64,000 nt of DNA from Sulfitobacter sp. EhC04 (lineage in GTDB: Bacteria > Pseudomonadota > Alphaproteobacteria > Rhodobacterales > Rhodobacteraceae), in contig NZ_LXYI01000023.1 in NCBI RefSeq assembly GCF_001650875.1, forward strand, positions 124,001-188,000. Reading direction: 5' to 3'. Of this stretch, positions 1 through 64,000 are shown one piece after another. The notes below the pieces were generated by a model. The model was not told the DNA's origin, did no database searches, and saw only the letters and a list, made by a program, of their open reading frames with translations. The position numbers and the translations under genes are program-made. How positions within the stretch are numbered: the first letter of the stretch is position 1; every line of letters starts with the position of its first letter.

Positions 1-444
1 GCCGCCGGGGCCCATTCGCGTGCCCTGTCGGCCCAGGCAGGCGATCTGCTGCCGCTCGATACCGAACGCGGATACCATATCGAATACGACATGACAGAGC
101 CGCTGCTGCGGCGTGTCGTCTGCCCGGTTGCGCGCGGGTTCTATGCCATTCCCATGGCCGGACGGCTGCGCTTTGCCGGAACGGTGGAACTGGGCGGGCT
201 TGGCCTGCCGCCCGACCCTGCGCGCCATGCGCTTCTGGAACGCGGCGCGCGGGCGATGTTCCCGCACCTCGGCACGCCCGACCGGTGCTGGTTCGGCTTT
301 CGCCCCTCGATGCCGGATTCGATCCCGGTGATCCGCCGCGGGCGGCTTGGCGGCGATGTCATCCTGGCGTTTGGTCACGGCCATCTGGGCCTGACTCTGG
401 CTCCCAGAACCGCCCGCATGGTCGCGCGACTAGTGGCAGATTAG
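1..444 (+). CDS. FAD-dependent oxidoreductase, DadA-like, C-terminal part
   Basis: The frame is open from base 1 and ends with TAG at 442-444, so only about the last 147 residues of the protein are present. They carry the usual end of the DAO/DadA family: a W-x-G-x-RPSMPDS-P-V-I segment followed by GHGHLGLTLAP, which form the substrate and FAD-contacting end of D-amino-acid dehydrogenases and related deaminating oxidases. The family oxidises D-amino acids or other amines with FAD, usually membrane-associated and feeding electrons to quinone. The N-terminal dinucleotide-binding fold lies outside the window, so exact substrate cannot be judged. No downstream partner follows on this strand. Confidence 0.85.
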   Translation, partial: AAGAHSRALSAQAGDLLPLDTERGYHIEYDMTEPLLRRVVCPVARGFYAIPMAGRLRFAGTVELGGLGLPPDPARHALLERGARAMFPHLGTPDRCWFGFRPSMPDSIPVIRRGRLGGDVILAFGHGHLGLTLAPRTARMVARLVAD

Positions 445-640
445 CGCGGCTTCACCGCTCGACAACGTCACTGGAATCCGGCCCGGAGGCATGGGCAAAA
501 CATGGTGTTTGGTGTGATACGTCTAGGTATCCAGAACCAAGCCTGGCCCATCATGAAGGTTCGAATTTTTGTCGAAACGGTGTTTGAAAGCCGTGAAATG
601 TTGATGCGCTCGGGTCCATCCCGTTGCGTCGGGGCGGATC

Positions 641-1741
641 CTAGAGGCGGCCCGTCCGGTTATCCTCCGACAGCTTGAGCAGGGGAGGCGCTTTGTACAG
701 GTTCTCGGGCTGAATCCTTTCCCATAGGCTGCCTTTGCCAAGCTCCCGTCCGAGTTGATCTTCGCGTCTCAGCCAGTCTTCAACGCTTTTGATGCGGTTG
801 GGGTGAATTTCATCCAGAAGTGCATAGTCCCGCTTGACCGTCTCATTTTTCCAGCTGTTCCAGAATCCGGTAAAGTTTTGCTTTACAGTCATCGTGCTCT
901 TATCCGCCAAGTCGGCGTTGTAACCGGCAGGCGCTTTGGCCGCCCTGCTGAGCGACCCACTGGTCCAGTAGGTTTCCAGATCGGTGTCGATGTATCTTGC
1001 CGGGTGTCCGGTCACCTTTTCGAACGCGGTGGCGAGCTTTTGATAGTCAACCTGCTCGATGGCGACTTCAAGTTTCATGCCATTTGCGCGCTCAGCATTG
1101 TCGAAGAGCCAGCGGGCGTAATAACTGCAATCTTCGAGTGCGACATGCGGCACCGCGCCGTCGCCGAGTGGCACCCGCCATGTCGCAATGCCGTCTTCCA
1201 CGGTGGGGCTCATGGGCGTCCACGCCGAGATCGCCATCTCCATATAGGGGCCGGTGGTGAACACGGCTGCGCCCATCCGGTCCTTGTTCTCTTCGTTTTG
1301 CCACAAGATCCATTCGGCGATGCGGCCCTTGCCGTCATAGTGGCCGGTGCGGAATTTGGAGTCGTAGCCGCCCTTTTTCAGCGCGTAGTCGAGGTTTCCG
1401 TAAACGAAGAACTTCACGCCTTCTTCGATGGCGATTTCATAGCTGCGGATGGCCCAGAACAGTTCTGTTTTCTCGCCGCTGTTGAAGCCGTCGATGTTGA
1501 CATAGGCCCCGTCACAGCCGCGAAATCCTTGCCGCAGAGTTTCCTCGTCGGCAAATGTCCCCTCAAGAATCTCGACATTGCCAAGCGCAAGCAAGGCTTT
1601 GGCCCGGCGGGAGTTTGGGTCACGGCTGAGGGCGCGGACCGAATATTTCTTGTCTGCGACCAGACCGCTGACCACCGGCATGCCCTGAGCGCCGGTGGCG
1701 CCAATGACGAAGATCTTGGAAGGGGAGTGTGAAGGCATCAT
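641..1741 (-). CDS. NmrA family NAD(P)-binding protein
   Basis: This 366-residue protein opens with a Rossmann motif, VIGATGAQGMPVV, near residues 12-24, followed by a second strand ending in SRDPNSRRA that would set dinucleotide preference. That layout is typical of NmrA-like atypical short-chain dehydrogenases, which often act as redox sensors or as quinone/aldehyde reductases. There is no clear YxxxK catalytic pair. An AGGAG lies 3 bases before the first ATG and 6 before the second (1738), so the true start may be one codon later. The gene is divergent from an HxlR regulator, and such pairs usually mean that HxlR represses the NmrA gene until an electrophile arrives; that is inference. Substrate unknown. 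Confidence 0.82.
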   Translation of the reverse strand: MMPSHSPSKIFVIGATGAQGMPVVSGLVADKKYSVRALSRDPNSRRAKALLALGNVEILEGTFADEETLRQGFRGCDGAYVNIDGFNSGEKTELFWAIRSYEIAIEEGVKFFVYGNLDYALKKGGYDSKFRTGHYDGKGRIAEWILWQNEENKDRMGAAVFTTGPYMEMAISAWTPMSPTVEDGIATWRVPLGDGAVPHVALEDCSYYARWLFDNAERANGMKLEVAIEQVDYQKLATAFEKVTGHPARYIDTDLETYWTSGSLSRAAKAPAGYNADLADKSTMTVKQNFTGFWNSWKNETVKRDYALLDEIHPNRIKSVEDWLRREDQLGRELGKGSLWERIQPENLYKAPPLLKLSEDNRTGRL

Positions 1742-1810
1742 TGTCTCCTCGGGATTAACGAAACGGATATCCGGGCGTTTGCAGTTCGGTCTTGCCGGAA
1801 TTTCATGATA

Positions 1811-1825
1811 CTCTTATAATAAGAG
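1811..1825. promoter_or_regulatory. Palindromic operator 1, probable HxlR site
   Basis: CTCTTATAATAAGAG is a perfect 15-bp palindrome about 70 bases before the NmrA-family start. It matches the second site at 1944 in the form CTCTNATNATNAGAG. Winged-helix HxlR/DUF24 dimers bind short palindromes of this size, and the only regulator here is the divergent HxlR gene. Confidence 0.7.
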
Positions 1826-1943
1826 GGACTATGAAGCAAGGGGCAATTTGCTCAAATCGGGATGGCTGGACCAAGACCCCTGCGCACGGCAGGTGGCATC
1901 GCGCGAACCGGGTTGAGTTTGTTAGAGAACCAAATTAAGCTAA

Positions 1944-1958
1944 CTCTGATTATGAGAG
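1944..1958. promoter_or_regulatory. Palindromic operator 2, probable HxlR site
   Basis: CTCTGATTATGAGAG is a second copy of the palindrome, inside a longer inverted repeat with arms TAACTCT and AGAGTTA (1941-1961). It lies 54 bases before the HxlR start, placed for autoregulation. The sites are 133 bases apart centre to centre, so each may serve one of the two divergent promoters. Confidence 0.7.
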
Positions 1959-2011
1959 TTAAGAGGCGCGTCTTTTCGGAATATCTCCTGGGGCGCAAAG
2001 GAAAATAGTTC

Positions 2012-2560
2012 ATGCGCTCGAAGGGTTTTGACGGGATGGTGTGCTCGATCGCCGGAGTAATGGCGGCGATCGGAGATCGTTGGGCGGTGCTGATCCTGCG
2101 CGATCTTCTTTGCGGGCTTAGCCGATACGAAGATTTCCGCCATTCGAGCGGCGTGACCAACGCGACCCTCAGTGACCGGTTAAAGCATCTGGAGGCCAAC
2201 GGCCTGGTCGAGCGGCGGCGATATCAGCAGAAGCCGGAACGGTTTGAATATGTCTTGACCAAAAATGGCTGGCAAATCGGGCCAGCTATAATGGTGCTTG
2301 CCCAGATTGGTGATCGCCTGGATCTCTCCGGCGCCTCGTCGCCGCCGATGAAGTTTGTGAACCGAAAAACCGGGGCAGAAGTTGGCTGGAGCTACATCGA
2401 CCGGAGCACGGGTGAGCCGGTGAGTGCGGTGGATCTGGCCATTGAGGCAGGTCCCGGCGCTGACGAGCTGGTTCACTGGCGTGTGTCACACGCCAAGGCA
2501 CGCCGCGCCGAAGCAAAGGCACGCCGCGCTGAAGCCGAAGCAAACCGCGCGGAAACCTGA
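2012..2560 (+). CDS. HxlR family transcriptional regulator
   Basis: A 182-residue winged-helix protein of the HxlR (DUF24) family. The signature is near the N terminus: C-S-I then GDRWAVLILRDLL, followed by FRHSSGVTNATLSDRLKHLEANGLVERR, the recognition helix and wing. A cysteine (Cys11) sits at the position that senses thiol stress or electrophiles in several family members. The C terminus ends in three tandem heptads of the type AKARRAE, encoded by three 21-bp DNA repeats (2492-2554), which lies outside the usual domain and may be a recent expansion. AAGGA 9 bases before the ATG supports the start. It most likely represses the divergent NmrA gene and itself through the two palindromes between them. 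Confidence 0.88.
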   Translation: MRSKGFDGMVCSIAGVMAAIGDRWAVLILRDLLCGLSRYEDFRHSSGVTNATLSDRLKHLEANGLVERRRYQQKPERFEYVLTKNGWQIGPAIMVLAQIGDRLDLSGASSPPMKFVNRKTGAEVGWSYIDRSTGEPVSAVDLAIEAGPGADELVHWRVSHAKARRAEAKARRAEAEANRAET

Positions 2561-2833
2561 CGAAGAAGCCGGTCATAGATGATCGGGGAGCCCGACCAAC
2601 GCGCGCAGCATCTGGTCCCGAGCCGTGTTCAATGTAACCAAGATCGCCGCGTCCGCAGGTGCGCAGGATGAAGGGCCGTTTGTCCCGCAAGGCCCGGACC
2701 GTACCCCAGCCCAGCTACAAGATTGATCTTTGGGTTCTTTTTCGGCACCAATGAAGCATGACGAGTCAACTTGCCTTTGCAGATTCGGAAACTTTCGTGC
2801 TGCCATTCCCTCGGACCAAAAGAGACAAAGCCA

Positions 2834-3631
2834 ATGACCCTAACGCCTTTCCAATCCCTTCTGGATGCCCTGATCCCAGCCGCAGATGGCTTCGAAGCAG
2901 TTCTGCCGGATGACTGGCTGCAGGGGCGCACAGCCTATGGCGGGCTGTCAGCCGCACTCTGTTTCGAGGCGGCGCAGCGCCATGTCGGTGACTTGCCGCC
3001 GTTGCGATCGGCTCAATTTGCCTTCATTGGGCCGTCGTCCGGGCGTCTCAGCATTGTCCCGACGGTCTTGCGGCGTGGTAAATCTACGGTTTTTATCGGC
3101 GTCGATCTTTTTGGCGAGGCCGGACTTGCCGTGCGTGGGTTGCTGTGCTTCGGTGCCAATCGCGCGTCTTCGCTGAATTTGGAGAATGTGCCGCCACCAG
3201 AGATGCGTGCGCCTGATCAGTGTTCGACGTACTTCCAGTTGCCGACGGCACCTGCTTTTACGCGTCATTTCGAAAGCCGTGTCGTTGCAGGTGCGCAGCC
3301 AAAATCGTCAGCCAAGGACGCCCATATTCTGGTCTGGCTGCGCCACCAGGATCACACAGCGCCAACAACCATGGCTTCGCTCCTGGCCCTGGGCGATGGG
3401 TTGCCACCGGCAGCGATGCCGCTTTTTGACGATGTGCCAATAAGCGTCAGCACCATGACCTGGTCGATTGATCTGCTGGTTGATGCGATAAAAAGTGAAT
3501 CCGGCTGGTGGCTGATCGAGACTCGGGGAGAAACCGCCAAAGACGGGTATTCAGCGCAGAACATGACCATTTGGGATGAAGACGGGGTTGCCGTCGCAAC
3601 CATGAAGCAGACGGTTGCACTGTTCGGTTAG
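2834..3631 (+). CDS. Acyl-CoA thioesterase family protein
   Basis: A 265-residue double-hotdog protein of the TesB-like thioesterase superfamily (4HBT_3 type). Visible signs are the N-terminal segment LQGRTAYGGLSAALCFEAA near residues 29-47 and the repeated strand pattern FAFIGPSSGRLSI. It would hydrolyse acyl-CoA to free acid and CoA in the cytoplasm. The frame is open further upstream to 2771, but the conserved N terminus begins at MTLTPFQSLL, so I place the start at 2834; the ribosome site there is weak (AAAGAGAC). It precedes the SDR and hydratase operon and probably belongs to the same acyl-CoA region. Chain-length preference cannot be read from sequence. Confidence 0.78.
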   Translation: MTLTPFQSLLDALIPAADGFEAVLPDDWLQGRTAYGGLSAALCFEAAQRHVGDLPPLRSAQFAFIGPSSGRLSIVPTVLRRGKSTVFIGVDLFGEAGLAVRGLLCFGANRASSLNLENVPPPEMRAPDQCSTYFQLPTAPAFTRHFESRVVAGAQPKSSAKDAHILVWLRHQDHTAPTTMASLLALGDGLPPAAMPLFDDVPISVSTMTWSIDLLVDAIKSESGWWLIETRGETAKDGYSAQNMTIWDEDGVAVATMKQTVALFG

Positions 3632-3645
3632 GTCGCTGCGACGGG

Positions 3646-3674
3646 TTGACAAGTTCTAAAATAGAACCGAATAT
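3646..3674 (+). promoter_or_regulatory. Promoter with embedded operator GTTCT-N5-AGAAC
   Basis: TTGACA at 3646-3651 and GAATAT at 3669-3674 are 17 bases apart. Between them, at 3653-3667, is the inverted repeat GTTCT-AAAAT-AGAAC. A repressor bound there would block RNA polymerase from the SDR/hydratase operon. The same repeat is found at 7561, 13707 and 19900. Confidence 0.65.
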
Positions 3675-3712
3675 CTAACGGTCCAAAGGCGGGTCCGTGG
3701 GAGAGTGACGAC

Positions 3713-4444
3713 ATGGAGAAAAGACAGGCGACCGTAGCCGTAGTTGGGGCTGGTGACTATATAGGCGGAGAGATTGCCAAAGCGTTCGCGGCAGAGGGAT
3801 TTCTCGTATTTGCCGGCCGTCGGAACGGTGAAAAGCTCGCTCCGCTGGTGGAAGAGATCGAGGCCGCGGGCGGTCGGATCGTTGCGCGATCGCTGGATGC
3901 GCGCAACGAAGATGAAGTCATTCAGTTCATGGCAGATGCCGAAGCCGCCGGTCCGCTCGAAGTCGCAATCTTCAACATCGGTGCCAATGTGCAGTTTCCA
4001 TTTGTTGAAACAACCGAACGGGTGTTCCGGAAAGTCTGGGAGATGGCCTGCTATGCCGGGTTCCTTTCGGGACGCGAAGCGGCGCGCCATATGCTACCGC
4101 GCGGGAAGGGGTGCCTGTTCTTCACCGGTGCCACTGCAGGTCTGCGCGGCGGCAAGGGTTACGCTGCGTTTGCCAGTGCCAAGTTCGGTCTGCGTGCCGT
4201 TGCGGAAAGTGCGGCGCGCGAGCTGATGCCGCAGGGCATCCATGTGTCGCACCTGGTGATCGATTCCGGTGTAGACACGGCCTGGGTGCGCCAGCGGATC
4301 GCCGATGGTCTGCGCAGCGGCGGTGAGGATCGCACTCTGATGCGCCCGGCTGCTGTTGCCGAAGCCTATATTGACCTGTGGCGTCAACCCGAGGACGCCT
4401 GGACCTTTGAAAAGCATATCCGCCCAAAAGGAGAAACATGGTGA
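3713..4444 (+). CDS. Atypical SDR family oxidoreductase lacking the catalytic Tyr
   Basis: A 243-residue classical-length SDR. The cofactor loop reads VVGAGDYIGGEIA (residues 10-22) and the NxG strand is FNIGANV. The active-site block reads Y150-A-A-F153-A-S-A-K157: the position four residues before the lysine, normally the catalytic tyrosine, is phenylalanine. The sequence belongs to a divergent SDR group with this replacement whose chemistry is uncertain. GGGAG 7 bases before the ATG supports the start. The gene overlaps the hydratase by 7 bases, so they are translationally coupled. It could be a 3-hydroxyacyl-CoA dehydrogenase partner, or a non-redox or structural member of the pathway. 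Confidence 0.85.
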   Translation: MEKRQATVAVVGAGDYIGGEIAKAFAAEGFLVFAGRRNGEKLAPLVEEIEAAGGRIVARSLDARNEDEVIQFMADAEAAGPLEVAIFNIGANVQFPFVETTERVFRKVWEMACYAGFLSGREAARHMLPRGKGCLFFTGATAGLRGGKGYAAFASAKFGLRAVAESAARELMPQGIHVSHLVIDSGVDTAWVRQRIADGLRSGGEDRTLMRPAAVAEAYIDLWRQPEDAWTFEKHIRPKGETW

Positions 4445-5250
4445 GTATGACGAACACAGCATTGGATCAAACCGAGCAGGCCGATATTCGGGTCTCTGTT
4501 TCGGGTCCGGTCCTCACGATTGTCCTGACCCGGCCTGACAAGCGGAATGCCCTGACGCAAGCGATGTATGCTGCGATGACGGCGGGATTGGAGCAGGCCG
4601 CCGCAGATCCGGGGATCAGGTCGGTCCTTATCCACGGCGAAGGCTCTGTCTTTTGCTCGGGCAATGACATCGCTGACTTTTCCAAAGCCAATTCCGACAG
4701 CAGCGCGGCTACCGAAAACGAAGCAACGCGGTTCATCAACACCATCGCGACCTTTGAAAAGCCATTGGTCGCAGCGGTTCAGGGTCTGTCCACAGGAATT
4801 GGCCTGACAATGTTGCTGCACTGCGATGTTGTTGTCGTTACCGCCGACGCGAAGATCGGCGCGCCTTTTGTCCCGCTGGGGTTGTGCCCGGAGGCCGGGT
4901 CAAGCGCAATACTGCCCGCCCGCATTGGCTATCAGAAGGCCTATGCGGTCTTTGCATTGGGGCAGCGGCTTAGCGGGGACGAGGCCGTCGCCTGTGGCCT
5001 CGCGCTGGAAGTGCAGCCGGATTTGCAGGCATGTGTGACGGCGGCGGCAGGCTATGCCGACGCCCTTGCGCTGCTCCCCGCAGAGTCGCTGCGTGCCACG
5101 AAGGCGCTGATGCGGCCCAAGGGCAGTCTGGATGCGCAGATTACCGCCGAAAGCCAGGTCTTCGCCAAGCTCCTAAGCGGACCCGAGGCGGCGGAGGCTT
5201 TCAGCGCGTTTCGGGAAAAACGCAAGCCGGATTTCAGTAAGATCTCCTGA
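4438..5250 (+). CDS. Enoyl-CoA hydratase/isomerase family protein
   Basis: A 270-residue crotonase. The oxyanion-hole segment is GSVFCSGNDIADF (about residues 69-81) and the catalytic-glutamate region is GLCPEAGSSAILP (about 147-159), with TRPDKRNALT at the N terminus. It should hydrate a 2-enoyl-CoA, or act as an isomerase or lyase of the same fold, in the cytoplasm. AAAGGAG precedes the ATG by 5 bases. It is the last gene of the SDR operon and is followed by a clear terminator. With the CoA ligase, two acyl-CoA dehydrogenases and thiolase nearby it completes a beta-oxidation set. A feruloyl-CoA hydratase/lyase role is possible but not shown. Confidence 0.88.
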   Translation: MVSMTNTALDQTEQADIRVSVSGPVLTIVLTRPDKRNALTQAMYAAMTAGLEQAAADPGIRSVLIHGEGSVFCSGNDIADFSKANSDSSAATENEATRFINTIATFEKPLVAAVQGLSTGIGLTMLLHCDVVVVTADAKIGAPFVPLGLCPEAGSSAILPARIGYQKAYAVFALGQRLSGDEAVACGLALEVQPDLQACVTAAAGYADALALLPAESLRATKALMRPKGSLDAQITAESQVFAKLLSGPEAAEAFSAFREKRKPDFSKIS

Positions 5251-5272
5251 GCGTAACATTTCCGGATGCACG

Positions 5273-5302
5273 AAACCGGCCCCTGAGGGCCGGTTTTTTT
5301 TT
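5273..5302 (+). terminator. Rho-independent terminator after the hydratase
   Basis: Stem CCGGCCC/GGGCCGG (flanked by pairing A and T bases) with a 4-base loop, followed by nine T residues. It lies 23 bases after the hydratase stop. Confidence 0.92.
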
Positions 5303-5351
5303 GCCCGCCCGCTATGGATCACTCGCAAAGAACGATGCGCAAAGGACCAAC

Positions 5352-5383
5352 AAAAAGAGCGACCGTTTGCCCGGTCGCTCTTA
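5352..5383 (-). terminator. Rho-independent terminator of the thiolase operon
   Basis: An 11-bp perfect stem AAGAGCGACCG/CGGTCGCTCTT (5355-5365 and 5372-5382). On the minus strand it ends in TTTTT. It lies 26 bases beyond the thiolase stop. Confidence 0.88.
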
Positions 5384-5408
5384 ACATTTTCTGGAAGAGG
5401 TGCGTCAG

Positions 5409-6581
5409 TTAGAGAACTTCAAAGAGCCCTGCCGCGCCCATGCCACCGCCGATGCACATGGTAACAACCACATGCTTCGCGCCGCGCCGCTTGCCTTCGA
5501 TCAATGCGTGTCCGACCAAACGCGCGCCGGTCATGCCGTAGGGATGGCCAATCGAAAGGCTGCCGCCATTAACGTTCAGCAGGTCCATCGGAATGCCGAG
5601 TTGTTCATGGCAATAGATGACCTGCACAGCATAGGCTTCGTTCAGTTCCCAAAGCCCGATGTCCTCGACTTTCAGACCGTGACGCTTGAGCAGTTTCGGA
5701 ATGGCATAGACCGGGCCGATGCCCATCTCGTCGGGTGTGACCCCGGCCATGGCCATGCCGACATACCGGCCAAGCGGCTCAACGCCCGCTTGCTCGGCCC
5801 GCTTCGCGTCCATCACGACACAGGCCGATGCCCCGTCCGACAGCTGGCTCGCGTTCCCGGCGGAAATAGCACCGCCTTCGAATACCGGACGAATACCGGC
5901 CAGATTTTCATAGGTGGTGCCGGGCCGGTTGCCTTCGTCCTTGGCGAGATGCACGGATTTTGTAGAAGTCGCACCGGTTTCCTTGTCGGTTACCACCATC
6001 TCGGCGTCCATCGCCACGATTTCCTGATCGAAACGGCCAGCCTCCTGCGCGGCGGCTGTGCGGGCCTGGGACTGAACGCCATACAGGTCCTGGCGTTCGC
6101 GGTCGATCCCGTAGCGCTTGGTTACCGTTTCGGCGGTTTCCAGCATCGACATGTACATGTCAGGCTGCATTTCTTCCAGCTTGGGGTCCTTGGTCACCCG
6201 CATTTCGGGCGTTTGCACCAGCGAGATGGATTCCACACCGCCCGCAACGACAATATCCATGCCGTCAAACGAAACCTGTTTTGCCGCAGTGGCGATGGCC
6301 ATCAGCCCCGAGGCACATTGCCGATCCAGCGTCATGCCCGATACGGTTACCGGCAGGCCGGCCCGGATGGCTGCCGTGCGGCCAATGGTATGGGCATAGC
6401 CCTGCGGCAGGGCGCAACCCAGCAGGCAGTCCTCAATCTCGGCCGGGTCCACGCCGGCCCGCGCAACGGCATGGCTGATGGCATGTGCCGCCAGCGCTGT
6501 CGGGGGGGTGGCGTTGAACGCGCCACGGTAGGCTTTGCCGATCGGCGTGCGTGCCGTCGACACGATGAGAGCATCGCGCAT
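5409..6581 (-). CDS. Thiolase, acetyl-CoA C-acyltransferase
   Basis: A 390-residue thiolase. The nucleophile is Cys89 in [11 protein letters not shown]; the C-terminal pair is the His in [11 protein letters not shown] and the Cys in [14 protein letters not shown]. It would cleave a 3-oxoacyl-CoA with CoA in the last step of beta-oxidation, or condense acetyl-CoA in reverse. A TTG four codons upstream (6593) is in frame, but GGAG lies 7 bases before the ATG at 6581, so I choose that start. It is downstream of the isomerase gene on the same strand (44 bases apart) and is followed by a terminator. Degradative thiolase is more likely given the neighbours. Confidence 0.92.
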
Positions 6582-6625
6582 AGTCTTCTCCAATTTGACT
6601 AGTTTTTTGGTATGGTCAGTGGGCC

Positions 6626-7246
6626 TTATGCCGAAGCCTTGGCCCGCCGTTTTTCGATTTCCGAGACGACGACGTGCAGGCGGTCCTTGCCGAAATAGAT
6701 ATCGTCATCCACAAAAAATGTGGGTGATCCAAATACGCCGCGCGCGACCGCGTCCGACGTGTTGTCCACAAGGGTCTGCTTGATCTCTGGATCCTGGGTC
6801 AGCGCAAACAGTTCTTTGGCGTCAAAGCCAGAGTCGGTGAGCGCCCTGGCAATTTCTGCGGGGTCGTTCAAGTTGCGCTCTTCGACCCACATGTAGCGGT
6901 AGAAGTCGTTGACGTATTTTTCGAAAACACCGATCTTTTGCGCGGCAACCGCCCCGCGCATCAGGGCAAGCGTATTGATCGGGAAATGCGGATTGCTGCG
7001 GAAATCCGTGATCCCGTGTTCCTCGCAGAACCGCTTTATTTCCAACCCGTCATAGTCGTTCTTGTTCTTGATGCCGGCGAAGGCTTCGAACGGCGATCTG
7101 TTTCCGGTGGCCTTGAACACGCCGCCCAACAGGATCGGGACATAGGTGAACTTTACCCCGGTGCTCTGTTCGATCGCGGGGATCGCCCGATGGCAGAAAT
7201 AGGCGTTGGGGCTTCCAAAATCGAAGAGAAATTCAACATTCGTCAT
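6626..7246 (-). CDS. DsbA-family isomerase, 2-hydroxychromene-2-carboxylate isomerase type
   Basis: A 206-residue kappa-GST/DsbA-fold protein. The N terminus [12 protein letters not shown] places a serine where HCCA isomerase (NahD) has its active-site serine instead of the DsbA CxxC; the cis-Pro region is [20 protein letters not shown] near residue 175. Characterised members isomerise 2-hydroxychromene-2-carboxylate using glutathione during naphthalene breakdown, but many relatives sit in other catabolic clusters and have unknown substrates. It is first in an operon with the thiolase. No naphthalene dioxygenase genes are here, so a different glutathione-dependent isomerisation is more likely. 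Confidence 0.8.
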
Positions 7247-8169
7247 GACTTACTATCCTTCCTTACAAGGCCGTATATGGGTTCTGAAGGTCTGAGCGTC
7301 CGAGCGTCGACTTTGAGTGCCCGATGCGTCCGGTTGACTGCTTCTGGCTGCGTTGGAAGCATCAAATTTCCCCAAATGCTTCATCAGCAATGGAGATCAA
7401 TCCTACCATTCCCAATATCTGCTCAAACGCAGTGCTGTCACCGCATTCGGTGCCAAGGACAGTGGAAGATTTAATGTGTCCGATTGTAGCCAAGTTTTCA
7501 TCCGATGCTTTAAGCGCAGTCTTAGTTCCTGTGTCTGCATCAATGATCTAATGCAGGCGAGTGCTATTTAAGAACTATCTACCAGTGGACCGGATACGTC
7601 AAGCGGGCCTTTGCTGTTTGTTCAATTTCCGCCGTGACTGAACAGCGCCGCCAAGGTGGGGGAGGGCGCACCGACCAGTGGGAATTACCTTGATTGCGTT
7701 CTGGTATGGCGGCGACTTAACACGCTGCCGTTTCTCTTCTTACAGCGTTCAGCTTTTAGCTTGAGGCACCAGTTCCTGAATAAAATGTTATATATCAATT
7801 TAATAAGAGATATGCGATGCCTGAATGTAAAAGTGAAACGTAGTAGATCACCAATTGCAGGGCCGGGGCATTTCCGTGTTCTACAGAACTTGCGTCATCA
7901 TGTGTTTCATCCCATGATCCAGGCCGCTTCGGATCCTCCGGGTTTCTGACGTTGCGGCGCTATGGTCACTCTGCCAAGCACGTAATCGCCACCTGCCAGT
8001 GTTTAGCTATTTTAAAAAGAACCGACTCGTGTTGCATGGCTCACCGCTCAGCTGAAATCGGGTGCGGTCTTTTCCGTTGAGGGTGCTGTAGATGCCGGAG
8101 AAGTTCAAAGCTGAATGCCAAGCTACCAGGGGCCGAAATCGCGATGCCCGGTTGCTCCACCATGTCGCG
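7247..8169. other. Long gap without a recognisable gene
   Basis: No frame here has convincing coding character. It holds the putative operator at 7561 and an AT-rich stretch around 7780-7860. The part next to 8170 may continue the decayed IS66 element, but no further IS protein motif could be read. Composition is lower in GC than the flanking operons, which fits relic or foreign DNA. Confidence 0.5.
7561..7575 (-). promoter_or_regulatory. Operator-like site GTTCT-N5-AGCAC before the isomerase operon
   Basis: Read on the minus strand it is GTTCTTAAATAGCAC, one mismatch from the GTTCT-N5-AGAAC repeat found at 3653 and 13707. It lies 315 bases upstream of the isomerase start, which is rather far, so its link to that gene is provisional. 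Confidence 0.45.
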
Positions 8170-8448
8170 CCGGGGCAACGGTCTGACAACGCGCGTTCAG
8201 CCCCGCGATCCCCTTTCGCATATGGGTGAGACCACAGACCCATCTTCTTTAGGTCGTGCCGCCAGGCATTAATCTGCTGCCGGTCACCTTATCGCGCTGT
8301 ACCACTTGAGCCACTGTCGCCCCGGCAATCCCAACCGAGGCGAATATTTCCAGCTTGTCCTCGCCGCGCCAGAAGCGCCGCCGCTGTACTCCAAGAATTT
8401 CGCCTCGCGTCGCAGACCCCGTATAAGAGACGTTGCAAAAGACGTCAT
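8170..8448 (-). pseudogene. IS66 family tnpA/tnpB remnant
   Basis: On the minus strand the frame begins at 8448 with MTSFATSLIRG, then after a frameshift gives QRRRFWRGEDKLEI and GIAGATVAQVVQR, the N-terminal helix-turn-helix of IS66 TnpA. Another shift gives INAWRHDLKKMGLW, the family's conserved W-R-x-x-L segment. Immediately after, THMRKGIAGLNARCQTV matches the start of IS66 TnpB (DMRKGxxGL). At least two indels and early stops destroy both genes. No terminal repeats or transposase (TnpC) part was found. Confidence 0.75.
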
Positions 8449-8532
8449 CAACAAGAGTGTCTTAGATCAAAGCTTCATACTCAGATGGGCGGTGCCAATG
8501 GCGCGGTTACCTTCAATCAAAAGGGAGGCTCA

Positions 8533-9714
8533 TCACTCCAGCGGTTGCCAACTGCCCGAGCGGAACTGAGACAGGGGCATCTCCTCGATCGGGGCAGTGT
8601 CGTTCGGGCCGGTGACAATCCGAACGCCGGGCATGAACAGATCAGGCTGGAAGTCCAGTGAGAGAGACTGATCCTTGATGTTTTCGCGGGTCAGGTTATC
8701 GCCGGCTTTGCGCAGAACTTCGACCACCACCTGGCCCTGAACATATGCCACGATGGGCAGAGTGTCGGTCAGTGTGCCCTCGGGGTAGTAGTCCTTCATC
8801 CACTGACGCCATTCCTCGATTGCGGGGTCATCCTCCCAACGCGGATCAGCAGGATCCTTTGCATATGCGGCACCAATCACACCTTCAGACCGCTCTGGCC
8901 CGATCACGTCCAGAACCTGCGAAACCGATACGGAGGTTTGCGAAATCAGGCGATCTGGACGCCAGCCGATGTCATAGGCGCGGCGCAGGGCCTGGGCTGT
9001 GAACTTGGGGAAAGAATAGAGGATCAGCATATCCGCCCCGCTTTGTTGAAGCGTTGCGATCTGTTGATCGACCGTTGCATCGCTCAATTCATAGCTTTCC
9101 GATGCGACGATGGTTGCTTTTGAGCCTTCGAGGTCCTTGGTAAGAAGGGCCAGCAGTTCCTTCCCGAAATCGTCGTTCTGATAGAGAATGGCGATTTTGG
9201 CCTCAGGTTTGTAGGTGTTGATGTATTCGGCGTGGGTTCTTGTTTCAGCGTCGTATTGCGGCAGCCAACCCGTTGTATACGGGAACTTTTCCGCGTCCAG
9301 CAGGATGCCAGCGCCCGAAACCGAGAACAATTGCGGGATGCCTTTGCTGTTGAGGTATTCGCGGGTGGCCATGCTGGGTCCGGTCCCGAACTGCGAGAAT
9401 ATCGCAAGGACTTTCTCGCGTTCTACCATGCGCCGGGTTTCGGCCAATGCCTTGGGCGGGCTCATGCCAACGTCAACAGTGTTGAGCGAGATCTTGCGAC
9501 CGTTGACGCCCCCCTTGTCGTTGATCATCTCGAAGAACGCCGTATGCACGCGTCCAAATTCGCCCAGCGAAGAGGCGGGGCCACTGTAGGGCATGGTTTC
9601 GCCCAGCTTGATTTCGGTGTCAGAGGCACCGTCGTCATATTGTTGTGCAGATGCTGCGAGCGGTTGCATCAACAGCGCAACGGCCACAGCCATTATCTTG
9701 TGTTTAGACATCAT
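8533..9714 (-). CDS. Branched-chain-type ABC transporter substrate-binding protein
   Basis: A 393-residue periplasmic binding protein of the LivJ/Peripla_BP_6 family. A signal peptide ends at LAASAQQ (about residue 24). The mature N terminus TEIKLGETMPYSGPASSLGEFGR is the usual ligand-loop region. GGAGG 5 bases before the ATG supports the start. It is the last gene of a five-gene minus-strand operon after LivG, LivF, LivH and LivM. Relatives of this type, located in aromatic or acyl-CoA catabolic clusters, bind aromatic or other carboxylates as often as amino acids; the ligand here is probably the substrate of the surrounding CoA-dependent pathway. Confidence 0.9.
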   Translation of the reverse strand: MMSKHKIMAVAVALLMQPLAASAQQYDDGASDTEIKLGETMPYSGPASSLGEFGRVHTAFFEMINDKGGVNGRKISLNTVDVGMSPPKALAETRRMVEREKVLAIFSQFGTGPSMATREYLNSKGIPQLFSVSGAGILLDAEKFPYTTGWLPQYDAETRTHAEYINTYKPEAKIAILYQNDDFGKELLALLTKDLEGSKATIVASESYELSDATVDQQIATLQQSGADMLILYSFPKFTAQALRRAYDIGWRPDRLISQTSVSVSQVLDVIGPERSEGVIGAAYAKDPADPRWEDDPAIEEWRQWMKDYYPEGTLTDTLPIVAYVQGQVVVEVLRKAGDNLTRENIKDQSLSLDFQPDLFMPGVRIVTGPNDTAPIEEMPLSQFRSGSWQPLE

Positions 9715-9752
9715 CTCATCCTCCCTGGATTACAGATTCATATTGGCAGTTT

Positions 9753-10742
9753 CTATTTTCGACCGAGCCGACGTGTGGCTGATGCTGCGGCCCCTGCCAG
9801 ACCGCGTGGCATGAAGAAAATTGTCAGGAGCAAAAGGGCACCGAACACGGCCGCCGGGGCCACTTCGGACACTTGTTCTGTGTAGTAGGGCACGTATTGA
9901 AGAAACAATGCGCCCAGAACCGCGCCCCAAAGGCTGCCTATTCCGCCCACGACCAAGCCCACAAGAAATATGATGGACAAGACAAGCGTGAACGATTCCG
10001 GCGAGACATATTGGGTCTGGATGGACATGCCTGCCCCGGCCAGTCCGGCCATCGTCGTGCTGACGCCGAATACCAATGTCTTGTAGCGCGCGACGTCGAT
10101 ACCCATGGCTGCTGCTGCCGTGGGATTGTCCTTGATCGCGCGGATTGCCGTGCCGCTGCGCCCTCGCAGAATGTTCACTGCGACGATCAAAGACAGCAAG
10201 GTGAAGCCAACGCAAATATAGTAGAACCACGCCTCATCACCGTAGGCAAACCATGCAGGCGCTTCCGGGAGCGGAATGAAGGAGCCGTTGGAGCCGCCCG
10301 TCCATGGCTCAAATGCCTTGATCTTGATGAATTGTGGAGTCGCAACGGCGAGGGCAAATGTGGCCAGCGCCAGATGGTGCCCGGACAAGCGTAGCGCGGG
10401 AAATCCAAATGCAAACCCGGCGATGAAGCAGATGACCCCGATGCCGATGAGGGCAGGCCAAAAGGGCACGCCCAGCGTGATCAGAACGATATAGCTATAA
10501 GCACCGAGAGCCGCGAAGGCCCCGTGGCCCAGCGAAACCTGACCGCCATAACCGGTCAATAGATTCATGCCGATCAATACTGTGACGTAGCAAAGAACGG
10601 TCGTCAGCTCGAACAGGGCAAAGCTCTCGACAAGAAACGGTGCGGCGACAAGAAAGCCGCCGACGCAGAGGATCAGCACTTTCTTGAGAACCGATGAAAT
10701 CTGAGGAGATCTGGTGCCGGTCATTGTTGCTCTATCAGTCAT
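9753..10742 (-). CDS. livM: ABC transporter permease, LivM type
   Basis: A 329-residue integral membrane protein with about nine to ten hydrophobic segments. The family signature GYGGQVSLGHGAFAALGAYS (about residues 64-83) and the C-terminal FMPRGLAG mark it as the LivM-type half of the inner-membrane channel. The cytoplasmic coupling stretch is GRSGTAIRAIKDNPTAAAAM. It starts one base after the LivH stop. It pairs with LivH to carry the ligand delivered by the binding protein encoded just downstream. Confidence 0.92.
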   Translation of the reverse strand: MTDRATMTGTRSPQISSVLKKVLILCVGGFLVAAPFLVESFALFELTTVLCYVTVLIGMNLLTGYGGQVSLGHGAFAALGAYSYIVLITLGVPFWPALIGIGVICFIAGFAFGFPALRLSGHHLALATFALAVATPQFIKIKAFEPWTGGSNGSFIPLPEAPAWFAYGDEAWFYYICVGFTLLSLIVAVNILRGRSGTAIRAIKDNPTAAAAMGIDVARYKTLVFGVSTTMAGLAGAGMSIQTQYVSPESFTLVLSIIFLVGLVVGGIGSLWGAVLGALFLQYVPYYTEQVSEVAPAAVFGALLLLTIFFMPRGLAGAAASATRRLGRK

Positions 10743-10743
10743 A

Positions 10744-11616
10744 TCACACCCGTTTGATAACGACGTGGCCCATCAGGCCACGCGGCCGAAAGACCAGGAC
10801 GGAGAAAATTACGAGAAGCGCGAGTGGAAGTTTGAGTTCCGGGCCCACCACATAGGCACCCGCAAGGTTTTCCATCACGCCCAACAACAAGCCCGCGATG
10901 ATCGCGCCCAGGGGGCTGTCCAGCCCGCCAAGAACCGCCGCCGCCAGGCCATAGGTCATTATGAATGCCATCATATGGGGGTCGAGAAACAGGATGGGCG
11001 CGGCCATCATCCCGGCCACCGATCCAATCATCGCTGCCAGACCCCAACCAATGGCGAGCATCCGGTTCACGCTGATCCCGACCAGCCGACAGGATTCCGG
11101 ATTGACCGCCACGGCCCGCAAAGCCAGTCCGAGCGGAGTGAAGCGAAAGAACAGAAATATCAGCAGCAGCATCGTAAAGACGACGGCAAGCATACCAATC
11201 TCATGCCCCGACAGGGCCACCGGCAATCCTGTGAACAGGTTTTCAAACGGGCTGGGAAAGTCGCGCATGGTGAAACCGAAAATCCACCCGGCCATCCCGT
11301 TGATGATCAGCATAAGACCGACAAAAATTGCGACCGCGGTCAGCGGGTTGCCATTCTGCGCCGGGCGTACCAAAATTCGTTCGATCAGCATTCCCGCGAA
11401 GAAGGAAAACACCAAGGTGATGGCGAAGGCCCCCCAATAGGGCACGTTGAACTCGATCAATTGCCAGGCAACAAAGGTCGAGAACATCGCCATCTCGCCC
11501 TGCGCGAGGTTCAGCTCGTGTGTGCTGCGGAAGATGATGACCAGCGCCAATGCCACCGAGGCATAGATTGAGCCTGTGGCAAAACCGGTCATGATTTGAA
11601 AGATAAATGCGTCCAT
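10744..11616 (-). CDS. livH: ABC transporter permease, LivH type
   Basis: A 290-residue membrane protein of the LivH type. It has the N-terminal LALVIIFRSTHELNLAQGEMAM motif region (split by the first transmembrane helices) and the coupling helix region RAVAVNPESCRLVGI. The C terminus ends FRPRGLMG, as usual. It is three bases downstream of LivF and directly upstream of LivM, so the channel halves are made together. Confidence 0.92.
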   Translation of the reverse strand: MDAFIFQIMTGFATGSIYASVALALVIIFRSTHELNLAQGEMAMFSTFVAWQLIEFNVPYWGAFAITLVFSFFAGMLIERILVRPAQNGNPLTAVAIFVGLMLIINGMAGWIFGFTMRDFPSPFENLFTGLPVALSGHEIGMLAVVFTMLLLIFLFFRFTPLGLALRAVAVNPESCRLVGISVNRMLAIGWGLAAMIGSVAGMMAAPILFLDPHMMAFIMTYGLAAAVLGGLDSPLGAIIAGLLLGVMENLAGAYVVGPELKLPLALLVIFSVLVFRPRGLMGHVVIKRV

Positions 11617-11619
11617 CGT

Positions 11620-12336
11620 TTAGATCCCAAGATAGGCCCGACGGACCTCTTCATTTGCTGCGACATCCGCGCTTTTGCCGCTGACGACGATCCGTCCGGT
11701 TTCCATGACAAAGGCCTGATCCGCGAGCGCGAACGCCATGCCGGCGTTCTGCTCGACCAGAAGCACGGCCACCCCTTCCTGTGTGTTGATCAGGCGAATG
11801 ATCGAAAAGATTTCCTGCACCACCACGGGCGCCAGTCCAAAGGAGGGTTCGTCCAGGATCAGCAACTTCGGACGCCCGATCAGGGCGCGCGCAATTGCCA
11901 GCATCTGCTGTTCCCCGCCACTGAGCGTGCCAGCCTGTTGGGTGAAGCGTTCCTGAAGTCGCGGGAAGTAGCCGAACATGCGCTTCATGTCGTCACGCAC
12001 CGCCGACTTGTCGCGTCGCCCATAGGCGCCCAGGATCAGGTTCTCTTCGACCGTCAGAGAGTCGAATGTACCACGTCCATCCGGCACATGACCCACGCCC
12101 ATGCGGGCGACGGCCTCTGCCGGTTTGCGCTCGGTGGAGGATCCAAACAGGCGAACGTCGCCGGTGCGCTGGGGCAGCAGATTGTAGATCGCGCGCAGGG
12201 TTGTGGTCTTGCCCGCGCCGTTCGCCCCCAAAAGCGCGGTGATCCCGCCCTGCTCCACGGTGAAATTCATATTGTACAAGACGTTGCCTTGCCCGTAGGA
12301 CCCTGACAGGTCCGAAACTTCCAGTGCCGCGCTCAT
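11620..12336 (-). CDS. livF: ABC transporter ATP-binding protein, LivF type
   Basis: A 238-residue ATPase. Walker A is GANGAGKTT (about residues 37-45), the signature is LSGGEQQMLAIARAL, and Walker B is LLILDEPSFGLAP, the LivF hallmark. The short C terminus ends RRAYLGI. It overlaps the LivG stop by four bases and couples ATP hydrolysis to the LivHM channel at the inner membrane. Confidence 0.93.
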   Translation of the reverse strand: MSAALEVSDLSGSYGQGNVLYNMNFTVEQGGITALLGANGAGKTTTLRAIYNLLPQRTGDVRLFGSSTERKPAEAVARMGVGHVPDGRGTFDSLTVEENLILGAYGRRDKSAVRDDMKRMFGYFPRLQERFTQQAGTLSGGEQQMLAIARALIGRPKLLILDEPSFGLAPVVVQEIFSIIRLINTQEGVAVLLVEQNAGMAFALADQAFVMETGRIVVSGKSADVAANEEVRRAYLGI

Positions 12337-13139
12337 GCTGCTGTCCCCAGATAAGCTTCCAGAACTGCCGGGTTGACGCTGACCTCGGAAGGCTTGCCAT
12401 CGGCAATCTTGCGTCCAAAGTTTACCGCAACAACGCGGTCCGAAATCCGCATGACGAAATTCAGGTGATGTTCCACGATCAACATCGCGAGCGAGAACCG
12501 ATCACGCACTTCGCGCACGCGTTCCATCAGTTCGTCCACCTCTCCGTGGCTCAGTCCGCCTGCCGGTTCGTCGAGCAACAGAAGCTTCGGATCAGAGGCA
12601 AGCGCGCGTGCCAACTCCACACGTTTGCGCGTAGCAAAGGTCAAACTTCCTATGGGTTCTTCTGCGATGGGGGAGAGCCCCAGCAATTCGATCATCTCCT
12701 GTGCGCGTTCCTGGATGTCCCGACGGGTCGCAGAGGCGATGGGCAGGCGCAACAAGTCGGCGAAAAAGCCGCTCTTGCCAACGGAATGCGCCCCGGCTTC
12801 GATGTTTTCCCGCACGCTGAGCGATGGAAACAGAACCAGATTCTGAAAAGTCCGACCAATGCCGATCCCGGCCATGTCGCGCGCTTTCAAGTCGAGAATA
12901 TTATTGCCGTCGAAAGTGATGGAGCCGCCGGATGGCGTATAGATCCGGCTTATGCAGTTAAAGATCGTCGTCTTTCCGGCACCATTCGCGCCGATCAACC
13001 CGCAGACCTCACCCGGTGCCATTTCAAAACTCAAGTTATCAACAGCTACAATTCCGCCAAAGCTGACTTCAAGATTGCTGATCCTCAGCAATGCAGCGTT
13101 GTTCACCTTATCGGCGATGCCCCCCTCCCCAGATGACAT
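12333..13139 (-). CDS. livG: ABC transporter ATP-binding protein, LivG type
   Basis: A 268-residue ATPase with Walker A GANGAGKTT (about residues 53-61), the LivG-specific GIGRTFQNLVLFPSLSVREN stretch, signature LTFATRKRVELARAL and Walker B LLLLDEPAGGLS. The signature loop reads TFATRKR rather than the common SYGQQR, a tolerated variation in LivG. It is the first gene of the operon; about 640 bases of non-coding DNA lie upstream. Confidence 0.92.
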   Translation of the reverse strand: MSSGEGGIADKVNNAALLRISNLEVSFGGIVAVDNLSFEMAPGEVCGLIGANGAGKTTIFNCISRIYTPSGGSITFDGNNILDLKARDMAGIGIGRTFQNLVLFPSLSVRENIEAGAHSVGKSGFFADLLRLPIASATRRDIQERAQEMIELLGLSPIAEEPIGSLTFATRKRVELARALASDPKLLLLDEPAGGLSHGEVDELMERVREVRDRFSLAMLIVEHHLNFVMRISDRVVAVNFGRKIADGKPSEVSVNPAVLEAYLGTAA

Positions 13140-13414
13140 GCGCTTACAACTCGTTTTTTAGCTTAAGAGAGTGCCTCATTTTCATGCCATGTGCCCTTTG
13201 TTCAGATAGGATTCGTATTGTAAGTGTCATTTGCGAACTTAGTCACCTGAATTATTCCTGTCAATTTTTTTCGCGGCACCGCCAGTCTTCCTCTTCACCT
13301 CGCGGTGCGCAGAACGGTTTGATCGCCTGTCTCGTGAGTGGTTCAGATCGGCTCAAATGCCGATGAAATTTAACGTTAAGATTGATTTACACTGCCTCGT
13401 CCGCGTGGATACCG

Positions 13415-13435
13415 CCGCCAGAGGCGCTCTGGCGG
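13415..13435. repeat. Perfect inverted repeat, 9-bp arms
   Basis: CCGCCAGAG, loop GCG, CTCTGGCGG. It has no following T run on either strand, so it is more likely a structural or IS relic hairpin than an intrinsic terminator. Confidence 0.6.
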
Positions 13436-13706
13436 ACAGACCTGCCTCACCTGCTTTTTAGTCTCCGAGCACAGGTGTTTCTGGTTAGGGAGAGTGTATT
13501 CCATGTCTATTTTCTGCGTTCGTTGTCTGAGGAGGATTAAGATTCGAAACTGAGCTTCGCAGCGTTGGCGCACTGATAGTCTCGCCTTGGATTCAGGTCA
13601 TGCTAGCCGGCGGGGTGCTGCTGCGTAACCAGACGCCCAGGTAACGTAGCGTTGTCGAAGGACGCGGGCAAAATTGAGTTGATTTCGAATCTGTTCTCTT
13701 TATAGG

Positions 13707-13721
13707 GTTCTTTAATAGAAC
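13707..13721 (+). promoter_or_regulatory. Operator GTTCT-TTAAT-AGAAC
   Basis: A perfect copy of the GTTCT-N5-AGAAC inverted repeat, 60 bases before the start of the nitronate-monooxygenase-like gene and just downstream of a TCTTTATAG stretch that resembles a -10 region. It is the same motif as at 3653, with shared core AAT. Confidence 0.65.
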
Positions 13722-13781
13722 GAAGATGTGCCGCTGGATCTGCATGTTGCGCAGGGTGGGCAAGGACAGGAGCAAGATACT

Positions 13782-14774
13782 ATGCAAACAAACATCACGG
13801 AACTTTTCGGCATCGAACACCCGATCATCCAGGGCGGCATGCATTGCGTCGGTTTGGCAGAACTTGCCGCGGCGGTATCGAACGCGGGTGGGTTGGGAAT
13901 TATCACCGCACTCACGCAAGGGTCGCCCGAGAACCTGGCCAAGGAGATCGCGCGATGCCAGGAGATGACGGACAAGCCGATTGGCGTGAACCTCACCTTC
14001 CTGCCTGCCGTCAACGCCCCCGACTATCCGGGCTATGTCCGGGTCATCATCGAAAGCGGCGTCAAAATTGTAGAGACCGCAGGCAATAATCCGTCCCAAG
14101 TGCTGCCGGCACTGCACGAAGCGGGAATCAAGGTCATCCACAAATGCACCTCGGTACGCCATGCCCTGAAAGCCGAGTCGATTGGCTGCGATGCCGTCAG
14201 CGTCGACGGTTTCGAATGCGGTGGCCACCCCGGTGAAGACGACATTCCCAACATGATCCTGCTGCCGCGTGCCGCAGACGAGCTGAAGATTCCCTTCGTC
14301 GCTTCGGGTGGCATGGCGGACGGGCGTTCGCTGGTTGCCGCGCTGGCGCTTGGCGCCGGTGGCATGAACATGGGCACGCGTTTTGTCGCGACCAAGGACG
14401 CGCCGGTGCATGAGAATGTGAAACAGGCGATTCTGGATGCGACCGAGCTCGACACCCGGCTGGTGATGCGCCCGCTGCGCAACACGGAGCGGGTTCTGAA
14501 CAACAAGGGCGTGGAGCGTTTGATCGAGAAGGAAAAGGAGCTTGGGGCAAGCCTCAAGTTTGAGGACATCGCCGACGAAGTCGCGGGCGTCTATCCGCGG
14601 ATCATGTACAAAGGCGAAATGGACGCCGGGGCCTGGTCTTGCGGCATGGTGGCCGGCCTGATCGACGATATCCCGACCGTGGCCGACCTGATCGACCGCA
14701 CGATGGCACAGGCCGACGAGATCATTCGCCGTCAATTCGGCCTGATCTCAGCACCGATGGCCGCAGCCTCCTGA
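13782..14774 (+). CDS. Nitronate monooxygenase family flavoprotein (NPD-like)
   Basis: A 330-residue TIM-barrel FMN protein. Family marks are IEHPIIQGGMHCVGLAELAAA at the N terminus (shown in part), VDGFECGGHPGEDD around residue 140, the phosphate-binding ASGGMADGRSL, and LGAGGMNMGTRFVAT. These proteins use FMN to oxidise alkyl nitronates or reduce enoyl-type compounds. Homologues in steroid and acyl-CoA clusters suggest a role as an enoyl-CoA reductase. A longer frame starts at 13728, but the conserved N terminus begins at MQTNITELFG, preceded by CAGGAG. It heads an operon with two acyl-CoA dehydrogenases. Confidence 0.85.
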   Translation: MQTNITELFGIEHPIIQGGMHCVGLAELAAAVSNAGGLGIITALTQGSPENLAKEIARCQEMTDKPIGVNLTFLPAVNAPDYPGYVRVIIESGVKIVETAGNNPSQVLPALHEAGIKVIHKCTSVRHALKAESIGCDAVSVDGFECGGHPGEDDIPNMILLPRAADELKIPFVASGGMADGRSLVAALALGAGGMNMGTRFVATKDAPVHENVKQAILDATELDTRLVMRPLRNTERVLNNKGVERLIEKEKELGASLKFEDIADEVAGVYPRIMYKGEMDAGAWSCGMVAGLIDDIPTVADLIDRTMAQADEIIRRQFGLISAPMAAAS

Positions 14775-14801
14775 CCCTCTCAACAATCGGGAGCACTGCT
14801 C

Positions 14802-15992
14802 ATGGATTTGTCATATACCCCAGAAGAGACGCAGTTCCGCGATGAGGTCCGCGCGTTTCTGGATGAAGCTTTGCCACAGCGTCTGTCTGACAAGGTGCGC
14901 GATGGCTCGACGCTCTCCAAGGCAGAGGTCGAGGAATGGCAAGCGATCCTTTCGGCAAGAGGCTGGCTTGCTACCCATTGGCCCAGGGAATACGGCGGAA
15001 CCGGCTGGAATGTCGTCGAGCGGTTTATCTTTGACGTCGAGAGTTCGCGTGCAAACGCGCCTTCGATCATTCCCTTTGGCCTTAGCATGTTGGCACCGGT
15101 TCTGATCAAGTTCGGCAGCGATGCGCAAAAAGAGCGCTGGCTGCCGCGCATGCTGGATGGGGAAGACTGGTGGTGTCAGGGCTATTCCGAACCGGGTGCG
15201 GGGTCTGATCTGGCCAATGTCCGGACAACGGCCGTCCGTGACGGCGATCATTACGTTGTCAACGGGCAAAAGACCTGGACGACCATGGCGCAGCACGCGA
15301 ACATGATCTTCTGTCTGGTGCGCACCGATTCCAGCGGAAAACCGCAGGAAGGCATCTCTTTTCTGTTGGTGGACATGACCAGCCCCGGCGTTGAGGTCCG
15401 TCCCATTATCACCCTTGATGGCGATCACGAGGTGAACGAGGTGTTCTTTAAGGACGTGCGTGTACCGGTGGAAAACCTGGTGGGCGAAGAAGGGCTAGGG
15501 TGGACGTATGCAAAGTACCTTCTGACCTACGAACGCACCACAATGGCGGGCATCGGTGCTTCGCGGGCCGCGCTGGAGCGTTTGCGCGAGATTGCGCAGG
15601 CCGAGCAAAGCGACGGCAAGCCCCTGATCGAAGACTTGCTTTTTGCTATGCGGGTTGCGCGTGCCGATATTGCCCTGAAGAATCTTGAAACCACAACGAT
15701 GCGCGTGGTTGCTGCAACCGCGCAGGGTGGATCGACCGGCGCGCAAAGCTCGATCCTGAAAATCAAGGGAACGGAGCTGCGCCAGGAAATCAGTGCCCTG
15801 ACCCGGCGGGCCGTTGGTGCCTATGCACAGCCGTTCCTGCCCGAACGGGAAGGCGCCAATGAAGCGCCGGTCGGTCCGGACTATGCGGTCGCGGCGACGC
15901 CGACCTATCTCAATCTTCGAAAACTGTCGATTTACGGCGGATCGAACGAAATTCAGAAAAATATCATGACGAAGGCCATTCTCGGTCTTTGA
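14802..15992 (+). CDS. Acyl-CoA dehydrogenase, large subunit type
   Basis: A 396-residue FadE-like flavoprotein. It has the N-terminal LSYTPEETQFRDEVRAFLDEALP helical domain (start of it), the flavin/substrate loop YSEPGAGSDLANVRT (about 126-140), NGQKTWTTMAQHA, and the C-terminal SIYGGSNEIQKNIM FAD loop. The PimC-like length and its direct pairing with the smaller acyl-CoA dehydrogenase 12 bases downstream suggest an alpha2beta2 heteromer, as known for acyl-CoA dehydrogenases acting on steroid side chains, pimeloyl-CoA and other bulky acyl groups. It would introduce a 2,3-double bond and pass electrons to ETF. Confidence 0.92.
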   Translation: MDLSYTPEETQFRDEVRAFLDEALPQRLSDKVRDGSTLSKAEVEEWQAILSARGWLATHWPREYGGTGWNVVERFIFDVESSRANAPSIIPFGLSMLAPVLIKFGSDAQKERWLPRMLDGEDWWCQGYSEPGAGSDLANVRTTAVRDGDHYVVNGQKTWTTMAQHANMIFCLVRTDSSGKPQEGISFLLVDMTSPGVEVRPIITLDGDHEVNEVFFKDVRVPVENLVGEEGLGWTYAKYLLTYERTTMAGIGASRAALERLREIAQAEQSDGKPLIEDLLFAMRVARADIALKNLETTTMRVVAATAQGGSTGAQSSILKIKGTELRQEISALTRRAVGAYAQPFLPEREGANEAPVGPDYAVAATPTYLNLRKLSIYGGSNEIQKNIMTKAILGL

Positions 15993-16004
15993 GGGAGAAA
16001 TACC

Positions 16005-17096
16005 ATGGATTTTACCCTTAGCGAGGACCAGCAATCGCTGGTCGATGTGCTCGCACGGTTTTCCCGCGAACGCTACGGGATCGCAAAGCGCACCGCTGCC
16101 GCAGGGGCCGAGTCAGGACATGACGTGGCGACCTGGGCACAGCTTGCCGAGCTTGGCGTCATCGGCATGCTTTTTTCCTCCGAGGTTGGCGGTTATGGCG
16201 GCAACGCCTTTGACATCATGGCGGTGTTCGAGACGCTTGGTCATGGGCTGGTCGGGGAACCGGTTCTGCCCGCGCTTCTGGCCGGTACGGTTCTCGCTGC
16301 GGCAGGATCGGACGCGCTGGATAGGCTGATCGACGGCTCGGACATCGCGGTGTCGGCATTCTACGAACCCACGTCACGCTACGATCTGGATCGGGTGGCG
16401 ACGACGGCGACGGAGCAATCGCAAGACTGGAAGATCGACGGTGCCAAAGCTGTCGTGCATCATGCCGAGGCGGCGCAGACCCTCATCGTCACTGCCAGAG
16501 AGGCGAATGGCACGGTCTCGGTATTTGCCGTTCCCGCAGCGGCATCCGGGGTGACAATGCGCGGCTATGTGACCAATGACGGCATTCGCGCCGCAGAGGT
16601 CAAGCTGGAGGGCGTCATCGTGCCAAAAGCGGCTAAACTGGGCGGCGTGGCGCTTGCCCGCGATGCCGTGGACGCAGGTACACTCGCAATCTGTGCCGAG
16701 GCGCTTGGGCTGATGACATGGCTCAAAGACGCGACGCTGGAATATCTGCGCACCCGCATCCAGTTCGGAAAACCCATCGGTAACAATCAGGTGCTTCAGC
16801 ACCGCATGGCCGATATCGTGGTCGAGATGGAGCAGGCCCGGTCTGCTGTCATCAATGCCGCCGCTGCGATGGACGGTCCCGCAGACGCGCGCGCATTGGC
16901 ATTATCGGCAGCCAAATACACCATCGGCACAACGGCAACGATGGTGGCCGAAGAGGCGATCCAGATGCATGGCGGCATTGGCATGACCGAGGAACTGGGC
17001 CTGTCTCACTTCGCCAAACGGGCGCTGATGATCGACCACCAGTTTGGCGATTCCGACCACCACCTGCGCCGATACATAACGCTGTCCGCAGCGTGA
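16005..17096 (+). CDS. Acyl-CoA dehydrogenase, small subunit type
   Basis: A 363-residue partner of the preceding dehydrogenase. The N terminus MDFTLSEDQQSLVDVLARF, the ELGVIGMLFSSEVGGYGGN segment, and the C-terminal IQMHGGIGMTEELGLSHFAKR place it in the PimD-like group that usually lacks one or more active-site elements and works as a heteromer. GGGAG 7 bases before the ATG supports the start. The shared operon with the larger subunit implies one shared substrate, probably a branched or ring-bearing acyl-CoA. Confidence 0.9.
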   Translation: MDFTLSEDQQSLVDVLARFSRERYGIAKRTAAAGAESGHDVATWAQLAELGVIGMLFSSEVGGYGGNAFDIMAVFETLGHGLVGEPVLPALLAGTVLAAAGSDALDRLIDGSDIAVSAFYEPTSRYDLDRVATTATEQSQDWKIDGAKAVVHHAEAAQTLIVTAREANGTVSVFAVPAAASGVTMRGYVTNDGIRAAEVKLEGVIVPKAAKLGGVALARDAVDAGTLAICAEALGLMTWLKDATLEYLRTRIQFGKPIGNNQVLQHRMADIVVEMEQARSAVINAAAAMDGPADARALALSAAKYTIGTTATMVAEEAIQMHGGIGMTEELGLSHFAKRALMIDHQFGDSDHHLRRYITLSAA

Positions 17097-17178
17097 CTCT
17101 GCGAGAGGTACTTGATGTATTCTCGTTACCGCGGATGGCTGACTCAAACGACGGGCGTGGCACCCGGTGCTGACGGCT

Positions 17179-17712
17179 TCAGGACCGGTGGCTCGCGCGC
17201 GTTTTCTTGGCTGGCTTGTCAGTGGAGATTGGAGAAAGCCCCATTGGCATATGAACGGCGCTTTCGGCACCTTTGCCCGGAATGACCCGAACATCTCGGG
17301 CCGCTACTTCTTCTCCACATTCTGAACAGGTCATGACCGGATCAAAGGTATGTCCGCAGGCCATGTGCTGATGTTCCAATGGGCGCCCCTTGCCATTCGT
17401 CATATGCTCGTCGCCCCAATGAACGATCGACATAACGATCGGGTACAGGTCGAGCCCTTTTTGCGTCAGCCGATATTCATACCGCGTTGGGTTCTGTTGA
17501 TAGGCAACCTTCGTCAGAACAAAATGTTCGACAAGTTTCTTAAGCCTATCGGTCAGAATAGGCCGCCCGATCCCAAGTCTGCGCTGAAAATCGTCGAACC
17601 GGCGCACCCTGAGAAAACAATCTCGGATGATCATCAAAGTCCAGCGATCACCGACAACCGAAAGTGTCCTGGAAAAGGAACAAGGTTGTTCGCCTAACTC
17701 ACTCCATTGCAT
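17179..17712 (-). CDS. HxlR family transcriptional regulator
   Basis: A 177-residue winged-helix regulator. The N terminus is PCSFSRTLSVVGDRWTLMIIRDCF, with the sensing-position cysteine, and then the recognition helix region RRLGIGRPILTDRLKKLVEH. The C terminus carries CGHTFDPVMTCSECG, two C-x2-C-like half motifs that could bind metal; this zinc-ribbon-like tail occurs in some HxlR members. A TTG 21 codons upstream (17775) is in frame, but I prefer the ATG at 17712, which matches the family N terminus. It faces the acyl-CoA dehydrogenase operon tail to tail. It may control the acyl-CoA genes, but there is no direct proof. Confidence 0.85.
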   Translation of the reverse strand: MQWSELGEQPCSFSRTLSVVGDRWTLMIIRDCFLRVRRFDDFQRRLGIGRPILTDRLKKLVEHFVLTKVAYQQNPTRYEYRLTQKGLDLYPIVMSIVHWGDEHMTNGKGRPLEHQHMACGHTFDPVMTCSECGEEVAARDVRVIPGKGAESAVHMPMGLSPISTDKPAKKTRASHRS

Positions 17713-17765
17713 GGGCGGATACTTCCTTTGCTTATGTGTCAGTACCGAATTGGAACGAATATCTG

Positions 17766-17779
17766 CAACTGTCAAGTTG
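17766..17779 (-). promoter_or_regulatory. Inverted repeat CAACT-N4-AGTTG before the HxlR gene
   Basis: CAACTGTCAAGTTG lies 54-67 bases before the chosen HxlR start and overlaps a minus-strand TTGACA (17777-17772) that could be the -35 element. Its position fits autoregulation. The site differs from the operators of the first HxlR gene. Confidence 0.4.
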
Positions 17780-17923
17780 TAGGGTTGTCCCGCGACGCCA
17801 ATTTCCGTCGAGTTGGCGGATATTTCGTCTACATTTTACGCATGTTCAGTACTTTGGCAAGTTCAGGCCCTCACTGTGAAATACTTTCATGCTCCTGACG
17901 TCCAGGTGGCGGTGTCAATATTT

Positions 17924-19759
17924 TCAGCGCGGTAGAACGGTAACGTCATCGCTCAGAGGCACATCATAAAGCTTTGCGACCTGATCGGCACGCCGTGCCA
18001 GCACACCGCGCTGATTGATATAACCCTTGTCGTTGATCTCGCCCTCTCCCAGGGAGGGCGGTTCGGTCAGAATGGAAAATGCGGCGATGCGGTGCGTTGC
18101 GGCATTGTTGGATGCGTTGTGGATGATTAAACGCTCGGCGATTTTCTGACGCAGCGCGTCCAATGACTGCGGTGATCCATCGGGCAAGGCCTGCGGCGCT
18201 GGCCAGACCATGATCCGAACGTCGTCATGGTCAATGCCTGCCAGTACCAGATCCGTGATCAGGCCCTTACAGGCTTGCTGAACTGCAAGTCGCAGCTCTC
18301 CTGTCGCGACCCAAGAACCGTTTGTGAGTTTGAAATTTTCGCTCAGGCGGCCGGCGTATTTGAGGCCGTCTGCAGGATTGATGGGATCCATGAACTGCAC
18401 CAGATCGCCGGTGAGGTAAAAGCCCTGTGCGTCAAAGGCCTCGGCAGTGAGATCCGCGCGGCCGTAGTACCCCGGAGTGACGTTAGATCCGCGAACGCGC
18501 AGTTCGAACCGGTCGCCGAAGGGCACCAGCTTGACCTCGCAATCCACAACTGGAAGTCCGATCGCGCCCTGACCTTGTGAGGCCCAGTGCGTTGTCAGAA
18601 TGCCGGGCCCTGTTTCCGTTGTCCCAAGTGCAGAACCGAAATGCACTGGTTCTCCCAAGGTCTTGATCGACAGGTCCGTGATCCGCTCAAAGACGTCCTG
18701 GGGCAGGCTGGCACCCGCATAGGTGAGGCGGGTCATCCGGCTGAAGAACGCTTCATTGAGCGCATCATCTTCCTCAAGGGCTTTGGCCAGAAAATTATAG
18801 GCGGCCGGGACGCTAAGCAGGCTTGTGGGGCGCACGTCACGGATGTTTTCCAGGGTGCGGGCTATCAGCTCTGGCGTGGGCCGGCCATCGTCGATGTAGA
18901 AGGTGCCGCCCGCTTCCAACGTCCCGTGCAAGACCGCATTGCCGCCCATTGTGTGATGCCACGGCATCCAGTCCAGAACGATTGGGACCTCGACGGGGTT
19001 CCGAACGAGATCAACCGAATTGCGCACGGAACTACAGAGCATACCTTGTGTGTTGATCACGCCTTTCGGGTCGCCCGTGGACCCGGAAGTAAACAGGATT
19101 TTGGCGATGGTATCCGGGGTGACCGCATCCCGACGGCGCTGTACCTCCGCTCCCGCGGCAAGGTCGTACCAGTCCGAAAGTGCCAGCGAATTCGGTCCGC
19201 CGGCTGCGGTCAGCCATTTGGCCTGCGCAACAAGACCCAAGGTTTCGACGTTGCGACAGGACGCTTCGGTCTGTGCAAAAATCCACTGTGGCTCCAGAAG
19301 TTCCATGATCTTTTCAAGCCGGGGGCGTGCCTCGGCCAATGCGGAATAAGCAGGCGACACAGGGGCGACGGGGACGCCGATCAACATGCCCGCCAAAGTG
19401 ACCAAGCCATGCTCGATGGACGCCGGTGACAAAATGACCAAGGCGCGGTCGCCTGTGATACCCGCGTTCACCAGCCCTTGGGCAATCCCCTGAACCCGAG
19501 CCCATGCCGCTGCGTAGGTAATGGTTTCCCAGCTTCGATCCGGCGTGCGACTTGCCAGAAAGATCTGATCTGGCCGGGCTTTGGCCCAATGCTCAAGGTA
19601 ATCAACAATGTTTCCCTTGACGTCGGAAATCGACTGGCAGGAGTAGAGATGAATTGTGCCATCGTGAGAGTAACGCACCATGACCTCCTGGGGTGCATAG
19701 TCCGGGGTCAATGAAGCCCTGCCTGCACGGATTTTCTTGCTTTCAGTAAGTGTATCCAT
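17924..19759 (-). CDS. AMP-dependent acyl-CoA ligase, feruloyl-CoA synthase type
   Basis: A 611-residue ANL-family enzyme. The P-loop is ILFTSGSTGDPKGVINTQG (about residues 226-244), followed by LDWMPWHHTMGGNAV, the GTTETGPGI A5 motif, and YLTGDLVQFMD and YAGRLSENFKLTNG near the C terminus. This arrangement and length match feruloyl-CoA synthase rather than acetyl- or long-chain ligases. It should adenylate an aromatic or cyclic acid and make its CoA ester in the cytoplasm, the entry step for the beta-oxidation genes nearby. It stands alone on its strand, with a GTTCT-N5-AGAAT site 141 bases upstream. Acid specificity is not predictable here. Confidence 0.88.
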   Translation of the reverse strand: MDTLTESKKIRAGRASLTPDYAPQEVMVRYSHDGTIHLYSCQSISDVKGNIVDYLEHWAKARPDQIFLASRTPDRSWETITYAAAWARVQGIAQGLVNAGITGDRALVILSPASIEHGLVTLAGMLIGVPVAPVSPAYSALAEARPRLEKIMELLEPQWIFAQTEASCRNVETLGLVAQAKWLTAAGGPNSLALSDWYDLAAGAEVQRRRDAVTPDTIAKILFTSGSTGDPKGVINTQGMLCSSVRNSVDLVRNPVEVPIVLDWMPWHHTMGGNAVLHGTLEAGGTFYIDDGRPTPELIARTLENIRDVRPTSLLSVPAAYNFLAKALEEDDALNEAFFSRMTRLTYAGASLPQDVFERITDLSIKTLGEPVHFGSALGTTETGPGILTTHWASQGQGAIGLPVVDCEVKLVPFGDRFELRVRGSNVTPGYYGRADLTAEAFDAQGFYLTGDLVQFMDPINPADGLKYAGRLSENFKLTNGSWVATGELRLAVQQACKGLITDLVLAGIDHDDVRIMVWPAPQALPDGSPQSLDALRQKIAERLIIHNASNNAATHRIAAFSILTEPPSLGEGEINDKGYINQRGVLARRADQVAKLYDVPLSDDVTVLPR

Positions 19760-19899
19760 CGTCAGCCCCCCAAAGCCTATCCCTGCCCCTGTCTAGCACA
19801 AGTAGAATTTTTTGGAACTCACTTTTCGGGATTTTGCAACTTTATTGACCTACAATATAGCATTCATTGTCGCAGGGGTGTGAAGCGCTCATCTTTCGA

Positions 19900-19914
19900 G
19901 TTCTGTAATAGAAT
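19900..19914. promoter_or_regulatory. Operator-like site GTTCT-GTAAT-AGAAT
   Basis: One mismatch from the GTTCT-N5-AGAAC repeat at 3653 and 13707, with the same AAT core. It is 141 bases before the feruloyl-CoA-synthase-type ligase, in a gap with no other gene. Confidence 0.5.
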
Positions 19915-20049
19915 TTAATGGCAAAGCTCTAGGCGTACCAGGCCTGATCCAGAAACCTGTCATACCGCTACTGAGCCGCGCGAGGAAATGAGCTAAAATC
20001 ATGTACCTTCTAAATTCTTCCTGAAGCCGAAAGGGGGGTGAAGCAGGCC

Positions 20050-20125
20050 TGACGACATGGAGTAAAGACCGGCGCCCGCAGCCGTAGCGCGTGCCGGTAA
20101 CTAAAATGCCGGGGAGATTGCCAAA
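20050..20125 (+). pseudogene. Relic of an SDR gene start (paralogue of the 3713 gene)
   Basis: These 76 bases align without gaps to 3706-3781, the ribosome-site region and first 23 codons of the atypical SDR gene, with about 15 differences. The start codon ATG (20057) is preserved, but the third codon is TAA. Similarity stops at 20125. I read it as the remains of a duplicated or related SDR operon next to the CoA ligase. The remaining bases to 20263 show nothing recognisable. Confidence 0.7.
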
Positions 20126-20263
20126 TGGGCATTGAACTCAGGGGCATGTTGCCTTCGTTGTGACGATCAACAGGCAGCAATTCGGAACTTTCGTCACTGC
20201 CTGGTTTTCAAAGGCATTTCAGGCGGCAGGCCGCCCTCGATTACCAATCTCGGAAATCTGGGT

Positions 20264-20587
20264 TTAGTACTGGGTGCTTGGGATATGCACCACTATGTCG
20301 TCAAGCTCTTCTGTCAATTTGATTTGGCAACTCAAGCGGCTGTTCTCTTGGACACCTGCCGCGAATTCGAGCATGCCGATCTCACCGTCAGACTTTGCAG
20401 GGGTTTTTGATAACCAAGTCGGGTCGATGAAAACGTGGCATGTGGCGCAAGCAAGGGCCCCTCCGCATTCGGCTTCGATGCCGGGCACCATATTGGACAC
20501 GGCAGCTTCCATTAACGTCAGACCGGGCGACACCGTTACAGTGTGTTTCTCACCGTCAGCCGTCATAAAGTTTGCGGTCACAGTCAT
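20264..20587 (-). CDS. [2Fe-2S] ferredoxin, putidaredoxin type
   Basis: A 107-residue ferredoxin. Cluster ligands are Cys41, Cys47, Cys50 and Cys87, in the spacing C-x5-C-x2-C-x36-C typical of adrenodoxin/putidaredoxin proteins, and the C terminus ends in VHIPSTQY. The frame extends upstream to 20695, but GGAGG five bases before the ATG at 20587 and the family N terminus fix the start. It is divergent from a cytochrome P450 at 21173 and is probably its electron donor. No ferredoxin reductase is encoded in the window, so one must be shared from elsewhere. Confidence 0.92.
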   Translation of the reverse strand: MTVTANFMTADGEKHTVTVSPGLTLMEAAVSNMVPGIEAECGGALACATCHVFIDPTWLSKTPAKSDGEIGMLEFAAGVQENSRLSCQIKLTEELDDIVVHIPSTQY

Positions 20588-21172
20588 TGGTTCCTCCGGG
20601 TTTGTAGTTTTGACGTGTTTCTGTTTCCCGCGCGAGTACGCGGCAGATCGGCCGAACAATTGAGAGCCATGCAAGCTTCGTTGCTTGGCCAACAAAATTT
20701 CTCATCTTCAAGTCCGCCGACCCGATACAAGGGTTCAGCAACGCAAAGAAGAAAGCATGCTTATTAAAGAGTCTTCGTCCATTATTTATCGGGTGTCAAG
20801 TCTCGCAGGTCGAAATCCAATCCAGATGTGGAGCGTAATTTGAGCGAAACGCACCGTCTAAACCGAGTAAAGCAGGTAAAAAAGAGGATCAAAGGGCTCA
20901 TATTTTCGGCTGCATTTGAACTCAGCGTCACGCTCTTGGGAAGCCCGAGAGTCTTCACTTCAGCAATCGCCGTCACTGCTAACGTGATGTTCTGGGTAGG
21001 AATCCAATGCGCGCCGATGCTTCGTGTCCAGTAAAAAAAGAGCCTGGGGCGTGTAGAGGTGGTTCATATGCTACCGGAGGCCGGGAGGACTACATTGACA
21101 GCATGCTGATTAAATGTGATCATTTGATGAAGGCCAACGATTCGTAGCTATTGGCCAGATGGGGGGAGAGTT
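20588..21172. other. Intergenic region between ferredoxin and P450
   Basis: A 585-base gap, low in GC, without a convincing gene. Short open frames of 60-70 codons on both strands around 20780-21030 resemble nothing I know. The candidate P450 promoter lies at its right end. Confidence 0.5.
21095..21123 (+). promoter_or_regulatory. Candidate promoter for the P450
   Basis: TTGACA at 21095-21100, 17-base spacer, and GATCAT at 21118-21123 (4 of 6 matches to the -10 consensus), about 50 bases before the P450 start. Confidence 0.4.
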
Positions 21173-22420
21173 ATGTCAATGGCTGGCACTGGTATTTCAC
21201 TGGGAGGGCCGGAGCAGGCGAAATCGTTTGATCTGTTTTCGGTCCCGTCCGATTACTTCAAGAACCCGGCACCCTATTTCCGCCTCTTGCGTGATCACGA
21301 CCCCGTTCACATGAACTCAGACGGCAGCGTTCTGCTTACTCAATACCAGGACACCAAGCAAGTTTGGCGAGATCTCAGCGGATTGGTCGATAAGAGCGAG
21401 ATGTTTCGGAAGAAGTTCGGCGAAGGGCCGCTTCTCGAACATCATACGACCACGATGCTTTTTAGGGACCCTCCCGATCACGATCGGATGAGGGCAGTGG
21501 TAAATCCGTTCTTCACACAGGCTTCCATTGCGTCGCTATCTGGCTTTGTGAAGGATACCGTTGACGGCCTGTTGGGTGATGTGGCCGACCTGGGCGAGTT
21601 CGATTTTGTTAAGGACTTCGCTTTCCGGCTTCCAATTGCGGTGATTTGCCATCTGTTTGGCGTTCCGCAGTCAGATGCGCTGAAACTGCAGGATATGGGA
21701 CGCAAGATCCTGATGGCGCTGAACCCTGCGGTCAGCGACGAGATGATTGCCGAAGGCCATCAGGCTACAAAAGACTTCATGGAATACCTCGTGCCCTATG
21801 TCGAAGCGGCGAAGAGCGAACAGGACATCGACCCCACCAAGGATCTGATCCGGTCCATGGTGTCGGCTCAGAGAAACGGCGGACAGATATCTGACGCCGA
21901 GATGTACCACATGTGCATTCTGGTTTTGAATGGCGGCCACGAAACAACGACGAACCTCATTGCCCAGTCGGTGAACGCAACACTCGATAACGCTGATCTT
22001 CTGGCGCAGATCCGCGGCGATGACTTTGATATTCCTACCGCTGTTGAAGAGTTTTCGAGGTATGTTTCTCCTCTTCAGTTGCAAGGACGTCGCACAACAC
22101 GCGAGATCGTGCTGGCGAGTGGGAACGGAGTGATACCTGCCGGGGTAGAGGTGGTGCTTTGCCAGGCCTCTGCGAACAGGGATGACCGGGTCTTCGAAGA
22201 TCCTGATTCACTGCGTTTGGACCGCAAGCCCAACTCTCACGTCTCGTTCGGAGCCGGCGTGCATGTTTGCCTTGGTCGACCTCTTGCCAGACTCGAGGCG
22301 TCTGTCGCCATTCCCGCTTTCTTGCGCCGTTTCAAGAAAATTGAACGCAATGGACCAGTCGAGTTCGCAGAGAGTGTGAGGTTTCGGGTTATGAAATCGC
22401 TGCCGGTGCGGGTGTCTTAA
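21173..22420 (+). CDS. Cytochrome P450
   Basis: A 415-residue soluble bacterial P450. The I-helix oxygen-activation motif is N-GGHETTT (residues 253-260), the K-helix ExxR is E293-F-S-R296, and the haem loop is FGAGVHVCLGRPLARLE with Cys366 as the axial ligand. No membrane anchor is present. It would hydroxylate a small hydrophobic substrate, using electrons from the divergent [2Fe-2S] ferredoxin. GGGGGGAG before the ATG supports the start. With the CoA ligase and beta-oxidation genes nearby, it may hydroxylate a terpenoid, alicyclic or aromatic acid at the start of a pathway; this is inference. Confidence 0.95.
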   Translation: MSMAGTGISLGGPEQAKSFDLFSVPSDYFKNPAPYFRLLRDHDPVHMNSDGSVLLTQYQDTKQVWRDLSGLVDKSEMFRKKFGEGPLLEHHTTTMLFRDPPDHDRMRAVVNPFFTQASIASLSGFVKDTVDGLLGDVADLGEFDFVKDFAFRLPIAVICHLFGVPQSDALKLQDMGRKILMALNPAVSDEMIAEGHQATKDFMEYLVPYVEAAKSEQDIDPTKDLIRSMVSAQRNGGQISDAEMYHMCILVLNGGHETTTNLIAQSVNATLDNADLLAQIRGDDFDIPTAVEEFSRYVSPLQLQGRRTTREIVLASGNGVIPAGVEVVLCQASANRDDRVFEDPDSLRLDRKPNSHVSFGAGVHVCLGRPLARLEASVAIPAFLRRFKKIERNGPVEFAESVRFRVMKSLPVRVS

Positions 22421-22591
22421 CGCACCTTCCGTCAGCACCAAGGAGGTTCGTTTACGCCGACGTCACAGGCATGCGCGAAGTGGTTGTTACGTGGGGGATC
22501 GGAGTCCGGAACGTGGCTCTGATGGAGACAAGACAGTTGTGTGCGCATTTGCGGCGCTGTCTGCAAAACAAAAATCATGGGAGGAATTGCA

Positions 22592-23758
22592 ATGAAACTG
22601 ACTACATCCGCTGCGGCGATTGCACTGCTTTTTGCAGTGACTGGGGCCACCGCCGATACCGTAAAAATCGGCTTTATCTCGACGATGTCGGGTCCCCTGG
22701 GAGGGACCGGCAATGAAGCTTCTGACGGATTTAAGCTCTTTCTGGACCAGAATGATGGGAAGATGGGCGGCGCAGAAGTTGAAATGCATTGGGAAGACGA
22801 TCAGGCAAAGCCTGATGTCAGTCGCCAAGCCGCAGACAAGCTGATCTCGGAAGATGTGGATATCTTTACGGGCATCATTTTCTCGAATGTGCTGCTTTCG
22901 TCGATCAAGCCAATTCTGGATTCCGGAGCGTTTTACATCAGCAACAACGCGGCACCTTCGCAAATTGCAGGCAAATTGTGCGACCAGAATTTCTTTGCGG
23001 TATCCCACCAAAACGACCAGCTTTATGAAGGTCTGGGCGTCTACATGCAGGAAATGAATTTCGATAACGTCTACCTGATGGCGCCAAACTACCCGGCTGG
23101 CAAGGATATGATGGCGGGCTTCAAGCGCCACTTCCAAGGCAAGATCGCCGGAGAAGTGTACACTGCATTTGGTCAGCTGGATTATTCTGCCGAGATCGCT
23201 CAGGTTCGGGCAGCAGCGCCGTCTACGGTTGTCTTCTTTTATCCTGGCGGAATGGGCATCAATTTCGTCAAGCAGTATCAGCAATCGGGACTGATGGGTG
23301 AGATACCTGTGTACACTGGATCGCATGGGATTGATCAAAGCATTCTACCTGCTGTGGGAGACGCTGCGATTGGCGTTAATTCGGGCGCAATCTGGAGCGA
23401 GTTTGGTGACAATGAAGCCAACCGGGTTTTCGTCGAAGGGTTTGAAAAGGCCTACGGACGCATCCCTTCCCCATATGCTGCGATGGCCTATGATACAGCG
23501 CGGGTTATTGACGCGGCCCTGACCGAGGTTGGCGGTTCAATCGAAGATCGGGACGCATTTCGTACTGCGCTAGAAACCATGGATTTCTCTTCGATCCGCG
23601 GCAACTTCAAGTTCAACACGAACCATATGCCGATCATGGATTACTATATGACGGTCGTTGAGAAAGACGCCCAAGGCCGTTTGGTCAATGCGCTGAAATC
23701 GAAAGTCGCGAGCGATCTGGAAGACGGCTATGTGAGCGAATGCAAGATCTCAGGCTGA
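22592..23758 (+). CDS. ABC transporter substrate-binding protein, LivJ type
   Basis: A 388-residue periplasmic binding protein. Its signal peptide runs to GATA (about residue 21), followed by the mature start DTVKIGFISTMSGPLGGTGNE typical of Peripla_BP_6 proteins. The frame is open from 22541, but GGAGG precedes the ATG at 22592. It is the first gene of a second complete Liv-type operon. A hairpin with T run directly after the gene probably makes its transcript more abundant than those of the permeases. Relatives bind aromatic carboxylates; the gentisate genes downstream suggest an aromatic ligand. Confidence 0.9.
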   Translation: MKLTTSAAAIALLFAVTGATADTVKIGFISTMSGPLGGTGNEASDGFKLFLDQNDGKMGGAEVEMHWEDDQAKPDVSRQAADKLISEDVDIFTGIIFSNVLLSSIKPILDSGAFYISNNAAPSQIAGKLCDQNFFAVSHQNDQLYEGLGVYMQEMNFDNVYLMAPNYPAGKDMMAGFKRHFQGKIAGEVYTAFGQLDYSAEIAQVRAAAPSTVVFFYPGGMGINFVKQYQQSGLMGEIPVYTGSHGIDQSILPAVGDAAIGVNSGAIWSEFGDNEANRVFVEGFEKAYGRIPSPYAAMAYDTARVIDAALTEVGGSIEDRDAFRTALETMDFSSIRGNFKFNTNHMPIMDYYMTVVEKDAQGRLVNALKSKVASDLEDGYVSECKISG

Positions 23759-23773
23759 TCTGTCACGTTCAAG

Positions 23774-23803
23774 CCGGGAGGCGTGATCAGTCTCCCGGTT
23801 TTT
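23774..23803 (+). terminator. Attenuating terminator between binding protein and permeases
   Basis: Arms CCGGGAG (23774-23780) and CTCCCGG (23792-23798) with an 11-base loop, then TTTTT. Its position between the binding protein and LivH suggests partial termination. Confidence 0.75.
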
Positions 23804-23889
23804 GCCGCTGAACAGAGACAACGTATGGCAAAGATCGCCAATTATGCCGGTCAACTACGCGGCTTTGCTTTTGCTCAAGAGGGAACAGC

Positions 23890-24762
23890 ATGACGACAGG
23901 ACTATTCGTAGAGCAGTCACTAAACGGGCTTCAGCTTGGAGTGATGCTGTTTCTTGTGACTGCGGGTTTGACCCTAGTCTTCGGGATAATGGACTTCATC
24001 AATCTGGCCCACGGATCGCTCTTTATGTTCGGGGCATTTCTGGCCGCTACGTTCGTCAAAATCACCGGCATATTCTGGTTGGCTCTGATCCTTGCCGTCT
24101 TGGCGACCGGGCTGATCGGGTTCGTTATGGAGTTCCTTGTTCTTCGACGCTTTTACCACCGAAGTCACCTTGATCAGGTATTGCTGACATTTGGATTTAT
24201 TCTGGTTTTCAACGATATCACGCGGATAATCTGGGGATCAATCCCACTGCCGATGCCCTTGCCGGAGATCTTGTCGATGCCGGTCCAGATCATGCCGGGG
24301 GTCATGTATCCGTCTTTCCGGATTGCAATTCTGGTGCTTGGATTAATCGTGGCACTGTGCCTGTTCCTTATTATCGAGCGTACGCGTTTGGGAATGTGGA
24401 TTAGGGCCGGTGCCAGTGACAGGCAGATGACCTCGGCGCTGGGAGTCAATGTCGGCTTGGTGTTCACGCTCGTTTTTGCCGCAGGAGCTGCACTTGCCGC
24501 CCTTGCGGGGATCATGTCGGGGCCGATCAGCGCCGTTCAGATCGGTATGGGCGAGCCGATATTGATCTTGGCGCTGGTTGTTACGGTTATTGGCGGGATC
24601 GGGTCGGTAAAAGGTGCGCTGATCGCTGCCATTATGATCGGCATGGTTGATACATTCGGGCGCGTGATGTTCCCGCCTGCGATCAGCAGCATTCTTATCT
24701 ATCTTCTGATGGTCTTGATACTCGCCTTTAGGCCCAGAGGGCTATTCCCCGCAAATGTCTGA
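23890..24762 (+). CDS. livH: ABC transporter permease, LivH type
   Basis: A 290-residue membrane protein. The LivH signature GIMDFINLAHGSLFMFGAFL (in part, about residues 32-51) and the C terminus LAFRPRGLFP are visible, with the coupling helix at RAGASDRQMTSALGVN. Its end overlaps the LivM start by eight bases. It forms the channel with LivM. Confidence 0.92.
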   Translation: MTTGLFVEQSLNGLQLGVMLFLVTAGLTLVFGIMDFINLAHGSLFMFGAFLAATFVKITGIFWLALILAVLATGLIGFVMEFLVLRRFYHRSHLDQVLLTFGFILVFNDITRIIWGSIPLPMPLPEILSMPVQIMPGVMYPSFRIAILVLGLIVALCLFLIIERTRLGMWIRAGASDRQMTSALGVNVGLVFTLVFAAGAALAALAGIMSGPISAVQIGMGEPILILALVVTVIGGIGSVKGALIAAIMIGMVDTFGRVMFPPAISSILIYLLMVLILAFRPRGLFPANV

Positions 24763-25789
24763 AGGTGCAAACAGCATGACCTTAAGCTCAGTACGACAAC
24801 TGGTTGTTCCGAACTGGCCCGTTCTACTTATCTTTGTATTGCTTGCGCTGGCCCCGGTCTGGTCGATGTACGGCGGTTCTGATTTTACCATTCGCCTGCT
24901 AACACGCGCGCTTATTCTTGCCCTCGCGGCGGTCGGGTTGAACTTTGTTCTTGGCTTTGGCGGGCTGGTCAGCCTGATGCACGCTTCCTTTTTCGGGGTA
25001 GGGGCGTACACGGTTGCCATACTGGCCCATCACGATTTCAACGGTGATACCCTGTTCGGATTGCCGGGCACTTCGAACTTGCTGGTTTCCGGGCCCGCCG
25101 CAGTTTTTCTGGCGCTTGTCTTTGCTGTTGCCACAGGGGCCCTCGTGCTGAGAACCAAGGGCGCATACTTCATTATGATGACTTTGGCGCTCAACCAGAT
25201 GCTGTTTTTCTTCATGATTGCGCTGCAGCAATACGGTGGCGAGGACGGGATGCAAATCTACCTGCCGCTTCATCTGTCAGGGTATGAATTTGGCAGCGAC
25301 AGCGCAATCTACTATACAGTCCTGATCGTTCTGGCCTTTTTTGTTTTTCTCCTTTCAAGGTTGGTGTGCAGCCGGTTTGGAAATGTGATCAGGGCGTCCT
25401 CTGAAAATGAGGAAAGGCTGACGGCTATCGGCATCTCTCCATTTCATTACAAGCTTGTCGCATTCACTATTTCGGGGGCGGTCACGGCGGTCGCCGGTGT
25501 GCTTTGGGCAATTTCACAGGAATATGTAAGCCCTGCGGACCTGTCGTGGATCCGGTCTGCCGATCTGGTTGTTATCGCAGTGCTCGGCGGTCTCGTCCGC
25601 GTCTGGGGGCCGCTCGTAGGTGCTTTGGTCTTTGTCCTGGCGGAATATTTTCTGTCCGACATCACGGTATATTGGCAGCTTGTTTTTGGCTTGGGAATTA
25701 TCGCCGTCGTTGTTCTGTTTCCTGGTGGCATGTTGAGCGTTTGGGCAACGATCCGGAAAATCAACTGGGGGCGGGCACATGACGCTTAA
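24755..25789 (+). CDS. livM: ABC transporter permease, LivM type
   Basis: A 344-residue membrane protein with about ten hydrophobic segments. It has LNFVLGFGGLVSLMHASFFG near residues 57-76, the coupling stretch RASSENEERLTAIGI, and LFPGGMLSVWA at the C terminus. GGA lies close to the ATG, and the gene overlaps LivH at its start and LivG at its end, a sign of tight coupling. Confidence 0.92.
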   Translation: MSEGANSMTLSSVRQLVVPNWPVLLIFVLLALAPVWSMYGGSDFTIRLLTRALILALAAVGLNFVLGFGGLVSLMHASFFGVGAYTVAILAHHDFNGDTLFGLPGTSNLLVSGPAAVFLALVFAVATGALVLRTKGAYFIMMTLALNQMLFFFMIALQQYGGEDGMQIYLPLHLSGYEFGSDSAIYYTVLIVLAFFVFLLSRLVCSRFGNVIRASSENEERLTAIGISPFHYKLVAFTISGAVTAVAGVLWAISQEYVSPADLSWIRSADLVVIAVLGGLVRVWGPLVGALVFVLAEYFLSDITVYWQLVFGLGIIAVVVLFPGGMLSVWATIRKINWGRAHDA

Positions 25790-26552
25790 CGAAAAGATCG
25801 AAAAAGAACCGGTCCTGCGCCTGGCCGGACTTACGAAACGTTTTGGTGGGATTATCGCGACGGATCACCTTGATTTTGATGTGCGCGCCGGTGAAATTCA
25901 TGGGCTGATCGGGCCGAACGGTGCGGGCAAATCCACTTTGGTTGCTCAGATCCAGGGAAACCTTCGGCCGGATGAAGGCTCGATAATCTTTGAAGGGCGC
26001 GACATCACTGTCGAAGCACCGCATCGGCGCGCCAAGCTGGGCGTTGCAAGGTCGTTTCAGATCACCTCGGTTTTCATGGGTTTTACCATGCTCGCGAATG
26101 TGATGATGGCAGTCCAGGCGCAGGCAGGACACAGCATGTGGTTCTGGAAAAACACGTCAATGGATTCCAGTCTGATTGACCCAGCAATGGAACTGCTCGA
26201 ACTGGTCGGACTTACCCGATCAGCGCAAGCACTTGCACAGAATGTGTCCTACGGTGAGAGGCGGCAGCTTGAGCTGGCAATGGCTCTTGCGATGAAGCCC
26301 AAGTTGCTTCTTCTTGACGAGCCGATGGCCGGAATGGGGCGGCAGGACGGTGGTCGTATGATCAGTCTGCTTGAAACGCTGAAAGGCCGGTATTCCATAC
26401 TCTTGGTCGAACACGATATGGACGCTGTCTTCACGCTTTCCGATAGGATCAGCGTGCTTGTCGCGGGGCGGTGCATCGCAACGGGGTCTCCCGAGAAAAT
26501 CAAATCGGATGCCGGGGTTCGGGATGCTTATCTGGGGCATAAATCGACATGA
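25779..26552 (+). CDS. livG: ABC transporter ATP-binding protein, LivG type
   Basis: A 257-residue ATPase. Walker A is GPNGAGKST, followed by LGVARSFQITSVFMGFTML (the LivG loop), signature VSYGERRQLELAMAL and Walker B LLLLDEPMAGMG. It belongs to the branched-chain/urea/aromatic importer group. It overlaps LivM by 11 bases and LivF by 4. Confidence 0.93.
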   Translation: MTLNEKIEKEPVLRLAGLTKRFGGIIATDHLDFDVRAGEIHGLIGPNGAGKSTLVAQIQGNLRPDEGSIIFEGRDITVEAPHRRAKLGVARSFQITSVFMGFTMLANVMMAVQAQAGHSMWFWKNTSMDSSLIDPAMELLELVGLTRSAQALAQNVSYGERRQLELAMALAMKPKLLLLDEPMAGMGRQDGGRMISLLETLKGRYSILLVEHDMDAVFTLSDRISVLVAGRCIATGSPEKIKSDAGVRDAYLGHKST

Positions 26553-27256
26553 GTGCATTTTTCGAAATCAAGAATCTTGAAGCCGGGTATGGCAACAGCA
26601 AGGTGCTTTTTGATGTTTCCCTCAAGATTGCCGAAGGCGAATTCGTTACCCTGATGGGGCGCAACGGCATGGGAAAATCGACGACCATTCGTTCAATCAT
26701 GGGTATCCTCAAGCCGACTGCCGGAGAGATATATCATGACGGCACCCGCATTGACGGGCTTGCATCGCACAAGATCGCTAAGCGCGGAATAGGGTTTGTT
26801 CCTGAAGGCCGACACATATTTCCCAATCTGTCTGTTCGTGAAAACCTTTTGATGGCCCAAATCAAACGGGGTTCCGCGAATGAGTGGGATGTTGACAGCG
26901 TCTTTGACTTTTTCCCTCGGCTGGCCGAGCGGATGTCGAACGGAGGCGACCAACTCTCTGGCGGCGAACAACAGATGCTGGCGATCGGGAGAGCCTTGAT
27001 GACCAACCCGTATTTGCTCATTCTCGATGAGGCGACCGAAGGTCTGGCCCCTATTATCCGGGACGAGATATGGGACCAGCTTGGCAAACTCAAAGCCATG
27101 GGTGTTTCCATCCTGATCGTAGACAAGGAGTTGGATGCGCTTTCAGAGTTGGCAGACCATCACTTTATCATAGAGAAGGGTGAAATTGTCTGGCAGGGGG
27201 ACAATCAAGCGCTGATGTCGAACCCTGCAATTCATGAAAAGTTTCTCGGGGTCTAG
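26549..27256 (+). CDS. livF: ABC transporter ATP-binding protein, LivF type
   Basis: A 235-residue ATPase with Walker A GRNGMGKST, signature LSGGEQQMLAIGRAL and Walker B LLILDEATEGLAPIIRDE, all LivF-type. It is the last gene of the operon. The next gene, a dienelactone hydrolase, is 118 bases downstream, separated by a perfect 18-bp palindrome. Confidence 0.93.
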   Translation: MSAFFEIKNLEAGYGNSKVLFDVSLKIAEGEFVTLMGRNGMGKSTTIRSIMGILKPTAGEIYHDGTRIDGLASHKIAKRGIGFVPEGRHIFPNLSVRENLLMAQIKRGSANEWDVDSVFDFFPRLAERMSNGGDQLSGGEQQMLAIGRALMTNPYLLILDEATEGLAPIIRDEIWDQLGKLKAMGVSILIVDKELDALSELADHHFIIEKGEIVWQGDNQALMSNPAIHEKFLGV

Positions 27257-27298
27257 AAAGCGTTGATCTGGTCCGCCCGACAGGTGGGCAGATGCATG

Positions 27299-27316
27299 AT
27301 GCGATCCGGATCGCAT
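27299..27316. promoter_or_regulatory. Perfect 18-bp palindrome
   Basis: ATGCGATCC followed directly by its complement GGATCGCAT, between LivF and the dienelactone hydrolase. No T run follows, so it is more likely an operator, or a transcript stem that protects an end, than an intrinsic terminator. Confidence 0.5.
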
Positions 27317-27374
27317 GAGCCATCCCATTTCAGGGCTGCCGATAGATATGTGTAACTAAAAAGGAGGTTTCGCA

Positions 27375-28091
27375 ATGATTGAGATTGAACTGCTGGTGTA
27401 TAAGGTCGGTGACATGGAATTTGAGGGTCGGGTGATCCGTGATGCCGAAATAGCGGACCCGAGACCCGGCATCATGCTTGCGCATGCTTTCTTTGGCCTG
27501 GGCGCGCAGGAAATTGAACACGCAAAGCGGTTGGCGCAACTGGGCTACGTCGTTTTCGCCTGTGATTATTATGGCCGCGGACGGACACCTGAAACGTCGG
27601 ATGACGCTTTCGCGCGGATGACCGAGATGAACGATGACCGTCCGGCGCTTGCGGCGCGGATGGCAACGGCGCTCGATACATTCAAGACACTTCCCTTTGT
27701 GAAGGCTGACAAGATTGCGGCGGTAGGGTTTTGTTTTGGCGGCAAGGCTGTGCTGGATCTGGCGCGTTCCGGAGCGGACTTTAAGGCTGCAATATCTCTG
27801 CATGGCGTCTACGACGCGCCCTCTGACGACAGGAACAAGATGAAGAGTGCAGTCCTTGTTCTGCACGGATGGAATGACCCCTTGGCGCCCCCTGATGCAG
27901 TGGTGGCATTGTCTCATGAACTTGAAGCGACCTGTGAGGATTGGCAGACCGTCATGTTTGGCGATACGAGTCACGCCTTTACGAACCCCGGCGCGAATGC
28001 CGCGGAAAACGGAATGCTGTTCAACAGTCGCGCGACAAAGCGGTCCTGGATGGTGATCGACGACTATCTTGAAGAGAAATTCAGCGATTGA
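27375..28091 (+). CDS. Dienelactone hydrolase family protein
   Basis: A 238-residue alpha/beta hydrolase of the DLH family. The nucleophile is the cysteine in VGFCFGGKAVL (about residue 120), the acid lies in HGWNDPLAPP, and the histidine in DTSHAF. A strong AAGGAGG lies 7 bases before the ATG. Family members hydrolyse dienelactone in modified ortho cleavage, but many have broader esterase or thioesterase activity. Here, next to gentisate dioxygenase, it could open a lactone or hydrolyse gentisyl-CoA; the second idea would supply a missing step but is speculation. Confidence 0.88.
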   Translation: MIEIELLVYKVGDMEFEGRVIRDAEIADPRPGIMLAHAFFGLGAQEIEHAKRLAQLGYVVFACDYYGRGRTPETSDDAFARMTEMNDDRPALAARMATALDTFKTLPFVKADKIAAVGFCFGGKAVLDLARSGADFKAAISLHGVYDAPSDDRNKMKSAVLVLHGWNDPLAPPDAVVALSHELEATCEDWQTVMFGDTSHAFTNPGANAAENGMLFNSRATKRSWMVIDDYLEEKFSD

Positions 28092-28271
28092 GAGATCGCC
28101 GTTCGGGCGCGTTTCGTCACCGTATGTCTCCGCCTCAGAAACGGTCGCGCTCGTCCGGAACCTGATCCCGTGTGGCGAGTGGTTGCCGGTGCTCGAAAAA
28201 CGAAAATAAGACTTATACGGATAAAATATGCGGCTGGAATGACTGTCTGGCCGCGCTTTTTCGGACGAGTT

Positions 28272-28308
28272 TTCACAATTTTATCCCTATTATAAAGGAT
28301 ATTGTGAA
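28272..28308. promoter_or_regulatory. Inverted repeat TTCACAAT-N21-ATTGTGAA
   Basis: Perfect 8-bp arms, just upstream of the -35 element of the gentisate promoter. Part of the inner sequence (ATCC/GGAT) is also complementary. Candidate binding site for the MarR protein or for an unseen activator. Confidence 0.5.
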
Positions 28309-28332
28309 GATTCTCGAATATCTGGAAGTCTC

Positions 28333-28361
28333 TTGTGAATCATGGAAAATTCCTATATAGT
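28333..28361 (+). promoter_or_regulatory. Gentisate operon promoter
   Basis: TTGTGA (28333-28338) and TATAGT (28356-28361) separated by 17 bases. The predicted start, near 28368, falls in the palindrome CGTATACG (28363-28370), a likely repressor site. Confidence 0.6.
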
Positions 28362-28397
28362 GCGTATACGTCGTAAAGGGAATGTTAGGAGATACCG

Positions 28398-29429
28398 ATG
28401 CTAAACCTTCCAACTGACTATTCTGAACAACTCGACGATTTGAATTTGCGCGCGCTTTGGGGGCCGCAGCTCAAGTCCTTGATGCCGGGCATTCGTCCGC
28501 AGCCGGGGACGCAAGGCGCCCACTGGAAGTATCGCGATGTCCGGCCTCAACTGCTGCGCGCGACCGAGTTGACGACCGCCGAGAACGCCGAGCGCAGAGT
28601 GCTTGCGCTGGTCAATCCGGGTTTCGGGGCGATGCCCGTTTCCGCGGCCACACCGACGATTTTCCTAGGATTGCAGATTATTCTTCCTGGTGAGTGGGCA
28701 CCCAAGCATCGCCATTCGCCGACCGCAGCCCGGATCATTGTCGAAGGGGAGGGGGCCTACACCACCGTCGAGAACTCGAAGGTCAGGATGGTGGAGGGCG
28801 ACGTCGTTCTTACTCCGACCTACCACTGGCATGAGCATGGCCATGAAGGCAAAGAGCCAATGGTGTGGCTGGATGTGCTGGACATTCCGATCACCGTTGC
28901 CGTCGGCGAAGCCGCGTTCGAACCCGGTGGCGGTGTCGTGACCGGCACAAACCAGAACGACAAGTCGGCGACAGTTTATACTTGCCCCGGCATCATTCCC
29001 TACCGATCCCCCTCGGAAAAACGGCCCGAGTATCCAATGTTCCGGTACGAATGGAAGCGGGTCCGTGCGGCGCTTGACACCGTCGCTGCCTACGCTGGCC
29101 GGGATGAGCCGATCCATATGATGTATGTGAACCCCGAAACAGGCGAAAATCTTTTGAAGCCCTTTGACTTCTCTGCGCGCCTGCTGCGTCCCGGCGAGAC
29201 AGTAGAGCCCAAGATTACATCCGCGACATCCGCGCTTTTGGTGCAGGGTGGAAAGGGAGAGTCCGAAATTGACGGTAAGGTTTTTTCCTGGGAACAGCGG
29301 GATTCGCTCGCGGTTCCTTGTTTCAGCCGTGTCCGTCATACCAACACGTCTTCCTCGGCACCGGCCTACTTGCTGCAAGTTGACGATGCGCCGCTGATGC
29401 ACAAGCTCGGCTATTATCAGGAGGTTTGA
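28398..29429 (+). CDS. Gentisate 1,2-dioxygenase
   Basis: A 343-residue double-cupin ring-cleaving dioxygenase. The first cupin carries GEWAPKHRHSPTAARIIVEG (about residues 98-117), with the HxH iron ligands, and the third His in TYHWHEHGHEG. The second cupin is degenerate, as usual. The enzyme opens gentisate between C1 and C2 with Fe(II) and O2 to maleylpyruvate. AGGAG precedes the ATG. It is followed by an FAH-family hydrolase that would split the ring-opened product. The related 1-hydroxy-2-naphthoate dioxygenases share the fold, so another 2-hydroxy-aromatic acid remains possible. Confidence 0.88.
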   Translation: MLNLPTDYSEQLDDLNLRALWGPQLKSLMPGIRPQPGTQGAHWKYRDVRPQLLRATELTTAENAERRVLALVNPGFGAMPVSAATPTIFLGLQIILPGEWAPKHRHSPTAARIIVEGEGAYTTVENSKVRMVEGDVVLTPTYHWHEHGHEGKEPMVWLDVLDIPITVAVGEAAFEPGGGVVTGTNQNDKSATVYTCPGIIPYRSPSEKRPEYPMFRYEWKRVRAALDTVAAYAGRDEPIHMMYVNPETGENLLKPFDFSARLLRPGETVEPKITSATSALLVQGGKGESEIDGKVFSWEQRDSLAVPCFSRVRHTNTSSSAPAYLLQVDDAPLMHKLGYYQEV

Positions 29430-29458
29430 AACTTGGTTTTCACGGGAGGTAAATTGCG

Positions 29459-30334
29459 ATGAAACTCTGTCATTTTGGTCCTGGTCGATTGGGCTTGGTT
29501 GACGGCAAGGTCGTCAAGGACGTATCGGCCGCTTTGGATGTTTTGCCAGCCCAGCGTTGGCCGTATTCATCGGGCGATCCCTTGATTGAACATCTCGATT
29601 TGCTGAGGCCGCGCGTTACGCAAGTTGCACCACAAAGCAAAGAGTATTTGATCGACGACGTCGATCTTTACAGCCCGATCACGTCGCCATCCAAGGTTAT
29701 GGCGGTTCCGGCGAACTATCGGAAACATGTTGAAATCGACGTGATGACTGACAAGGGGGTCGACCAGGGAGTACACGCCAAGCAACTGCAAGGTGTGGAC
29801 CGTCCGGTAGAAACCTATGGCGTGTTTCTGAAGGCGAATTCCTCTATCCACGGCGCATCCCAGGGCATAGTGCGGGCGTTGCCTGATCGTAGAACCGACC
29901 ACGAAGCCGAGCTTTGCGTTGTAATCGGGCGGGAATGCAGGTCCGCGAGCCGCAAAGATGCCATGAGCTATGTCGCGGGCTACCTGATGGGGCTTGATAT
30001 GACAGTTCGGGGCGCCGAGGATCGCAGCTATCGCAAGTCCGCTGATGGCTATACTGTCTTGGGGCCCTACTTTGTCACGGCTGACGAAGTCGAAGACCCG
30101 ACCAAGATTGACATCTGGCTGAATGTGAACGGTGCCCCCAGGCAAAATTCGTCGGTCGGCGCAATGACCGTTGATATTCCGGATCTTATCGCCTTCGCAT
30201 CGGCCTTTTATACTCTGAAGCCTGGTGACATTATCATGACAGGCACGCCGGAAGGGGTCGGGCCTGTTGAAAGCGGTGATGTCATCACGGTTGGGGGGTC
30301 TGGACTTGGCTCCATGGATGTGAAAATCAGCTAG
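29459..30334 (+). CDS. Fumarylacetoacetate hydrolase family protein (maleyl/fumarylpyruvate hydrolase)
   Basis: A 291-residue FAH-fold hydrolase. The core begins at KVMAVPANYRKHVE; metal ligands lie in the DHEAELCVVIG segment (E-x-E) and GLDMTVRG, and the terminal motif is IIMTGTPEGVGPV. It should split maleyl- or fumarylpyruvate to pyruvate and maleate or fumarate. GGGAGG before the ATG supports the start. No maleylpyruvate isomerase is in the window, so direct hydrolysis to maleate, or an isomerase elsewhere, must be assumed. Co-transcribed with gentisate dioxygenase 29 bases upstream. Confidence 0.88.
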   Translation: MKLCHFGPGRLGLVDGKVVKDVSAALDVLPAQRWPYSSGDPLIEHLDLLRPRVTQVAPQSKEYLIDDVDLYSPITSPSKVMAVPANYRKHVEIDVMTDKGVDQGVHAKQLQGVDRPVETYGVFLKANSSIHGASQGIVRALPDRRTDHEAELCVVIGRECRSASRKDAMSYVAGYLMGLDMTVRGAEDRSYRKSADGYTVLGPYFVTADEVEDPTKIDIWLNVNGAPRQNSSVGAMTVDIPDLIAFASAFYTLKPGDIIMTGTPEGVGPVESGDVITVGGSGLGSMDVKIS

Positions 30335-30367
30335 ATGCCATAGAGGTAGGCGGATTGTGTTGTTGTC

Positions 30368-30829
30368 ATGACTGAAGAATTGAATGGCGAATTTCAAGAC
30401 TTATGGGATATGCCCAGTTTTCTGTTCCGGGTTCTTGAAAACAAATCGAACGCGCTGTTTCAAAATTTGACGGTTGGGATAAATCTCACAACCAGACAAT
30501 TCGGTGTCCTATTCATTCTTGCGAAGTACGGTTCGATTTCCCAGATTGAGCTCTCGGACCGCGTTTCCTCCGATAAAAGTACAGTCGGGGAGATGGTTGC
30601 ACGAATGGTACAGCGACGGTTGCTGACCCGCACTCAGGGAGAAGATAAGCGCGCTGTCATGATCTCTATTACAGATGAGGGGCGAGAACTTGTAGCGCAG
30701 GTGTCGCCACTGGTATCGAGCATCCAGCGTACAGTTCTAGAGAACCTTCCTGAAGAATATCAGCCACTATTTGTTAAGTGTTTGAAGATATTGGCAGAAT
30801 CTAATTTCGAGTCGTCCCCTCGTCAATGA
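30368..30829 (+). CDS. MarR family transcriptional regulator
   Basis: A 153-residue winged-helix protein. The helix-turn-helix is SQIELSDRVSSDKSTVGEMVARMVQRRLL and the wing is TQGEDKRAVMISITDEGREL (each seen in parts), typical of MarR repressors of aromatic catabolism. It is the last gene of the gentisate operon, 33 bases after the hydrolase. I found no clear ribosome site. It is the natural candidate to bind the inverted repeats before gentisate dioxygenase, with an aromatic acid or CoA ester as inducer. Confidence 0.9.
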   Translation: MTEELNGEFQDLWDMPSFLFRVLENKSNALFQNLTVGINLTTRQFGVLFILAKYGSISQIELSDRVSSDKSTVGEMVARMVQRRLLTRTQGEDKRAVMISITDEGRELVAQVSPLVSSIQRTVLENLPEEYQPLFVKCLKILAESNFESSPRQ

Positions 30830-31173
30830 GAGGCCCCATTGCAAAGCTGAAGCGTTTAGCGTTAATCCTGAATCGCCTAACACTTCCTAGAAATTATTAG
30901 TATTCACGCGTTGAGCGATTAAAGGCCGGACGCAGCAATGGAATAAACTGGCTTGCCAGCAAACCGCGTCTATTCTTGCGGACATCGGTGACCAGAGATG
31001 CATTCTTGTGGATATCAGAAATTTAAGCATGGATCGAGATTGCCCAGATGAAAAGAGATTTACCATTTTTGAGTTCTTTATAACCAATACGGCTATTTAT
31101 TTGGACGTTCGTCACTATGGTCGGAACTATTCATGATCGTCATCCTGGATTGAGCCATCAACCCCCCCCTTAC
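30830..31173. other. Gap between MarR and LysR genes
   Basis: A 344-base AT-rich stretch between convergent genes. No gene, clear terminator or recognisable mobile-element motif is seen. Confidence 0.5.
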
Positions 31174-32076
31174 TCAAAAACGACTGATCGCGGTGATGAT
31201 CTTGTCTTTCATCCAGGCGAGTCCGGGGTCGGCCACGAAGGCGTCGGCCCAGAACAAGCGGACGTCGATATCTGCCATCTCGAAGGGGAGCACGGCAAAG
31301 TCCAGTGCATGATGCTTGGCGAATGATAAGGCGATCCGGGATGGCACTGTAACGACCATATTTGTGTTCTCTATGGCGCTTGGAACGCTGGAGTAATGTG
31401 CGACCCGAAGCCCAACCTTTCGTTCAGGTAGTTTTTCGCGCATGAGTATTTCACTGGCGTTATGGTAGCTTGTCGGTGAAATCACTTCGACATGCGAACA
31501 GTTCAAATAGGTCTCAAGCGTAACGCCATTGGCCAAGTATTCGTTGTTGCGTGAGAACATGCAAACGTAAGATTCATCGAATAGATGGGCATTTGGATTG
31601 TTGCTGACGAGTGTCGGCAAATATCCAACGACGAAATCAATCTGGTTTGTTCGGAGCGCTTGCTCCAGATCAATTGTGTCCAGCGCTCGGGTCTCAATGA
31701 CGATGTTGGGAGCTTCGTGATGCATGCATTGCAGAAGGGCGGGAATGAACTGCGTTTCGCCAATGTCTGACATGGCAATGCGCACCGTCCGATGCGACGA
31801 TGCAGGATCAAATGTCCCGATGTTGGACATAGCGAGATCCAAGGTTTCGAGAGCGGGCATGACCTTCTCGTAGAAGCCTTTTGAAAACGAGGTCGGCACC
31901 ATGCCGTCGCGACTTCGCACGAAGAGCGGATCGCCGGTTTGCTCGCGCGCTTGAGCCAGAAGATAGCTTGCAGCAGATTGCGATATTGAACAGCGCTGCG
32001 CCGCTATCGAAACGCTGCCTGTCTGATAAATCTGGCAGAATAATCGAAGCATGTGCAATCCGAGGTGGGCCTTCAT
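31174..32076 (-). CDS. LysR family transcriptional regulator
   Basis: A 300-residue LysR protein. The N-terminal helix-turn-helix is HMLRLFCQIYQTGSVSIAAQ then RCSISQSAASYLLAQAREQTG, and the effector domain begins at RTVRIAMSDIGETQFIPALL. It is divergent from the TRAP transporter operon, 175 bases away, and is its likely regulator, acting as an activator that responds to the transported acid. No clear T-N11-A box could be singled out between the genes. Confidence 0.92.
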   Translation of the reverse strand: MKAHLGLHMLRLFCQIYQTGSVSIAAQRCSISQSAASYLLAQAREQTGDPLFVRSRDGMVPTSFSKGFYEKVMPALETLDLAMSNIGTFDPASSHRTVRIAMSDIGETQFIPALLQCMHHEAPNIVIETRALDTIDLEQALRTNQIDFVVGYLPTLVSNNPNAHLFDESYVCMFSRNNEYLANGVTLETYLNCSHVEVISPTSYHNASEILMREKLPERKVGLRVAHYSSVPSAIENTNMVVTVPSRIALSFAKHHALDFAVLPFEMADIDVRLFWADAFVADPGLAWMKDKIITAISRF

Positions 32077-32251
32077 CGCATGGCTCCTCTTACAGCGATA
32101 ACTCCAGTTTTTCGATTTGTATCATGAGGCAAATCAATTGGCCAGATTTTGGTTTCTCTTCTAAGATCAAGTCATAGCAACAGGTCCATTGTTTTGGGGC
32201 TGGAGCAGTGCCCAGCACGTGCGGTTTGCTAAAATTGTCAGGGAGGACAAA

Positions 32252-33229
32252 ATGAATACTAAAATTGCCAGGGTGGCTTTCACGTCGATCGTGCTCGCGC
32301 TGCCAACATTTCATGCTGCCACAGCGCAAGAGAAAACACTTCGTGCTGTAAGCGCTTTTCCCACAGGATCTACTTTTCAACTGCCTTTCAAGGAATTTAT
32401 TGACGAAGTGAACGCAGCCGGCGATGGCTCACTTGCCATTACTTACGTTGGTGGCCCCGAGGCCATTCCCTCACTTGAAGTCGCGAATGCAGTATCTACA
32501 GGCGTGATCGACATCGCGCTTGTGCCGACCTCGTTCTACACCGCAGAACTGCCTGGTGCCGCGATGATCAAACTCGCTACGACGACCATGCCAGAGCAAC
32601 GGCAAAACGGTTGTTTTGAGTTGCTGGATACCCTTCATCAGGACGGCATGAATACCAAGTACCTTGGCCGTACCGGCGACTACGTTCAATTCCACCTCTA
32701 TCTTAATAAGAAGATTGAAGAACCAGACTTGAGTGGCCTCAACCTGCGAGTTGCCGCCACCTACCAGGCGCTGTTCGGTGAACTCGGGGCGAATATGGTC
32801 AATACACCTCCCGGTGACGTCTATTCGGCGCTGGAGCGTGGGACGGTCGATGGCTATGGCTGGCCTTCGCTCGGCATCTTTGACCTCGGTTGGGACGCCC
32901 ATACCAAGTATCGCGTTGATCCAGGTTTTTACATCGTCGATCTGAACTTTCTGGTCAATGCCGACACATGGAGTGCACTGTCAGATGAGCAGAAAGCGCT
33001 GCTGGAAAGCAAGATGATCGACATCGAAAGCGTAGAACAGGGCAATGCCGAAATCGTCGAGAAGGAACTGGCGCGCCAAGCGGAAGCAGGCATCGAGACC
33101 ATAGAGTTCCAAGGCGATGCGGGTAAAGTCTGGGAGACAACGGCAAGAGAGGCCGCAATCAAGGAGATTGCTGAAGCCGATCCCGAGGCTGTCGAAACCC
33201 TGCGTGGCTGTCTGATTCCGAACGAATGA
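32252..33229 (+). CDS. dctP: TRAP transporter substrate-binding protein, DctP type
   Basis: A 325-residue periplasmic protein with a signal peptide ending at AATAQ (about residue 25). The TRAP family core is visible in FNLRVAATYQ-like segment LSGLNLRVAATYQALFGELG and in DVYSALERGTVDGYGWP. The start is placed at 32252 (GGGAGG seven bases before) although the frame is open from 32189. It captures an organic acid and hands it to the DctQM membrane unit encoded directly downstream; substrate unknown, but aryl-2-hydroxy- or 2-oxo-acids fit the neighbours. Confidence 0.88.
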   Translation: MNTKIARVAFTSIVLALPTFHAATAQEKTLRAVSAFPTGSTFQLPFKEFIDEVNAAGDGSLAITYVGGPEAIPSLEVANAVSTGVIDIALVPTSFYTAELPGAAMIKLATTTMPEQRQNGCFELLDTLHQDGMNTKYLGRTGDYVQFHLYLNKKIEEPDLSGLNLRVAATYQALFGELGANMVNTPPGDVYSALERGTVDGYGWPSLGIFDLGWDAHTKYRVDPGFYIVDLNFLVNADTWSALSDEQKALLESKMIDIESVEQGNAEIVEKELARQAEAGIETIEFQGDAGKVWETTAREAAIKEIAEADPEAVETLRGCLIPNE

Positions 33230-33723
33230 TGGGACTCAGCCGCTTTTTTGATGCGGTGTTGGTGGCATCTGCAGTCGTTGCAGGTGCCATCTTCGCGGCG
33301 ATCACCTTGGCCGTGCCGGTTGATTCACTCGCGCGCAGCCTGTTTGCGAAGTCCCTGTTCGGAATCACCGATATGGTGGAATTCGGTCTCATGACTGCCG
33401 TTCTCTTGGCCGCCCCATGGGCACTTAGCACCGGAAGCCACGTGATGGTGGATCTCATAGTCTCGGCCACGACAGATCGCACGAAGCAAGCATTGCAACG
33501 CTTGACTAGCCTTATCGGGCTGGTCGTTTCGCTGATCATACTCTGGTATGCGACGGAAGCCATGGCATCTGCTTTTACGTCCGGGCGGATGGTCCGCAGA
33601 GTGCTGGTTTACCCGCAATTCTGGAACTTTGTGCCACTTAGCATCTGTTTTGCACTGATGTCGTGCGAGTTCTTCCGCCAGCTGGTTGCCGGACAACGCA
33701 AACGCCAAGGTTTGAGTATTTGA
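33226..33723 (+). CDS. dctQ: TRAP transporter small permease, DctQ type
   Basis: A 165-residue protein with four hydrophobic segments, as expected for DctQ, starting at SRFFDAVLVASAVVAGAIFAA. The second helix carries FGITDMVEFGLMTAVLLAAPWA, a typical DctQ pattern. It overlaps the DctP stop by four bases and ends one base before DctM. Confidence 0.88.
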   Translation: MMGLSRFFDAVLVASAVVAGAIFAAITLAVPVDSLARSLFAKSLFGITDMVEFGLMTAVLLAAPWALSTGSHVMVDLIVSATTDRTKQALQRLTSLIGLVVSLIILWYATEAMASAFTSGRMVRRVLVYPQFWNFVPLSICFALMSCEFFRQLVAGQRKRQGLSI

Positions 33724-33724
33724 T

Positions 33725-35038
33725 ATGGAATGGGTCACAATCTTCTTGTTGATGTTTGGTAGCCTCGTTGTGCTACTTGCGATCGGCCTTCCTGTTGCAT
33801 TTGCGTTTTTGACCGTCAACATCGTGGGTGCCTGGTTGGTGTTCGGCGGCGAGATGGGAATGATCCAGCTCGTTCGCAACTCGGTCAGTTCGCTGTCAAA
33901 CTTCACTCTCGTTCCGATCCCGCTCTTTATCCTGATGGGCGCGATCATGTTTCATAGTGGGGTCGCCCAACGAGCGATCGCGGCGATTGATGTGGCCATC
34001 CACAAAGTTCCGGCACGTCTGCCTGTCGTGACGGTCGCGGCAGGGACGGTATTTGCCGCGCTTTCCGGGTCTTCGATTGCCAATACCGCACTGCTGGGAA
34101 ACACGCTGCTTCCGGAGATGCTGCGGCGCGGTTACCATCCGACACTGGCAATGGGTCCGATCATGGCTTCGGGGGCCATTGCGATCCTGATCCCGCCGTC
34201 GGCGTTGGCTGTTCTTCTGGCAAGCCTTGCCAAAATCTCCGTCGCGCAACTACTGGTGGCCGGCATCATTCCCGCCTTGATCATGGCTGTCGGGTTCTTG
34301 TTCGTGATCTTTTATCAGGCGCTTCGGCACCCCGATCGGGTCCCGAACGACGCCCCGGTCGAAATGAGCATGCGCGAACGCTATCTGCCGTTGTTTCGTG
34401 ACGTTCTGCCGCTCGGCCTGATTTTGCTCGCCGTTGTCGGAACCTTGCTCGCCGGGATCGCGACACCGACAGAGTCGGCAGCCTTCGGGTGTATTGCCGC
34501 CGCAGTAACCTGCGTTTTCTACCGCAGCTTTACCTTGGCGATGTTGACAAAGGCGCTGCGCGAGACCGTATCGCTTTCGGCCGTAATCCTGTTCATCGTC
34601 GCTGCCAGCCAGACCTTCAGCCAGATCCTGTCTTTTTCTGGCGCGACTCAGCAGATCGTCGGCTACGTCTCGGATCTGAACGCGGGTCCGATGATTGTCC
34701 TGCTTGGCATCATTCTCATGCTGCTTTTTCTGGGGTGTTTTGTAGATCAGATCAGCATGATGATGCTGACTATTCCGCTGGTGTTCCCGATTGCGGAAAG
34801 TGCGGGGATCAACCTGGTGGTATTGGGAACCACCTATCTTCTAACCATGGAAGTCGCCCTGCTAACGCCGCCCTTCGGCTTGCTTCTGTTCGTGATGAAG
34901 TCCACGGCACCAACGTATATCACGACTCCTGATGTCTACAGGGCTGTTCTTCCTTTCCTGACCGTCAAATTGGCTGTGCTCGCAATTGTCATTGCACTTC
35001 CCGGCCTGGTGCTTTGGCTTCCAAACTTGATAGGATAA
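33725..35038 (+). CDS. dctM: TRAP transporter large permease, DctM type
   Basis: A 437-residue protein with about twelve transmembrane segments. Family marks include PIPLFILMGAIMFHSG, AGTVFAALSGSSIANTALLG and MASGAIAILIPPSALAVL. It is the sodium-driven transport subunit, working with DctQ and DctP. Its stop codon is directly followed by a truncated FAD-linked oxidase. Confidence 0.93.
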   Translation: MEWVTIFLLMFGSLVVLLAIGLPVAFAFLTVNIVGAWLVFGGEMGMIQLVRNSVSSLSNFTLVPIPLFILMGAIMFHSGVAQRAIAAIDVAIHKVPARLPVVTVAAGTVFAALSGSSIANTALLGNTLLPEMLRRGYHPTLAMGPIMASGAIAILIPPSALAVLLASLAKISVAQLLVAGIIPALIMAVGFLFVIFYQALRHPDRVPNDAPVEMSMRERYLPLFRDVLPLGLILLAVVGTLLAGIATPTESAAFGCIAAAVTCVFYRSFTLAMLTKALRETVSLSAVILFIVAASQTFSQILSFSGATQQIVGYVSDLNAGPMIVLLGIILMLLFLGCFVDQISMMMLTIPLVFPIAESAGINLVVLGTTYLLTMEVALLTPPFGLLLFVMKSTAPTYITTPDVYRAVLPFLTVKLAVLAIVIALPGLVLWLPNLIG

Positions 35039-35306
35039 TGGAGACAGTGACGTGCATATTCTTGTCTGGATGGGCGCGTTGTCGTTCCAGAAAGACCGGA
35101 TTGATGACCGGGTCCAAAAGTTCGTTCGAAAGTGGAAAGGGTCGGTTTCTGCCGAGATCGGTATCGGTCTCCAGAAGCGCAAGTTCCTGTCCTATTCGCG
35201 TTCTCCCGAGGAGCTTGGCGTCATGAAAACCGTCAGGCGAGCGCTCGGTCCAGACAACCCGATGAACCCCACGAAGATGTTCGAGCCCGAACAGCCGGGT
35301 CAATAA
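35034..35306 (+). pseudogene. C-terminal remnant of a GlcD-type FAD-linked oxidase
   Basis: The frame from 35034 reads GDSDVHILVW, the decayed counterpart of the GDGNxH motif, then GSVSAEIGIGLQKRKFLSYS and a segment ending GPDNPMNPTKMFEP. This is the C-terminal half of FAD-linked 2-hydroxyacid oxidases (D-lactate/glycolate type), where SAEHGIG and LNPGK are normal. The histidine of that motif is isoleucine here. The FAD-binding N-terminal domain and most of the middle are missing, and no usual start is present. Either deletion fused it to the TRAP operon, or only this end was ever brought in. Confidence 0.75.
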
Positions 35307-35309
35307 CAA

Positions 35310-35333
35310 CTATCAAATATTCCAATTTGATAG
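35310..35333. promoter_or_regulatory. Operator with 9-bp perfect arms before iorAB
   Basis: CTATCAAAT, a 6-base centre, then ATTTGATAG. The right arm contains TTGATA (35327-35332), a possible -35 element, with AT-rich TTAAAT about 19 bases downstream. A bound repressor would cover the promoter of the 1172-residue oxidoreductase gene. The MarR protein at 42928 is a candidate. Confidence 0.65.
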
Positions 35334-35381
35334 CCGCGCAAAATTAATCTTTTAAATATAGCACCAGGGTGAGGACTACGC

Positions 35382-38300
35382 ATGACCGCCAATCAAAGAA
35401 AACCCGATATCGCCAAAGCAACGCCCGTTGCCCAGGATCAATCGCGTGAGTACCTAACTGGCGTTCAGGCGCTGGTGCGCCTGCCCCTGATGCAATTGGA
35501 CCGTGACCGTGTCGCGGGACTACGCACCCAAGGGTTCATTACCGGTTATCCGGGCTCGCCCCTTGGTGGCTACGACCTGTCGCTCGACCGTGCGAAAGTC
35601 GAACAACACGGGGTCAAGCACATCCACGGACAGAATGAAGAACTGGCCGCGACCACGCTCATAGGGACCCAAATGCTTGACGGTTTTCCCAATGAGACGG
35701 TCGATGGGGTAGTGTCGTTTTGGTACGGGAAAGGTCCTGGTGCCGACCGGTCCGGCGACGCGTTCAAGCACGGAAATTTTGGCGGCACGAGCAAAAACGG
35801 CGCAGTGGTCATCCTGAGCGGGGAAGACCATGAGGCGAAATCGTCGAGCGTTCCCTATCAACAGGAATTCGCTTTCGAGCATGCCGGCATCCCGGTTCTC
35901 TATCCCGGATCGGTTTCGGAGTTTCTCGACTTCGGGCTACATGCTGTCGCGCTTTCCCGCTACAGTGGATGCTGGATTGCGATGAAGCTGGTCGCGCCGC
36001 TTTGCGACGGCGGCGAAGTCGTAGACACCGCCAGACTTTGCAAACCTGTCGTGCCGCAGAACCTTGAAATTGACGGCAAGCCTTTTGCCAAATTAGCGAA
36101 TTTCAGATATTTTCCCGGTCTCAACGTGGCGACTGAAGCAGAGCTCTATAACGAACGCCATGAAGCAGTTTTGGCCTATGCACGGGCGAACCAGCTTAAC
36201 CGCGTGACAGCACGAGGCAAGGCCGACAAGATCGGGATCGTTTCAGCAGGCAAAAGCCACGCGGATGTGCGTGCTGCGCTTGAAAAGCTCGGGATTGGAG
36301 ACGATGCACTTTCGTTGAATGGCATTCGAATGGCGAAAGTCGGTCTTCTCACTCCGGTGGACGAGACGTTCTTTCGTGACTTCGCCGACGGTCTCGACCT
36401 GATAATCGTCGTTGAAGAAAAACGAGACTTTCTGGAGCGTCAAGTGGCGCGGGCCGTGGCCGGGTACTCCAACGCAAAGATTATCGGGAAACGAGACCTC
36501 GAAGGCCGCCGACTTTTCCCGATCGAAGGTGGTATGGACCTTGATATCGTGGCCAAAGGTCTGGCACAGGCATTGGTTGATTTGGTGCCGATTTCACACG
36601 ACAGTCCGGCTGTCGTCGAGCCGGTCACAGCCAAGAAGTCCACGCCGGCGCCGAATTTGTTTCCGGGTCGAACACCAAACTATTGCTCCGGCTGCCCTCA
36701 TAACCGCTCGACCAAGATGCCCGAGGGTCAAATCGCTTGGGGCGCACCGGGTTGTCACGCCTTTGCGTCGCTCATGGAACAGCCTGAACGCCGTATCGAA
36801 GCGATGACCCAATTCGGTGGCGAAGGTTTGCCGTGGATTGGGCTGTCGCCATTTACGTCCAAAAAACACATGCTTCAGAACATGGGCGATGGTTCGTATT
36901 TTCATTCGAGCCATCAGAATGTCCGATACGCCGTTGCAACCGGCCAGCGGATGACATTTCGCATTCTCTACAACGGTGTCATCGCCAATACCGGCGGCCA
37001 AAATTATGCAGCCGCGAACACCGTTGAAAGTCTTTGCAAGCGGCTAGAACTCGATGGTGTGAACAGGATCGTGTTGGCGACCAAGGAGCCTTCCAAATAC
37101 AAGCGAGCCGGGCTTCCAAAAATCACTCAACTTCGCCGCCCCGATGAAATTCCAGCAGTGCTGAAAGAACTTGAGCAAGTCGATGCCGTCACCGTCCTTA
37201 TTTATGACGGGGACTGCGCAAACGAGCGTCGTCGCCATCAGAAACGTGGCCTCGCACCCAAACCAACGACGTTTACAGTCGTGAATGAAGATGTCTGTGA
37301 AAACTGTGGGGATTGCGGACGCAAGGCCAACTGCATGTCACTGCAAAAGGTTGAGACGCCGTTTGGCAAAAAGACCCAGATCCACCAGTCTTCCTGCAAT
37401 CAGGATCGTGCTTGTCTGGAAGGTGAATGCCCCTCATTTGTTTCCATCCACGTCAAGGAAGGCACGGGCCCTGGCAAAGTAGCGCTGCCGGATATTTCGG
37501 GTGAAATTGTCGAACCGGTGCTGCCGGTCATTGATCATTCTTATTCGGTTTACATTCCAGGTGTCGGCGGAACAGGTGTTATCACGCTCAACTCGATGCT
37601 GGCCCAGGCTGCCATGCACGACGGGCTGAATGTCAAGACGTTTGACCTTACCGGAGCGGCCCAGAAATGGGGCGCGGTGCTGTCGAGCCTTATCATTTCA
37701 CACGCCAATGATGAGATCATCGTGAACAAGGTGGCCGCTGGTGCCGCAGATCTCTATCTCGCTGCGGACATGGTTGCCGGTGCTGATCCGGTTAATCTCA
37801 AGGTGTGTGACAAGGAACGAAGCGTCGCATTGATCAGCACGGATATTCTGCCCACGGGAGAGATGGTCAGAGACGTTTTCTTCAAAACGGACCCTGCGGG
37901 CATTTGCGATCACATTTCCAAACACGTGCGGCCGGGCAGTACGATTACCACACCGGCACTGACAATCGCGCAGAAACTGTTCGGGAATTACATCCTGTCG
38001 AACATGGTAGCGGTTGGTGCCGCGTATCAGGCCGGTTATCTGCCGATCACCGCGGCGTCGATCGAAAAAGCGATGGAGGCCGCCGGTGCGGCCGCGCAAT
38101 CAAACATCCTGGCTTTCCGCGCAGGCCGCCTTTCCATAGCTGATCCCGAACGCCTGTCTCTTATGATGGATAAAGGGGAGCAGACACTTGCAAACCGTCT
38201 CGCAGAGCCTTCAAAGGCCCGCTCGGCCGTACCTGAAACAGAGGCGGCATTGCTGCTCGAAGGGCTGCCTGCGCTGTCGCCTGAATTACGCGACGCAATC

Positions 38301-38900
38301 GCGCAATGCACCCGCGATCTGGTGACTTATCAAAACAAGGCCTACGCACGACGTTACATTGACGCCATTGCAAGGGTTGCCGAGGCGGCCAATGGCCGGG
38401 CCCCGGATCAAGCCGACCGCCTGATCGAGCGGGCGGCGAAGAATCTGCACAAAGTAATGGCCTATAAAGATGAATACGAGGTGGCACGGCTTTTGACTGA
38501 TCCGGTATTTGAGGAACGGATCAAGGAAGCGTTTCCTGGCATGGTGGGGTTCAGCTACAATCTTCAACCCCCGACCCTGCGCTGGCTTTTCTCGAACCAA
38601 AAAGTTGAAATCGGAAGCTGGTTCCGCCCTGCACTCGCACTTCTGTCCAGAATGAAATTCCTGCGCGGAACCGCTTTGGATCCATTCGGTCGGAATCCGG
38701 CCCGGAAAGTCGAACGTGACGCCATCGCATGGTTCAACGGTATCGTGAACGATGTCGTCGAGTCCGTTTCTCCAGAGAATGTCGAAACATGCGATGCCTT
38801 GCTGGCCCTACCAGAGAACATTCGTGGATACGAAGACTTGAAGACTGCGTCATATGAACAGGCCGTTCAGAAGGCACAGGATCTAAAGTCGCGGCTTTAG
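35382..38900 (+). CDS. Indolepyruvate ferredoxin oxidoreductase, fused alpha/beta
   Basis: A 1172-residue thiamine-diphosphate enzyme with subunits fused, as in alphaproteobacteria. The N-terminal pyrimidine-type domain has TGYPGSPLGGYD; the TPP-binding part has NYCSGCPHNRST and GDGSYFHSSH (about residues 430-510). The iron-sulfur segment is CENCGDCGRKANC plus CNQDRACLEGEC (about 640-690), and the gamma-type domain begins GVGGTGVITLNSMLAQA (about 727). It oxidatively decarboxylates an aryl 2-oxoacid to aryl-acyl-CoA. In the window it lies upstream of an NDP-forming acyl-CoA synthetase. A palindromic operator precedes it. Confidence 0.93.
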   Translation: MTANQRKPDIAKATPVAQDQSREYLTGVQALVRLPLMQLDRDRVAGLRTQGFITGYPGSPLGGYDLSLDRAKVEQHGVKHIHGQNEELAATTLIGTQMLDGFPNETVDGVVSFWYGKGPGADRSGDAFKHGNFGGTSKNGAVVILSGEDHEAKSSSVPYQQEFAFEHAGIPVLYPGSVSEFLDFGLHAVALSRYSGCWIAMKLVAPLCDGGEVVDTARLCKPVVPQNLEIDGKPFAKLANFRYFPGLNVATEAELYNERHEAVLAYARANQLNRVTARGKADKIGIVSAGKSHADVRAALEKLGIGDDALSLNGIRMAKVGLLTPVDETFFRDFADGLDLIIVVEEKRDFLERQVARAVAGYSNAKIIGKRDLEGRRLFPIEGGMDLDIVAKGLAQALVDLVPISHDSPAVVEPVTAKKSTPAPNLFPGRTPNYCSGCPHNRSTKMPEGQIAWGAPGCHAFASLMEQPERRIEAMTQFGGEGLPWIGLSPFTSKKHMLQNMGDGSYFHSSHQNVRYAVATGQRMTFRILYNGVIANTGGQNYAAANTVESLCKRLELDGVNRIVLATKEPSKYKRAGLPKITQLRRPDEIPAVLKELEQVDAVTVLIYDGDCANERRRHQKRGLAPKPTTFTVVNEDVCENCGDCGRKANCMSLQKVETPFGKKTQIHQSSCNQDRACLEGECPSFVSIHVKEGTGPGKVALPDISGEIVEPVLPVIDHSYSVYIPGVGGTGVITLNSMLAQAAMHDGLNVKTFDLTGAAQKWGAVLSSLIISHANDEIIVNKVAAGAADLYLAADMVAGADPVNLKVCDKERSVALISTDILPTGEMVRDVFFKTDPAGICDHISKHVRPGSTITTPALTIAQKLFGNYILSNMVAVGAAYQAGYLPITAASIEKAMEAAGAAAQSNILAFRAGRLSIADPERLSLMMDKGEQTLANRLAEPSKARSAVPETEAALLLEGLPALSPELRDAIAQCTRDLVTYQNKAYARRYIDAIARVAEAANGRAPDQADRLIERAAKNLHKVMAYKDEYEVARLLTDPVFEERIKEAFPGMVGFSYNLQPPTLRWLFSNQKVEIGSWFRPALALLSRMKFLRGTALDPFGRNPARKVERDAIAWFNGIVNDVVESVSPENVETCDALLALPENIRGYEDLKTASYEQAVQKAQDLKSRL

Positions 38901-38921
38901 GTCGGATCGGCGCGGACATGA

Positions 38922-39071
38922 GCAAGGAATAGGTTTCCGGAATGGCTGGGGCAGCTAGCGGCCTTACCCACTCCTGACGAGGCAAAGCTAGACCCTGGCG
39001 CACTGTGGCAGGATATCGCGAACAAGTTTGCCGTCGAAACAGAAGGTTCGACGGGTGAGGAGAGACAATGA
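38922..39071 (+). pseudogene. Short coding relic overlapping the next start
   Basis: The frame from 38922 is open for 49 codons, has the codon use of a real gene, and contains EWLGQLAALPTPDEAKLD and LWQDIANKFAVETEG. It ends in a TGA that overlaps the following ATG as ATGA, the usual layout of coupled genes. There is no start codon before it. I think it is the tail of a deleted gene that once preceded the synthetase; the family is not recognised. Confidence 0.5.
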
Positions 39072-41158
39072 AAGACAACGTGAAATCCGAAGGCCGCAGG
39101 GCAGAAAATCTTGCCCGTACGCTAAAGCCAGAGATCGTTGCCGTGGTCGGTGCGACCAATGCATTGGAAAAGGCAGGGGCGCAAGCGATGCTGGCCCTTG
39201 CGGGGTTTCCGGGCACCGTCTACCCGGTCAACCCGAAGGCGCAAGAGGTCATGGGGCAGCGGTGTTATCCGACGCTCGCGGCGCTGCCGGAGGCTCCTGA
39301 CCTCGTGATCCTGGCGGTGCCCAGTGGCCTTGCCCCACACGTGGCAGAGGACGCGGCACTGGCCAAGGCGGGAGGACTGCTTGTCATCGCAGGCGGCTTC
39401 GCCGAGACGGGCGAGGACGGCCGCGCCTTGCAAGAAGCACTGCTCGCCTCGTGTCTCGCTGCTGACATACGGCTGCTGGGGCCGAACACCTCGGGCTTCA
39501 TCAATCCCAAGCGGGGATGCGTGGCGTCCTTTGCGCCGGGGCTCGACCAGATCTCTGCAGGGCCAGTGGGCGTGGTTGCGCAGTCTGGCGGGGTGAACCT
39601 TACCATCGCGCTTCTTCTGCATCGGCTGGGCCATGGCGTGTCGCATGCGGTCGGGTTGGGAAATTCCGCCGACGTGGGCACAGTCGAGCTGATTGAATTT
39701 CTCATGAATGATCCGGACACAAAGTCAATCGCGCTGCACCTGGAAGGCGTGACCGACGGGCGGGCGTTGTTTCAGGCGGTTGCGCGCGCGACCCGGAAAA
39801 AGCCGGTTGTGGTCTTTCCCGTGGGGCAAGAGGACGTGGGCGATTTTGCCCTGTCGCACACCGGCAAGATGATGGGCGCGCACCAGACCACGGTAGCGGC
39901 GATGCGCCAGGCCGGTGCCCTGGTGGTGGACGGCGCCGAGGCGCTCGTGCTCGCTGCAACCGCCCTTGCCCACCGCCGTCTGCCGCCGCTTGCGAAACCG
40001 GGTGTTGCGGTGATCACTGGGCAGGCGGGGCCAGGGCTGATCATTGCGGACCGGCTCAAGGCCGCAGGGGTGGATGTCCCGCCATTGGCACCCGAAACGG
40101 TTACCTCGCTGAACGGGCTTTTGCCGCCGCTTACATACCTTGCCAACCCCGTGGATACAGGGCGGCCGGGAGACAGTTTCGGCGCGGTCGTCGAGACGGT
40201 GTTGGCGGACGCAGCAATCGACGCGGCAGTGATCTATGCGCTTGACGAACCGTCCGCTCTTGACGCCAAGGTGGTTCTGGGCCGGGTGTTGGAAAAGCAT
40301 GACACTCCCATCCTCTTTGCCAGTCTTGGGACCAGAGACATGGGCGCGGAACATGCGGCCTTGTCCGCGCAGGGCATTTTTAGCGCCGGATCGCCCGATG
40401 CGCTCGCCGACGGTCTGATCGCGTTGGTGCGGGACGCTGAGGCCCAGCATCGGCTTCTTTCGGCGCAGGACGAAGCTTTCGCCCCCAACAAGGCAGAAAC
40501 GCTTTCCAGTACCCCGGACGAGGCGGAGGCGAAGGAATTGCTTGCGGCCTATGGTGTTGCCACGCCTGCACGCGTGGTCTGCGAAACTGGTGCGCAGGCC
40601 CATGCGGCACTTGAAACGCTGGGCGGGCCGGTGGTTGTCAAGGTTCTGGACTCCACCATCTTGCACAAATCCGACGCGGGCGGGGTCCATCTGGGTGTGC
40701 GGGACGCCGCGGGGTTGGATGCGGCGCTGGAGGCCATCGACGCGATCCCGGACCTCGGTGCGTCGCGGCGCTATCTGGTTGAGGCGATGTGGCAGTTCGA
40801 CACAGAAATGATCGTAGGTGCCGTACGCGATCCGTCGTGGGGGGTCTGTCTGAGTGTCGGCAGTGGCGGAGTGCTGACCGAGCTTCTGGCTGACACCGCG
40901 ACCTGTCTTGCGCCGGTCGGCCGCGACGCCCTGCGCGAGCGTGTCATGTCGCTTCGGGGCGCCGCTCTATTGACCGGATTTAGGGGCGGGGCACCGGGGG
41001 ATGTGGACGGGGTTATTGACGCTCTCAACTCGCTTCAGCAGATCATGTTCGATCATCCGGAAATCGCCGAAATCGAAATCAACCCGCTGGCCGTGCGCGC
41101 CGATGGCGTCGCCGCGCTCGACGCGCTGATCACCTGTACACAGAGCAACGCTGAATGA
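39068..41158 (+). CDS. Acyl-CoA synthetase, NDP-forming (ACD type), fused alpha/beta
   Basis: A 696-residue enzyme. Order of domains: CoA-binding Rossmann (VGATNALEKAGAQ, about residue 26; GPNTSGFINP, about 138), succinyl-CoA-ligase-like part with the HTGKMMGAH phospho-histidine region near residue 263, and a C-terminal ATP-grasp domain (VVKVLDSTILHKSDAGGVHLG, shown in part, about 525-545; EIEINPLAV near the end). It interconverts acyl-CoA plus ADP and phosphate with acid plus ATP. With IorAB upstream it could harvest ATP from arylacetyl- or aroyl-CoA, or run in reverse to activate the acid. GAGGAG precedes the ATG. Distinctly GC-richer than the iorAB gene. Confidence 0.9.
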   Translation: MKDNVKSEGRRAENLARTLKPEIVAVVGATNALEKAGAQAMLALAGFPGTVYPVNPKAQEVMGQRCYPTLAALPEAPDLVILAVPSGLAPHVAEDAALAKAGGLLVIAGGFAETGEDGRALQEALLASCLAADIRLLGPNTSGFINPKRGCVASFAPGLDQISAGPVGVVAQSGGVNLTIALLLHRLGHGVSHAVGLGNSADVGTVELIEFLMNDPDTKSIALHLEGVTDGRALFQAVARATRKKPVVVFPVGQEDVGDFALSHTGKMMGAHQTTVAAMRQAGALVVDGAEALVLAATALAHRRLPPLAKPGVAVITGQAGPGLIIADRLKAAGVDVPPLAPETVTSLNGLLPPLTYLANPVDTGRPGDSFGAVVETVLADAAIDAAVIYALDEPSALDAKVVLGRVLEKHDTPILFASLGTRDMGAEHAALSAQGIFSAGSPDALADGLIALVRDAEAQHRLLSAQDEAFAPNKAETLSSTPDEAEAKELLAAYGVATPARVVCETGAQAHAALETLGGPVVVKVLDSTILHKSDAGGVHLGVRDAAGLDAALEAIDAIPDLGASRRYLVEAMWQFDTEMIVGAVRDPSWGVCLSVGSGGVLTELLADTATCLAPVGRDALRERVMSLRGAALLTGFRGGAPGDVDGVIDALNSLQQIMFDHPEIAEIEINPLAVRADGVAALDALITCTQSNAE

Positions 41159-41418
41159 GGGGATGAGGCTTCACATCAGGTCGCTTTCTAGGTTTCAGAA
41201 CTCCTGATCCACGAAAACCGGGATTTCTACCGTGAAGTGAAAGGGTTGCAGGCATGAAAATCTCTAATGTCGCCGCGCGGTCCTGCCCATTTCCTTGCTT
41301 TGCTTCTGGGTATCCGTCGCCGTGACTTTTGTAGCCGCACTGCCGCTTTTCGATGCTGACCTGCTCCTCAACACAAAACGACCGGAGCAATACCGACATC
41401 AACACACTGGAGATATCC

Positions 41419-42552
41419 ATGTCCTATCTTTCAAAAATTGCCATTCTTGGTGGCGGTCCTGCCGGGCTTTATGCAGCGATCCTGCTGCGCCGCCTGATGC
41501 CTGCGGTCGACCTTCAAGTCTATGAACAGAACCCCAAGGGCGCGACTTTCGGCTTCGGCGTCGTCTTTTCAGATGAAGCGCTGGCCTTTCTCAAAGCCGA
41601 CGACCCCGAGACGCATGACCTTGTCGTGCCCAACATGGAGCGCTGGCAGAACATGACGCTGAACCTGCCAAAGGGCAGCGTCACACTGGACGGTGTGGGG
41701 TTCACCGCCATCGGGCGGCTCGCGCTGATCGAGATCCTGCGCAAGCGGGCCGAAGCGTTGAATATCGCCGTGGATTTCGACCGGCGGATCGAGTCGCTGG
41801 ATGAACTGGACGCGGATCTCGTGATCGGGGCAGATGGGTTGAATTCGCTGGTGCGCACCTCGATGGAAGACGCCTTCAAGCCAAGCATCGAGTATTTCGG
41901 CAATCACTTTGCGTGGTTTGGCGCCGATCGTCCCTTTGACACACTGACTCAAACCTTTGTGGACACGGACAACGGTCCGCTTAATGCGCACCATTATCGC
42001 TACAGTCCCGACAGCAGTACCTTCCTTGTCGAATGCAACGATGCAGTGTTCAAACGCTGCGGCTTTGCGGAGATGGATGAAGCGGAAAGCGCTGCGCTGT
42101 GCGAGGAGATCTTTGCGGATGTCCTGGGCGGTGCGAAGCTGATCGCCAACAAGTCGAGCTGGCGGCAGTTTCCCAAGCTCTGGTGTGAAAACTGGACAGC
42201 GGGACGTTATGCCCTGGTGGGCGACGCGGCGCATACGGCGCATTTTTCCATCGGCTCAGGCACCCGGCTGGCCCTTGAAGACGCCATCGCGTTGACCCGG
42301 GCGCTCTCTCGGTCCGAAAGCCTTGCCGAAGCATTTGCCGCATATCAGACCGAACGCGCGCCAATCGCGCGCAAGATCTACGAGGCCGCCAACGCTTCGG
42401 CCCTGTGGTACGAGGACTATGCGGACCGGATGCAATTGCCGCCAACCGAATTTGCCTTTGAATATATTAACCGCTCCGGACGAATGGACCCGGAGCGCCT
42501 GCGCCAGACCGCGCCCCGGTTTATGCGAGCCTACGACGAGGCCCGAACCTGA
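41419..42552 (+). CDS. FAD-dependent monooxygenase, salicylyl-CoA 5-hydroxylase type
   Basis: A 377-residue group A flavoprotein hydroxylase. The FAD motif is ILGGGPAGLYAAILLRRL (about residues 8-25), then GFGVVFSDEALAFL, the DG motif DLVIGADGLNSLVR, and the GD motif ALVGDAAHTAHFSIGSGTRL. GFGVVFSDE and AHTAHFSIGSGT are particular to the group that hydroxylates aromatic CoA thioesters such as salicylyl-CoA (to gentisyl-CoA) and anthraniloyl-CoA. There is no C-terminal oxidoreductase domain. GGAG before the ATG fixes the start, although the frame is open from 41353. The gentisate genes 11 kb upstream make gentisyl-CoA a credible product. Confidence 0.85.
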   Translation: MSYLSKIAILGGGPAGLYAAILLRRLMPAVDLQVYEQNPKGATFGFGVVFSDEALAFLKADDPETHDLVVPNMERWQNMTLNLPKGSVTLDGVGFTAIGRLALIEILRKRAEALNIAVDFDRRIESLDELDADLVIGADGLNSLVRTSMEDAFKPSIEYFGNHFAWFGADRPFDTLTQTFVDTDNGPLNAHHYRYSPDSSTFLVECNDAVFKRCGFAEMDEAESAALCEEIFADVLGGAKLIANKSSWRQFPKLWCENWTAGRYALVGDAAHTAHFSIGSGTRLALEDAIALTRALSRSESLAEAFAAYQTERAPIARKIYEAANASALWYEDYADRMQLPPTEFAFEYINRSGRMDPERLRQTAPRFMRAYDEART

Positions 42553-42927
42553 AAGCCGGGGCTGCCGGTTGTGGAATGCCCCTCTGAAGTGATCTACCTC
42601 CGGGATATGTCATAATCATTCGCCGGAGGTGGCGCGCCCTCATTCCAGGCGCGATTTTCGCACAAATAGGCCCCTGCCTTCTTACGGGCATCCACAGGCC
42701 ATCTTAGGGTCAGGACCCATTAATCCTGCACCGTCACCGGCCACGATCTGCTGACGCCTGATGAAAACATGCTGATTTCCGCGGATGCGATGTACATCTT
42801 CAATGGTCAGGTTAAAGCATGGGTTGCTGAAAAGATGCCGCTTTGCTCTTGCGCAGGTCAGACGCTTTTCGTTTTATTTGGCGACACATTCGAAAGGTGT
42901 CGTAAACTTGCTGTCGAAGGGGCCGCT
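42553..42927. other. Gap with possible IS-end relic
   Basis: A 375-base gap. Near 42708-42720 it contains TTAGGGTCAGGACCCATT, with complementary GGGTC/GACCC, which resembles ends of IS5-type elements. No transposase frame remains. An in-frame extension of the MarR gene to 42769 is not convincing as coding. Confidence 0.35.
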
Positions 42928-43491
42928 ATGGATAAGGAGTCTATGGAAGAAATAAGCGAAGACAGTGAACCGGACCACGCTAATTCCGGAAAAAAATATG
43001 ATTTGTACGACGAAATGATCGCGCATCCCGCACACCTGATCAGGCGTAGCTACCAGATTTTTCAAGCAGGATTTGACGAGGATATGTCCGTCGTGAACAT
43101 TACGCCTGTCCAGTGGATTATTCTGGTAACCGTAAGTTCTTTTCCAGGGATAGATATGACCAGCTTGGCTGGCTTCGCAGCAGTGGACAAGACCAGTTGT
43201 GGCAGAGCGGTCGCAAAGCTTTCTGAGCGTGGTTATCTGCAAATTTCCCCTATTCTCGAAGACCTTCGTCAGAAACGTCTCTCGGTGACGCCGGAAGGAA
43301 AGCGTGTGATCGACCAGACGCGACCCGGTGTCAGCCGGTTGCGCGAGAGGCTGCTTGGCGTCCTGACAGAAGAAGAGCAGATCAACCTTATCAATGCGCT
43401 GCAAGTTTTTGTTAGTAGAAACAACGAACTTAGTCGCGCGCCCCAGCGGCGAAAGATTGATAAGAAAGCGCGCAAGAAAAGCACGACCTGA
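42928..43491 (+). CDS. MarR family transcriptional regulator
   Basis: A 187-residue winged-helix protein. The helix-turn-helix reads DMTSLAGFAAVDKTSCGRAVAKL then SERGYLQISP, and the wing is EDLRQKRLSVTPEGKRVI. A basic tail, RRKIDKKARKKSTT, is unusual for the family. The frame is open from 42769, but the conserved part begins later; I choose the ATG at 42928, which has GAAGG upstream. It follows the flavoprotein hydroxylase and may regulate iorAB and its neighbours through the palindrome at 35310. Confidence 0.85.
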   Translation: MDKESMEEISEDSEPDHANSGKKYDLYDEMIAHPAHLIRRSYQIFQAGFDEDMSVVNITPVQWIILVTVSSFPGIDMTSLAGFAAVDKTSCGRAVAKLSERGYLQISPILEDLRQKRLSVTPEGKRVIDQTRPGVSRLRERLLGVLTEEEQINLINALQVFVSRNNELSRAPQRRKIDKKARKKSTT

Positions 43492-43712
43492 GGGCAACAA
43501 TTGCATGACAGCTTGGGGCCGCCATCTGTGACGGTTCCTGTCTAGCAAGGCAGTTTTGATGCCGTGAATATTACGCATCTGGATGGTGGCTGCCTTTGAA
43601 ATTAGCCGTCATGATCCGGCCCACAGCCGACACATCAATGGGCACCACCGATCACAGCCCGGCGACGAGGCCCATTTTCCCAGGCGTTTGCGACAGCACC
43701 GGCAATTTATTT

Positions 43713-43746
43713 CGGTCTGGTTGCGACGAATGCCGCAACCAGACCG
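43713..43746. terminator. Strong hairpin after the TonB receptor gene
   Basis: 13-bp perfect arms CGGTCTGGTTGCG and CGCAACCAGACCG with an 8-base loop, six bases beyond the receptor stop. No T run, but the stem is strong enough to end or stabilise the transcript. Confidence 0.6.
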
Positions 43747-43751
43747 GAAAC

Positions 43752-45908
43752 TCAAAAGCGGCGGCTGAGCGACACCTTGATGGCGCGGCCCTCGCCCTTG
43801 GCGCAGCCATAGCCGTCATAGCAGACGCCGTAGTAGTCGCGATCAAACAGGTTGCTGACATTCACGTTCACGTCAAAGTTTCGCGCCTCATAGGTTACTG
43901 CGATGTCCGCCACGGAGTGGCTGGGCGTGATCCGCAAGTTGTCCTGTGTCGAGAAGGACTCCGAAACATAACGGATACCGCCACCAACGGTCAGGCCCTT
44001 CACAAGGGCCGAGGCATCATAATCCAGCCAGAGCGACAGTTGGTGCATCGGGGCCATCGCGTTGGAGTTCCCCAGCTTTGAGGCATCCGAGGATTTGGTG
44101 ATTTCCGAGTCAATATAGCTATAGCCAAGGATGCCTTGGAAATTGGCTGCCAACTGACCCCGCGCTTCGAGTTCAACGCCACGCGAGCGCACCTCACCCA
44201 CCTGCGTAAAGCTTGAGAAAGTCGGATCGGAGAGATCGTAGTCCTTCACATTTGTCTTGCGCAGATCAAAGACCGCACCGCTGAACATCAGGGTGTTTGT
44301 CGGCTGATAGCGCAGGCCGACTTCCCATTGGCGACTTTTCGACGGGTCCAGCGTCTGGCCGGTTATCGTGGTGCCGACATTCTGGATGAAACCTTCGGAG
44401 TAGCCGATGTAAGGCGTCAGCCCGTTGGCGAATTCATGGGTTACACCGATCATGCCGGTGGCGGCGCTGTCGCTTTGGCTGCTGCTGGCACCGGACAACA
44501 GGTCGGTGGCTTCATTCTCGAACCGGCTATAGCGCAGACCCGCTGTGACCGCAGTGCCGTTGGAAAACTTCAGGTGGTCCTGAACATAAATGCCGGTTTC
44601 TTCATAGATCGTGCGATCACGCGAAGACAGCGCCGGATCGGTGACCGCAAAGTCAAAGCTGGGGTCGGCGTAGGGCAGCGTGTAAATGCTGCCGTCGTAA
44701 TATTGGGTGACGTTGGCGCGGCTGTATTGGTAATCGAAACCTGCGATCACGCTGTTGTCGGCCCCGAACAGTTGGGTGGTCCATTCGACATTATTGTCAA
44801 AGCCGATGGTGCGGGCATCCTCGTCATTGCGAAATGCATAATAGTTCAGGCCCGATGCATCCGCATAGCTATAGTCGAGATGGGCATAATCGGTGGTCTG
44901 ATGGGCCAATCGGACGCGTTGGTTATAGGTAAAACCATCGCCGAAACGATGGGTCAGTTCCCAGCCCAGCGATTCCTGCCTGGTCTTGAAGTGGTTATAG
45001 TCCGACTGACGATAGGCAAAATCGGCGGGCAGCGGCCCAAATGCCGCGTCGAAATCTTCGCCCGCCACAGGCGAGAATATCAGTGGTGTTTTTGCATCGC
45101 GCTGCACATGGCCCAATATCGTTAGCGTGGTGTCATCCGACGGTGCCCAGGTGAAACCACCGGCCAGGAACGCCCGGTCGTTGTCTGAATTGTCAACCTC
45201 GGTTTCGCCGTTGCGCAGCAGGCCGGTCACCCGCGCCGCCATCGTACCGTCGGCGCTGATGGTGTCGGACCAGTCGAACGCGGCCTCTGCGGTGTTGTTG
45301 CTGCCATAGCTCAACCGGCCTTCGGCCAGACGTTCAAACACCGGCCGTTTGGTCACCAGATTGACCATGCCACCCGCGTCGTTCGATCCGTACAAGACCC
45401 CCGCAGGGCCACGCAGCACATCAACGCGGTCGATCATGAAAGGATCGGTGGAGAATGCCGAAAAGCTAAGCGCCTTTTGTGGCAGGCCGTCGCGGTACAG
45501 CGCACTTGTTCCCATGTCGAAACCACGGATCGAAAACTGGTCAAACCGGTCATCGGTGCCCCATGTCGAAGGGTTGATGCCCGGCACATAGGCAATTGCG
45601 TCTTCGACCTCGTCGGGTGCGCGGGTCTCAAGCTCTGTCGAGGTGACAACCGAAATTGACTGCGGCACTTCACTGAGCGGTACGCCGGATTTCACGCCGG
45701 TTTCGGTTGCCGGAGCCAGATAGCCGTCAACGCGGCCCGAATAATCCAGCTCGTAGCGTAAAAGGATCGAAGGCAATTGCATCGGCTCGCTGTCCTGCGC
45801 CTGTGCGCTCTGCGCCGCCAGGACGGCAACGCAAGACAAAGCGGTGCAGCCTGCCAGAACGCCATTCAGCGATTTGCGGGGTAAACGGGGTGCGGGAAAA
45901 TCTGTCAT
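43752..45908 (-). CDS. TonB-dependent siderophore receptor
   Basis: A 718-residue outer-membrane receptor of the FhuA/FpvA group. A signal peptide ends at AQSAQAQ (about residue 38); the plug begins PLSEVPQSISVVTSTELE, with FSIRGFDMGTSALYRDGLP and DRVDVLRGPAGVLYGSNDAGG. The barrel follows and ends in the terminal aromatic motif VSLSRRF. No FecA-type N-terminal signalling domain is seen, so it does not signal to the sigma factor directly. The start at 45908 has AGGA 6 bases before. It should import the siderophore made by the nearby NRPS, hydroxamate-type by inference. Confidence 0.92.
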   Translation of the reverse strand: MTDFPAPRLPRKSLNGVLAGCTALSCVAVLAAQSAQAQDSEPMQLPSILLRYELDYSGRVDGYLAPATETGVKSGVPLSEVPQSISVVTSTELETRAPDEVEDAIAYVPGINPSTWGTDDRFDQFSIRGFDMGTSALYRDGLPQKALSFSAFSTDPFMIDRVDVLRGPAGVLYGSNDAGGMVNLVTKRPVFERLAEGRLSYGSNNTAEAAFDWSDTISADGTMAARVTGLLRNGETEVDNSDNDRAFLAGGFTWAPSDDTTLTILGHVQRDAKTPLIFSPVAGEDFDAAFGPLPADFAYRQSDYNHFKTRQESLGWELTHRFGDGFTYNQRVRLAHQTTDYAHLDYSYADASGLNYYAFRNDEDARTIGFDNNVEWTTQLFGADNSVIAGFDYQYSRANVTQYYDGSIYTLPYADPSFDFAVTDPALSSRDRTIYEETGIYVQDHLKFSNGTAVTAGLRYSRFENEATDLLSGASSSQSDSAATGMIGVTHEFANGLTPYIGYSEGFIQNVGTTITGQTLDPSKSRQWEVGLRYQPTNTLMFSGAVFDLRKTNVKDYDLSDPTFSSFTQVGEVRSRGVELEARGQLAANFQGILGYSYIDSEITKSSDASKLGNSNAMAPMHQLSLWLDYDASALVKGLTVGGGIRYVSESFSTQDNLRITPSHSVADIAVTYEARNFDVNVNVSNLFDRDYYGVCYDGYGCAKGEGRAIKVSLSRRF

Positions 45909-45948
45909 CTCGGGTCCTGTCAAGCGGCGCATTTTTAATGCTGGATAT

Positions 45949-45966
45949 GCTGATAAAGAGATCAGC
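45949..45966. promoter_or_regulatory. Inverted repeat GCTGAT-N6-ATCAGC before the receptor
   Basis: GCTGAT-AAAGAG-ATCAGC with perfect 6-bp arms, 41 bases upstream of the receptor start, in an AT-rich promoter-like stretch. Candidate site for an iron regulator (Fur, RirA or Irr type); it does not fit a classic Fur box. Confidence 0.45.
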
Positions 45967-46019
45967 ACTCGCCTGGGAGTGACCTGGGTGGGCGCAACTT
46001 ACGGCTCTGCGGGTTGGTG

Positions 46020-46985
46020 TCAATCGGGTTCTGCGCCTTTTAAGGCACTTTGAAATTTCGGGGCAAGGCGCTGCGCGGCCCAGGGGATCGACAGTGGCGT
46101 CTGAAAGCTCATCGCGCCGGTTTCGTCTTCATCTGCCCAGACCGACCGGCCCTGTTGAGCAAGGCCACTGGCCTGATAGGCGGGCAGGGCTTCGATCAGT
46201 TCACGCCCAGCCGCATCGGCCAGCCACAGGGCCAGATCACGATCAAACAGGTCGATCCGTTCGAGGCTGACCGAAAAGTTGCCTGCCGCAGTTGCCAGCG
46301 TCGCGAATTCTTCGGGGGTTTCAAACCCCAGCGCGGCCATAAACCGGTTGGCGCCGTCTGCGGGGCCATATCCCACCAGCTTGGTGCCCGCCACATGGGC
46401 GATTGCGGCAGTGGCCCCGTCAAAGGCGGGGTATCTGGCGCGGGTGTCGGCCAGCACGTTTGCGACATCGGCAATCACCGCTTCGGCGCGGTCCTGCCGA
46501 CCCGTGGCACGGGCGATCAGGCGCAGTTCTTCTTGCCACGGCGCGCTCCAATCGGGGTAGCCCGCAGGCGGGCCGACCACAGGCGCGATACGCGACAGTT
46601 GGTCATAGGTGGCCGCGTCCATCGGCGCAAAGCTGGCCACAATCAGATCGGGCTGCAACTGCCAGACCCATTCCAGATCAATCTCGAACCCGCGCTGCAC
46701 CTGCGGCTCGGCACCTGCCGCCTTGCGCGCGGCACCTGCCGCCTTGCGCGCGGCATCTGCCCAGACCCATGTGGCAAAGGGGCGCGCGCCAAACCATTCG
46801 TGCACGCCTACGGGCGCAAGTCCAAGTGCATACAGAAAATCCTGCTCGTGATAGCCAACCGACACGATCCGCTGCGGTGGCGCATCAATGCGGGTGGTGC
46901 CAAAGCGGTGGGTGATCTCGAACGGCTCTGCCAACGCAGGTGCGGACATGAGAAACAGGAAAAACAGCAGGGCGGCGCGCATCAA
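46020..46985 (-). CDS. Periplasmic iron-siderophore-binding protein, FecB/FhuD type
   Basis: A 321-residue binding protein. The signal peptide ends at PALAE (about residue 19), then FEITHRFGTTRIDAPPQRIVSVGYHEQDFL, shown in two parts, the typical Peripla_BP_2 start. Residues 77-91 contain a duplicated heptad (ARKAAGA twice), from a 21-bp DNA tandem repeat. It would carry the Fe-siderophore from the TonB receptor to the FecCD-type permeases encoded divergently. Located 51 bases upstream of the receptor region on the same strand. Confidence 0.9.
   Translation of the reverse strand: MMRAALLFFLFLMSAPALAEPFEITHRFGTTRIDAPPQRIVSVGYHEQDFLYALGLAPVGVHEWFGARPFATWVWADAARKAAGAARKAAGAEPQVQRGFEIDLEWVWQLQPDLIVASFAPMDAATYDQLSRIAPVVGPPAGYPDWSAPWQEELRLIARATGRQDRAEAVIADVANVLADTRARYPAFDGATAAIAHVAGTKLVGYGPADGANRFMAALGFETPEEFATLATAAGNFSVSLERIDLFDRDLALWLADAAGRELIEALPAYQASGLAQQGRSVWADEDETGAMSFQTPLSIPWAAQRLAPKFQSALKGAEPD
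46709..46761. repeat. 21-bp tandem repeat inside the binding-protein gene
   Basis: Two identical 21-base units (46709-46729, 46730-46750), each starting CGGCACCTGCCGCC, and a partial third unit with one change. The length is a multiple of three, so the protein gains seven residues (ARKAAGA) without frameshift. A likely slippage product. Confidence 0.85.
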
Positions 46986-47162
46986 AGTCTCCTTGGGTGG
47001 GGGAAGTCGTGCGCCTGGCGTGTGCTGGGTGCGCGGACAATCCTTTGCCGCCGCCGCACTGTCAAGCCGTCCGCGGGGGTTGCGGACACAGGGTCTTGGG
47101 CGCTATCCCGTGCTCAGCCAGCCCTGTGCCCGCCAACGCTCCCCTGATGTCGATGGATTGCC

Positions 47163-48152
47163 ATGGCCCCGCTGCGCCCCCTGTATATGACCCTGTTGTT
47201 ATGGAGCCTTCTGGCGCTGGTGTTGCTCTGCGCCCTGCGGTTCGGCACGGCGCAGATGTCGACCGAGGCCCTGTTGCACGGCGACGCAGGATTGCTGCCG
47301 GGGCGCGGATTTCGTGCGGTCTGTGCCATGGCGGTGGGGGCGGCGCTGGCGGTGTCGGGGCTGATGCTGCAAAGCCTGACGGGCAATCCGCTGGCCGATC
47401 CGGGCATCACCGGTATCAATGCCGGGGCGGCGCTGATGGCGGTGGCAACGGCACAATTTCTGCCGCAATCGAGCGCTGCGCTGGTCATGGTCGCGGCGAT
47501 AGCAGGGGCCGGGCTGGCGGGGCTGACGCTGTGGGCGTTGGCTGGCGGCGACGCCGGACTGGGCAGCGAAGGCATAGCGCTGCGGCTGCCGTTGGCAGGG
47601 CTTGCCATCGAAGCCTTGTGCCTGTCGCTGGCGATGATGCTGATTCTGACAGATGCGCAATCGCAGGCGCGATATCTGCACTGGATTTCGGGCGCGATAC
47701 CCCCTGTTGCACGCGGTGAAACTCTCCCTCTTCTGGTGATTGCACTGTGCCTGATCGCAGGGGTCCTTTTGTGCAACAGGCTGTCGCTGCTGACACTGGG
47801 TGCGGATCAGAGCCACAGTCTGGGGCGTAACCCACGGGTTACCATCTCGATGACGCTGGCTCTGGTCACGGTGCTGTCGGGCGCGTCGGTGGCGATTGTC
47901 GGGCCGATTGCCTTTCTGGGGCTGCTGGTGCCCTTTGTCGCGCGCGGGCTGGCGGGGGCAGAGCTGCGGCGCGCCTATGGCTATTGTGTTCCGCTGGGGG
48001 CGGCGGTGTTGATGGCCAGCGATGTGGCCGGGCGGGTGATTGTGCGTCCGGGCGAGATTGACGCCGGATTGATCGTGGCCATGTTCGGGGGCGTCGGGTT
48101 GGTTGTGGTGCTGACACGGCTGCTGCCGCGCAGCGCAGGGGCGCAGACATGA
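47163..48152 (+). CDS. Iron-siderophore ABC permease, FecCD family (first)
   Basis: A 329-residue membrane protein with about nine hydrophobic segments. The FecCD signature region is GRGFRAVCAMAVGAALAVSG then LMLQSLTGNPLADPGITGIN, and PIAFLGLLVPFVARGLAG is the coupling region. The ribosome site is weak; a second ATG at 47187 is possible. It overlaps the next permease by four bases (ATGA). Confidence 0.9.
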   Translation: MAPLRPLYMTLLLWSLLALVLLCALRFGTAQMSTEALLHGDAGLLPGRGFRAVCAMAVGAALAVSGLMLQSLTGNPLADPGITGINAGAALMAVATAQFLPQSSAALVMVAAIAGAGLAGLTLWALAGGDAGLGSEGIALRLPLAGLAIEALCLSLAMMLILTDAQSQARYLHWISGAIPPVARGETLPLLVIALCLIAGVLLCNRLSLLTLGADQSHSLGRNPRVTISMTLALVTVLSGASVAIVGPIAFLGLLVPFVARGLAGAELRRAYGYCVPLGAAVLMASDVAGRVIVRPGEIDAGLIVAMFGGVGLVVVLTRLLPRSAGAQT

Positions 48153-49090
48153 GGCGGACTGTCTTGCTGCCCATGATGCTGTTGCTATTGGTCTGGCTGG
48201 GACTGGCGGGCGGGCGCAACTGGCTTGGCCCGGTGGCGCTGGTGCAGGGGCTGTTGGATACACAGGATTTCCTGATGTACGGGCTGCGATTGCCCCGCGT
48301 GCTGATTGCTGTGGGGGCGGGCATGGCGCTGGGGATGGCGGGTGCGTTGATGCAGGGGCTGACGCGCAACCCGCTGGCGACGCCGGATATCATCGGGCTG
48401 ACGCAGGGGGCGGGGCTTGGCTTTGCCATTGCGCTGCTGTTCGACCTGCCACTGCTGGCAGGCGCGGCCTGCGGCGCGGCACTTGTGATGCTTTGCGTGA
48501 CTGCACTGGCACAGGGGCGCGGGGCGCTGGCCTTTGTGCTGTTCGGCATCGGGGTCGGGGCCACAGCGGCGGCGGCCACGACGGTGCTATTGGTTCTGGC
48601 ACCGGATGCCAAAGCCGCCCGCGCGATGATCTGGCTTTCGGGGTCCCTGGCGCGTGCCGATCTGGCAACCGCCGGCTGGGTATGGCTGGTTTTGCTGACA
48701 GGTGGGGTGCTGGCGGCACTGCGCGCGCATCGGCTGGGGTTGCTGTGGTTGGGCGACGAGGTGATGGCATCGCTGGGTGTTGATCTGTCGCAGATGCGGG
48801 TTCTGGTGCTCGGTCTTGTCACCGCGCTGACAGCGGCCAGCACATTGGCAGTGGGCCCCATCGGCTTTGTCGCCTTTGTCGCAGCGCCGCTGGCCCGTGC
48901 GATAACCGGGGCCGAAGCGCCCGCGATCTGGCCCGCCGCGCTGACCGGCGCCTGTCTGCTGGTGGCGGCTGATCTGATGGCGCGTCTGATCGCACCTGTA
49001 GCCGTGTTCCCGACGGGTTTGGTCATGGGCGTGATCGGCGCACCCTATCTGATTTTCTTTCTCTGGCGCGACCGGCAGGAGGCCCGCTGA
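48149..49090 (+). CDS. Iron-siderophore ABC permease, FecCD family (second)
   Basis: A 313-residue FecCD protein with RLPRVLIAVGAGMALGMAG, LMQGLTRNPLATPDIIGLTQG and PIGFVAFVAAPLARAITGAE. Together with the preceding protein it makes the heterodimeric channel. It overlaps the ATPase gene by one base (TGATG), so all three are co-translated. Confidence 0.9.
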   Translation: MRRTVLLPMMLLLLVWLGLAGGRNWLGPVALVQGLLDTQDFLMYGLRLPRVLIAVGAGMALGMAGALMQGLTRNPLATPDIIGLTQGAGLGFAIALLFDLPLLAGAACGAALVMLCVTALAQGRGALAFVLFGIGVGATAAAATTVLLVLAPDAKAARAMIWLSGSLARADLATAGWVWLVLLTGGVLAALRAHRLGLLWLGDEVMASLGVDLSQMRVLVLGLVTALTAASTLAVGPIGFVAFVAAPLARAITGAEAPAIWPAALTGACLLVAADLMARLIAPVAVFPTGLVMGVIGAPYLIFFLWRDRQEAR

Positions 49091-49872
49091 TGACTGACCC
49101 CCTATTCAACATCGAAAACCTGTCGCTGCGGCTTGGGGGCCGCCAGATTTATGACGGGTTCTCTGCTGTCTTGCCTAGCGGTGGGCTGACCGGGATTGTC
49201 GGGCCGAACGGTTGCGGGAAATCCACATTGCTGCGCTGCCTTGCCGGCGTGCAGCAGCCCGATGCCGGTCGGATCACATTTCAAGGCCATCCGTTGACGC
49301 AGCTTGCAGCTGTCGAGCGCGCGCAATGCATGGCCTACCTGCCGCAGAACCCGCCGGTGGTGCCGGATATGAGCGTTGGCGGGCTGGTTGCCAAGGGGCG
49401 TACCCCCTGGCGCAAGGCTTTCCGGCCGCTCTCTGGCGCCGATCATGACGCCATCGAAAGCGCCCTGGCGGCGACAGAGCTGTCGGACCTGAGCGCAACC
49501 CGTCTGAGCGCGCTGTCGGGCGGGCAGCGGCAGCGGGTCTGGCTCGCCTTGGCACTGGCGCAGGACACGCCGGTGATCCTGCTGGACGAACCCACCGCAT
49601 TTCTGGATTTGCAGCATCAATTGTCACTGTTGCGTCTGCTGCGCCAGCTTGCGGATGACCAGCAGCGCAGTATCGTGATGGTGCTGCATGAACTGACCCT
49701 TGCGGGGCGGTTCTGCGACCAGGTGCTGGGGTTGCGCGACGGGCAGTTGATTTGCGCAGGCCCGGCAGAGCAGGCGATTACGCCCCGGACGGTCGCGGCA
49801 CTTTATGACTTGGAGGCAGATGTGGCCCGCGACCCCGTCTTTGGCAAACCTGTGGTTTTTCCGCGCGAATAA
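49090..49872 (+). CDS. Iron-siderophore ABC ATP-binding protein, FecE/FepC type
   Basis: A 260-residue ATPase with Walker A GPNGCGKSTLLRCLAG, the FepC-type RGRTPW-like sequence VAKGRTPWRKAFRPLSGAD, signature LSGGQRQRVWLALAL and Walker B VILLDEPTAFLDL. AGGAGG lies 7 bases before the ATG. Last gene of the permease operon; a convergent hairpin separates it from the NRPS. Confidence 0.93.
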   Translation: MTDPLFNIENLSLRLGGRQIYDGFSAVLPSGGLTGIVGPNGCGKSTLLRCLAGVQQPDAGRITFQGHPLTQLAAVERAQCMAYLPQNPPVVPDMSVGGLVAKGRTPWRKAFRPLSGADHDAIESALAATELSDLSATRLSALSGGQRQRVWLALALAQDTPVILLDEPTAFLDLQHQLSLLRLLRQLADDQQRSIVMVLHELTLAGRFCDQVLGLRDGQLICAGPAEQAITPRTVAALYDLEADVARDPVFGKPVVFPRE

Positions 49873-49877
49873 GTCGC

Positions 49878-49908
49878 GGTCTGGCGGGGTTTCTGCCGCC
49901 GCCAGACC
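49878..49908. terminator. Bidirectional terminator hairpin
   Basis: 10-bp perfect arms GGTCTGGCGG and CCGCCAGACC with an 11-base loop, in the 42-base space between convergent FepC-type ATPase and NRPS stops. No long T run. Confidence 0.65.
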
Positions 49909-49914
49909 TCATGG

Positions 49915-52900
49915 CTAACCCATCGCAAAGGCCACATTCAGGCGCGCACGAAACCGTTCGTGAAAGGCCGGATCGCCGATGATGTGCAGATGGTTTGTGC
50001 CGCTTACAATCTCGGCCGGTGTGGCGCGGGCCGACCATTTGCGCCAGTCCATCAGGTTCAGTCCGCGGCTCAGGCTATCGCCCGCGCTGAACGAAGCAAC
50101 AGGGACATCCAGGGGCATCAGCCGGTGCTGGCGGAACACTAGCGCGTTGTCGATCAGCACCCAGAACGTATGTTCGCGGCTGGAAATGTCCGGCCCGTCA
50201 AAGGGCAGGGGGTCTGCCTCGTTGCCGATGAACCGCAGGAACTGCGCATAGCATTCGGCATCCATCGCGCCGATCAGCTGATCCCATTGCGCGCGCATCT
50301 GTGTGCGGGCCAGCCATGCCTGCAAGTAGGCTTCAAGCTGCGCGCGTTCGCCGGGGGCAAAGACCGGCGTGGCACCGGGGGTAAAATCGGTGCCCAGATC
50401 GCAGACATCGACCATGCCCAGCATTTTCACATCAACCTCGTGCTGCAATTGCCGTGCGGCCTCCCATGCCAGCAACCCGCCCCAGGACCAGCCCAGAAAC
50501 GCCACCGGCGCGCCCGCGCTTTCGCGGCGGATGTGATCGACGTAATCGGCCACCACGTCCGACACCGACACGTTCAACTGCTTTTCCTCGTTCAGTGAAT
50601 GGCACAGGAACCCCGTCACAGGTTGATCCGGCCCCAGGTAATCGGTCAGCCGCAAATACTCGCGGGTTGAGACCAGCAGCCCCGGAAAGCAATAGAGCCG
50701 GGGCCGCGTGCCGCCCGCGCGCAGGGTGATGGCGGTGCGTCCGGTCTGCCCGCCCTGTGCGATGCGTGCGCAAATGCCACGCACGGTGGGCGCATCGAAG
50801 AAATCGGCGACGGTCAGCGGCACGTCGGGCCACAGTTTGCGCATCCCCGCAATGGCCCTGAGCGCCAGCAGGGACGACCCGCCCATGGCAAAGAAATCAT
50901 CCGTCACGCCAATGTCAGGCAGCGTCAGAAGATCACGCCAAAGCGTCAGCACCTGTTGTTCGGATCCCGAAACGGCTGCAACGCCAAGCGTCTGGCGGTT
51001 GCGCGCCTCGGGCAGGGGCAGGGCGGCGCGGTCCAGTTTAGCGTTGGGGTTGGTTGGCATCTTGTCCAGGACCACCACCGCCTCGGCCAGCATGTGTTTG
51101 GGCAGTTTGGTCTCTAATGCGCGGCGCAGGGCCTCTTCGGCCCCCGGCGCGGGGCCGGTGACATAGGCGATCAGACGTTTGGTTGCGCCCTCTTCGCGTA
51201 GCAGCACCAGTGCCTCGGTCACATCCGGTTCGGCCAGCAATGCCGCCTCGATTTCGCCGGGTTCGATGCGATAGCCGTTGATCTTGATCTGCAAATCGAC
51301 GCGGCCCACGAATTCAACGGTGCCATCCTCGCGCCAGCGGCCCTGATCGCCGGTACGGTACAGACGTGCGCCCGAGGTTCCGTCCAGCGCAGGCCCGAAG
51401 GGGTCGGGAATGAAACGGTCGGCAGTGACCTTCGGCTGCCCGACATAACCGCGTGCAACACCGGTGCCGCCCAGATAAATCTCGCCGACCACCCCTTGCG
51501 GGCAGGGCATCATGTCTTCGTCCAGCACATAGACCCGCCTGTCGCCCACCGCACGACCCAGCGGCGCATAGGTGCCCTGAAACCCTGTGCCTGCGGCCAC
51601 TTTCCAGACCATCGGCGTCATGATGGTTTCGGTCGGACCATAGCCGTTGATCAGTGTCTTGGCGTTCAGGGCACGGCTGAGCAGGTCGAATGTGGATTGC
51701 GCCAGCCCCTCGCCGCCAAAGGAATACAGCCGCATCGGCGGGGCGGTGCCGGTGTCTTCGGCCCATTCGGCCAGTTGCTGCAAATAGGTCGTGGGGATCG
51801 AGGCATTGTTGCAGCCGTGTTCGCGCATCGCCCCAAGGGTCTGTTCCGGTGTCCACAGCGGCCCGTCGGGGATCACCACCGAGCCACCCATCATCAGCGG
51901 CACCATCCAGCGTTCATGCCCGCCGTCTGAGGAAAACGGCAGGAACGGCAGTTCGCGGCTTTCGGCGCTCATTTCATAGACCCGCGCGGTGGTCTGGTTG
52001 TGGTGTGACAGGGGGCCATGTTCCACCGCCACGCCCTTGGGCTTGCCGGTGGAGCCCGAGGTATACATCACATAGGCGAGTTGGTCTGGGTGGATCGTGA
52101 CCGGGGGCGCATCGGCGCGCGGTGCATCGTCAAGATCATCCAGGCAGATGACCTGCGCCGCCAACGCGTCGGGCAGCCGGTCACGGAATCGCTGGCGGGT
52201 CAGGACCACGGCAACACCCGCATCGGTCAGGATGTGGTGATTGCGGCTGCTGGGGTGGTCAGGTTCGACCGGGATATAAGCACCGCCCGCTTTCAGCACG
52301 GCAAGGATCGCCACAATCGCATCTGCGCCGCGTTCGATCAGGATCGCAACAGGCGTTTCTGCCCCGACACCGGCGGCGCACAGCCGGTGCGCCAGCGCAT
52401 TGGCGCGTGTGTTCAGTTCAAGGTGGGTCAGGCGGTCTGCCCTGCAGATGACCGCGACCTTGTCAGGTGTGGTCAGGGCGTGGGCGGCGATAATCTCGTG
52501 GGTGGCCCTTGGATCAATCGGGGTGTCGTCGGGGTACGGGGCCGACAGGGCGTCCAGCTCTGCGGTATCAAGCAGGGGTATGCGCCCGACGGGCAGGTCG
52601 GGGTGGTCGAAGCCCGCGCATAGAACCCGTTCCAGATGTTGCAGAAACCGCTCGATCAGGGGTGGTTCGAACAGGGCGGCGTCGGCATCGGCATGCAGCA
52701 CGATGCCGTCCGGTGTGCCTTGGGCGGTCAGCACCAGTTCCTCGGCGCTGGGGGGCATCGGGCGATGATGGTGGCTGATCCCATCGGGCAGGTCGCGGTG
52801 CGCGCGCATGTATAACGAGATTGCCCCCAAAGGATGCGGGTCGGCATCGGCATGGGCAAGATGGTCCTGTACCAGAGTTTCCGACGGCACGGGCGGGGCA

Positions 52901-53769
52901 GCGGTCAGGGCGCGGGCGGTCAGTTGCACCGCATCGCCAAACGGCGCCGTCAGGTCCGGCGCAAGGCACAGGGGGCGCGGATCGGTGCTGCGCCGCTCTG
53001 CGCTTTGAGGGGGCAAGGCAATGGCGAAACGCAGGGCGTCCTGCGCACCGTATCGGCGCAAAACGATGCCGAGTGCGGCACCCAAATGGGCTGCCATATC
53101 GGCGTCGGAAACGCTGGTGGCGACCTGATCCGGCAATATGATCTGGCGGGCAAAGCGTTTGGTGGCAGGCGGCAGCTGACCGGCGGACACATAGCGGTGC
53201 GGCAGGCGCGCGATCTGGTGGCTGTTCATCAGGTCGCGCCACTGGGTGCGGGCGTGCGCGGGCTGAATATCTGATGCAGGGACCGGCAGCGCATCGGGTG
53301 CATTGCGCAGGTCCAAAGCATCCCAAAGCGCGGTTTCAATGCTGTGGAATGTCGCGTCATCCCCCAAGATGGGGTGCAGCACCAGGGTCAGGATATGCCC
53401 CGCGTTGTCATCAGCCCACAGATCGGCGTAGCTGGGTTGCCCCGTCAGATCGGGCGTGTGGGTTGCGGCATGGGCGCGGGCACGGTCAAGGCCTGAGTCC
53501 GCGTGTATCACCAGTTCCGTGTGACCTGTGCCCTGCCGTTCCACCGCGCCGCCTGCATGGGTTACAAACGCGGCGGTAAAGGCCGGATGCTGCGCCAGAA
53601 CATCATTGATCCCGGCCACCAGATCGGCTCGGGCATAACGGTGGTCAAACCCCAATATCAGTGTCTCGAAGCCAAAGGGGCCCAGTTCTCCCACATGGTC
53701 GTGGGCATAGATGCGACGTTCGATCAGGGTCAGCGGCCGGGCGGTCGGGGTGATGAAATCCTTGCTCAT
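49915..53769 (-). CDS. Single-module NRPS, C-A-T-TE (EntF-like layout)
   Basis: A 1284-residue synthetase with one condensation domain (about 10-430), one adenylation domain (about 455-930; YVMYTSGSTGKPKG, NGYGPTET, YRTGDQGRW, IKINGYRIEPGEIEAA), one carrier domain (GGSSL, Ser966) and a thioesterase (GWSWGG, Ser1095; His near 1260). This is the order and length of EntF. No 2,3-dihydroxybenzoate genes are present. The condensation motif HHxxxDG reads H132-P-I-L-G-D-D138, so the catalytic second His and the Gly are gone. The start is at 53769 (GGAGG upstream, ATGA overlap with mbtH), although the frame is open to 53940. It probably joins N5-acyl-N5-hydroxyornithine units iteratively, with the thioesterase releasing a cyclic or linear oligomer. 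Confidence 0.92.
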   Translation of the reverse strand: MSKDFITPTARPLTLIERRIYAHDHVGELGPFGFETLILGFDHRYARADLVAGINDVLAQHPAFTAAFVTHAGGAVERQGTGHTELVIHADSGLDRARAHAATHTPDLTGQPSYADLWADDNAGHILTLVLHPILGDDATFHSIETALWDALDLRNAPDALPVPASDIQPAHARTQWRDLMNSHQIARLPHRYVSAGQLPPATKRFARQIILPDQVATSVSDADMAAHLGAALGIVLRRYGAQDALRFAIALPPQSAERRSTDPRPLCLAPDLTAPFGDAVQLTARALTAAPPVPSETLVQDHLAHADADPHPLGAISLYMRAHRDLPDGISHHHRPMPPSAEELVLTAQGTPDGIVLHADADAALFEPPLIERFLQHLERVLCAGFDHPDLPVGRIPLLDTAELDALSAPYPDDTPIDPRATHEIIAAHALTTPDKVAVICRADRLTHLELNTRANALAHRLCAAGVGAETPVAILIERGADAIVAILAVLKAGGAYIPVEPDHPSSRNHHILTDAGVAVVLTRQRFRDRLPDALAAQVICLDDLDDAPRADAPPVTIHPDQLAYVMYTSGSTGKPKGVAVEHGPLSHHNQTTARVYEMSAESRELPFLPFSSDGGHERWMVPLMMGGSVVIPDGPLWTPEQTLGAMREHGCNNASIPTTYLQQLAEWAEDTGTAPPMRLYSFGGEGLAQSTFDLLSRALNAKTLINGYGPTETIMTPMVWKVAAGTGFQGTYAPLGRAVGDRRVYVLDEDMMPCPQGVVGEIYLGGTGVARGYVGQPKVTADRFIPDPFGPALDGTSGARLYRTGDQGRWREDGTVEFVGRVDLQIKINGYRIEPGEIEAALLAEPDVTEALVLLREEGATKRLIAYVTGPAPGAEEALRRALETKLPKHMLAEAVVVLDKMPTNPNAKLDRAALPLPEARNRQTLGVAAVSGSEQQVLTLWRDLLTLPDIGVTDDFFAMGGSSLLALRAIAGMRKLWPDVPLTVADFFDAPTVRGICARIAQGGQTGRTAITLRAGGTRPRLYCFPGLLVSTREYLRLTDYLGPDQPVTGFLCHSLNEEKQLNVSVSDVVADYVDHIRRESAGAPVAFLGWSWGGLLAWEAARQLQHEVDVKMLGMVDVCDLGTDFTPGATPVFAPGERAQLEAYLQAWLARTQMRAQWDQLIGAMDAECYAQFLRFIGNEADPLPFDGPDISSREHTFWVLIDNALVFRQHRLMPLDVPVASFSAGDSLSRGLNLMDWRKWSARATPAEIVSGTNHLHIIGDPAFHERFRARLNVAFAMG

Positions 53770-53969
53770 GCCAATGCCTCCTGCACGCTCAGGGGGCGCA
53801 TGTCGGTCCACAGTGCGCTGATCCGGTCGAGACATTCGGAGCGCAAAGCGGCGTCGCCCACAGGCGTCCAGCCCGCGGGGACGGGGTGTGTGGCGCGCAC
53901 CATCGAATAGCGCCCCTCGTGATTGCGCAGAACGCGCCACAGGATCTGAGTGTCGTTGGGCAGGGTCAT
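53766..53969 (-). CDS. MbtH-like protein
   Basis: A 67-residue NRPS chaperone. The family marks are NHEGRYSM (N-x-E-x-x-YS), VPAGW and WTDMRPLSV. It binds the adenylation domain and supports its folding and activity. The frame is open upstream to 54131, but AGGA precedes the ATG at 53969. Its stop overlaps the NRPS start (ATGA), so the two are made together. Confidence 0.9.
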   Translation of the reverse strand: MTLPNDTQILWRVLRNHEGRYSMVRATHPVPAGWTPVGDAALRSECLDRISALWTDMRPLSVQEALA

Positions 53970-54014
53970 CTGGGTTTTCCTTTCAGCTCTTTCCCTGCTG
54001 ACGTTTCGGGGTCT

Positions 54015-54062
54015 GGAAAATTCACCGGCCCGAAAAAATTTTCCGCAACGGGTGAATTTCCC
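54015..54062. promoter_or_regulatory. Repeat-rich divergent promoter region of the siderophore genes
   Basis: GGAAAATTCACC (54015-54026) and GGTGAATTTCCC (54051-54062) are inverted with one mismatch; between them AATTTTCC (54037-54044) is a further inverted copy of GGAAAATT. The 133-base gap between mbtH and the exporter must hold both promoters, so these AT-rich repeats in GC-rich DNA are candidates for iron-regulator or sigma-factor sites. Confidence 0.5.
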
Positions 54063-54102
54063 GCGCGCTGCCGCGTCCTGTGACCAAGACGAGGAGAAAC
54101 AT

Positions 54103-55428
54103 ATGGCCGACAGCGAACTGTCTGATCCCAACCTGCACCGCCTGATGTGGCGGCTGGGCCTGCCTGCGATGGCTGGGCTGTCGCTGAATGCATTGCATCA
54201 GGCGGTCGATGCGGCCTTTGTCGGGCGTCTGGGGGGTGATGCGCTGGCCGCCCTTGTGCTGCTGGCCCCGCTGGCCGGTCTGGTCGCGGCGGCGGGGATC
54301 GGGTTGGGCATAGGTGCTGCCAGCGCCACCGCCAGATCACTGGGCGCAGGCCAACCGGATCAGGCACGCGCGGTGGCGGGGGTGTCGATGGTGGCCGCAC
54401 TGGCGCTGGCAGTTTGCGCCGTTGGCGGGCTGCTGGCATTTGGTGACGCGCTGTTGCACCTGCTGGGTGCACGGGGCGAATTGCTGGCAACCGCGCGGCC
54501 CTATCTGGCGATACAATCTCTCACCATCGGCTGTGCCATCTTGCAGATCCTTTGCGATTTTCTGGCCATCGGGCGCGGCAATGCGGCCTTCAGTCTGAAA
54601 ACGCTGGCGCTGTGCTTTGGCCTGAACATCATCCTTGATCCGGTGTTCATCTTTGGCCTGGATCTTGGTCTGTCAGGGGCGGCATGGGCGACACTGTGCG
54701 CGCAGGGTGTGACCCTGTGCGTCTGGGCCTGGCACTTTTGCGCGCCCCGCCGCCGTCCGACCCCTGGACCTATGCGCCTGTTGGGGCCGGTGCTGCGCGT
54801 CGGGTTGCCCGAAGCGGCGGCGGTCGCGGTGACGACGCTGAGCCTGATGGCCCTGTTACGCATCGCCACCGCCTTTGGCGGCGCGGATGATGTGGCGGCG
54901 TTGGGCATTGCGCTGCGTCTGGTCTTTGTCGTGATGTTGCCGCTGGAAGGATTTGCCATTGGTATTCAGCCGATCCTGTCCCATGCCCATGGCAGCGCCA
55001 ATGGCGCGCGGTTTACGGCCACCTTGCGCAGGATCCTCTACGTTTGCGGGGCGATCACCATCGTGCTTTCCATACTGTTCAGTGTCGGCGCGCGCCCCTT
55101 GGTGCGGCTGTTTGTGATTGATCCCGCCATCGTGGCGCAGGCCGCTGTCATGTTGTCTTATCTTGCCCTTTCCCTGCCCGCGATTGCGCTGCGCCTGTGC
55201 GCGCAGATCAGCCTGCAAGCCACGGTGCAGCCGCGCTTGGCAACCCTTCTGGGCCTTGCCCCGATGGGTTGGCTGCTGTGGCCCGCGATGGCGCTGACGG
55301 TGCCGTTGTTCGGCCCCATCGGCATAGCCATCGCAGTTCTCGTTGCGGCATGGCTGGCCGCCCTGTTGGCGCTGGTCCCGATCCGCGCTGCCCTTTTCCC
55401 CCTTTCACCTACCGGAGCTTCTGTATGA
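54103..55428 (+). CDS. MATE family efflux protein, probable siderophore exporter
   Basis: A 441-residue membrane protein with about twelve hydrophobic segments and the two MATE repeats: LMWRLGLPAMAGLSLNALHQAVDAAFVGRLGGDALAAL, seen in parts, and VLRVGLPEAAAVAVTTL in the second half. GAGGAG lies before the ATG at 54103; the open frame extends to 53950. It overlaps the PLP enzyme gene (ATGA) and is the first gene of the biosynthetic operon divergent from the NRPS, which suggests export of the finished siderophore. Confidence 0.88.
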   Translation: MADSELSDPNLHRLMWRLGLPAMAGLSLNALHQAVDAAFVGRLGGDALAALVLLAPLAGLVAAAGIGLGIGAASATARSLGAGQPDQARAVAGVSMVAALALAVCAVGGLLAFGDALLHLLGARGELLATARPYLAIQSLTIGCAILQILCDFLAIGRGNAAFSLKTLALCFGLNIILDPVFIFGLDLGLSGAAWATLCAQGVTLCVWAWHFCAPRRRPTPGPMRLLGPVLRVGLPEAAAVAVTTLSLMALLRIATAFGGADDVAALGIALRLVFVVMLPLEGFAIGIQPILSHAHGSANGARFTATLRRILYVCGAITIVLSILFSVGARPLVRLFVIDPAIVAQAAVMLSYLALSLPAIALRLCAQISLQATVQPRLATLLGLAPMGWLLWPAMALTVPLFGPIGIAIAVLVAAWLAALLALVPIRAALFPLSPTGASV

Positions 55429-56591
55429 CCCGTACCCCACCCACAGCTGACCTGATTTCGCCATCGCGCCCCGTGCCCCATGACGCCAGTGCCACGCCGA
55501 TCTTTCAAAGCAGTTCGTTCCTGTTCGACAGCTATGCGCAAATCGAGGATGTCTTTGCCGGACGCTCTGACAGGTTCATCTATTCGCGCGGCGACAATCC
55601 GACGGTTTGCGAATTGGAAGACCTGATTGCGCGGCTGGAGGGTGCCGAGGCCGCGCGCGGGTTCTCGTCGGGGATGGCGGCAATCTGCGGGGCGGTGTTG
55701 CCCTTTGTGCAGGCCGGCGACCGCATCGTTGCGGTTGAACATCTGTATTCCGACGCATTCCGCCTGTTTGAAACGGTGCTGGCGCGGTTCGGGGTTGAAA
55801 CCATCTATGTCGATGGCACCGACACGCAGGCGATGATCGACGCGCTGGAGGGCGCGCGGCTGGTCTATCTGGAAAGCCCGACGTCGTGGACGTTCCGCCT
55901 GCAAGACCTGCGGGCCGTCGCGACCGAGGCACGGCGTCTGGGGGTCATTTCGGTGATCGACAACAGTTGGGCCACGCCGCTGTTTCAGCGCCCGCACGAT
56001 ATGGGTGTCGATCTGGTGGTGCATGCGGCGTCAAAATACCTGTCGGGCCACAGCGACACGCTGGGCGGGCTGGTCACCGGATCGCGCGAGATGATCCGGC
56101 GTATCGACCACGAGGCGACCCATCTGTTCGGCGGGCGGATGTCGCCGATGGATGCGTTTCTGGTGCTGCGTGGGATGCGCACGCTGGATATGCGGATGGC
56201 GCGCCATATGCAAACGGGCCTGAGGCTGGCGCAGGGTTTGGCGGACCATCCGCAGGTTACGGCGGTGCATCACCCCGGATTACTGGCCACCCGCCCCGAC
56301 GGGCTGAGCGGTTTTGGGGGGTTGTTCGCATTCGATCTGGCCGCCGGTGTGGATGTCCCGCGCTTTTGCGATGCGCTGCGCATGATCCGCATCGGTGTCA
56401 GCTGGGGCGGGCCCGAAAGCCTGATTGTTCCGGGTCAGGCGGCTTGCGGGCTGGCGGGGGCGGCAAATGTGTTTCAACGGTTCGGGGTCAGCCCGCGCAC
56501 CATTAGGCTGGCGGCGGGGCTGGAACCTGCGGACCTGCTGATGGATGATTTGCACACTGCCTTGCACGCGGCGCAAGAGGTTGCAGCGTGA
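55425..56591 (+). CDS. Cys/Met metabolism (CGS family) PLP-dependent enzyme
   Basis: A 388-residue fold-type I PLP enzyme. Visible are YSRGDNPTVCELEDLIARLEG (in part), GFSSGMAAICGAVL, VIDNSWATPLFQRPHDMGVD, and the Schiff-base lysine in HAASKYLSGHSDTLGG (about residue 204). The family does gamma- or beta-elimination and replacement on amino acids such as cystathionine, homoserine esters and methionine. Embedded in a siderophore operon, overlapping the exporter and esterase genes, it may build an unusual amino or acyl precursor; that is inference. GGAG 8 bases before the ATG supports the start. Confidence 0.85.
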   Translation: MTRTPPTADLISPSRPVPHDASATPIFQSSSFLFDSYAQIEDVFAGRSDRFIYSRGDNPTVCELEDLIARLEGAEAARGFSSGMAAICGAVLPFVQAGDRIVAVEHLYSDAFRLFETVLARFGVETIYVDGTDTQAMIDALEGARLVYLESPTSWTFRLQDLRAVATEARRLGVISVIDNSWATPLFQRPHDMGVDLVVHAASKYLSGHSDTLGGLVTGSREMIRRIDHEATHLFGGRMSPMDAFLVLRGMRTLDMRMARHMQTGLRLAQGLADHPQVTAVHHPGLLATRPDGLSGFGGLFAFDLAAGVDVPRFCDALRMIRIGVSWGGPESLIVPGQAACGLAGAANVFQRFGVSPRTIRLAAGLEPADLLMDDLHTALHAAQEVAA

Positions 56592-57499
56592 TGCGGGATG
56601 TTGTGGCAGAAGGCGTGGCCGACTGTGGCGGCACCCGCTGGTTTGATCTGAAGGACAGCCAGACCGGCGACATCCGCCGTGTGTTCCTGTGGGTGCCGCA
56701 GGGCGAAGCCCCCGCCGCAGGGTGGCCCGCGCTGTGGCTGCTGGATGGCAACGCGGTGATCGGCACAGCGGTTGATGTGATGCGCGCACAGGCGTTCTGG
56801 CCCACGGGGACCAACCTGGGCTGGGGCGTGTTGATCGCAGTGGGCTATCCGACCGACGAGGCCTACGATTCCTTTCGCCGCAGTTGGGATCTGGGGCCGC
56901 CGCCGGGGCATAGCTATCCGCCTTTCACCCCCGATGGTCCTGAGGTCAGGACTGGTGGCGGTGCGGAAATGGCGCGGTTCTTGCTGGAAGACGTGGGCGG
57001 TTTTCTTGCCGGTCAGGTCGCGCTTGATCCGGCGCGCCAGTCGCTGTTCGGCCATTCCTTTGGTGGGCTGTTCGCGCTGTGGCTGATGTTCACCCGCCCC
57101 GATGCCTTTGCCAACTGGATTGCGGCCAGCCCGGCGATCACATGGGAAGACAGTTTCCTGCTGGACCATCTGGACCGTTTCGACGCGGGCGACCATCGGC
57201 TGCGTGTGCATCTGTCGGCCGGCGAATGGGAGGGTGAGGCGCTGGCACCGTTTCAGGCCGGCGGCCCCGAAGCTGCCGAAAGACTGGCGGAAAAGGCTAG
57301 GACCCGCACTGTCGGTGCCGCGCAAGAGATGGCCGCCGCCCTGTCTGCGCGTGGCGTGACCACCCGGATCGAAATCTACCCGGACGAGACGCATATGTCG
57401 GTGTTGCCGGTGGCAGTGAACCGCGCGCTTCGCTGGGCTTTTGCCCTTGCTGACACGCAGACCGAGCCTGCGTTCCCACAGACCAAAGAAAGGACCTGA
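56591..57499 (+). CDS. Alpha/beta hydrolase, Fes/IroE-like siderophore esterase
   Basis: A 302-residue esterase of the IroE/Fes type. The nucleophile elbow is FGHSFGGLFALW (about residues 156-167), the acid region is ASPAITWED, and the histidine is in DETHMSV near the end. Such enzymes hydrolyse ester bonds of triscatecholate or hydroxamate macrolactones to release iron. GTG at 56588 is also in frame; I choose the ATG at 56591 that overlaps the PLP gene stop. Its presence in the operon implies that the siderophore contains ester links. Confidence 0.85.
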   Translation: MRDVVAEGVADCGGTRWFDLKDSQTGDIRRVFLWVPQGEAPAAGWPALWLLDGNAVIGTAVDVMRAQAFWPTGTNLGWGVLIAVGYPTDEAYDSFRRSWDLGPPPGHSYPPFTPDGPEVRTGGGAEMARFLLEDVGGFLAGQVALDPARQSLFGHSFGGLFALWLMFTRPDAFANWIAASPAITWEDSFLLDHLDRFDAGDHRLRVHLSAGEWEGEALAPFQAGGPEAAERLAEKARTRTVGAAQEMAAALSARGVTTRIEIYPDETHMSVLPVAVNRALRWAFALADTQTEPAFPQTKERT

Positions 57500-57501
57500 T
57501 T

Positions 57502-58554
57502 GTGGCTTTTGATATGCCTTTGACAGATCGACCGGTGGCACAGCGCGCTGCGGACCATGTGCGGGTTGGCGCAGACGTTGCCTTGCCGCTGCGTGATACA
57601 GGCGACGGCAGGCTGGACCTGACTGCGACACCGAACCTGAGCATCGCACAGGCGCTTGCGGCCTTTGAGGCGCTGAGTGCCGAGGGCGGCGAGGTCGCCA
57701 TCCGGCTGGACGGGGCTGAATGGGAAGGCCTGCTGCTGCAGCTTGCCGCAATGGGCGTCGCAACACCCATTGGTGCTGCGCATTGGGTGCTGCCGGTGGC
57801 GTTCTGGCAGGTGCCGGACCGCTGGATCATGCACCCGACACCGCCGTGGCCGACGCTGTGGCAAACCGGCACCAACGGGCGCCACCCTGTGCGCCCGCCG
57901 AAACCTGTGGGCCCCTTGTACCGTCGCCACATTCCCTGGCTGGACCAGCACCTTGAACTGCGCGCGGCGGATATGGAGGATCTGGCGGTCTATCACCGGT
58001 GGCAGAACGACCCGCGCGTCGCCGCATTCTTTGAAGAGGCCGGCACGCTGGAGGCCCACCGAAAAACCCTGCAAACCCTGATTGCAGACCCGCATATCCT
58101 GCCGGTGATCGGCAGCCTGAACGGGCGCGATTTTGGGTATTTCGAGCTGTATTGGGCGCGCGAAAACCGGATTGGCGGGGTCTATGACGCCGATCCGTGG
58201 GATCGTGGCTGGCATGTGCTGATCGGTGAGGACAACATGCGCGGCGCAGACTATGTCACCGCCTGGATGCCCTCGCTGATGCACTACATGTTTCTGGCAG
58301 AGCCGCGCACGCAGGCGCTGATGGGTGAGCCGAAGGCAAGCCATCTCAAACAGCTCAAGAACCTGGGGCGCGGCGGCTTTGCCCATGTGCGCGATTTCGA
58401 CTTTTCCCACAAACGCGCAACACTGGTGCGACTGGAACGCCAGCACTTTTTCGAATCCCGCATTTGGGCACGCCCTGAAACAGGGCCCGACACCGATCTG
58501 GGTACGCCGCTGGCCCTGTCACTTACAAACATGCTTGGCACAGGAGAAGAATGA
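57502..58554 (+). CDS. N-hydroxy-amine acyltransferase, IucB/SidF/VbsA-like GNAT
   Basis: A 350-residue protein. The first 130 residues are a family-specific N-terminal region, and the second half is the siderophore acyltransferase GNAT domain: YHRWQNDPRVAAFFEE, GYFELYWARENRIGG, DRGWHVLIGEDNMRGADY, and EPKASHLKQLKNLGRGGFAHV. It transfers an acyl group from acyl-CoA to a hydroxylamine to make a hydroxamate. It starts with GTG (57502), preceded by AAAGGA, and overlaps the monooxygenase by four bases. The acyl group (acetyl or a hydroxyacyl) cannot be read. Confidence 0.85.
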   Translation: MAFDMPLTDRPVAQRAADHVRVGADVALPLRDTGDGRLDLTATPNLSIAQALAAFEALSAEGGEVAIRLDGAEWEGLLLQLAAMGVATPIGAAHWVLPVAFWQVPDRWIMHPTPPWPTLWQTGTNGRHPVRPPKPVGPLYRRHIPWLDQHLELRAADMEDLAVYHRWQNDPRVAAFFEEAGTLEAHRKTLQTLIADPHILPVIGSLNGRDFGYFELYWARENRIGGVYDADPWDRGWHVLIGEDNMRGADYVTAWMPSLMHYMFLAEPRTQALMGEPKASHLKQLKNLGRGGFAHVRDFDFSHKRATLVRLERQHFFESRIWARPETGPDTDLGTPLALSLTNMLGTGEE

Positions 58555-59831
58555 TGACCGATATGAACGCGCAACAACTGGATGTTATTGGCATAGGTTT
58601 TGGTCCATCGAACCTTGCGCTGGCCGTTGCCTTGCACGAACGCGGCAGCCGCCTGCGCACGCGGTTTCTTGAGGCCAGACCCGCCTTTGCGTGGCATCCC
58701 GACATGATGCTGGCCGGCACCGACATGCAGGTGTCATTCCTGAAAGATCTGGTGTCCCTGCGCAATCCGCGCAGCGGGTTTTCGTTCCTCAGCTACCTGC
58801 ACGCCAAGGGACGGTTGACGCGCTTTATCAACCGCAAGACGTTCTTCCCCAGCCGGGAAGAGTTTAACGACTATCTGGGCTGGATCGCGGGGCAGTTTTC
58901 CAACTGTTGCTACGACAGCCGTGTTACCGCCATTGAACCCGTGCAGGCGGGCGAACGGGTGACCCATCTGGCGGTGCACAGCGAAAGCCGCGACGGCAGG
59001 CAAGCGCGTCATTTGACCCGCAATCTGGTGCTGGCACCGGGGGGCAAGCCCCATTGGCCCGATGCTTTTGCACCCCTGCAAGACAGAGGTCGCGTGATCC
59101 ACAGCTGTGACTATCTTTCGCAGGTTGTTCCCAAGCTGAAGCCGGGCCAGCGCATCGCCGTGATTGGCGCGGGTCAAAGTGCTGCCGAGGTGTTTGCCGA
59201 TCTTGCCGCCCGCCCAGAGCAGCTACAGATCGACATGATCCTGCGGGGCAGGGCGATCAAACCGTCTGATGACACGCCCTTTGTGAACGAAATTTTTGAT
59301 CCGGCACAAACAGACCGCTTTCACGGTCTGCCATCAGAGGTGCGGGCGCAGACCCTGCACAGCCTTGCGGCAACAAACTATGCGGTGACTGACGCGGATC
59401 TGATCGAACATATCTATGACACGCTTTATGCGCAGGACGTGCGCGGCGACGACCGTCTGGACCTGCTGGCGGAAACCCAGGTGCAGGGCGCACAACAGGT
59501 TGGCGCCCAGATCAGTCTGCGGTTGTCAGGGCCGTCTGGGTCGCGTGCCCAAGGGTATGATCTTGTGGTGTTGGGGACAGGATACCAGCGTGCGCTGGAG
59601 CAGTCGGTTCTGGCAAACCTGAGCACCTGGCAGACCGCGCAAGAGCCGGATCGCGACTACCGGTTGCCGATGAATGACGCATTCGAACCGGCGATTTTTG
59701 TTCAAGGCTTTAGCGAAGCCACACACGGGTTGAGCGATACTTTGCTTTCGGTTCTGGCCTTGCGATCAGACGAGATTGCGCAACAACTTGAGACTTTGCA
59801 CGGGTCCACCTCTGCCATCGCTGCGGAGTGA
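58551..59831 (+). CDS. L-ornithine N5-monooxygenase-type flavoprotein (SidA/PvdA-like)
   Basis: A 426-residue N-hydroxylating monooxygenase. The FAD motif is GIGFGPSNLALAVAL (residues 14-28), the substrate region FAWHPDMMLAGTDMQVSFLKD and LVSLRNPRSGFSFLSYLHAKG, and the NADPH motif RIAVIGAGQSAAEVF. GFGPSNLAL and DMQVSFLKDLV with SFLSYLH are closer to the ornithine enzymes SidA/PvdA than to the lysine enzyme IucD. It hydroxylates the side-chain amine with NADPH and O2, the first step of hydroxamate formation. Start is ATG 58551 (ATGA overlap) or 58554. Last gene of the operon, followed by a hairpin. Confidence 0.9.
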   Translation: MMTDMNAQQLDVIGIGFGPSNLALAVALHERGSRLRTRFLEARPAFAWHPDMMLAGTDMQVSFLKDLVSLRNPRSGFSFLSYLHAKGRLTRFINRKTFFPSREEFNDYLGWIAGQFSNCCYDSRVTAIEPVQAGERVTHLAVHSESRDGRQARHLTRNLVLAPGGKPHWPDAFAPLQDRGRVIHSCDYLSQVVPKLKPGQRIAVIGAGQSAAEVFADLAARPEQLQIDMILRGRAIKPSDDTPFVNEIFDPAQTDRFHGLPSEVRAQTLHSLAATNYAVTDADLIEHIYDTLYAQDVRGDDRLDLLAETQVQGAQQVGAQISLRLSGPSGSRAQGYDLVVLGTGYQRALEQSVLANLSTWQTAQEPDRDYRLPMNDAFEPAIFVQGFSEATHGLSDTLLSVLALRSDEIAQQLETLHGSTSAIAAE

Positions 59832-59839
59832 TCCATTGA

Positions 59840-59866
59840 ACCGCCTCTGTAAAATGCAGGGGCGGT
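59840..59866 (+). terminator. Hairpin after the monooxygenase
   Basis: ACCGCCTCTG and CAGGGGCGGT with a 7-base loop, with one G-U pair in RNA, nine bases after the stop. No T run. Confidence 0.5.
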
Positions 59867-60003
59867 CAATACACGTATTAAGCGAAAAAGTGCCCATTCC
59901 GTTACCTTCGCGTATTGCGGTGACCATGGGTTGGGGGTACAGGTGCCACAGGTCCACTCAGCTTGCGCGCTAGGCAGACACATCGTCGTGTCCTTTCCAA
60001 ATT

Positions 60004-60591
60004 ATGCGCAAAATGATGGCCCAATCACGAGAATCTGCCCCCTCTGGCTGTGCGATGGCGCGGCAGGAATTACTGCGTCACCTGATTGACGAGCGTGAAA
60101 TGCTTCTGTGCGATGCAATGCGCATTATTGGTAACCGTGACCGCGCCGAAGATGTCGTGCAGGATGCGGCCATGCGGTGTCTGAACAGCAAGGCCATAGG
60201 CGTGGAAATTGCGAGCCCGCGCGGGTTTCTGCGCCGGATCGTGCGCAATCTGGCACTGGACCACCTGCGCCGCGAGCTACGTGAAGGGGCGGCACCGCTT
60301 GAGCCGGGCGATGACCTGATGTGTGACAAACCCACGGCCGAAACGCAGTTGCAAGACAGCCAACGCTTGAGACGGCTGGCCGAAGGGTTGATGAAGCTGC
60401 CAGCCCGCGACACCAACATAATTTTCGCGCACCGCCTGAGAGTCGAAAGCCAAAAGGACATTGCACAACGATTTGGTCTGTCGCCTGCCAGAATAAACGG
60501 GATCATAACCCGTTCGCAGAAAATGCTGGTCGCTTATGTGAACGCCGCAGATGCCAATGGCATGGCGGATCAGTCTGACGCGCGCCAATAG
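60004..60591 (+). CDS. ECF sigma factor, FecI/PvdS-like iron-starvation type
   Basis: A 195-residue sigma factor with region 2 (RDRAEDVVQDAAMRCLN, about 39-55; SPRGFLRRIVRNLALDHLRRE) and region 4 (KLPARDTNIIFAHRLRVESQ then KDIAQRFGLSPARINGIITRS). The length and the DVVQDA motif fit FecI-like sigma factors. No FecR anti-sigma gene is adjacent, and the TonB receptor lacks a signalling domain, so control by iron at the transcription level, as for PvdS, is likelier. It stands 172 bases after the biosynthetic operon and probably directs it. Confidence 0.88.
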   Translation: MRKMMAQSRESAPSGCAMARQELLRHLIDEREMLLCDAMRIIGNRDRAEDVVQDAAMRCLNSKAIGVEIASPRGFLRRIVRNLALDHLRRELREGAAPLEPGDDLMCDKPTAETQLQDSQRLRRLAEGLMKLPARDTNIIFAHRLRVESQKDIAQRFGLSPARINGIITRSQKMLVAYVNAADANGMADQSDARQ

Positions 60592-60863
60592 AGTGATCTC
60601 CTGGGCGCCACACGGGGCGGACGTGCCTATGAAGGCCGGTTTTGAATAAGGTCATGCCCGACCATGGGGGCGATGTAGGCCAGGCGCCCTCAAGCCATCG
60701 ACAGGACAGGCTGAAGCCTTGTTTTCATGCGCTCTGAATGTTGGGACTTGGCTGCCAGCGCGGTTGCCGCCGTCAATCGTCAACAGAATTTGCGGCAGAA
60801 CCGGAAACGGAACCCCGGAAGACGGGGCGTTAATGTCAGGGTCCATGCTGGCCCCTGAGGCGG

Positions 60864-61340
60864 CTACCTGTCGAGCGTGCGTGAAAGTCCGGCTTTGACA
60901 CGCCGCAATGGAATGGAGCTTTCGATGGAGGCGACGCCGGGGACCTTGGTGAATTTACCGGTCAGAAATCGCTCGAAATCGGCCGGGCCCCGCGTCGAGA
61001 TGCGCAACAGGTAGTCGCGGTTGCCGGTCATCAGCCAGCAGTCAACGACCTCCGGAAAACCGCGCACAGCGGTTTCGAACCGGGCAAGCGCATCGTCCAC
61101 CTGACGGTCAAGTTTGACCGAGACAAAAACAGAGAATTCAAAACCCAGTGCGGCCTCGTCGATGAGCGCAGCATAGCCGGATATGACCCCTGCCTTTTCA
61201 AGGTTCCGCAACCGCCGTGCTACCGGCGACGGGCTGAGACCGATCTTGTCCGCCAGGTCATTTATCGTGGCACGTCCGTTGCGTTGCAGCTCGTGCAGGA
61301 TCTCAATGTCGAAATTGTCCAGGTTAGTGGTTAGCATCAT
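60864..61340 (-). CDS. Lrp/AsnC family transcriptional regulator
   Basis: A 158-residue regulator. The N-terminal helix-turn-helix is DIEILHELQRNGRATINDLADKIGLSPSPVARRL (in parts), followed by the RAM ligand domain with VVDCWLMTGNRDYLLRI. It diverges from the E1-like gene at 61474, with 133 bases between, and probably activates it. In Pseudomonas the Lrp-type MdeR controls mdeA and mdeB (a 2-ketobutyrate dehydrogenase E1), a similar arrangement. Confidence 0.92.
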   Translation of the reverse strand: MMLTTNLDNFDIEILHELQRNGRATINDLADKIGLSPSPVARRLRNLEKAGVISGYAALIDEAALGFEFSVFVSVKLDRQVDDALARFETAVRGFPEVVDCWLMTGNRDYLLRISTRGPADFERFLTGKFTKVPGVASIESSIPLRRVKAGLSRTLDR

Positions 61341-61405
61341 GAAATCTCGAAAAGTTAGCGATATGAACCAAGATAGCAGGTCAATGAATTAATAATAGGT
61401 GAGAA

Positions 61406-61421
61406 ACCACATATCCGTGGT
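61406..61421. promoter_or_regulatory. Inverted repeat ACCAC-N6-GTGGT
   Basis: ACCAC-ATATCC-GTGGT lies between the Lrp gene and the E1-like gene, 53 bases before the latter. Candidate part of the Lrp-binding region, weak on its own. Confidence 0.3.
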
Positions 61422-61473
61422 GGTAATATCGCGTGGATACAAAGATCGAACTGCCGCACACGGAGCAAGGACA

Positions 61474-63846
61474 ATGTCACAACAATCCGCCGCGTTGAAA
61501 ATCATGGAGGGTCGCCTGCTGTGGCTTTCGCATTGGATGATCCATCACGCCAATCACATCCGCCCGAAACAGGACGGGATCAAGGTGGGGGGGCATCAGG
61601 CCAGTTCGGCTTCGATGGTGTCGATCATGACTGCGCTCTACTTTTCCGCGCTCAGGCCCGAGGACCGTGTCGCGGTCAAACCGCATGCCTCGCCGGTGTT
61701 CCATGCAATGCAATATCTGATGGGCAATCAGACACTGGAAAAGATGCAGAACTTCCGCGGCTATCAGGGGGTGCAAAGCTATCCCAGCCGCACCAAGGAC
61801 GTGGATGACGTGGATTACTCCACCGGCTCTGTCGGGCTGGGTGTGGCGATCACCGCCTTTGGGTCGCTGGTTCAGGATTATGTCGCGGCGAAATCCTGGG
61901 GCGACGATCTGAGCATGGGTCGGCATGTGGCGCTTGTGGGTGATGCTGAACTTGACGAGGGCAACATCTATGAGGCGTTGCAGGAAGGCTGGAAAAACGA
62001 CCTGCGCAATTGCTGGTGGATCATCGACTATAACCGCCAGTCGCTGGACGGTGTGGTCCGTGAGGGTCTGTTTGAGCGGGTAGAGAAGATTTTCGAGGCC
62101 TTCGGCTGGAATGTCATCCGGGTGAAATACGGTGCCTTGCAGCGTGCTGCCTTTGCCGAGGAGGGCGGCGACGCCCTGCGCGCATGGATCGACGCCTGCC
62201 CGAACCAGCAGTATTCGGCACTGACCTATCAGGGCGGCGCGGTCTGGCGCAAACGGCTGATGGAAGACCTGGGCGATCAGGGGCCTTTGTCCCGGCTGAT
62301 CGACAAGCGTGACGACGAGGAGCTTGCCGCGCTGATGGAGAACCTTGGCGGCAATTGCGTGACAACCATGGCCGAGGTTTTCGCAAGCGTCACTGACGAA
62401 CGGCCCACCTGTTTTCTTGCCTATACGATCAAGGGCTGGGGGACGCCGATTGCCGGGCACAAGGACAACCATGGCGGTCTGATGACCAAGGCGCAGATGG
62501 CGGATTGGCAGGCGCATATGGGCGTGCCGGAAGGGCAGGAGTGGGAGAAATTCGCCGCAGTGGAAGATGCCGACGCTTTGCAATCCTTCCTCGACGATGT
62601 GCCGTTCTTTTCCCGAGGGCGCAGGCGATATGAAGACGAGATCTTGCCGGTCCCACAGATACAGTTTTCGTCCGACCGGGAGATTTCGACGCAGATGGCT
62701 TTTGGCAAGATCCTGGATGATCTGTCAAAGGGCGACAGCAAGCTGGCAGAGCGTATCGTGACCATGTCCCCCGACGTGACCGGCACCACCAACCTTGGCC
62801 CCTGGGTGAACCGCCGCAAGCTTTTTGCCCGCACCGCGCAGACAGATGCCTTTATCGAACATCGCATCCCTTCCACAGCGAAGTGGGAATTCAACCCGGA
62901 AGGGCAGCACATTGAGCTGGGCATCGCGGAGAACAACCTTTTTCTGCTGCTGGGGGCTGCGGGGTTGTCTCATTCGTTGTTTGGCAAGCGCCTGATCCCG
63001 ATCGGCACACTTTATGACCCCTTTGTCGCGCGCGGCCTCGATGCGCTGAACTATGCCTGCTACCAGGACGCGCGGTTCATGGTCGTCGGCACGCCATCAG
63101 GTGTTACGCTGGCCCCGGAGGGCGGCGCGCACCAATCCATCGGCACCCCGCTGATCGGCATGAGCCAGGATGGCTTGGTGGCCTTTGAACCCGCCTTTGC
63201 CGATGAACTGGCCGAGATCATGGCCTGGGCCTTTGGCTATCTGCAAAATGACGGATCGGGCGAGCCGGACGAACGCACATGGCTGCGCGACGAGATCGGC
63301 GGATCGGTTTACCTTCGGCTGTCCACCAATCCCATCGAACAGCCGGGCAAGCGTGCTGACGACAGCTGGCAGCAGGGGGCAATTGATGGCGCGTATTGGC
63401 TGCGGCGTCCGGGGCCAAACTGCGAGGTGGTGATCGCCTATCAGGGGGTCATCGCACCTGAGGCGATCAAGGCTGCCGGCGAACTGGCCGAACACCGGCG
63501 CGACGTGGGGGTTCTTGCGGTCACCTCGGCAGATCGGCTGAACGCCGGCTGGACCGCGGCACAAGGAGCGCGGGCGCAGGGGCAGGTGACGGCGACCAGT
63601 CATGTGGAACGGCTGTTGGGCGAACTCTCTCCGCATTGCCAACTGGTCACTGTCATCGACGGCCATCCGGCGACGCTTTCCTGGCTGGGCGCCGTTGGGG
63701 GGCATAAAACAATTCCGCTGGGGGTCGAGCACTTTGGCCAGACGGGCGGGATCAGTGACCTTTACAGGCACTACGGTATCGACAGCCAGGGCATTGTGGA
63801 AAAGGTCAGCGGCCTGACGGATGGCCGCAAGATCAAGGCTGCCTGA
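61474..63846 (+). CDS. AceE-like 2-oxoacid dehydrogenase E1 (transketolase family; MdeB type)
   Basis: A 790-residue thiamine-diphosphate enzyme of the homodimeric E1/transketolase kind. It has GGHQASSASMVSIMTALYF near residue 40, the TPP motif GDAELDEGNIYEALQEGWKN (about 160-180) with the NR of DYNRQSLDG, and the pyrimidine part EFNPEGQHIELGIAENNLFL (about 475). It is close to AceE but shorter (AceE is about 887). It could decarboxylate pyruvate, 2-oxobutyrate or another 2-oxoacid. AAGGA before the ATG at 61474 supports the start; the frame is open from 61399. No lipoyl E2 gene follows in the window. Confidence 0.88.
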   Translation: MSQQSAALKIMEGRLLWLSHWMIHHANHIRPKQDGIKVGGHQASSASMVSIMTALYFSALRPEDRVAVKPHASPVFHAMQYLMGNQTLEKMQNFRGYQGVQSYPSRTKDVDDVDYSTGSVGLGVAITAFGSLVQDYVAAKSWGDDLSMGRHVALVGDAELDEGNIYEALQEGWKNDLRNCWWIIDYNRQSLDGVVREGLFERVEKIFEAFGWNVIRVKYGALQRAAFAEEGGDALRAWIDACPNQQYSALTYQGGAVWRKRLMEDLGDQGPLSRLIDKRDDEELAALMENLGGNCVTTMAEVFASVTDERPTCFLAYTIKGWGTPIAGHKDNHGGLMTKAQMADWQAHMGVPEGQEWEKFAAVEDADALQSFLDDVPFFSRGRRRYEDEILPVPQIQFSSDREISTQMAFGKILDDLSKGDSKLAERIVTMSPDVTGTTNLGPWVNRRKLFARTAQTDAFIEHRIPSTAKWEFNPEGQHIELGIAENNLFLLLGAAGLSHSLFGKRLIPIGTLYDPFVARGLDALNYACYQDARFMVVGTPSGVTLAPEGGAHQSIGTPLIGMSQDGLVAFEPAFADELAEIMAWAFGYLQNDGSGEPDERTWLRDEIGGSVYLRLSTNPIEQPGKRADDSWQQGAIDGAYWLRRPGPNCEVVIAYQGVIAPEAIKAAGELAEHRRDVGVLAVTSADRLNAGWTAAQGARAQGQVTATSHVERLLGELSPHCQLVTVIDGHPATLSWLGAVGGHKTIPLGVEHFGQTGGISDLYRHYGIDSQGIVEKVSGLTDGRKIKAA

Positions 63847-63881
63847 GGCCAGGTCGTCGGGCGCAGTTCATTCACGGCATG

Positions 63882-64000
63882 TCACGCCGGTGTTTGCGTG
63901 ATATGCCGGGCCGCTGCGAGGTCCTGAACAATCAGTTCATGAGGCTTGTCGCCGGTGATCGGGGTGACGGATGTTCTGCCAGTTGCCGCACCAGCGGGAC
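63882..64000 (-). CDS. C-terminal end of an unidentified protein
   Basis: On the minus strand the last 38 codons of a frame that enters from beyond the window end at TGA (63884-63882). They read with good codon use as ITGDKPHELIVQDLAAARHI and TQTPA. The ending resembles flavodoxin/WrbA-type reductases only faintly, so I leave the function open. It converges on the E1-like gene. Confidence 0.4.
   Translation of the reverse strand, partial: PAGAATGRTSVTPITGDKPHELIVQDLAAARHITQTPA

Follow-up and report, generated by a model that had tools for sequence, protein, structure and literature searches.

A vicibactin-type siderophore gene cluster with a predicted desacetyl trilactone product in a Pseudosulfitobacter-like bacterium

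In the 64,000-nucleotide stretch of DNA analysed here (the window), siderophore genes form a block of about 17 kb, which is flanked by different neighbours in different genomes. It begins with uptake genes. The minus strand encodes a TonB-dependent siderophore receptor (43752..45968; TIGR01783, 349.8 bits, above cut-off) and a periplasmic ferri-siderophore binding protein (46020..46985; Peripla_BP_2). The plus strand encodes a FecCD-type permease (47163..48152), a second permease (48149..49090; 37% identical to part of R. etli FhuB), and an ABC ATPase (49090..49872). Two divergent operons follow. The operon on the minus strand encodes an NRPS (49915..53769) and an MbtH-like protein (53766..53969). 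The operon on the plus strand encodes a MATE exporter (54103..55428), a PLP-dependent Cys/Met-fold enzyme (55425..56591), a putative siderophore esterase with a GHSFGG nucleophile motif (56588..57499), a putative hydroxyornithine N5-acyltransferase of the VbsA/SidF type (57502..58554), and a putative L-ornithine N5-hydroxylase of the PvdA/SidA lineage (58551..59831). Between the operons are two ECF-type promoter-like sites, TGAATTT-N14-CGTC, one facing mbtH-NRPS (54000..54024, minus strand) and the other facing the MATE-PLP-esterase-acyltransferase-hydroxylase operon (54053..54077, plus strand). An ECF-type sigma factor gene (60004..60591, plus strand) adjoins the cluster, as that of RpoI does. 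No FhuF is found among the genes of 43752-60591. A sequence-only reading of 49915-59831 had named the NRPS, MbtH, MATE, esterase, acyltransferase, and hydroxylase genes, all of which are found there. It had left out the PLP gene inside the operon, the sigma factor gene, and, at 43752-49872, the genes for the receptor and the ABC proteins.

By sequence comparison, 49915-59831 is a vicibactin-type cluster, a variant of a known system, because the PLP enzyme is 53% identical to VbsL and the NRPS is 50% identical to VbsS end to end (1316 aligned positions) with the same ten specificity residues. Vicibactin is a cyclic tri-ester of N2-acetyl-N5-hydroxy-D-ornithine and (R)-3-hydroxybutyrate. The clusters compared are those of R. 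etli CFN 42 (p42f) and R. johnstonii 3841 (pRL12), and identities were computed against the R. etli CFN 42 genes. The records of both species carry no vbs names; we assigned these via the annotated products and the gene order of the vbs cluster. The sequence-only reading had expected an iterative, ester-linked hydroxamate following vicibactin or fusarinine logic, and we judge this to be right on the strength of the apparent VbsS, VbsL, VbsA, VbsD, and VbsG counterparts. It had also expected a different gene content, which mostly does not hold: besides the NRPS and the PLP enzyme, the acyltransferase matches VbsA (52% over 225 amino acids), the MATE exporter VbsD (38%), and the MbtH-like protein VbsG (41%). 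The divergent operons, adjoining ECF sigma factor, nearby uptake genes, adenylation code, and promoter distance are also shared. What remains of the expectation is that no VbsC and no adjacent VbsP-type PPTase is found here, that the esterase lies inside the operon, and that the hydroxylase is only 30% identical to VbsO. In addition, there are two permease genes here and one long FhuB in R. etli and R. johnstonii. The receptor shares just 31% identity with FhuA of R. johnstonii, so its ligand may also differ. The closest characterised pathway known to us is about 50% identical, and thus not the near-identical one for which the earlier reading had allowed.

The NRPS has 1284 amino acids counted from its likely start; the longest open frame starts further upstream, inside the MbtH gene. 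Its A, T, and TE domains exceed the Pfam cut-offs. The N-terminal domain scores 19 bits only, against a Condensation cut-off of 30.6. A missing condensation domain is nevertheless ruled out, and the order C-A-T-TE with an apparently divergent C domain stands, because the predicted fold (pLDDT 90.5) matches C and X domains (best Foldseek E 2.4e-24) and the orthologous region of the R. etli NRPS scores 117.6 bits. The motif x-H-x4-D replaces the standard HHxxxDG, and all 30 of the 30 rows compared retain its H and D. The ten adenylation specificity residues, D-G-E-S-S-G-G-M-T-K, were placed by hand, and are the same in all 56 rows of the VbsS family, R. etli included. The NRPS falls within this family. 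In a quickly built, midpoint-rooted tree, the 20 Rhodobacterales rows form a clade (support 100) that groups with Methylopila and the lineage of R. etli and R. johnstonii (support 92), and the R. tropici group stands apart from it. A class-wide survey with a C-domain alignment matched 27 of 385 genomes, mostly C domains within much longer open frames. More vbs-type clusters are possible among these 27 (e.g., a 1372-amino-acid frame in the genome labelled G283).

The PLP enzyme, which is a predicted acyl-hydroxyornithine epimerase like R. etli VbsL of the vicibactin pathway, has the motif HAASKY found in 56 of 56 VbsL relatives. The overlooked gene is the diagnostic gene of the cluster type. 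According to PMC12971057, the antiSMASH metallophore rule detects vicibactin by the VbsL gene.

The hydroxylase is not a VbsO orthologue. Its best solved relative is 3s5w, an L-ornithine 5-monooxygenase (E 1.9e-103), which we take to be PvdA. The cluster hydroxylase matches 3s5w with 349.5 bits vs 135 for VbsO, whose best match is 6xbb (213.2). Going by these scores, the enzyme is of another lineage than the lysine-hydroxylase-like VbsO, and the role of ornithine hydroxylase appears to be filled. The best solved relative of the acyltransferase is SidF (7qf6, E 1.6e-49). As a parallel to fusarinine biosynthesis in Aspergillus, the solved relatives of the cluster enzymes include a SidA-type hydroxylase, a SidF-type acyltransferase, and fungal siderophore esterases. 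Fusarinine C and triacetylfusarinine C are, like vicibactin, cyclic ester-linked trimers of acyl-hydroxyornithine. The Aspergillus route uses another NRPS, L-ornithine without an epimerase, and anhydromevalonyl acyl groups.

Most of the same gene set is found in clusters of other Rhodobacterales, including Pseudosulfitobacter, Sulfitobacter, Paracoccus, Gemmobacter, Thioclava, Tritonibacter, Leisingera, and others. In P. pseudonitzschiae H46, the order is identical from the receptor through the sigma factor, and the cluster is on a 250-kb plasmid. The literature already contains a mention of a vicibactin-like cluster in P. pseudonitzschiae. Among the literature matches listed, there is no study of the product or promoters of this cluster. 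Among the Rhodobacterales genomes (labelled L), the esterase lies outside the operon in L009, and L004, L013, and L085 have no match to the cluster MATE protein.

The promoter-like pair common to the divergent operons is new here. TGAATTn-N14-CGTC is found on 39 of 40 strands between the divergent operons of 20 Rhodobacterales clusters. The spacer is 14 every time with 10-20 permitted, and shuffles predict 0.13 strands. In the vbs clusters of R. etli, R. johnstonii, and R. binae, the sequence is TAAA(T/C)-N16-CGTC both ways, with the same layout and the same 21-base distance, so that the difference is at the -35 position (TGAATT here vs TAAA(T/C)). The adjoining sigma factor is only 30% identical to R. 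etli RpoI. In the window, TGAATT-n-(10-20)-CGTC has one extra match (28083, minus strand); no match precedes the receptor, binding-protein, permease, or sigma factor genes. In the whole genome, GTGAATT-N15-CGTC occurs five times (reversed-pattern control, zero), and two of the five are the divergent pair. A wider sigma regulon was considered and rejected: at the three other sites, the 160 bases downstream, with ORFs inspected at one, give no sign of an iron gene, and these sites are provisionally taken as chance.

From these genes the following pathway can be proposed. The hydroxylase would produce N5-hydroxy-L-ornithine, which the SidF/VbsA-type enzyme would acylate, probably with (R)-3-hydroxybutyrate out of PHB-type metabolism. 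The NRPS A domain, aided by MbtH, would place the acylated unit on the T domain, and the VbsL-type enzyme would convert its alpha carbon to the D configuration. The TE domain would then link three units head to tail via the acyl hydroxyl groups and close the ring. C-domain chemistry would be unneeded, because the amide (hydroxamate) bond is formed off the NRPS. Because no VbsC is found, the N2 amines are expected to remain unmodified, and the product would be a desacetyl (fusarinine C-like) trilactone. Vicibactin 7101 is desacetyl vicibactin, and the predicted product is identical to it in kind. Calculated by hand, the neutral mass of this trilactone would be about 648.33 (about 701.25 as the ferric complex), compared to about 774.36 for vicibactin. 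The MATE protein would export the siderophore, the receptor and ABC proteins would bring the ferric form back, and the esterase would open the lactone to free iron. The adjoining ECF sigma factor would turn on both divergent operons via the TGAATTn-N14-CGTC promoters, presumably under iron control. Elsewhere in the genome there are PPTases and an acetoacetyl-CoA reductase above cut-off. We give this proposal as a whole, a vicibactin-type island with ECF-driven divergent operons making a desacetyl fusarinine C-like trilactone, a probability of roughly three in four. The low identities of the hydroxylase to VbsO and of the sigma factor to RpoI count against it.

The desacetyl product depends on VbsC. 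In a similarity search at E<=0.001, VbsC has no match in the own genome; the same search finds it in 7 of 12 Rhizobiales and 1 of 18 Rhodobacterales genomes. No score exceeds 28 bits in 16 of the 17 other Rhodobacterales genomes, compared to 169-225 bits for true relatives. The exception, Paracoccus siganidrum (L012), is inside the Rhodobacterales clade and has both VbsC and the esterase. Throughout the search, weak matches of 21-28 bits (L010, L011, L047, and L056) were scored as absent. As this absence is a similarity search result, another GNAT could acetylate N2. The product would then be true triacetylated vicibactin, its N2-acetyl groups supplied by an unrelated acetyltransferase whose gene lies outside the cluster. 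In favour of this, almost every other vbs function is present and a member of the same clade has VbsC. A first pass also gave 6-14 candidate places per VbsC-less Rhodobacterales genome, so other acetyltransferases may exist. However, none of these places scores as VbsC, and with the search results above we consider the acetylated product unlikely.

The esterase is no guide in this question. Its best solved relative is 6guo (E 4.1e-32), a fungal putative siderophore-degrading esterase (Eurofung), and others include BES, ferric enterobactin esterases, triacetylfusarinine C esterase, and IroE. Possibly 6guo is EstA, an enterobactin esterase of A. nidulans. EstA activity as an enterobactin esterase is described in PMC10500206. 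Taking the esterase as SidJ-like support for a desacetyl product was dropped, given the putative name of 6guo and its possible identity with EstA. The kinship of the esterase does not reveal its substrate, because the solved relatives act on both catechol and acetylated hydroxamate trilactones and the esterase is present in 4 of 8 VbsC-bearing genomes. It is present in 22 of 22 VbsC-less ones (n=30; Fisher p 0.0026). No association with VbsC is claimed, because a tree-corrected comparison has 3-4 independent pairs only (sign test p 1). A swap in which Rhodobacterales would have an esterase where Rhizobiales have VbsC, as a table of genes in the locus had suggested, was overturned by whole-genome searches: besides L012 with both, 8 of 12 Rhizobiales genomes have a strong esterase match of 265-301 bits (L025, L056, L044, L045, L057, L070, L071, and L081).

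A different hydroxyacyl chain might also serve as the acyl group. With a longer 3-hydroxyacyl or anhydromevalonyl-like chain, the same trilactone build would be a new structure, and this would fit with an alignment to VbsA that spans 225 residues only and with SidF, an anhydromevalonyl transferase, as the best solved relative. But there is no SidH/SidI-like hydratase or acyl-CoA ligase among the cluster genes, the acetoacetyl-CoA reductase is available, and the adenylation code is that of VbsS, which makes such a chain quite improbable. An enterobactin-like trilactone with catechol genes elsewhere in the genome, suggested by the EntF domain order and by EntF (5ja1) and enterobactin esterases among the solved relatives, is practically excluded by the sequences: the EntF family model gives the NRPS 297.3 against a cut-off of 2400, the code is the VbsS one and presumably not the serine set, and neither EntE (TIGR02275) nor EntC (TIGR00543) is above cut-off in the whole genome though controls pass (2/14 and 7/14, respectively), which bears out the sequence-only reading of an EntF-like order without catechol genes. 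The serine or threonine code combined with catechol genes that would have spoken against that reading is not found.

Beyond the desacetyl vicibactin-type proposal, one may tentatively think of a distinct Rhodobacterales form of the vicibactin pathway, although we find it rather doubtful. It would make an unacetylated trilactone whose iron is freed by a dedicated esterase, with a regular ornithine hydroxylase replacing VbsO and a sigma factor that has its own, shifted -35 sequence and serves only this operon pair. X domains dock oxygenases. Similarly, the C domain without the standard HHxxxDG may be kept because VbsL and other trans-acting enzymes could dock on it.

These findings place in marine Rhodobacterales a type of hydroxamate siderophore pathway that is mainly known from rhizobia. 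For the close relative P. pseudonitzschiae, the host or source in records includes diatoms such as Skeletonema and Thalassiosira. The cluster supplies a siderophore mass and structure to seek, and predicts a two-promoter regulon under one sigma factor. No new class of chemistry is opened, but the cluster would offer a natural comparison between acetylated and unacetylated vicibactin.

The siderophore genes at 43752-60591 encode uptake proteins (a TonB-dependent receptor, a ferri-siderophore binding protein, two permeases, and an ATPase), a C-A-T-TE NRPS, MbtH, a MATE exporter, a PLP enzyme, a siderophore esterase, a GNAT acyltransferase, an ornithine-hydroxylase-family enzyme, and an ECF-type sigma factor. 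Together they make up a variant of the Rhizobium vicibactin system. The sequence-only reading was right to see a siderophore cluster at 49915-59831, and the enzymes it named are present among the cluster genes. Its biosynthetic logic, an iterative, ester-linked hydroxamate, was well guessed. The NRPS (49915-53769) aligns with VbsS end to end (50% over 1316 positions) and has the same specificity residues. These residues, D-G-E-S-S-G-G-M-T-K, hand-placed on A-domain motifs, are identical in 56 of 56 VbsS-family rows (54 loci and the window, R. etli being counted twice). In the window protein the T motif (GGSS) and the TE motif (GWSWGG) are both intact.

The PLP gene (55425-56591) had been overlooked in that earlier gene list. 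Its product shares 53% identity with R. etli VbsL and matches the NCBIfam subfamily PRK05968 over the cut-off (545.2 bits); L-alanine/L-glutamate racemase 9iz5 is a further relative. The motif HAASKY is found in 56 of 56 VbsL relatives and is taken to contain the lysine that binds PLP. For the Rhizobium records, vbs names were assigned here from annotated products and gene order. The cluster belongs to the wider VbsS/VbsL class and departs from vicibactin proper at VbsC and VbsO. According to one paper, VbsL is the acyl-hydroxyornithine epimerase by which the antiSMASH metallophore rule recognizes vicibactin (PMC12971057).

While vicibactin has the N2-acetyltransferase VbsC, a similarity search found no match to it in the window's own genome (4.85 Mb). 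Among 30 genomes, true VbsC relatives (at least 169 bits) exist in eight, Paracoccus siganidrum (L012) and seven of the 12 Rhizobiales. The same search found none in the window's genome, 16 other Rhodobacterales, and the Rhizobiales of loci L025, L056, L057, L071, and L081. On the 54-row NRPS tree the VbsC label needs five changes, with rows outside the 30 genomes labeled from locus content alone.

Another difference is the hydroxylase, which is only 30% identical to VbsO and whose nearest solved structure is the L-ornithine 5-monooxygenase 3s5w. Hydroxylase type, judged from the locus table, changes once on the tree of the 30 genomes. VbsO is described as the sole ornithine enzyme akin to lysine hydroxylases (PMC7347517). 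The cluster genes also differ from those of vicibactin in lacking a VbsP-type PPTase; PPTases are found on contigs C8 and C30 of the same genome. A second NRPS/PKS-like region lies on C30, outside the window (~22784-31695), with an AMP-binding domain in a 1667-aa frame, a reductase-like match in a 2174-aa frame, and, adjoining these frames, a phosphopantetheinyl transferase.

Among solved relatives, the esterase is closest to the fungal putative siderophore-degrading esterase 6guo and to BES. Strong matches also occur in eight of 12 Rhizobiales genomes, so it is not limited to the window lineage. The sequence does not by itself indicate a substrate. In Sulfitobacter sp. DFL-14 (L009) the operon lacks the esterase, and a copy 84% identical to that of the window lies elsewhere in the genome, on a contig numbered 46 as is that of the locus record (~43 kb before the locus if the contig is the same).

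The N-terminal domain of the NRPS (52528-53751) is predicted by structure modeling and Foldseek to have a C-domain fold, with x-H-x4-D standing where HHxxxDG is expected. Both the H and the D are conserved in all 30 aligned rows, which were drawn from 55 distinct sequences. Pfam Condensation scores are 19 and 30.4 bits in the two Rhodobacterales proteins scanned, versus 117.6 bits in R. etli. In the vicibactin scheme VbsA makes the hydroxamate amide and the TE makes the ester bonds, and a condensation reaction is therefore unnecessary. The teicoplanin X domain, which docks partner enzymes, is the rank 4 Foldseek match (21% identity).

The gap separating mbtH from the MATE gene (53970-54102) contains two divergent TGAATTT-N14-CGTC sites, one on each strand. 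In 20 Rhodobacterales clusters (the window, L002-L017, L047, L085, and L087; L082, repeating P. pseudonitzschiae, was omitted), TGAATTn-N-CGTC is found on 39 of 40 strands; 19 clusters have it both ways, and it is missing only from the reverse strand of L017. The spacer is 14 in every site although 10 to 20 was allowed, and Markov shuffles give 0.13 strands expected per set. The three Rhizobiales clusters scanned (R. etli, R. johnstonii, and R. binae) have TAAA(T/C)-N16-CGTC in both orientations in the corresponding region, at the same 21-base distance. Going by the title of a 2002 report by Carter, the Rhizobium sigma RpoI is reportedly required for vbs gene expression in other genera. We infer that the adjacent ECF-type sigma reads the TGAATTT-N14-CGTC sites as putative promoters.

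G+C is 64-66% in the 2-kb bins of 46001-58000 and 50-62% in the remaining bins of the window, below 61% in all except one. Also in the window is a catabolic island (14802-42552). To judge by their starts, two of its genes resemble acyl-CoA dehydrogenases. It further has a P450 with a 2Fe-2S ferredoxin, an FAD monooxygenase, a gene of the dienelactone hydrolase family, and cupin and FAA-hydrolase genes of the kind seen in gentisate breakdown; one 1172-aa protein carries POR and DUF6537 domains. The NRPS is ~86% identical to copies on P. pseudonitzschiae plasmids. The acyltransferase is 87% identical to that of P. pseudonitzschiae (L002) and 88.9% to that of Pseudosulfitobacter sp. DSM 107133. 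These two are the nearest named relatives among those found, in searches that may omit records of this genome itself or of very close ones. The host is probably a Pseudosulfitobacter or a near relative. P. pseudonitzschiae H46 has the same genes in the same order amid different neighbours on a 250-kb plasmid, which suggests that the block moves as one piece. Its distribution is patchy; in a class-wide draw, the C-domain profile had no match in one same-genus and three same-family genomes. On a quick, midpoint-rooted NRPS tree (supports 90-92, long branches flagged), Rhodobacterales are nearest, followed by the R. etli/R. johnstonii lineage with Methylopila, ahead of the R. tropici type.

The acyltransferase also occurs without VbsL in Bradyrhizobium, Methylobacterium, and other loci (L018-L024, L026-L041, L043, L046, L050, L053, L063, L065, L066, L073, and L075), all except L038 having hydroxylase and NRPS-like matches. 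These are probably other hydroxamate pathways built from related parts.

In earlier work, a vicibactin-like NRPS cluster, said to include a glutamine synthetase gene, has a single mention for P. pseudonitzschiae SW (PMC12376047). No such gene was seen in the window's cluster. Other papers describe Paracoccus NRPS clusters partially similar to vicibactin and other siderophores (PMC8273931) and Rhizobiales plasmids with vicibactin-like clusters (PMC10434180). What is new and of most use is the prediction of a desacetyl product, together with the different lineage of the hydroxylase and the conservation of the promoter-like pair.
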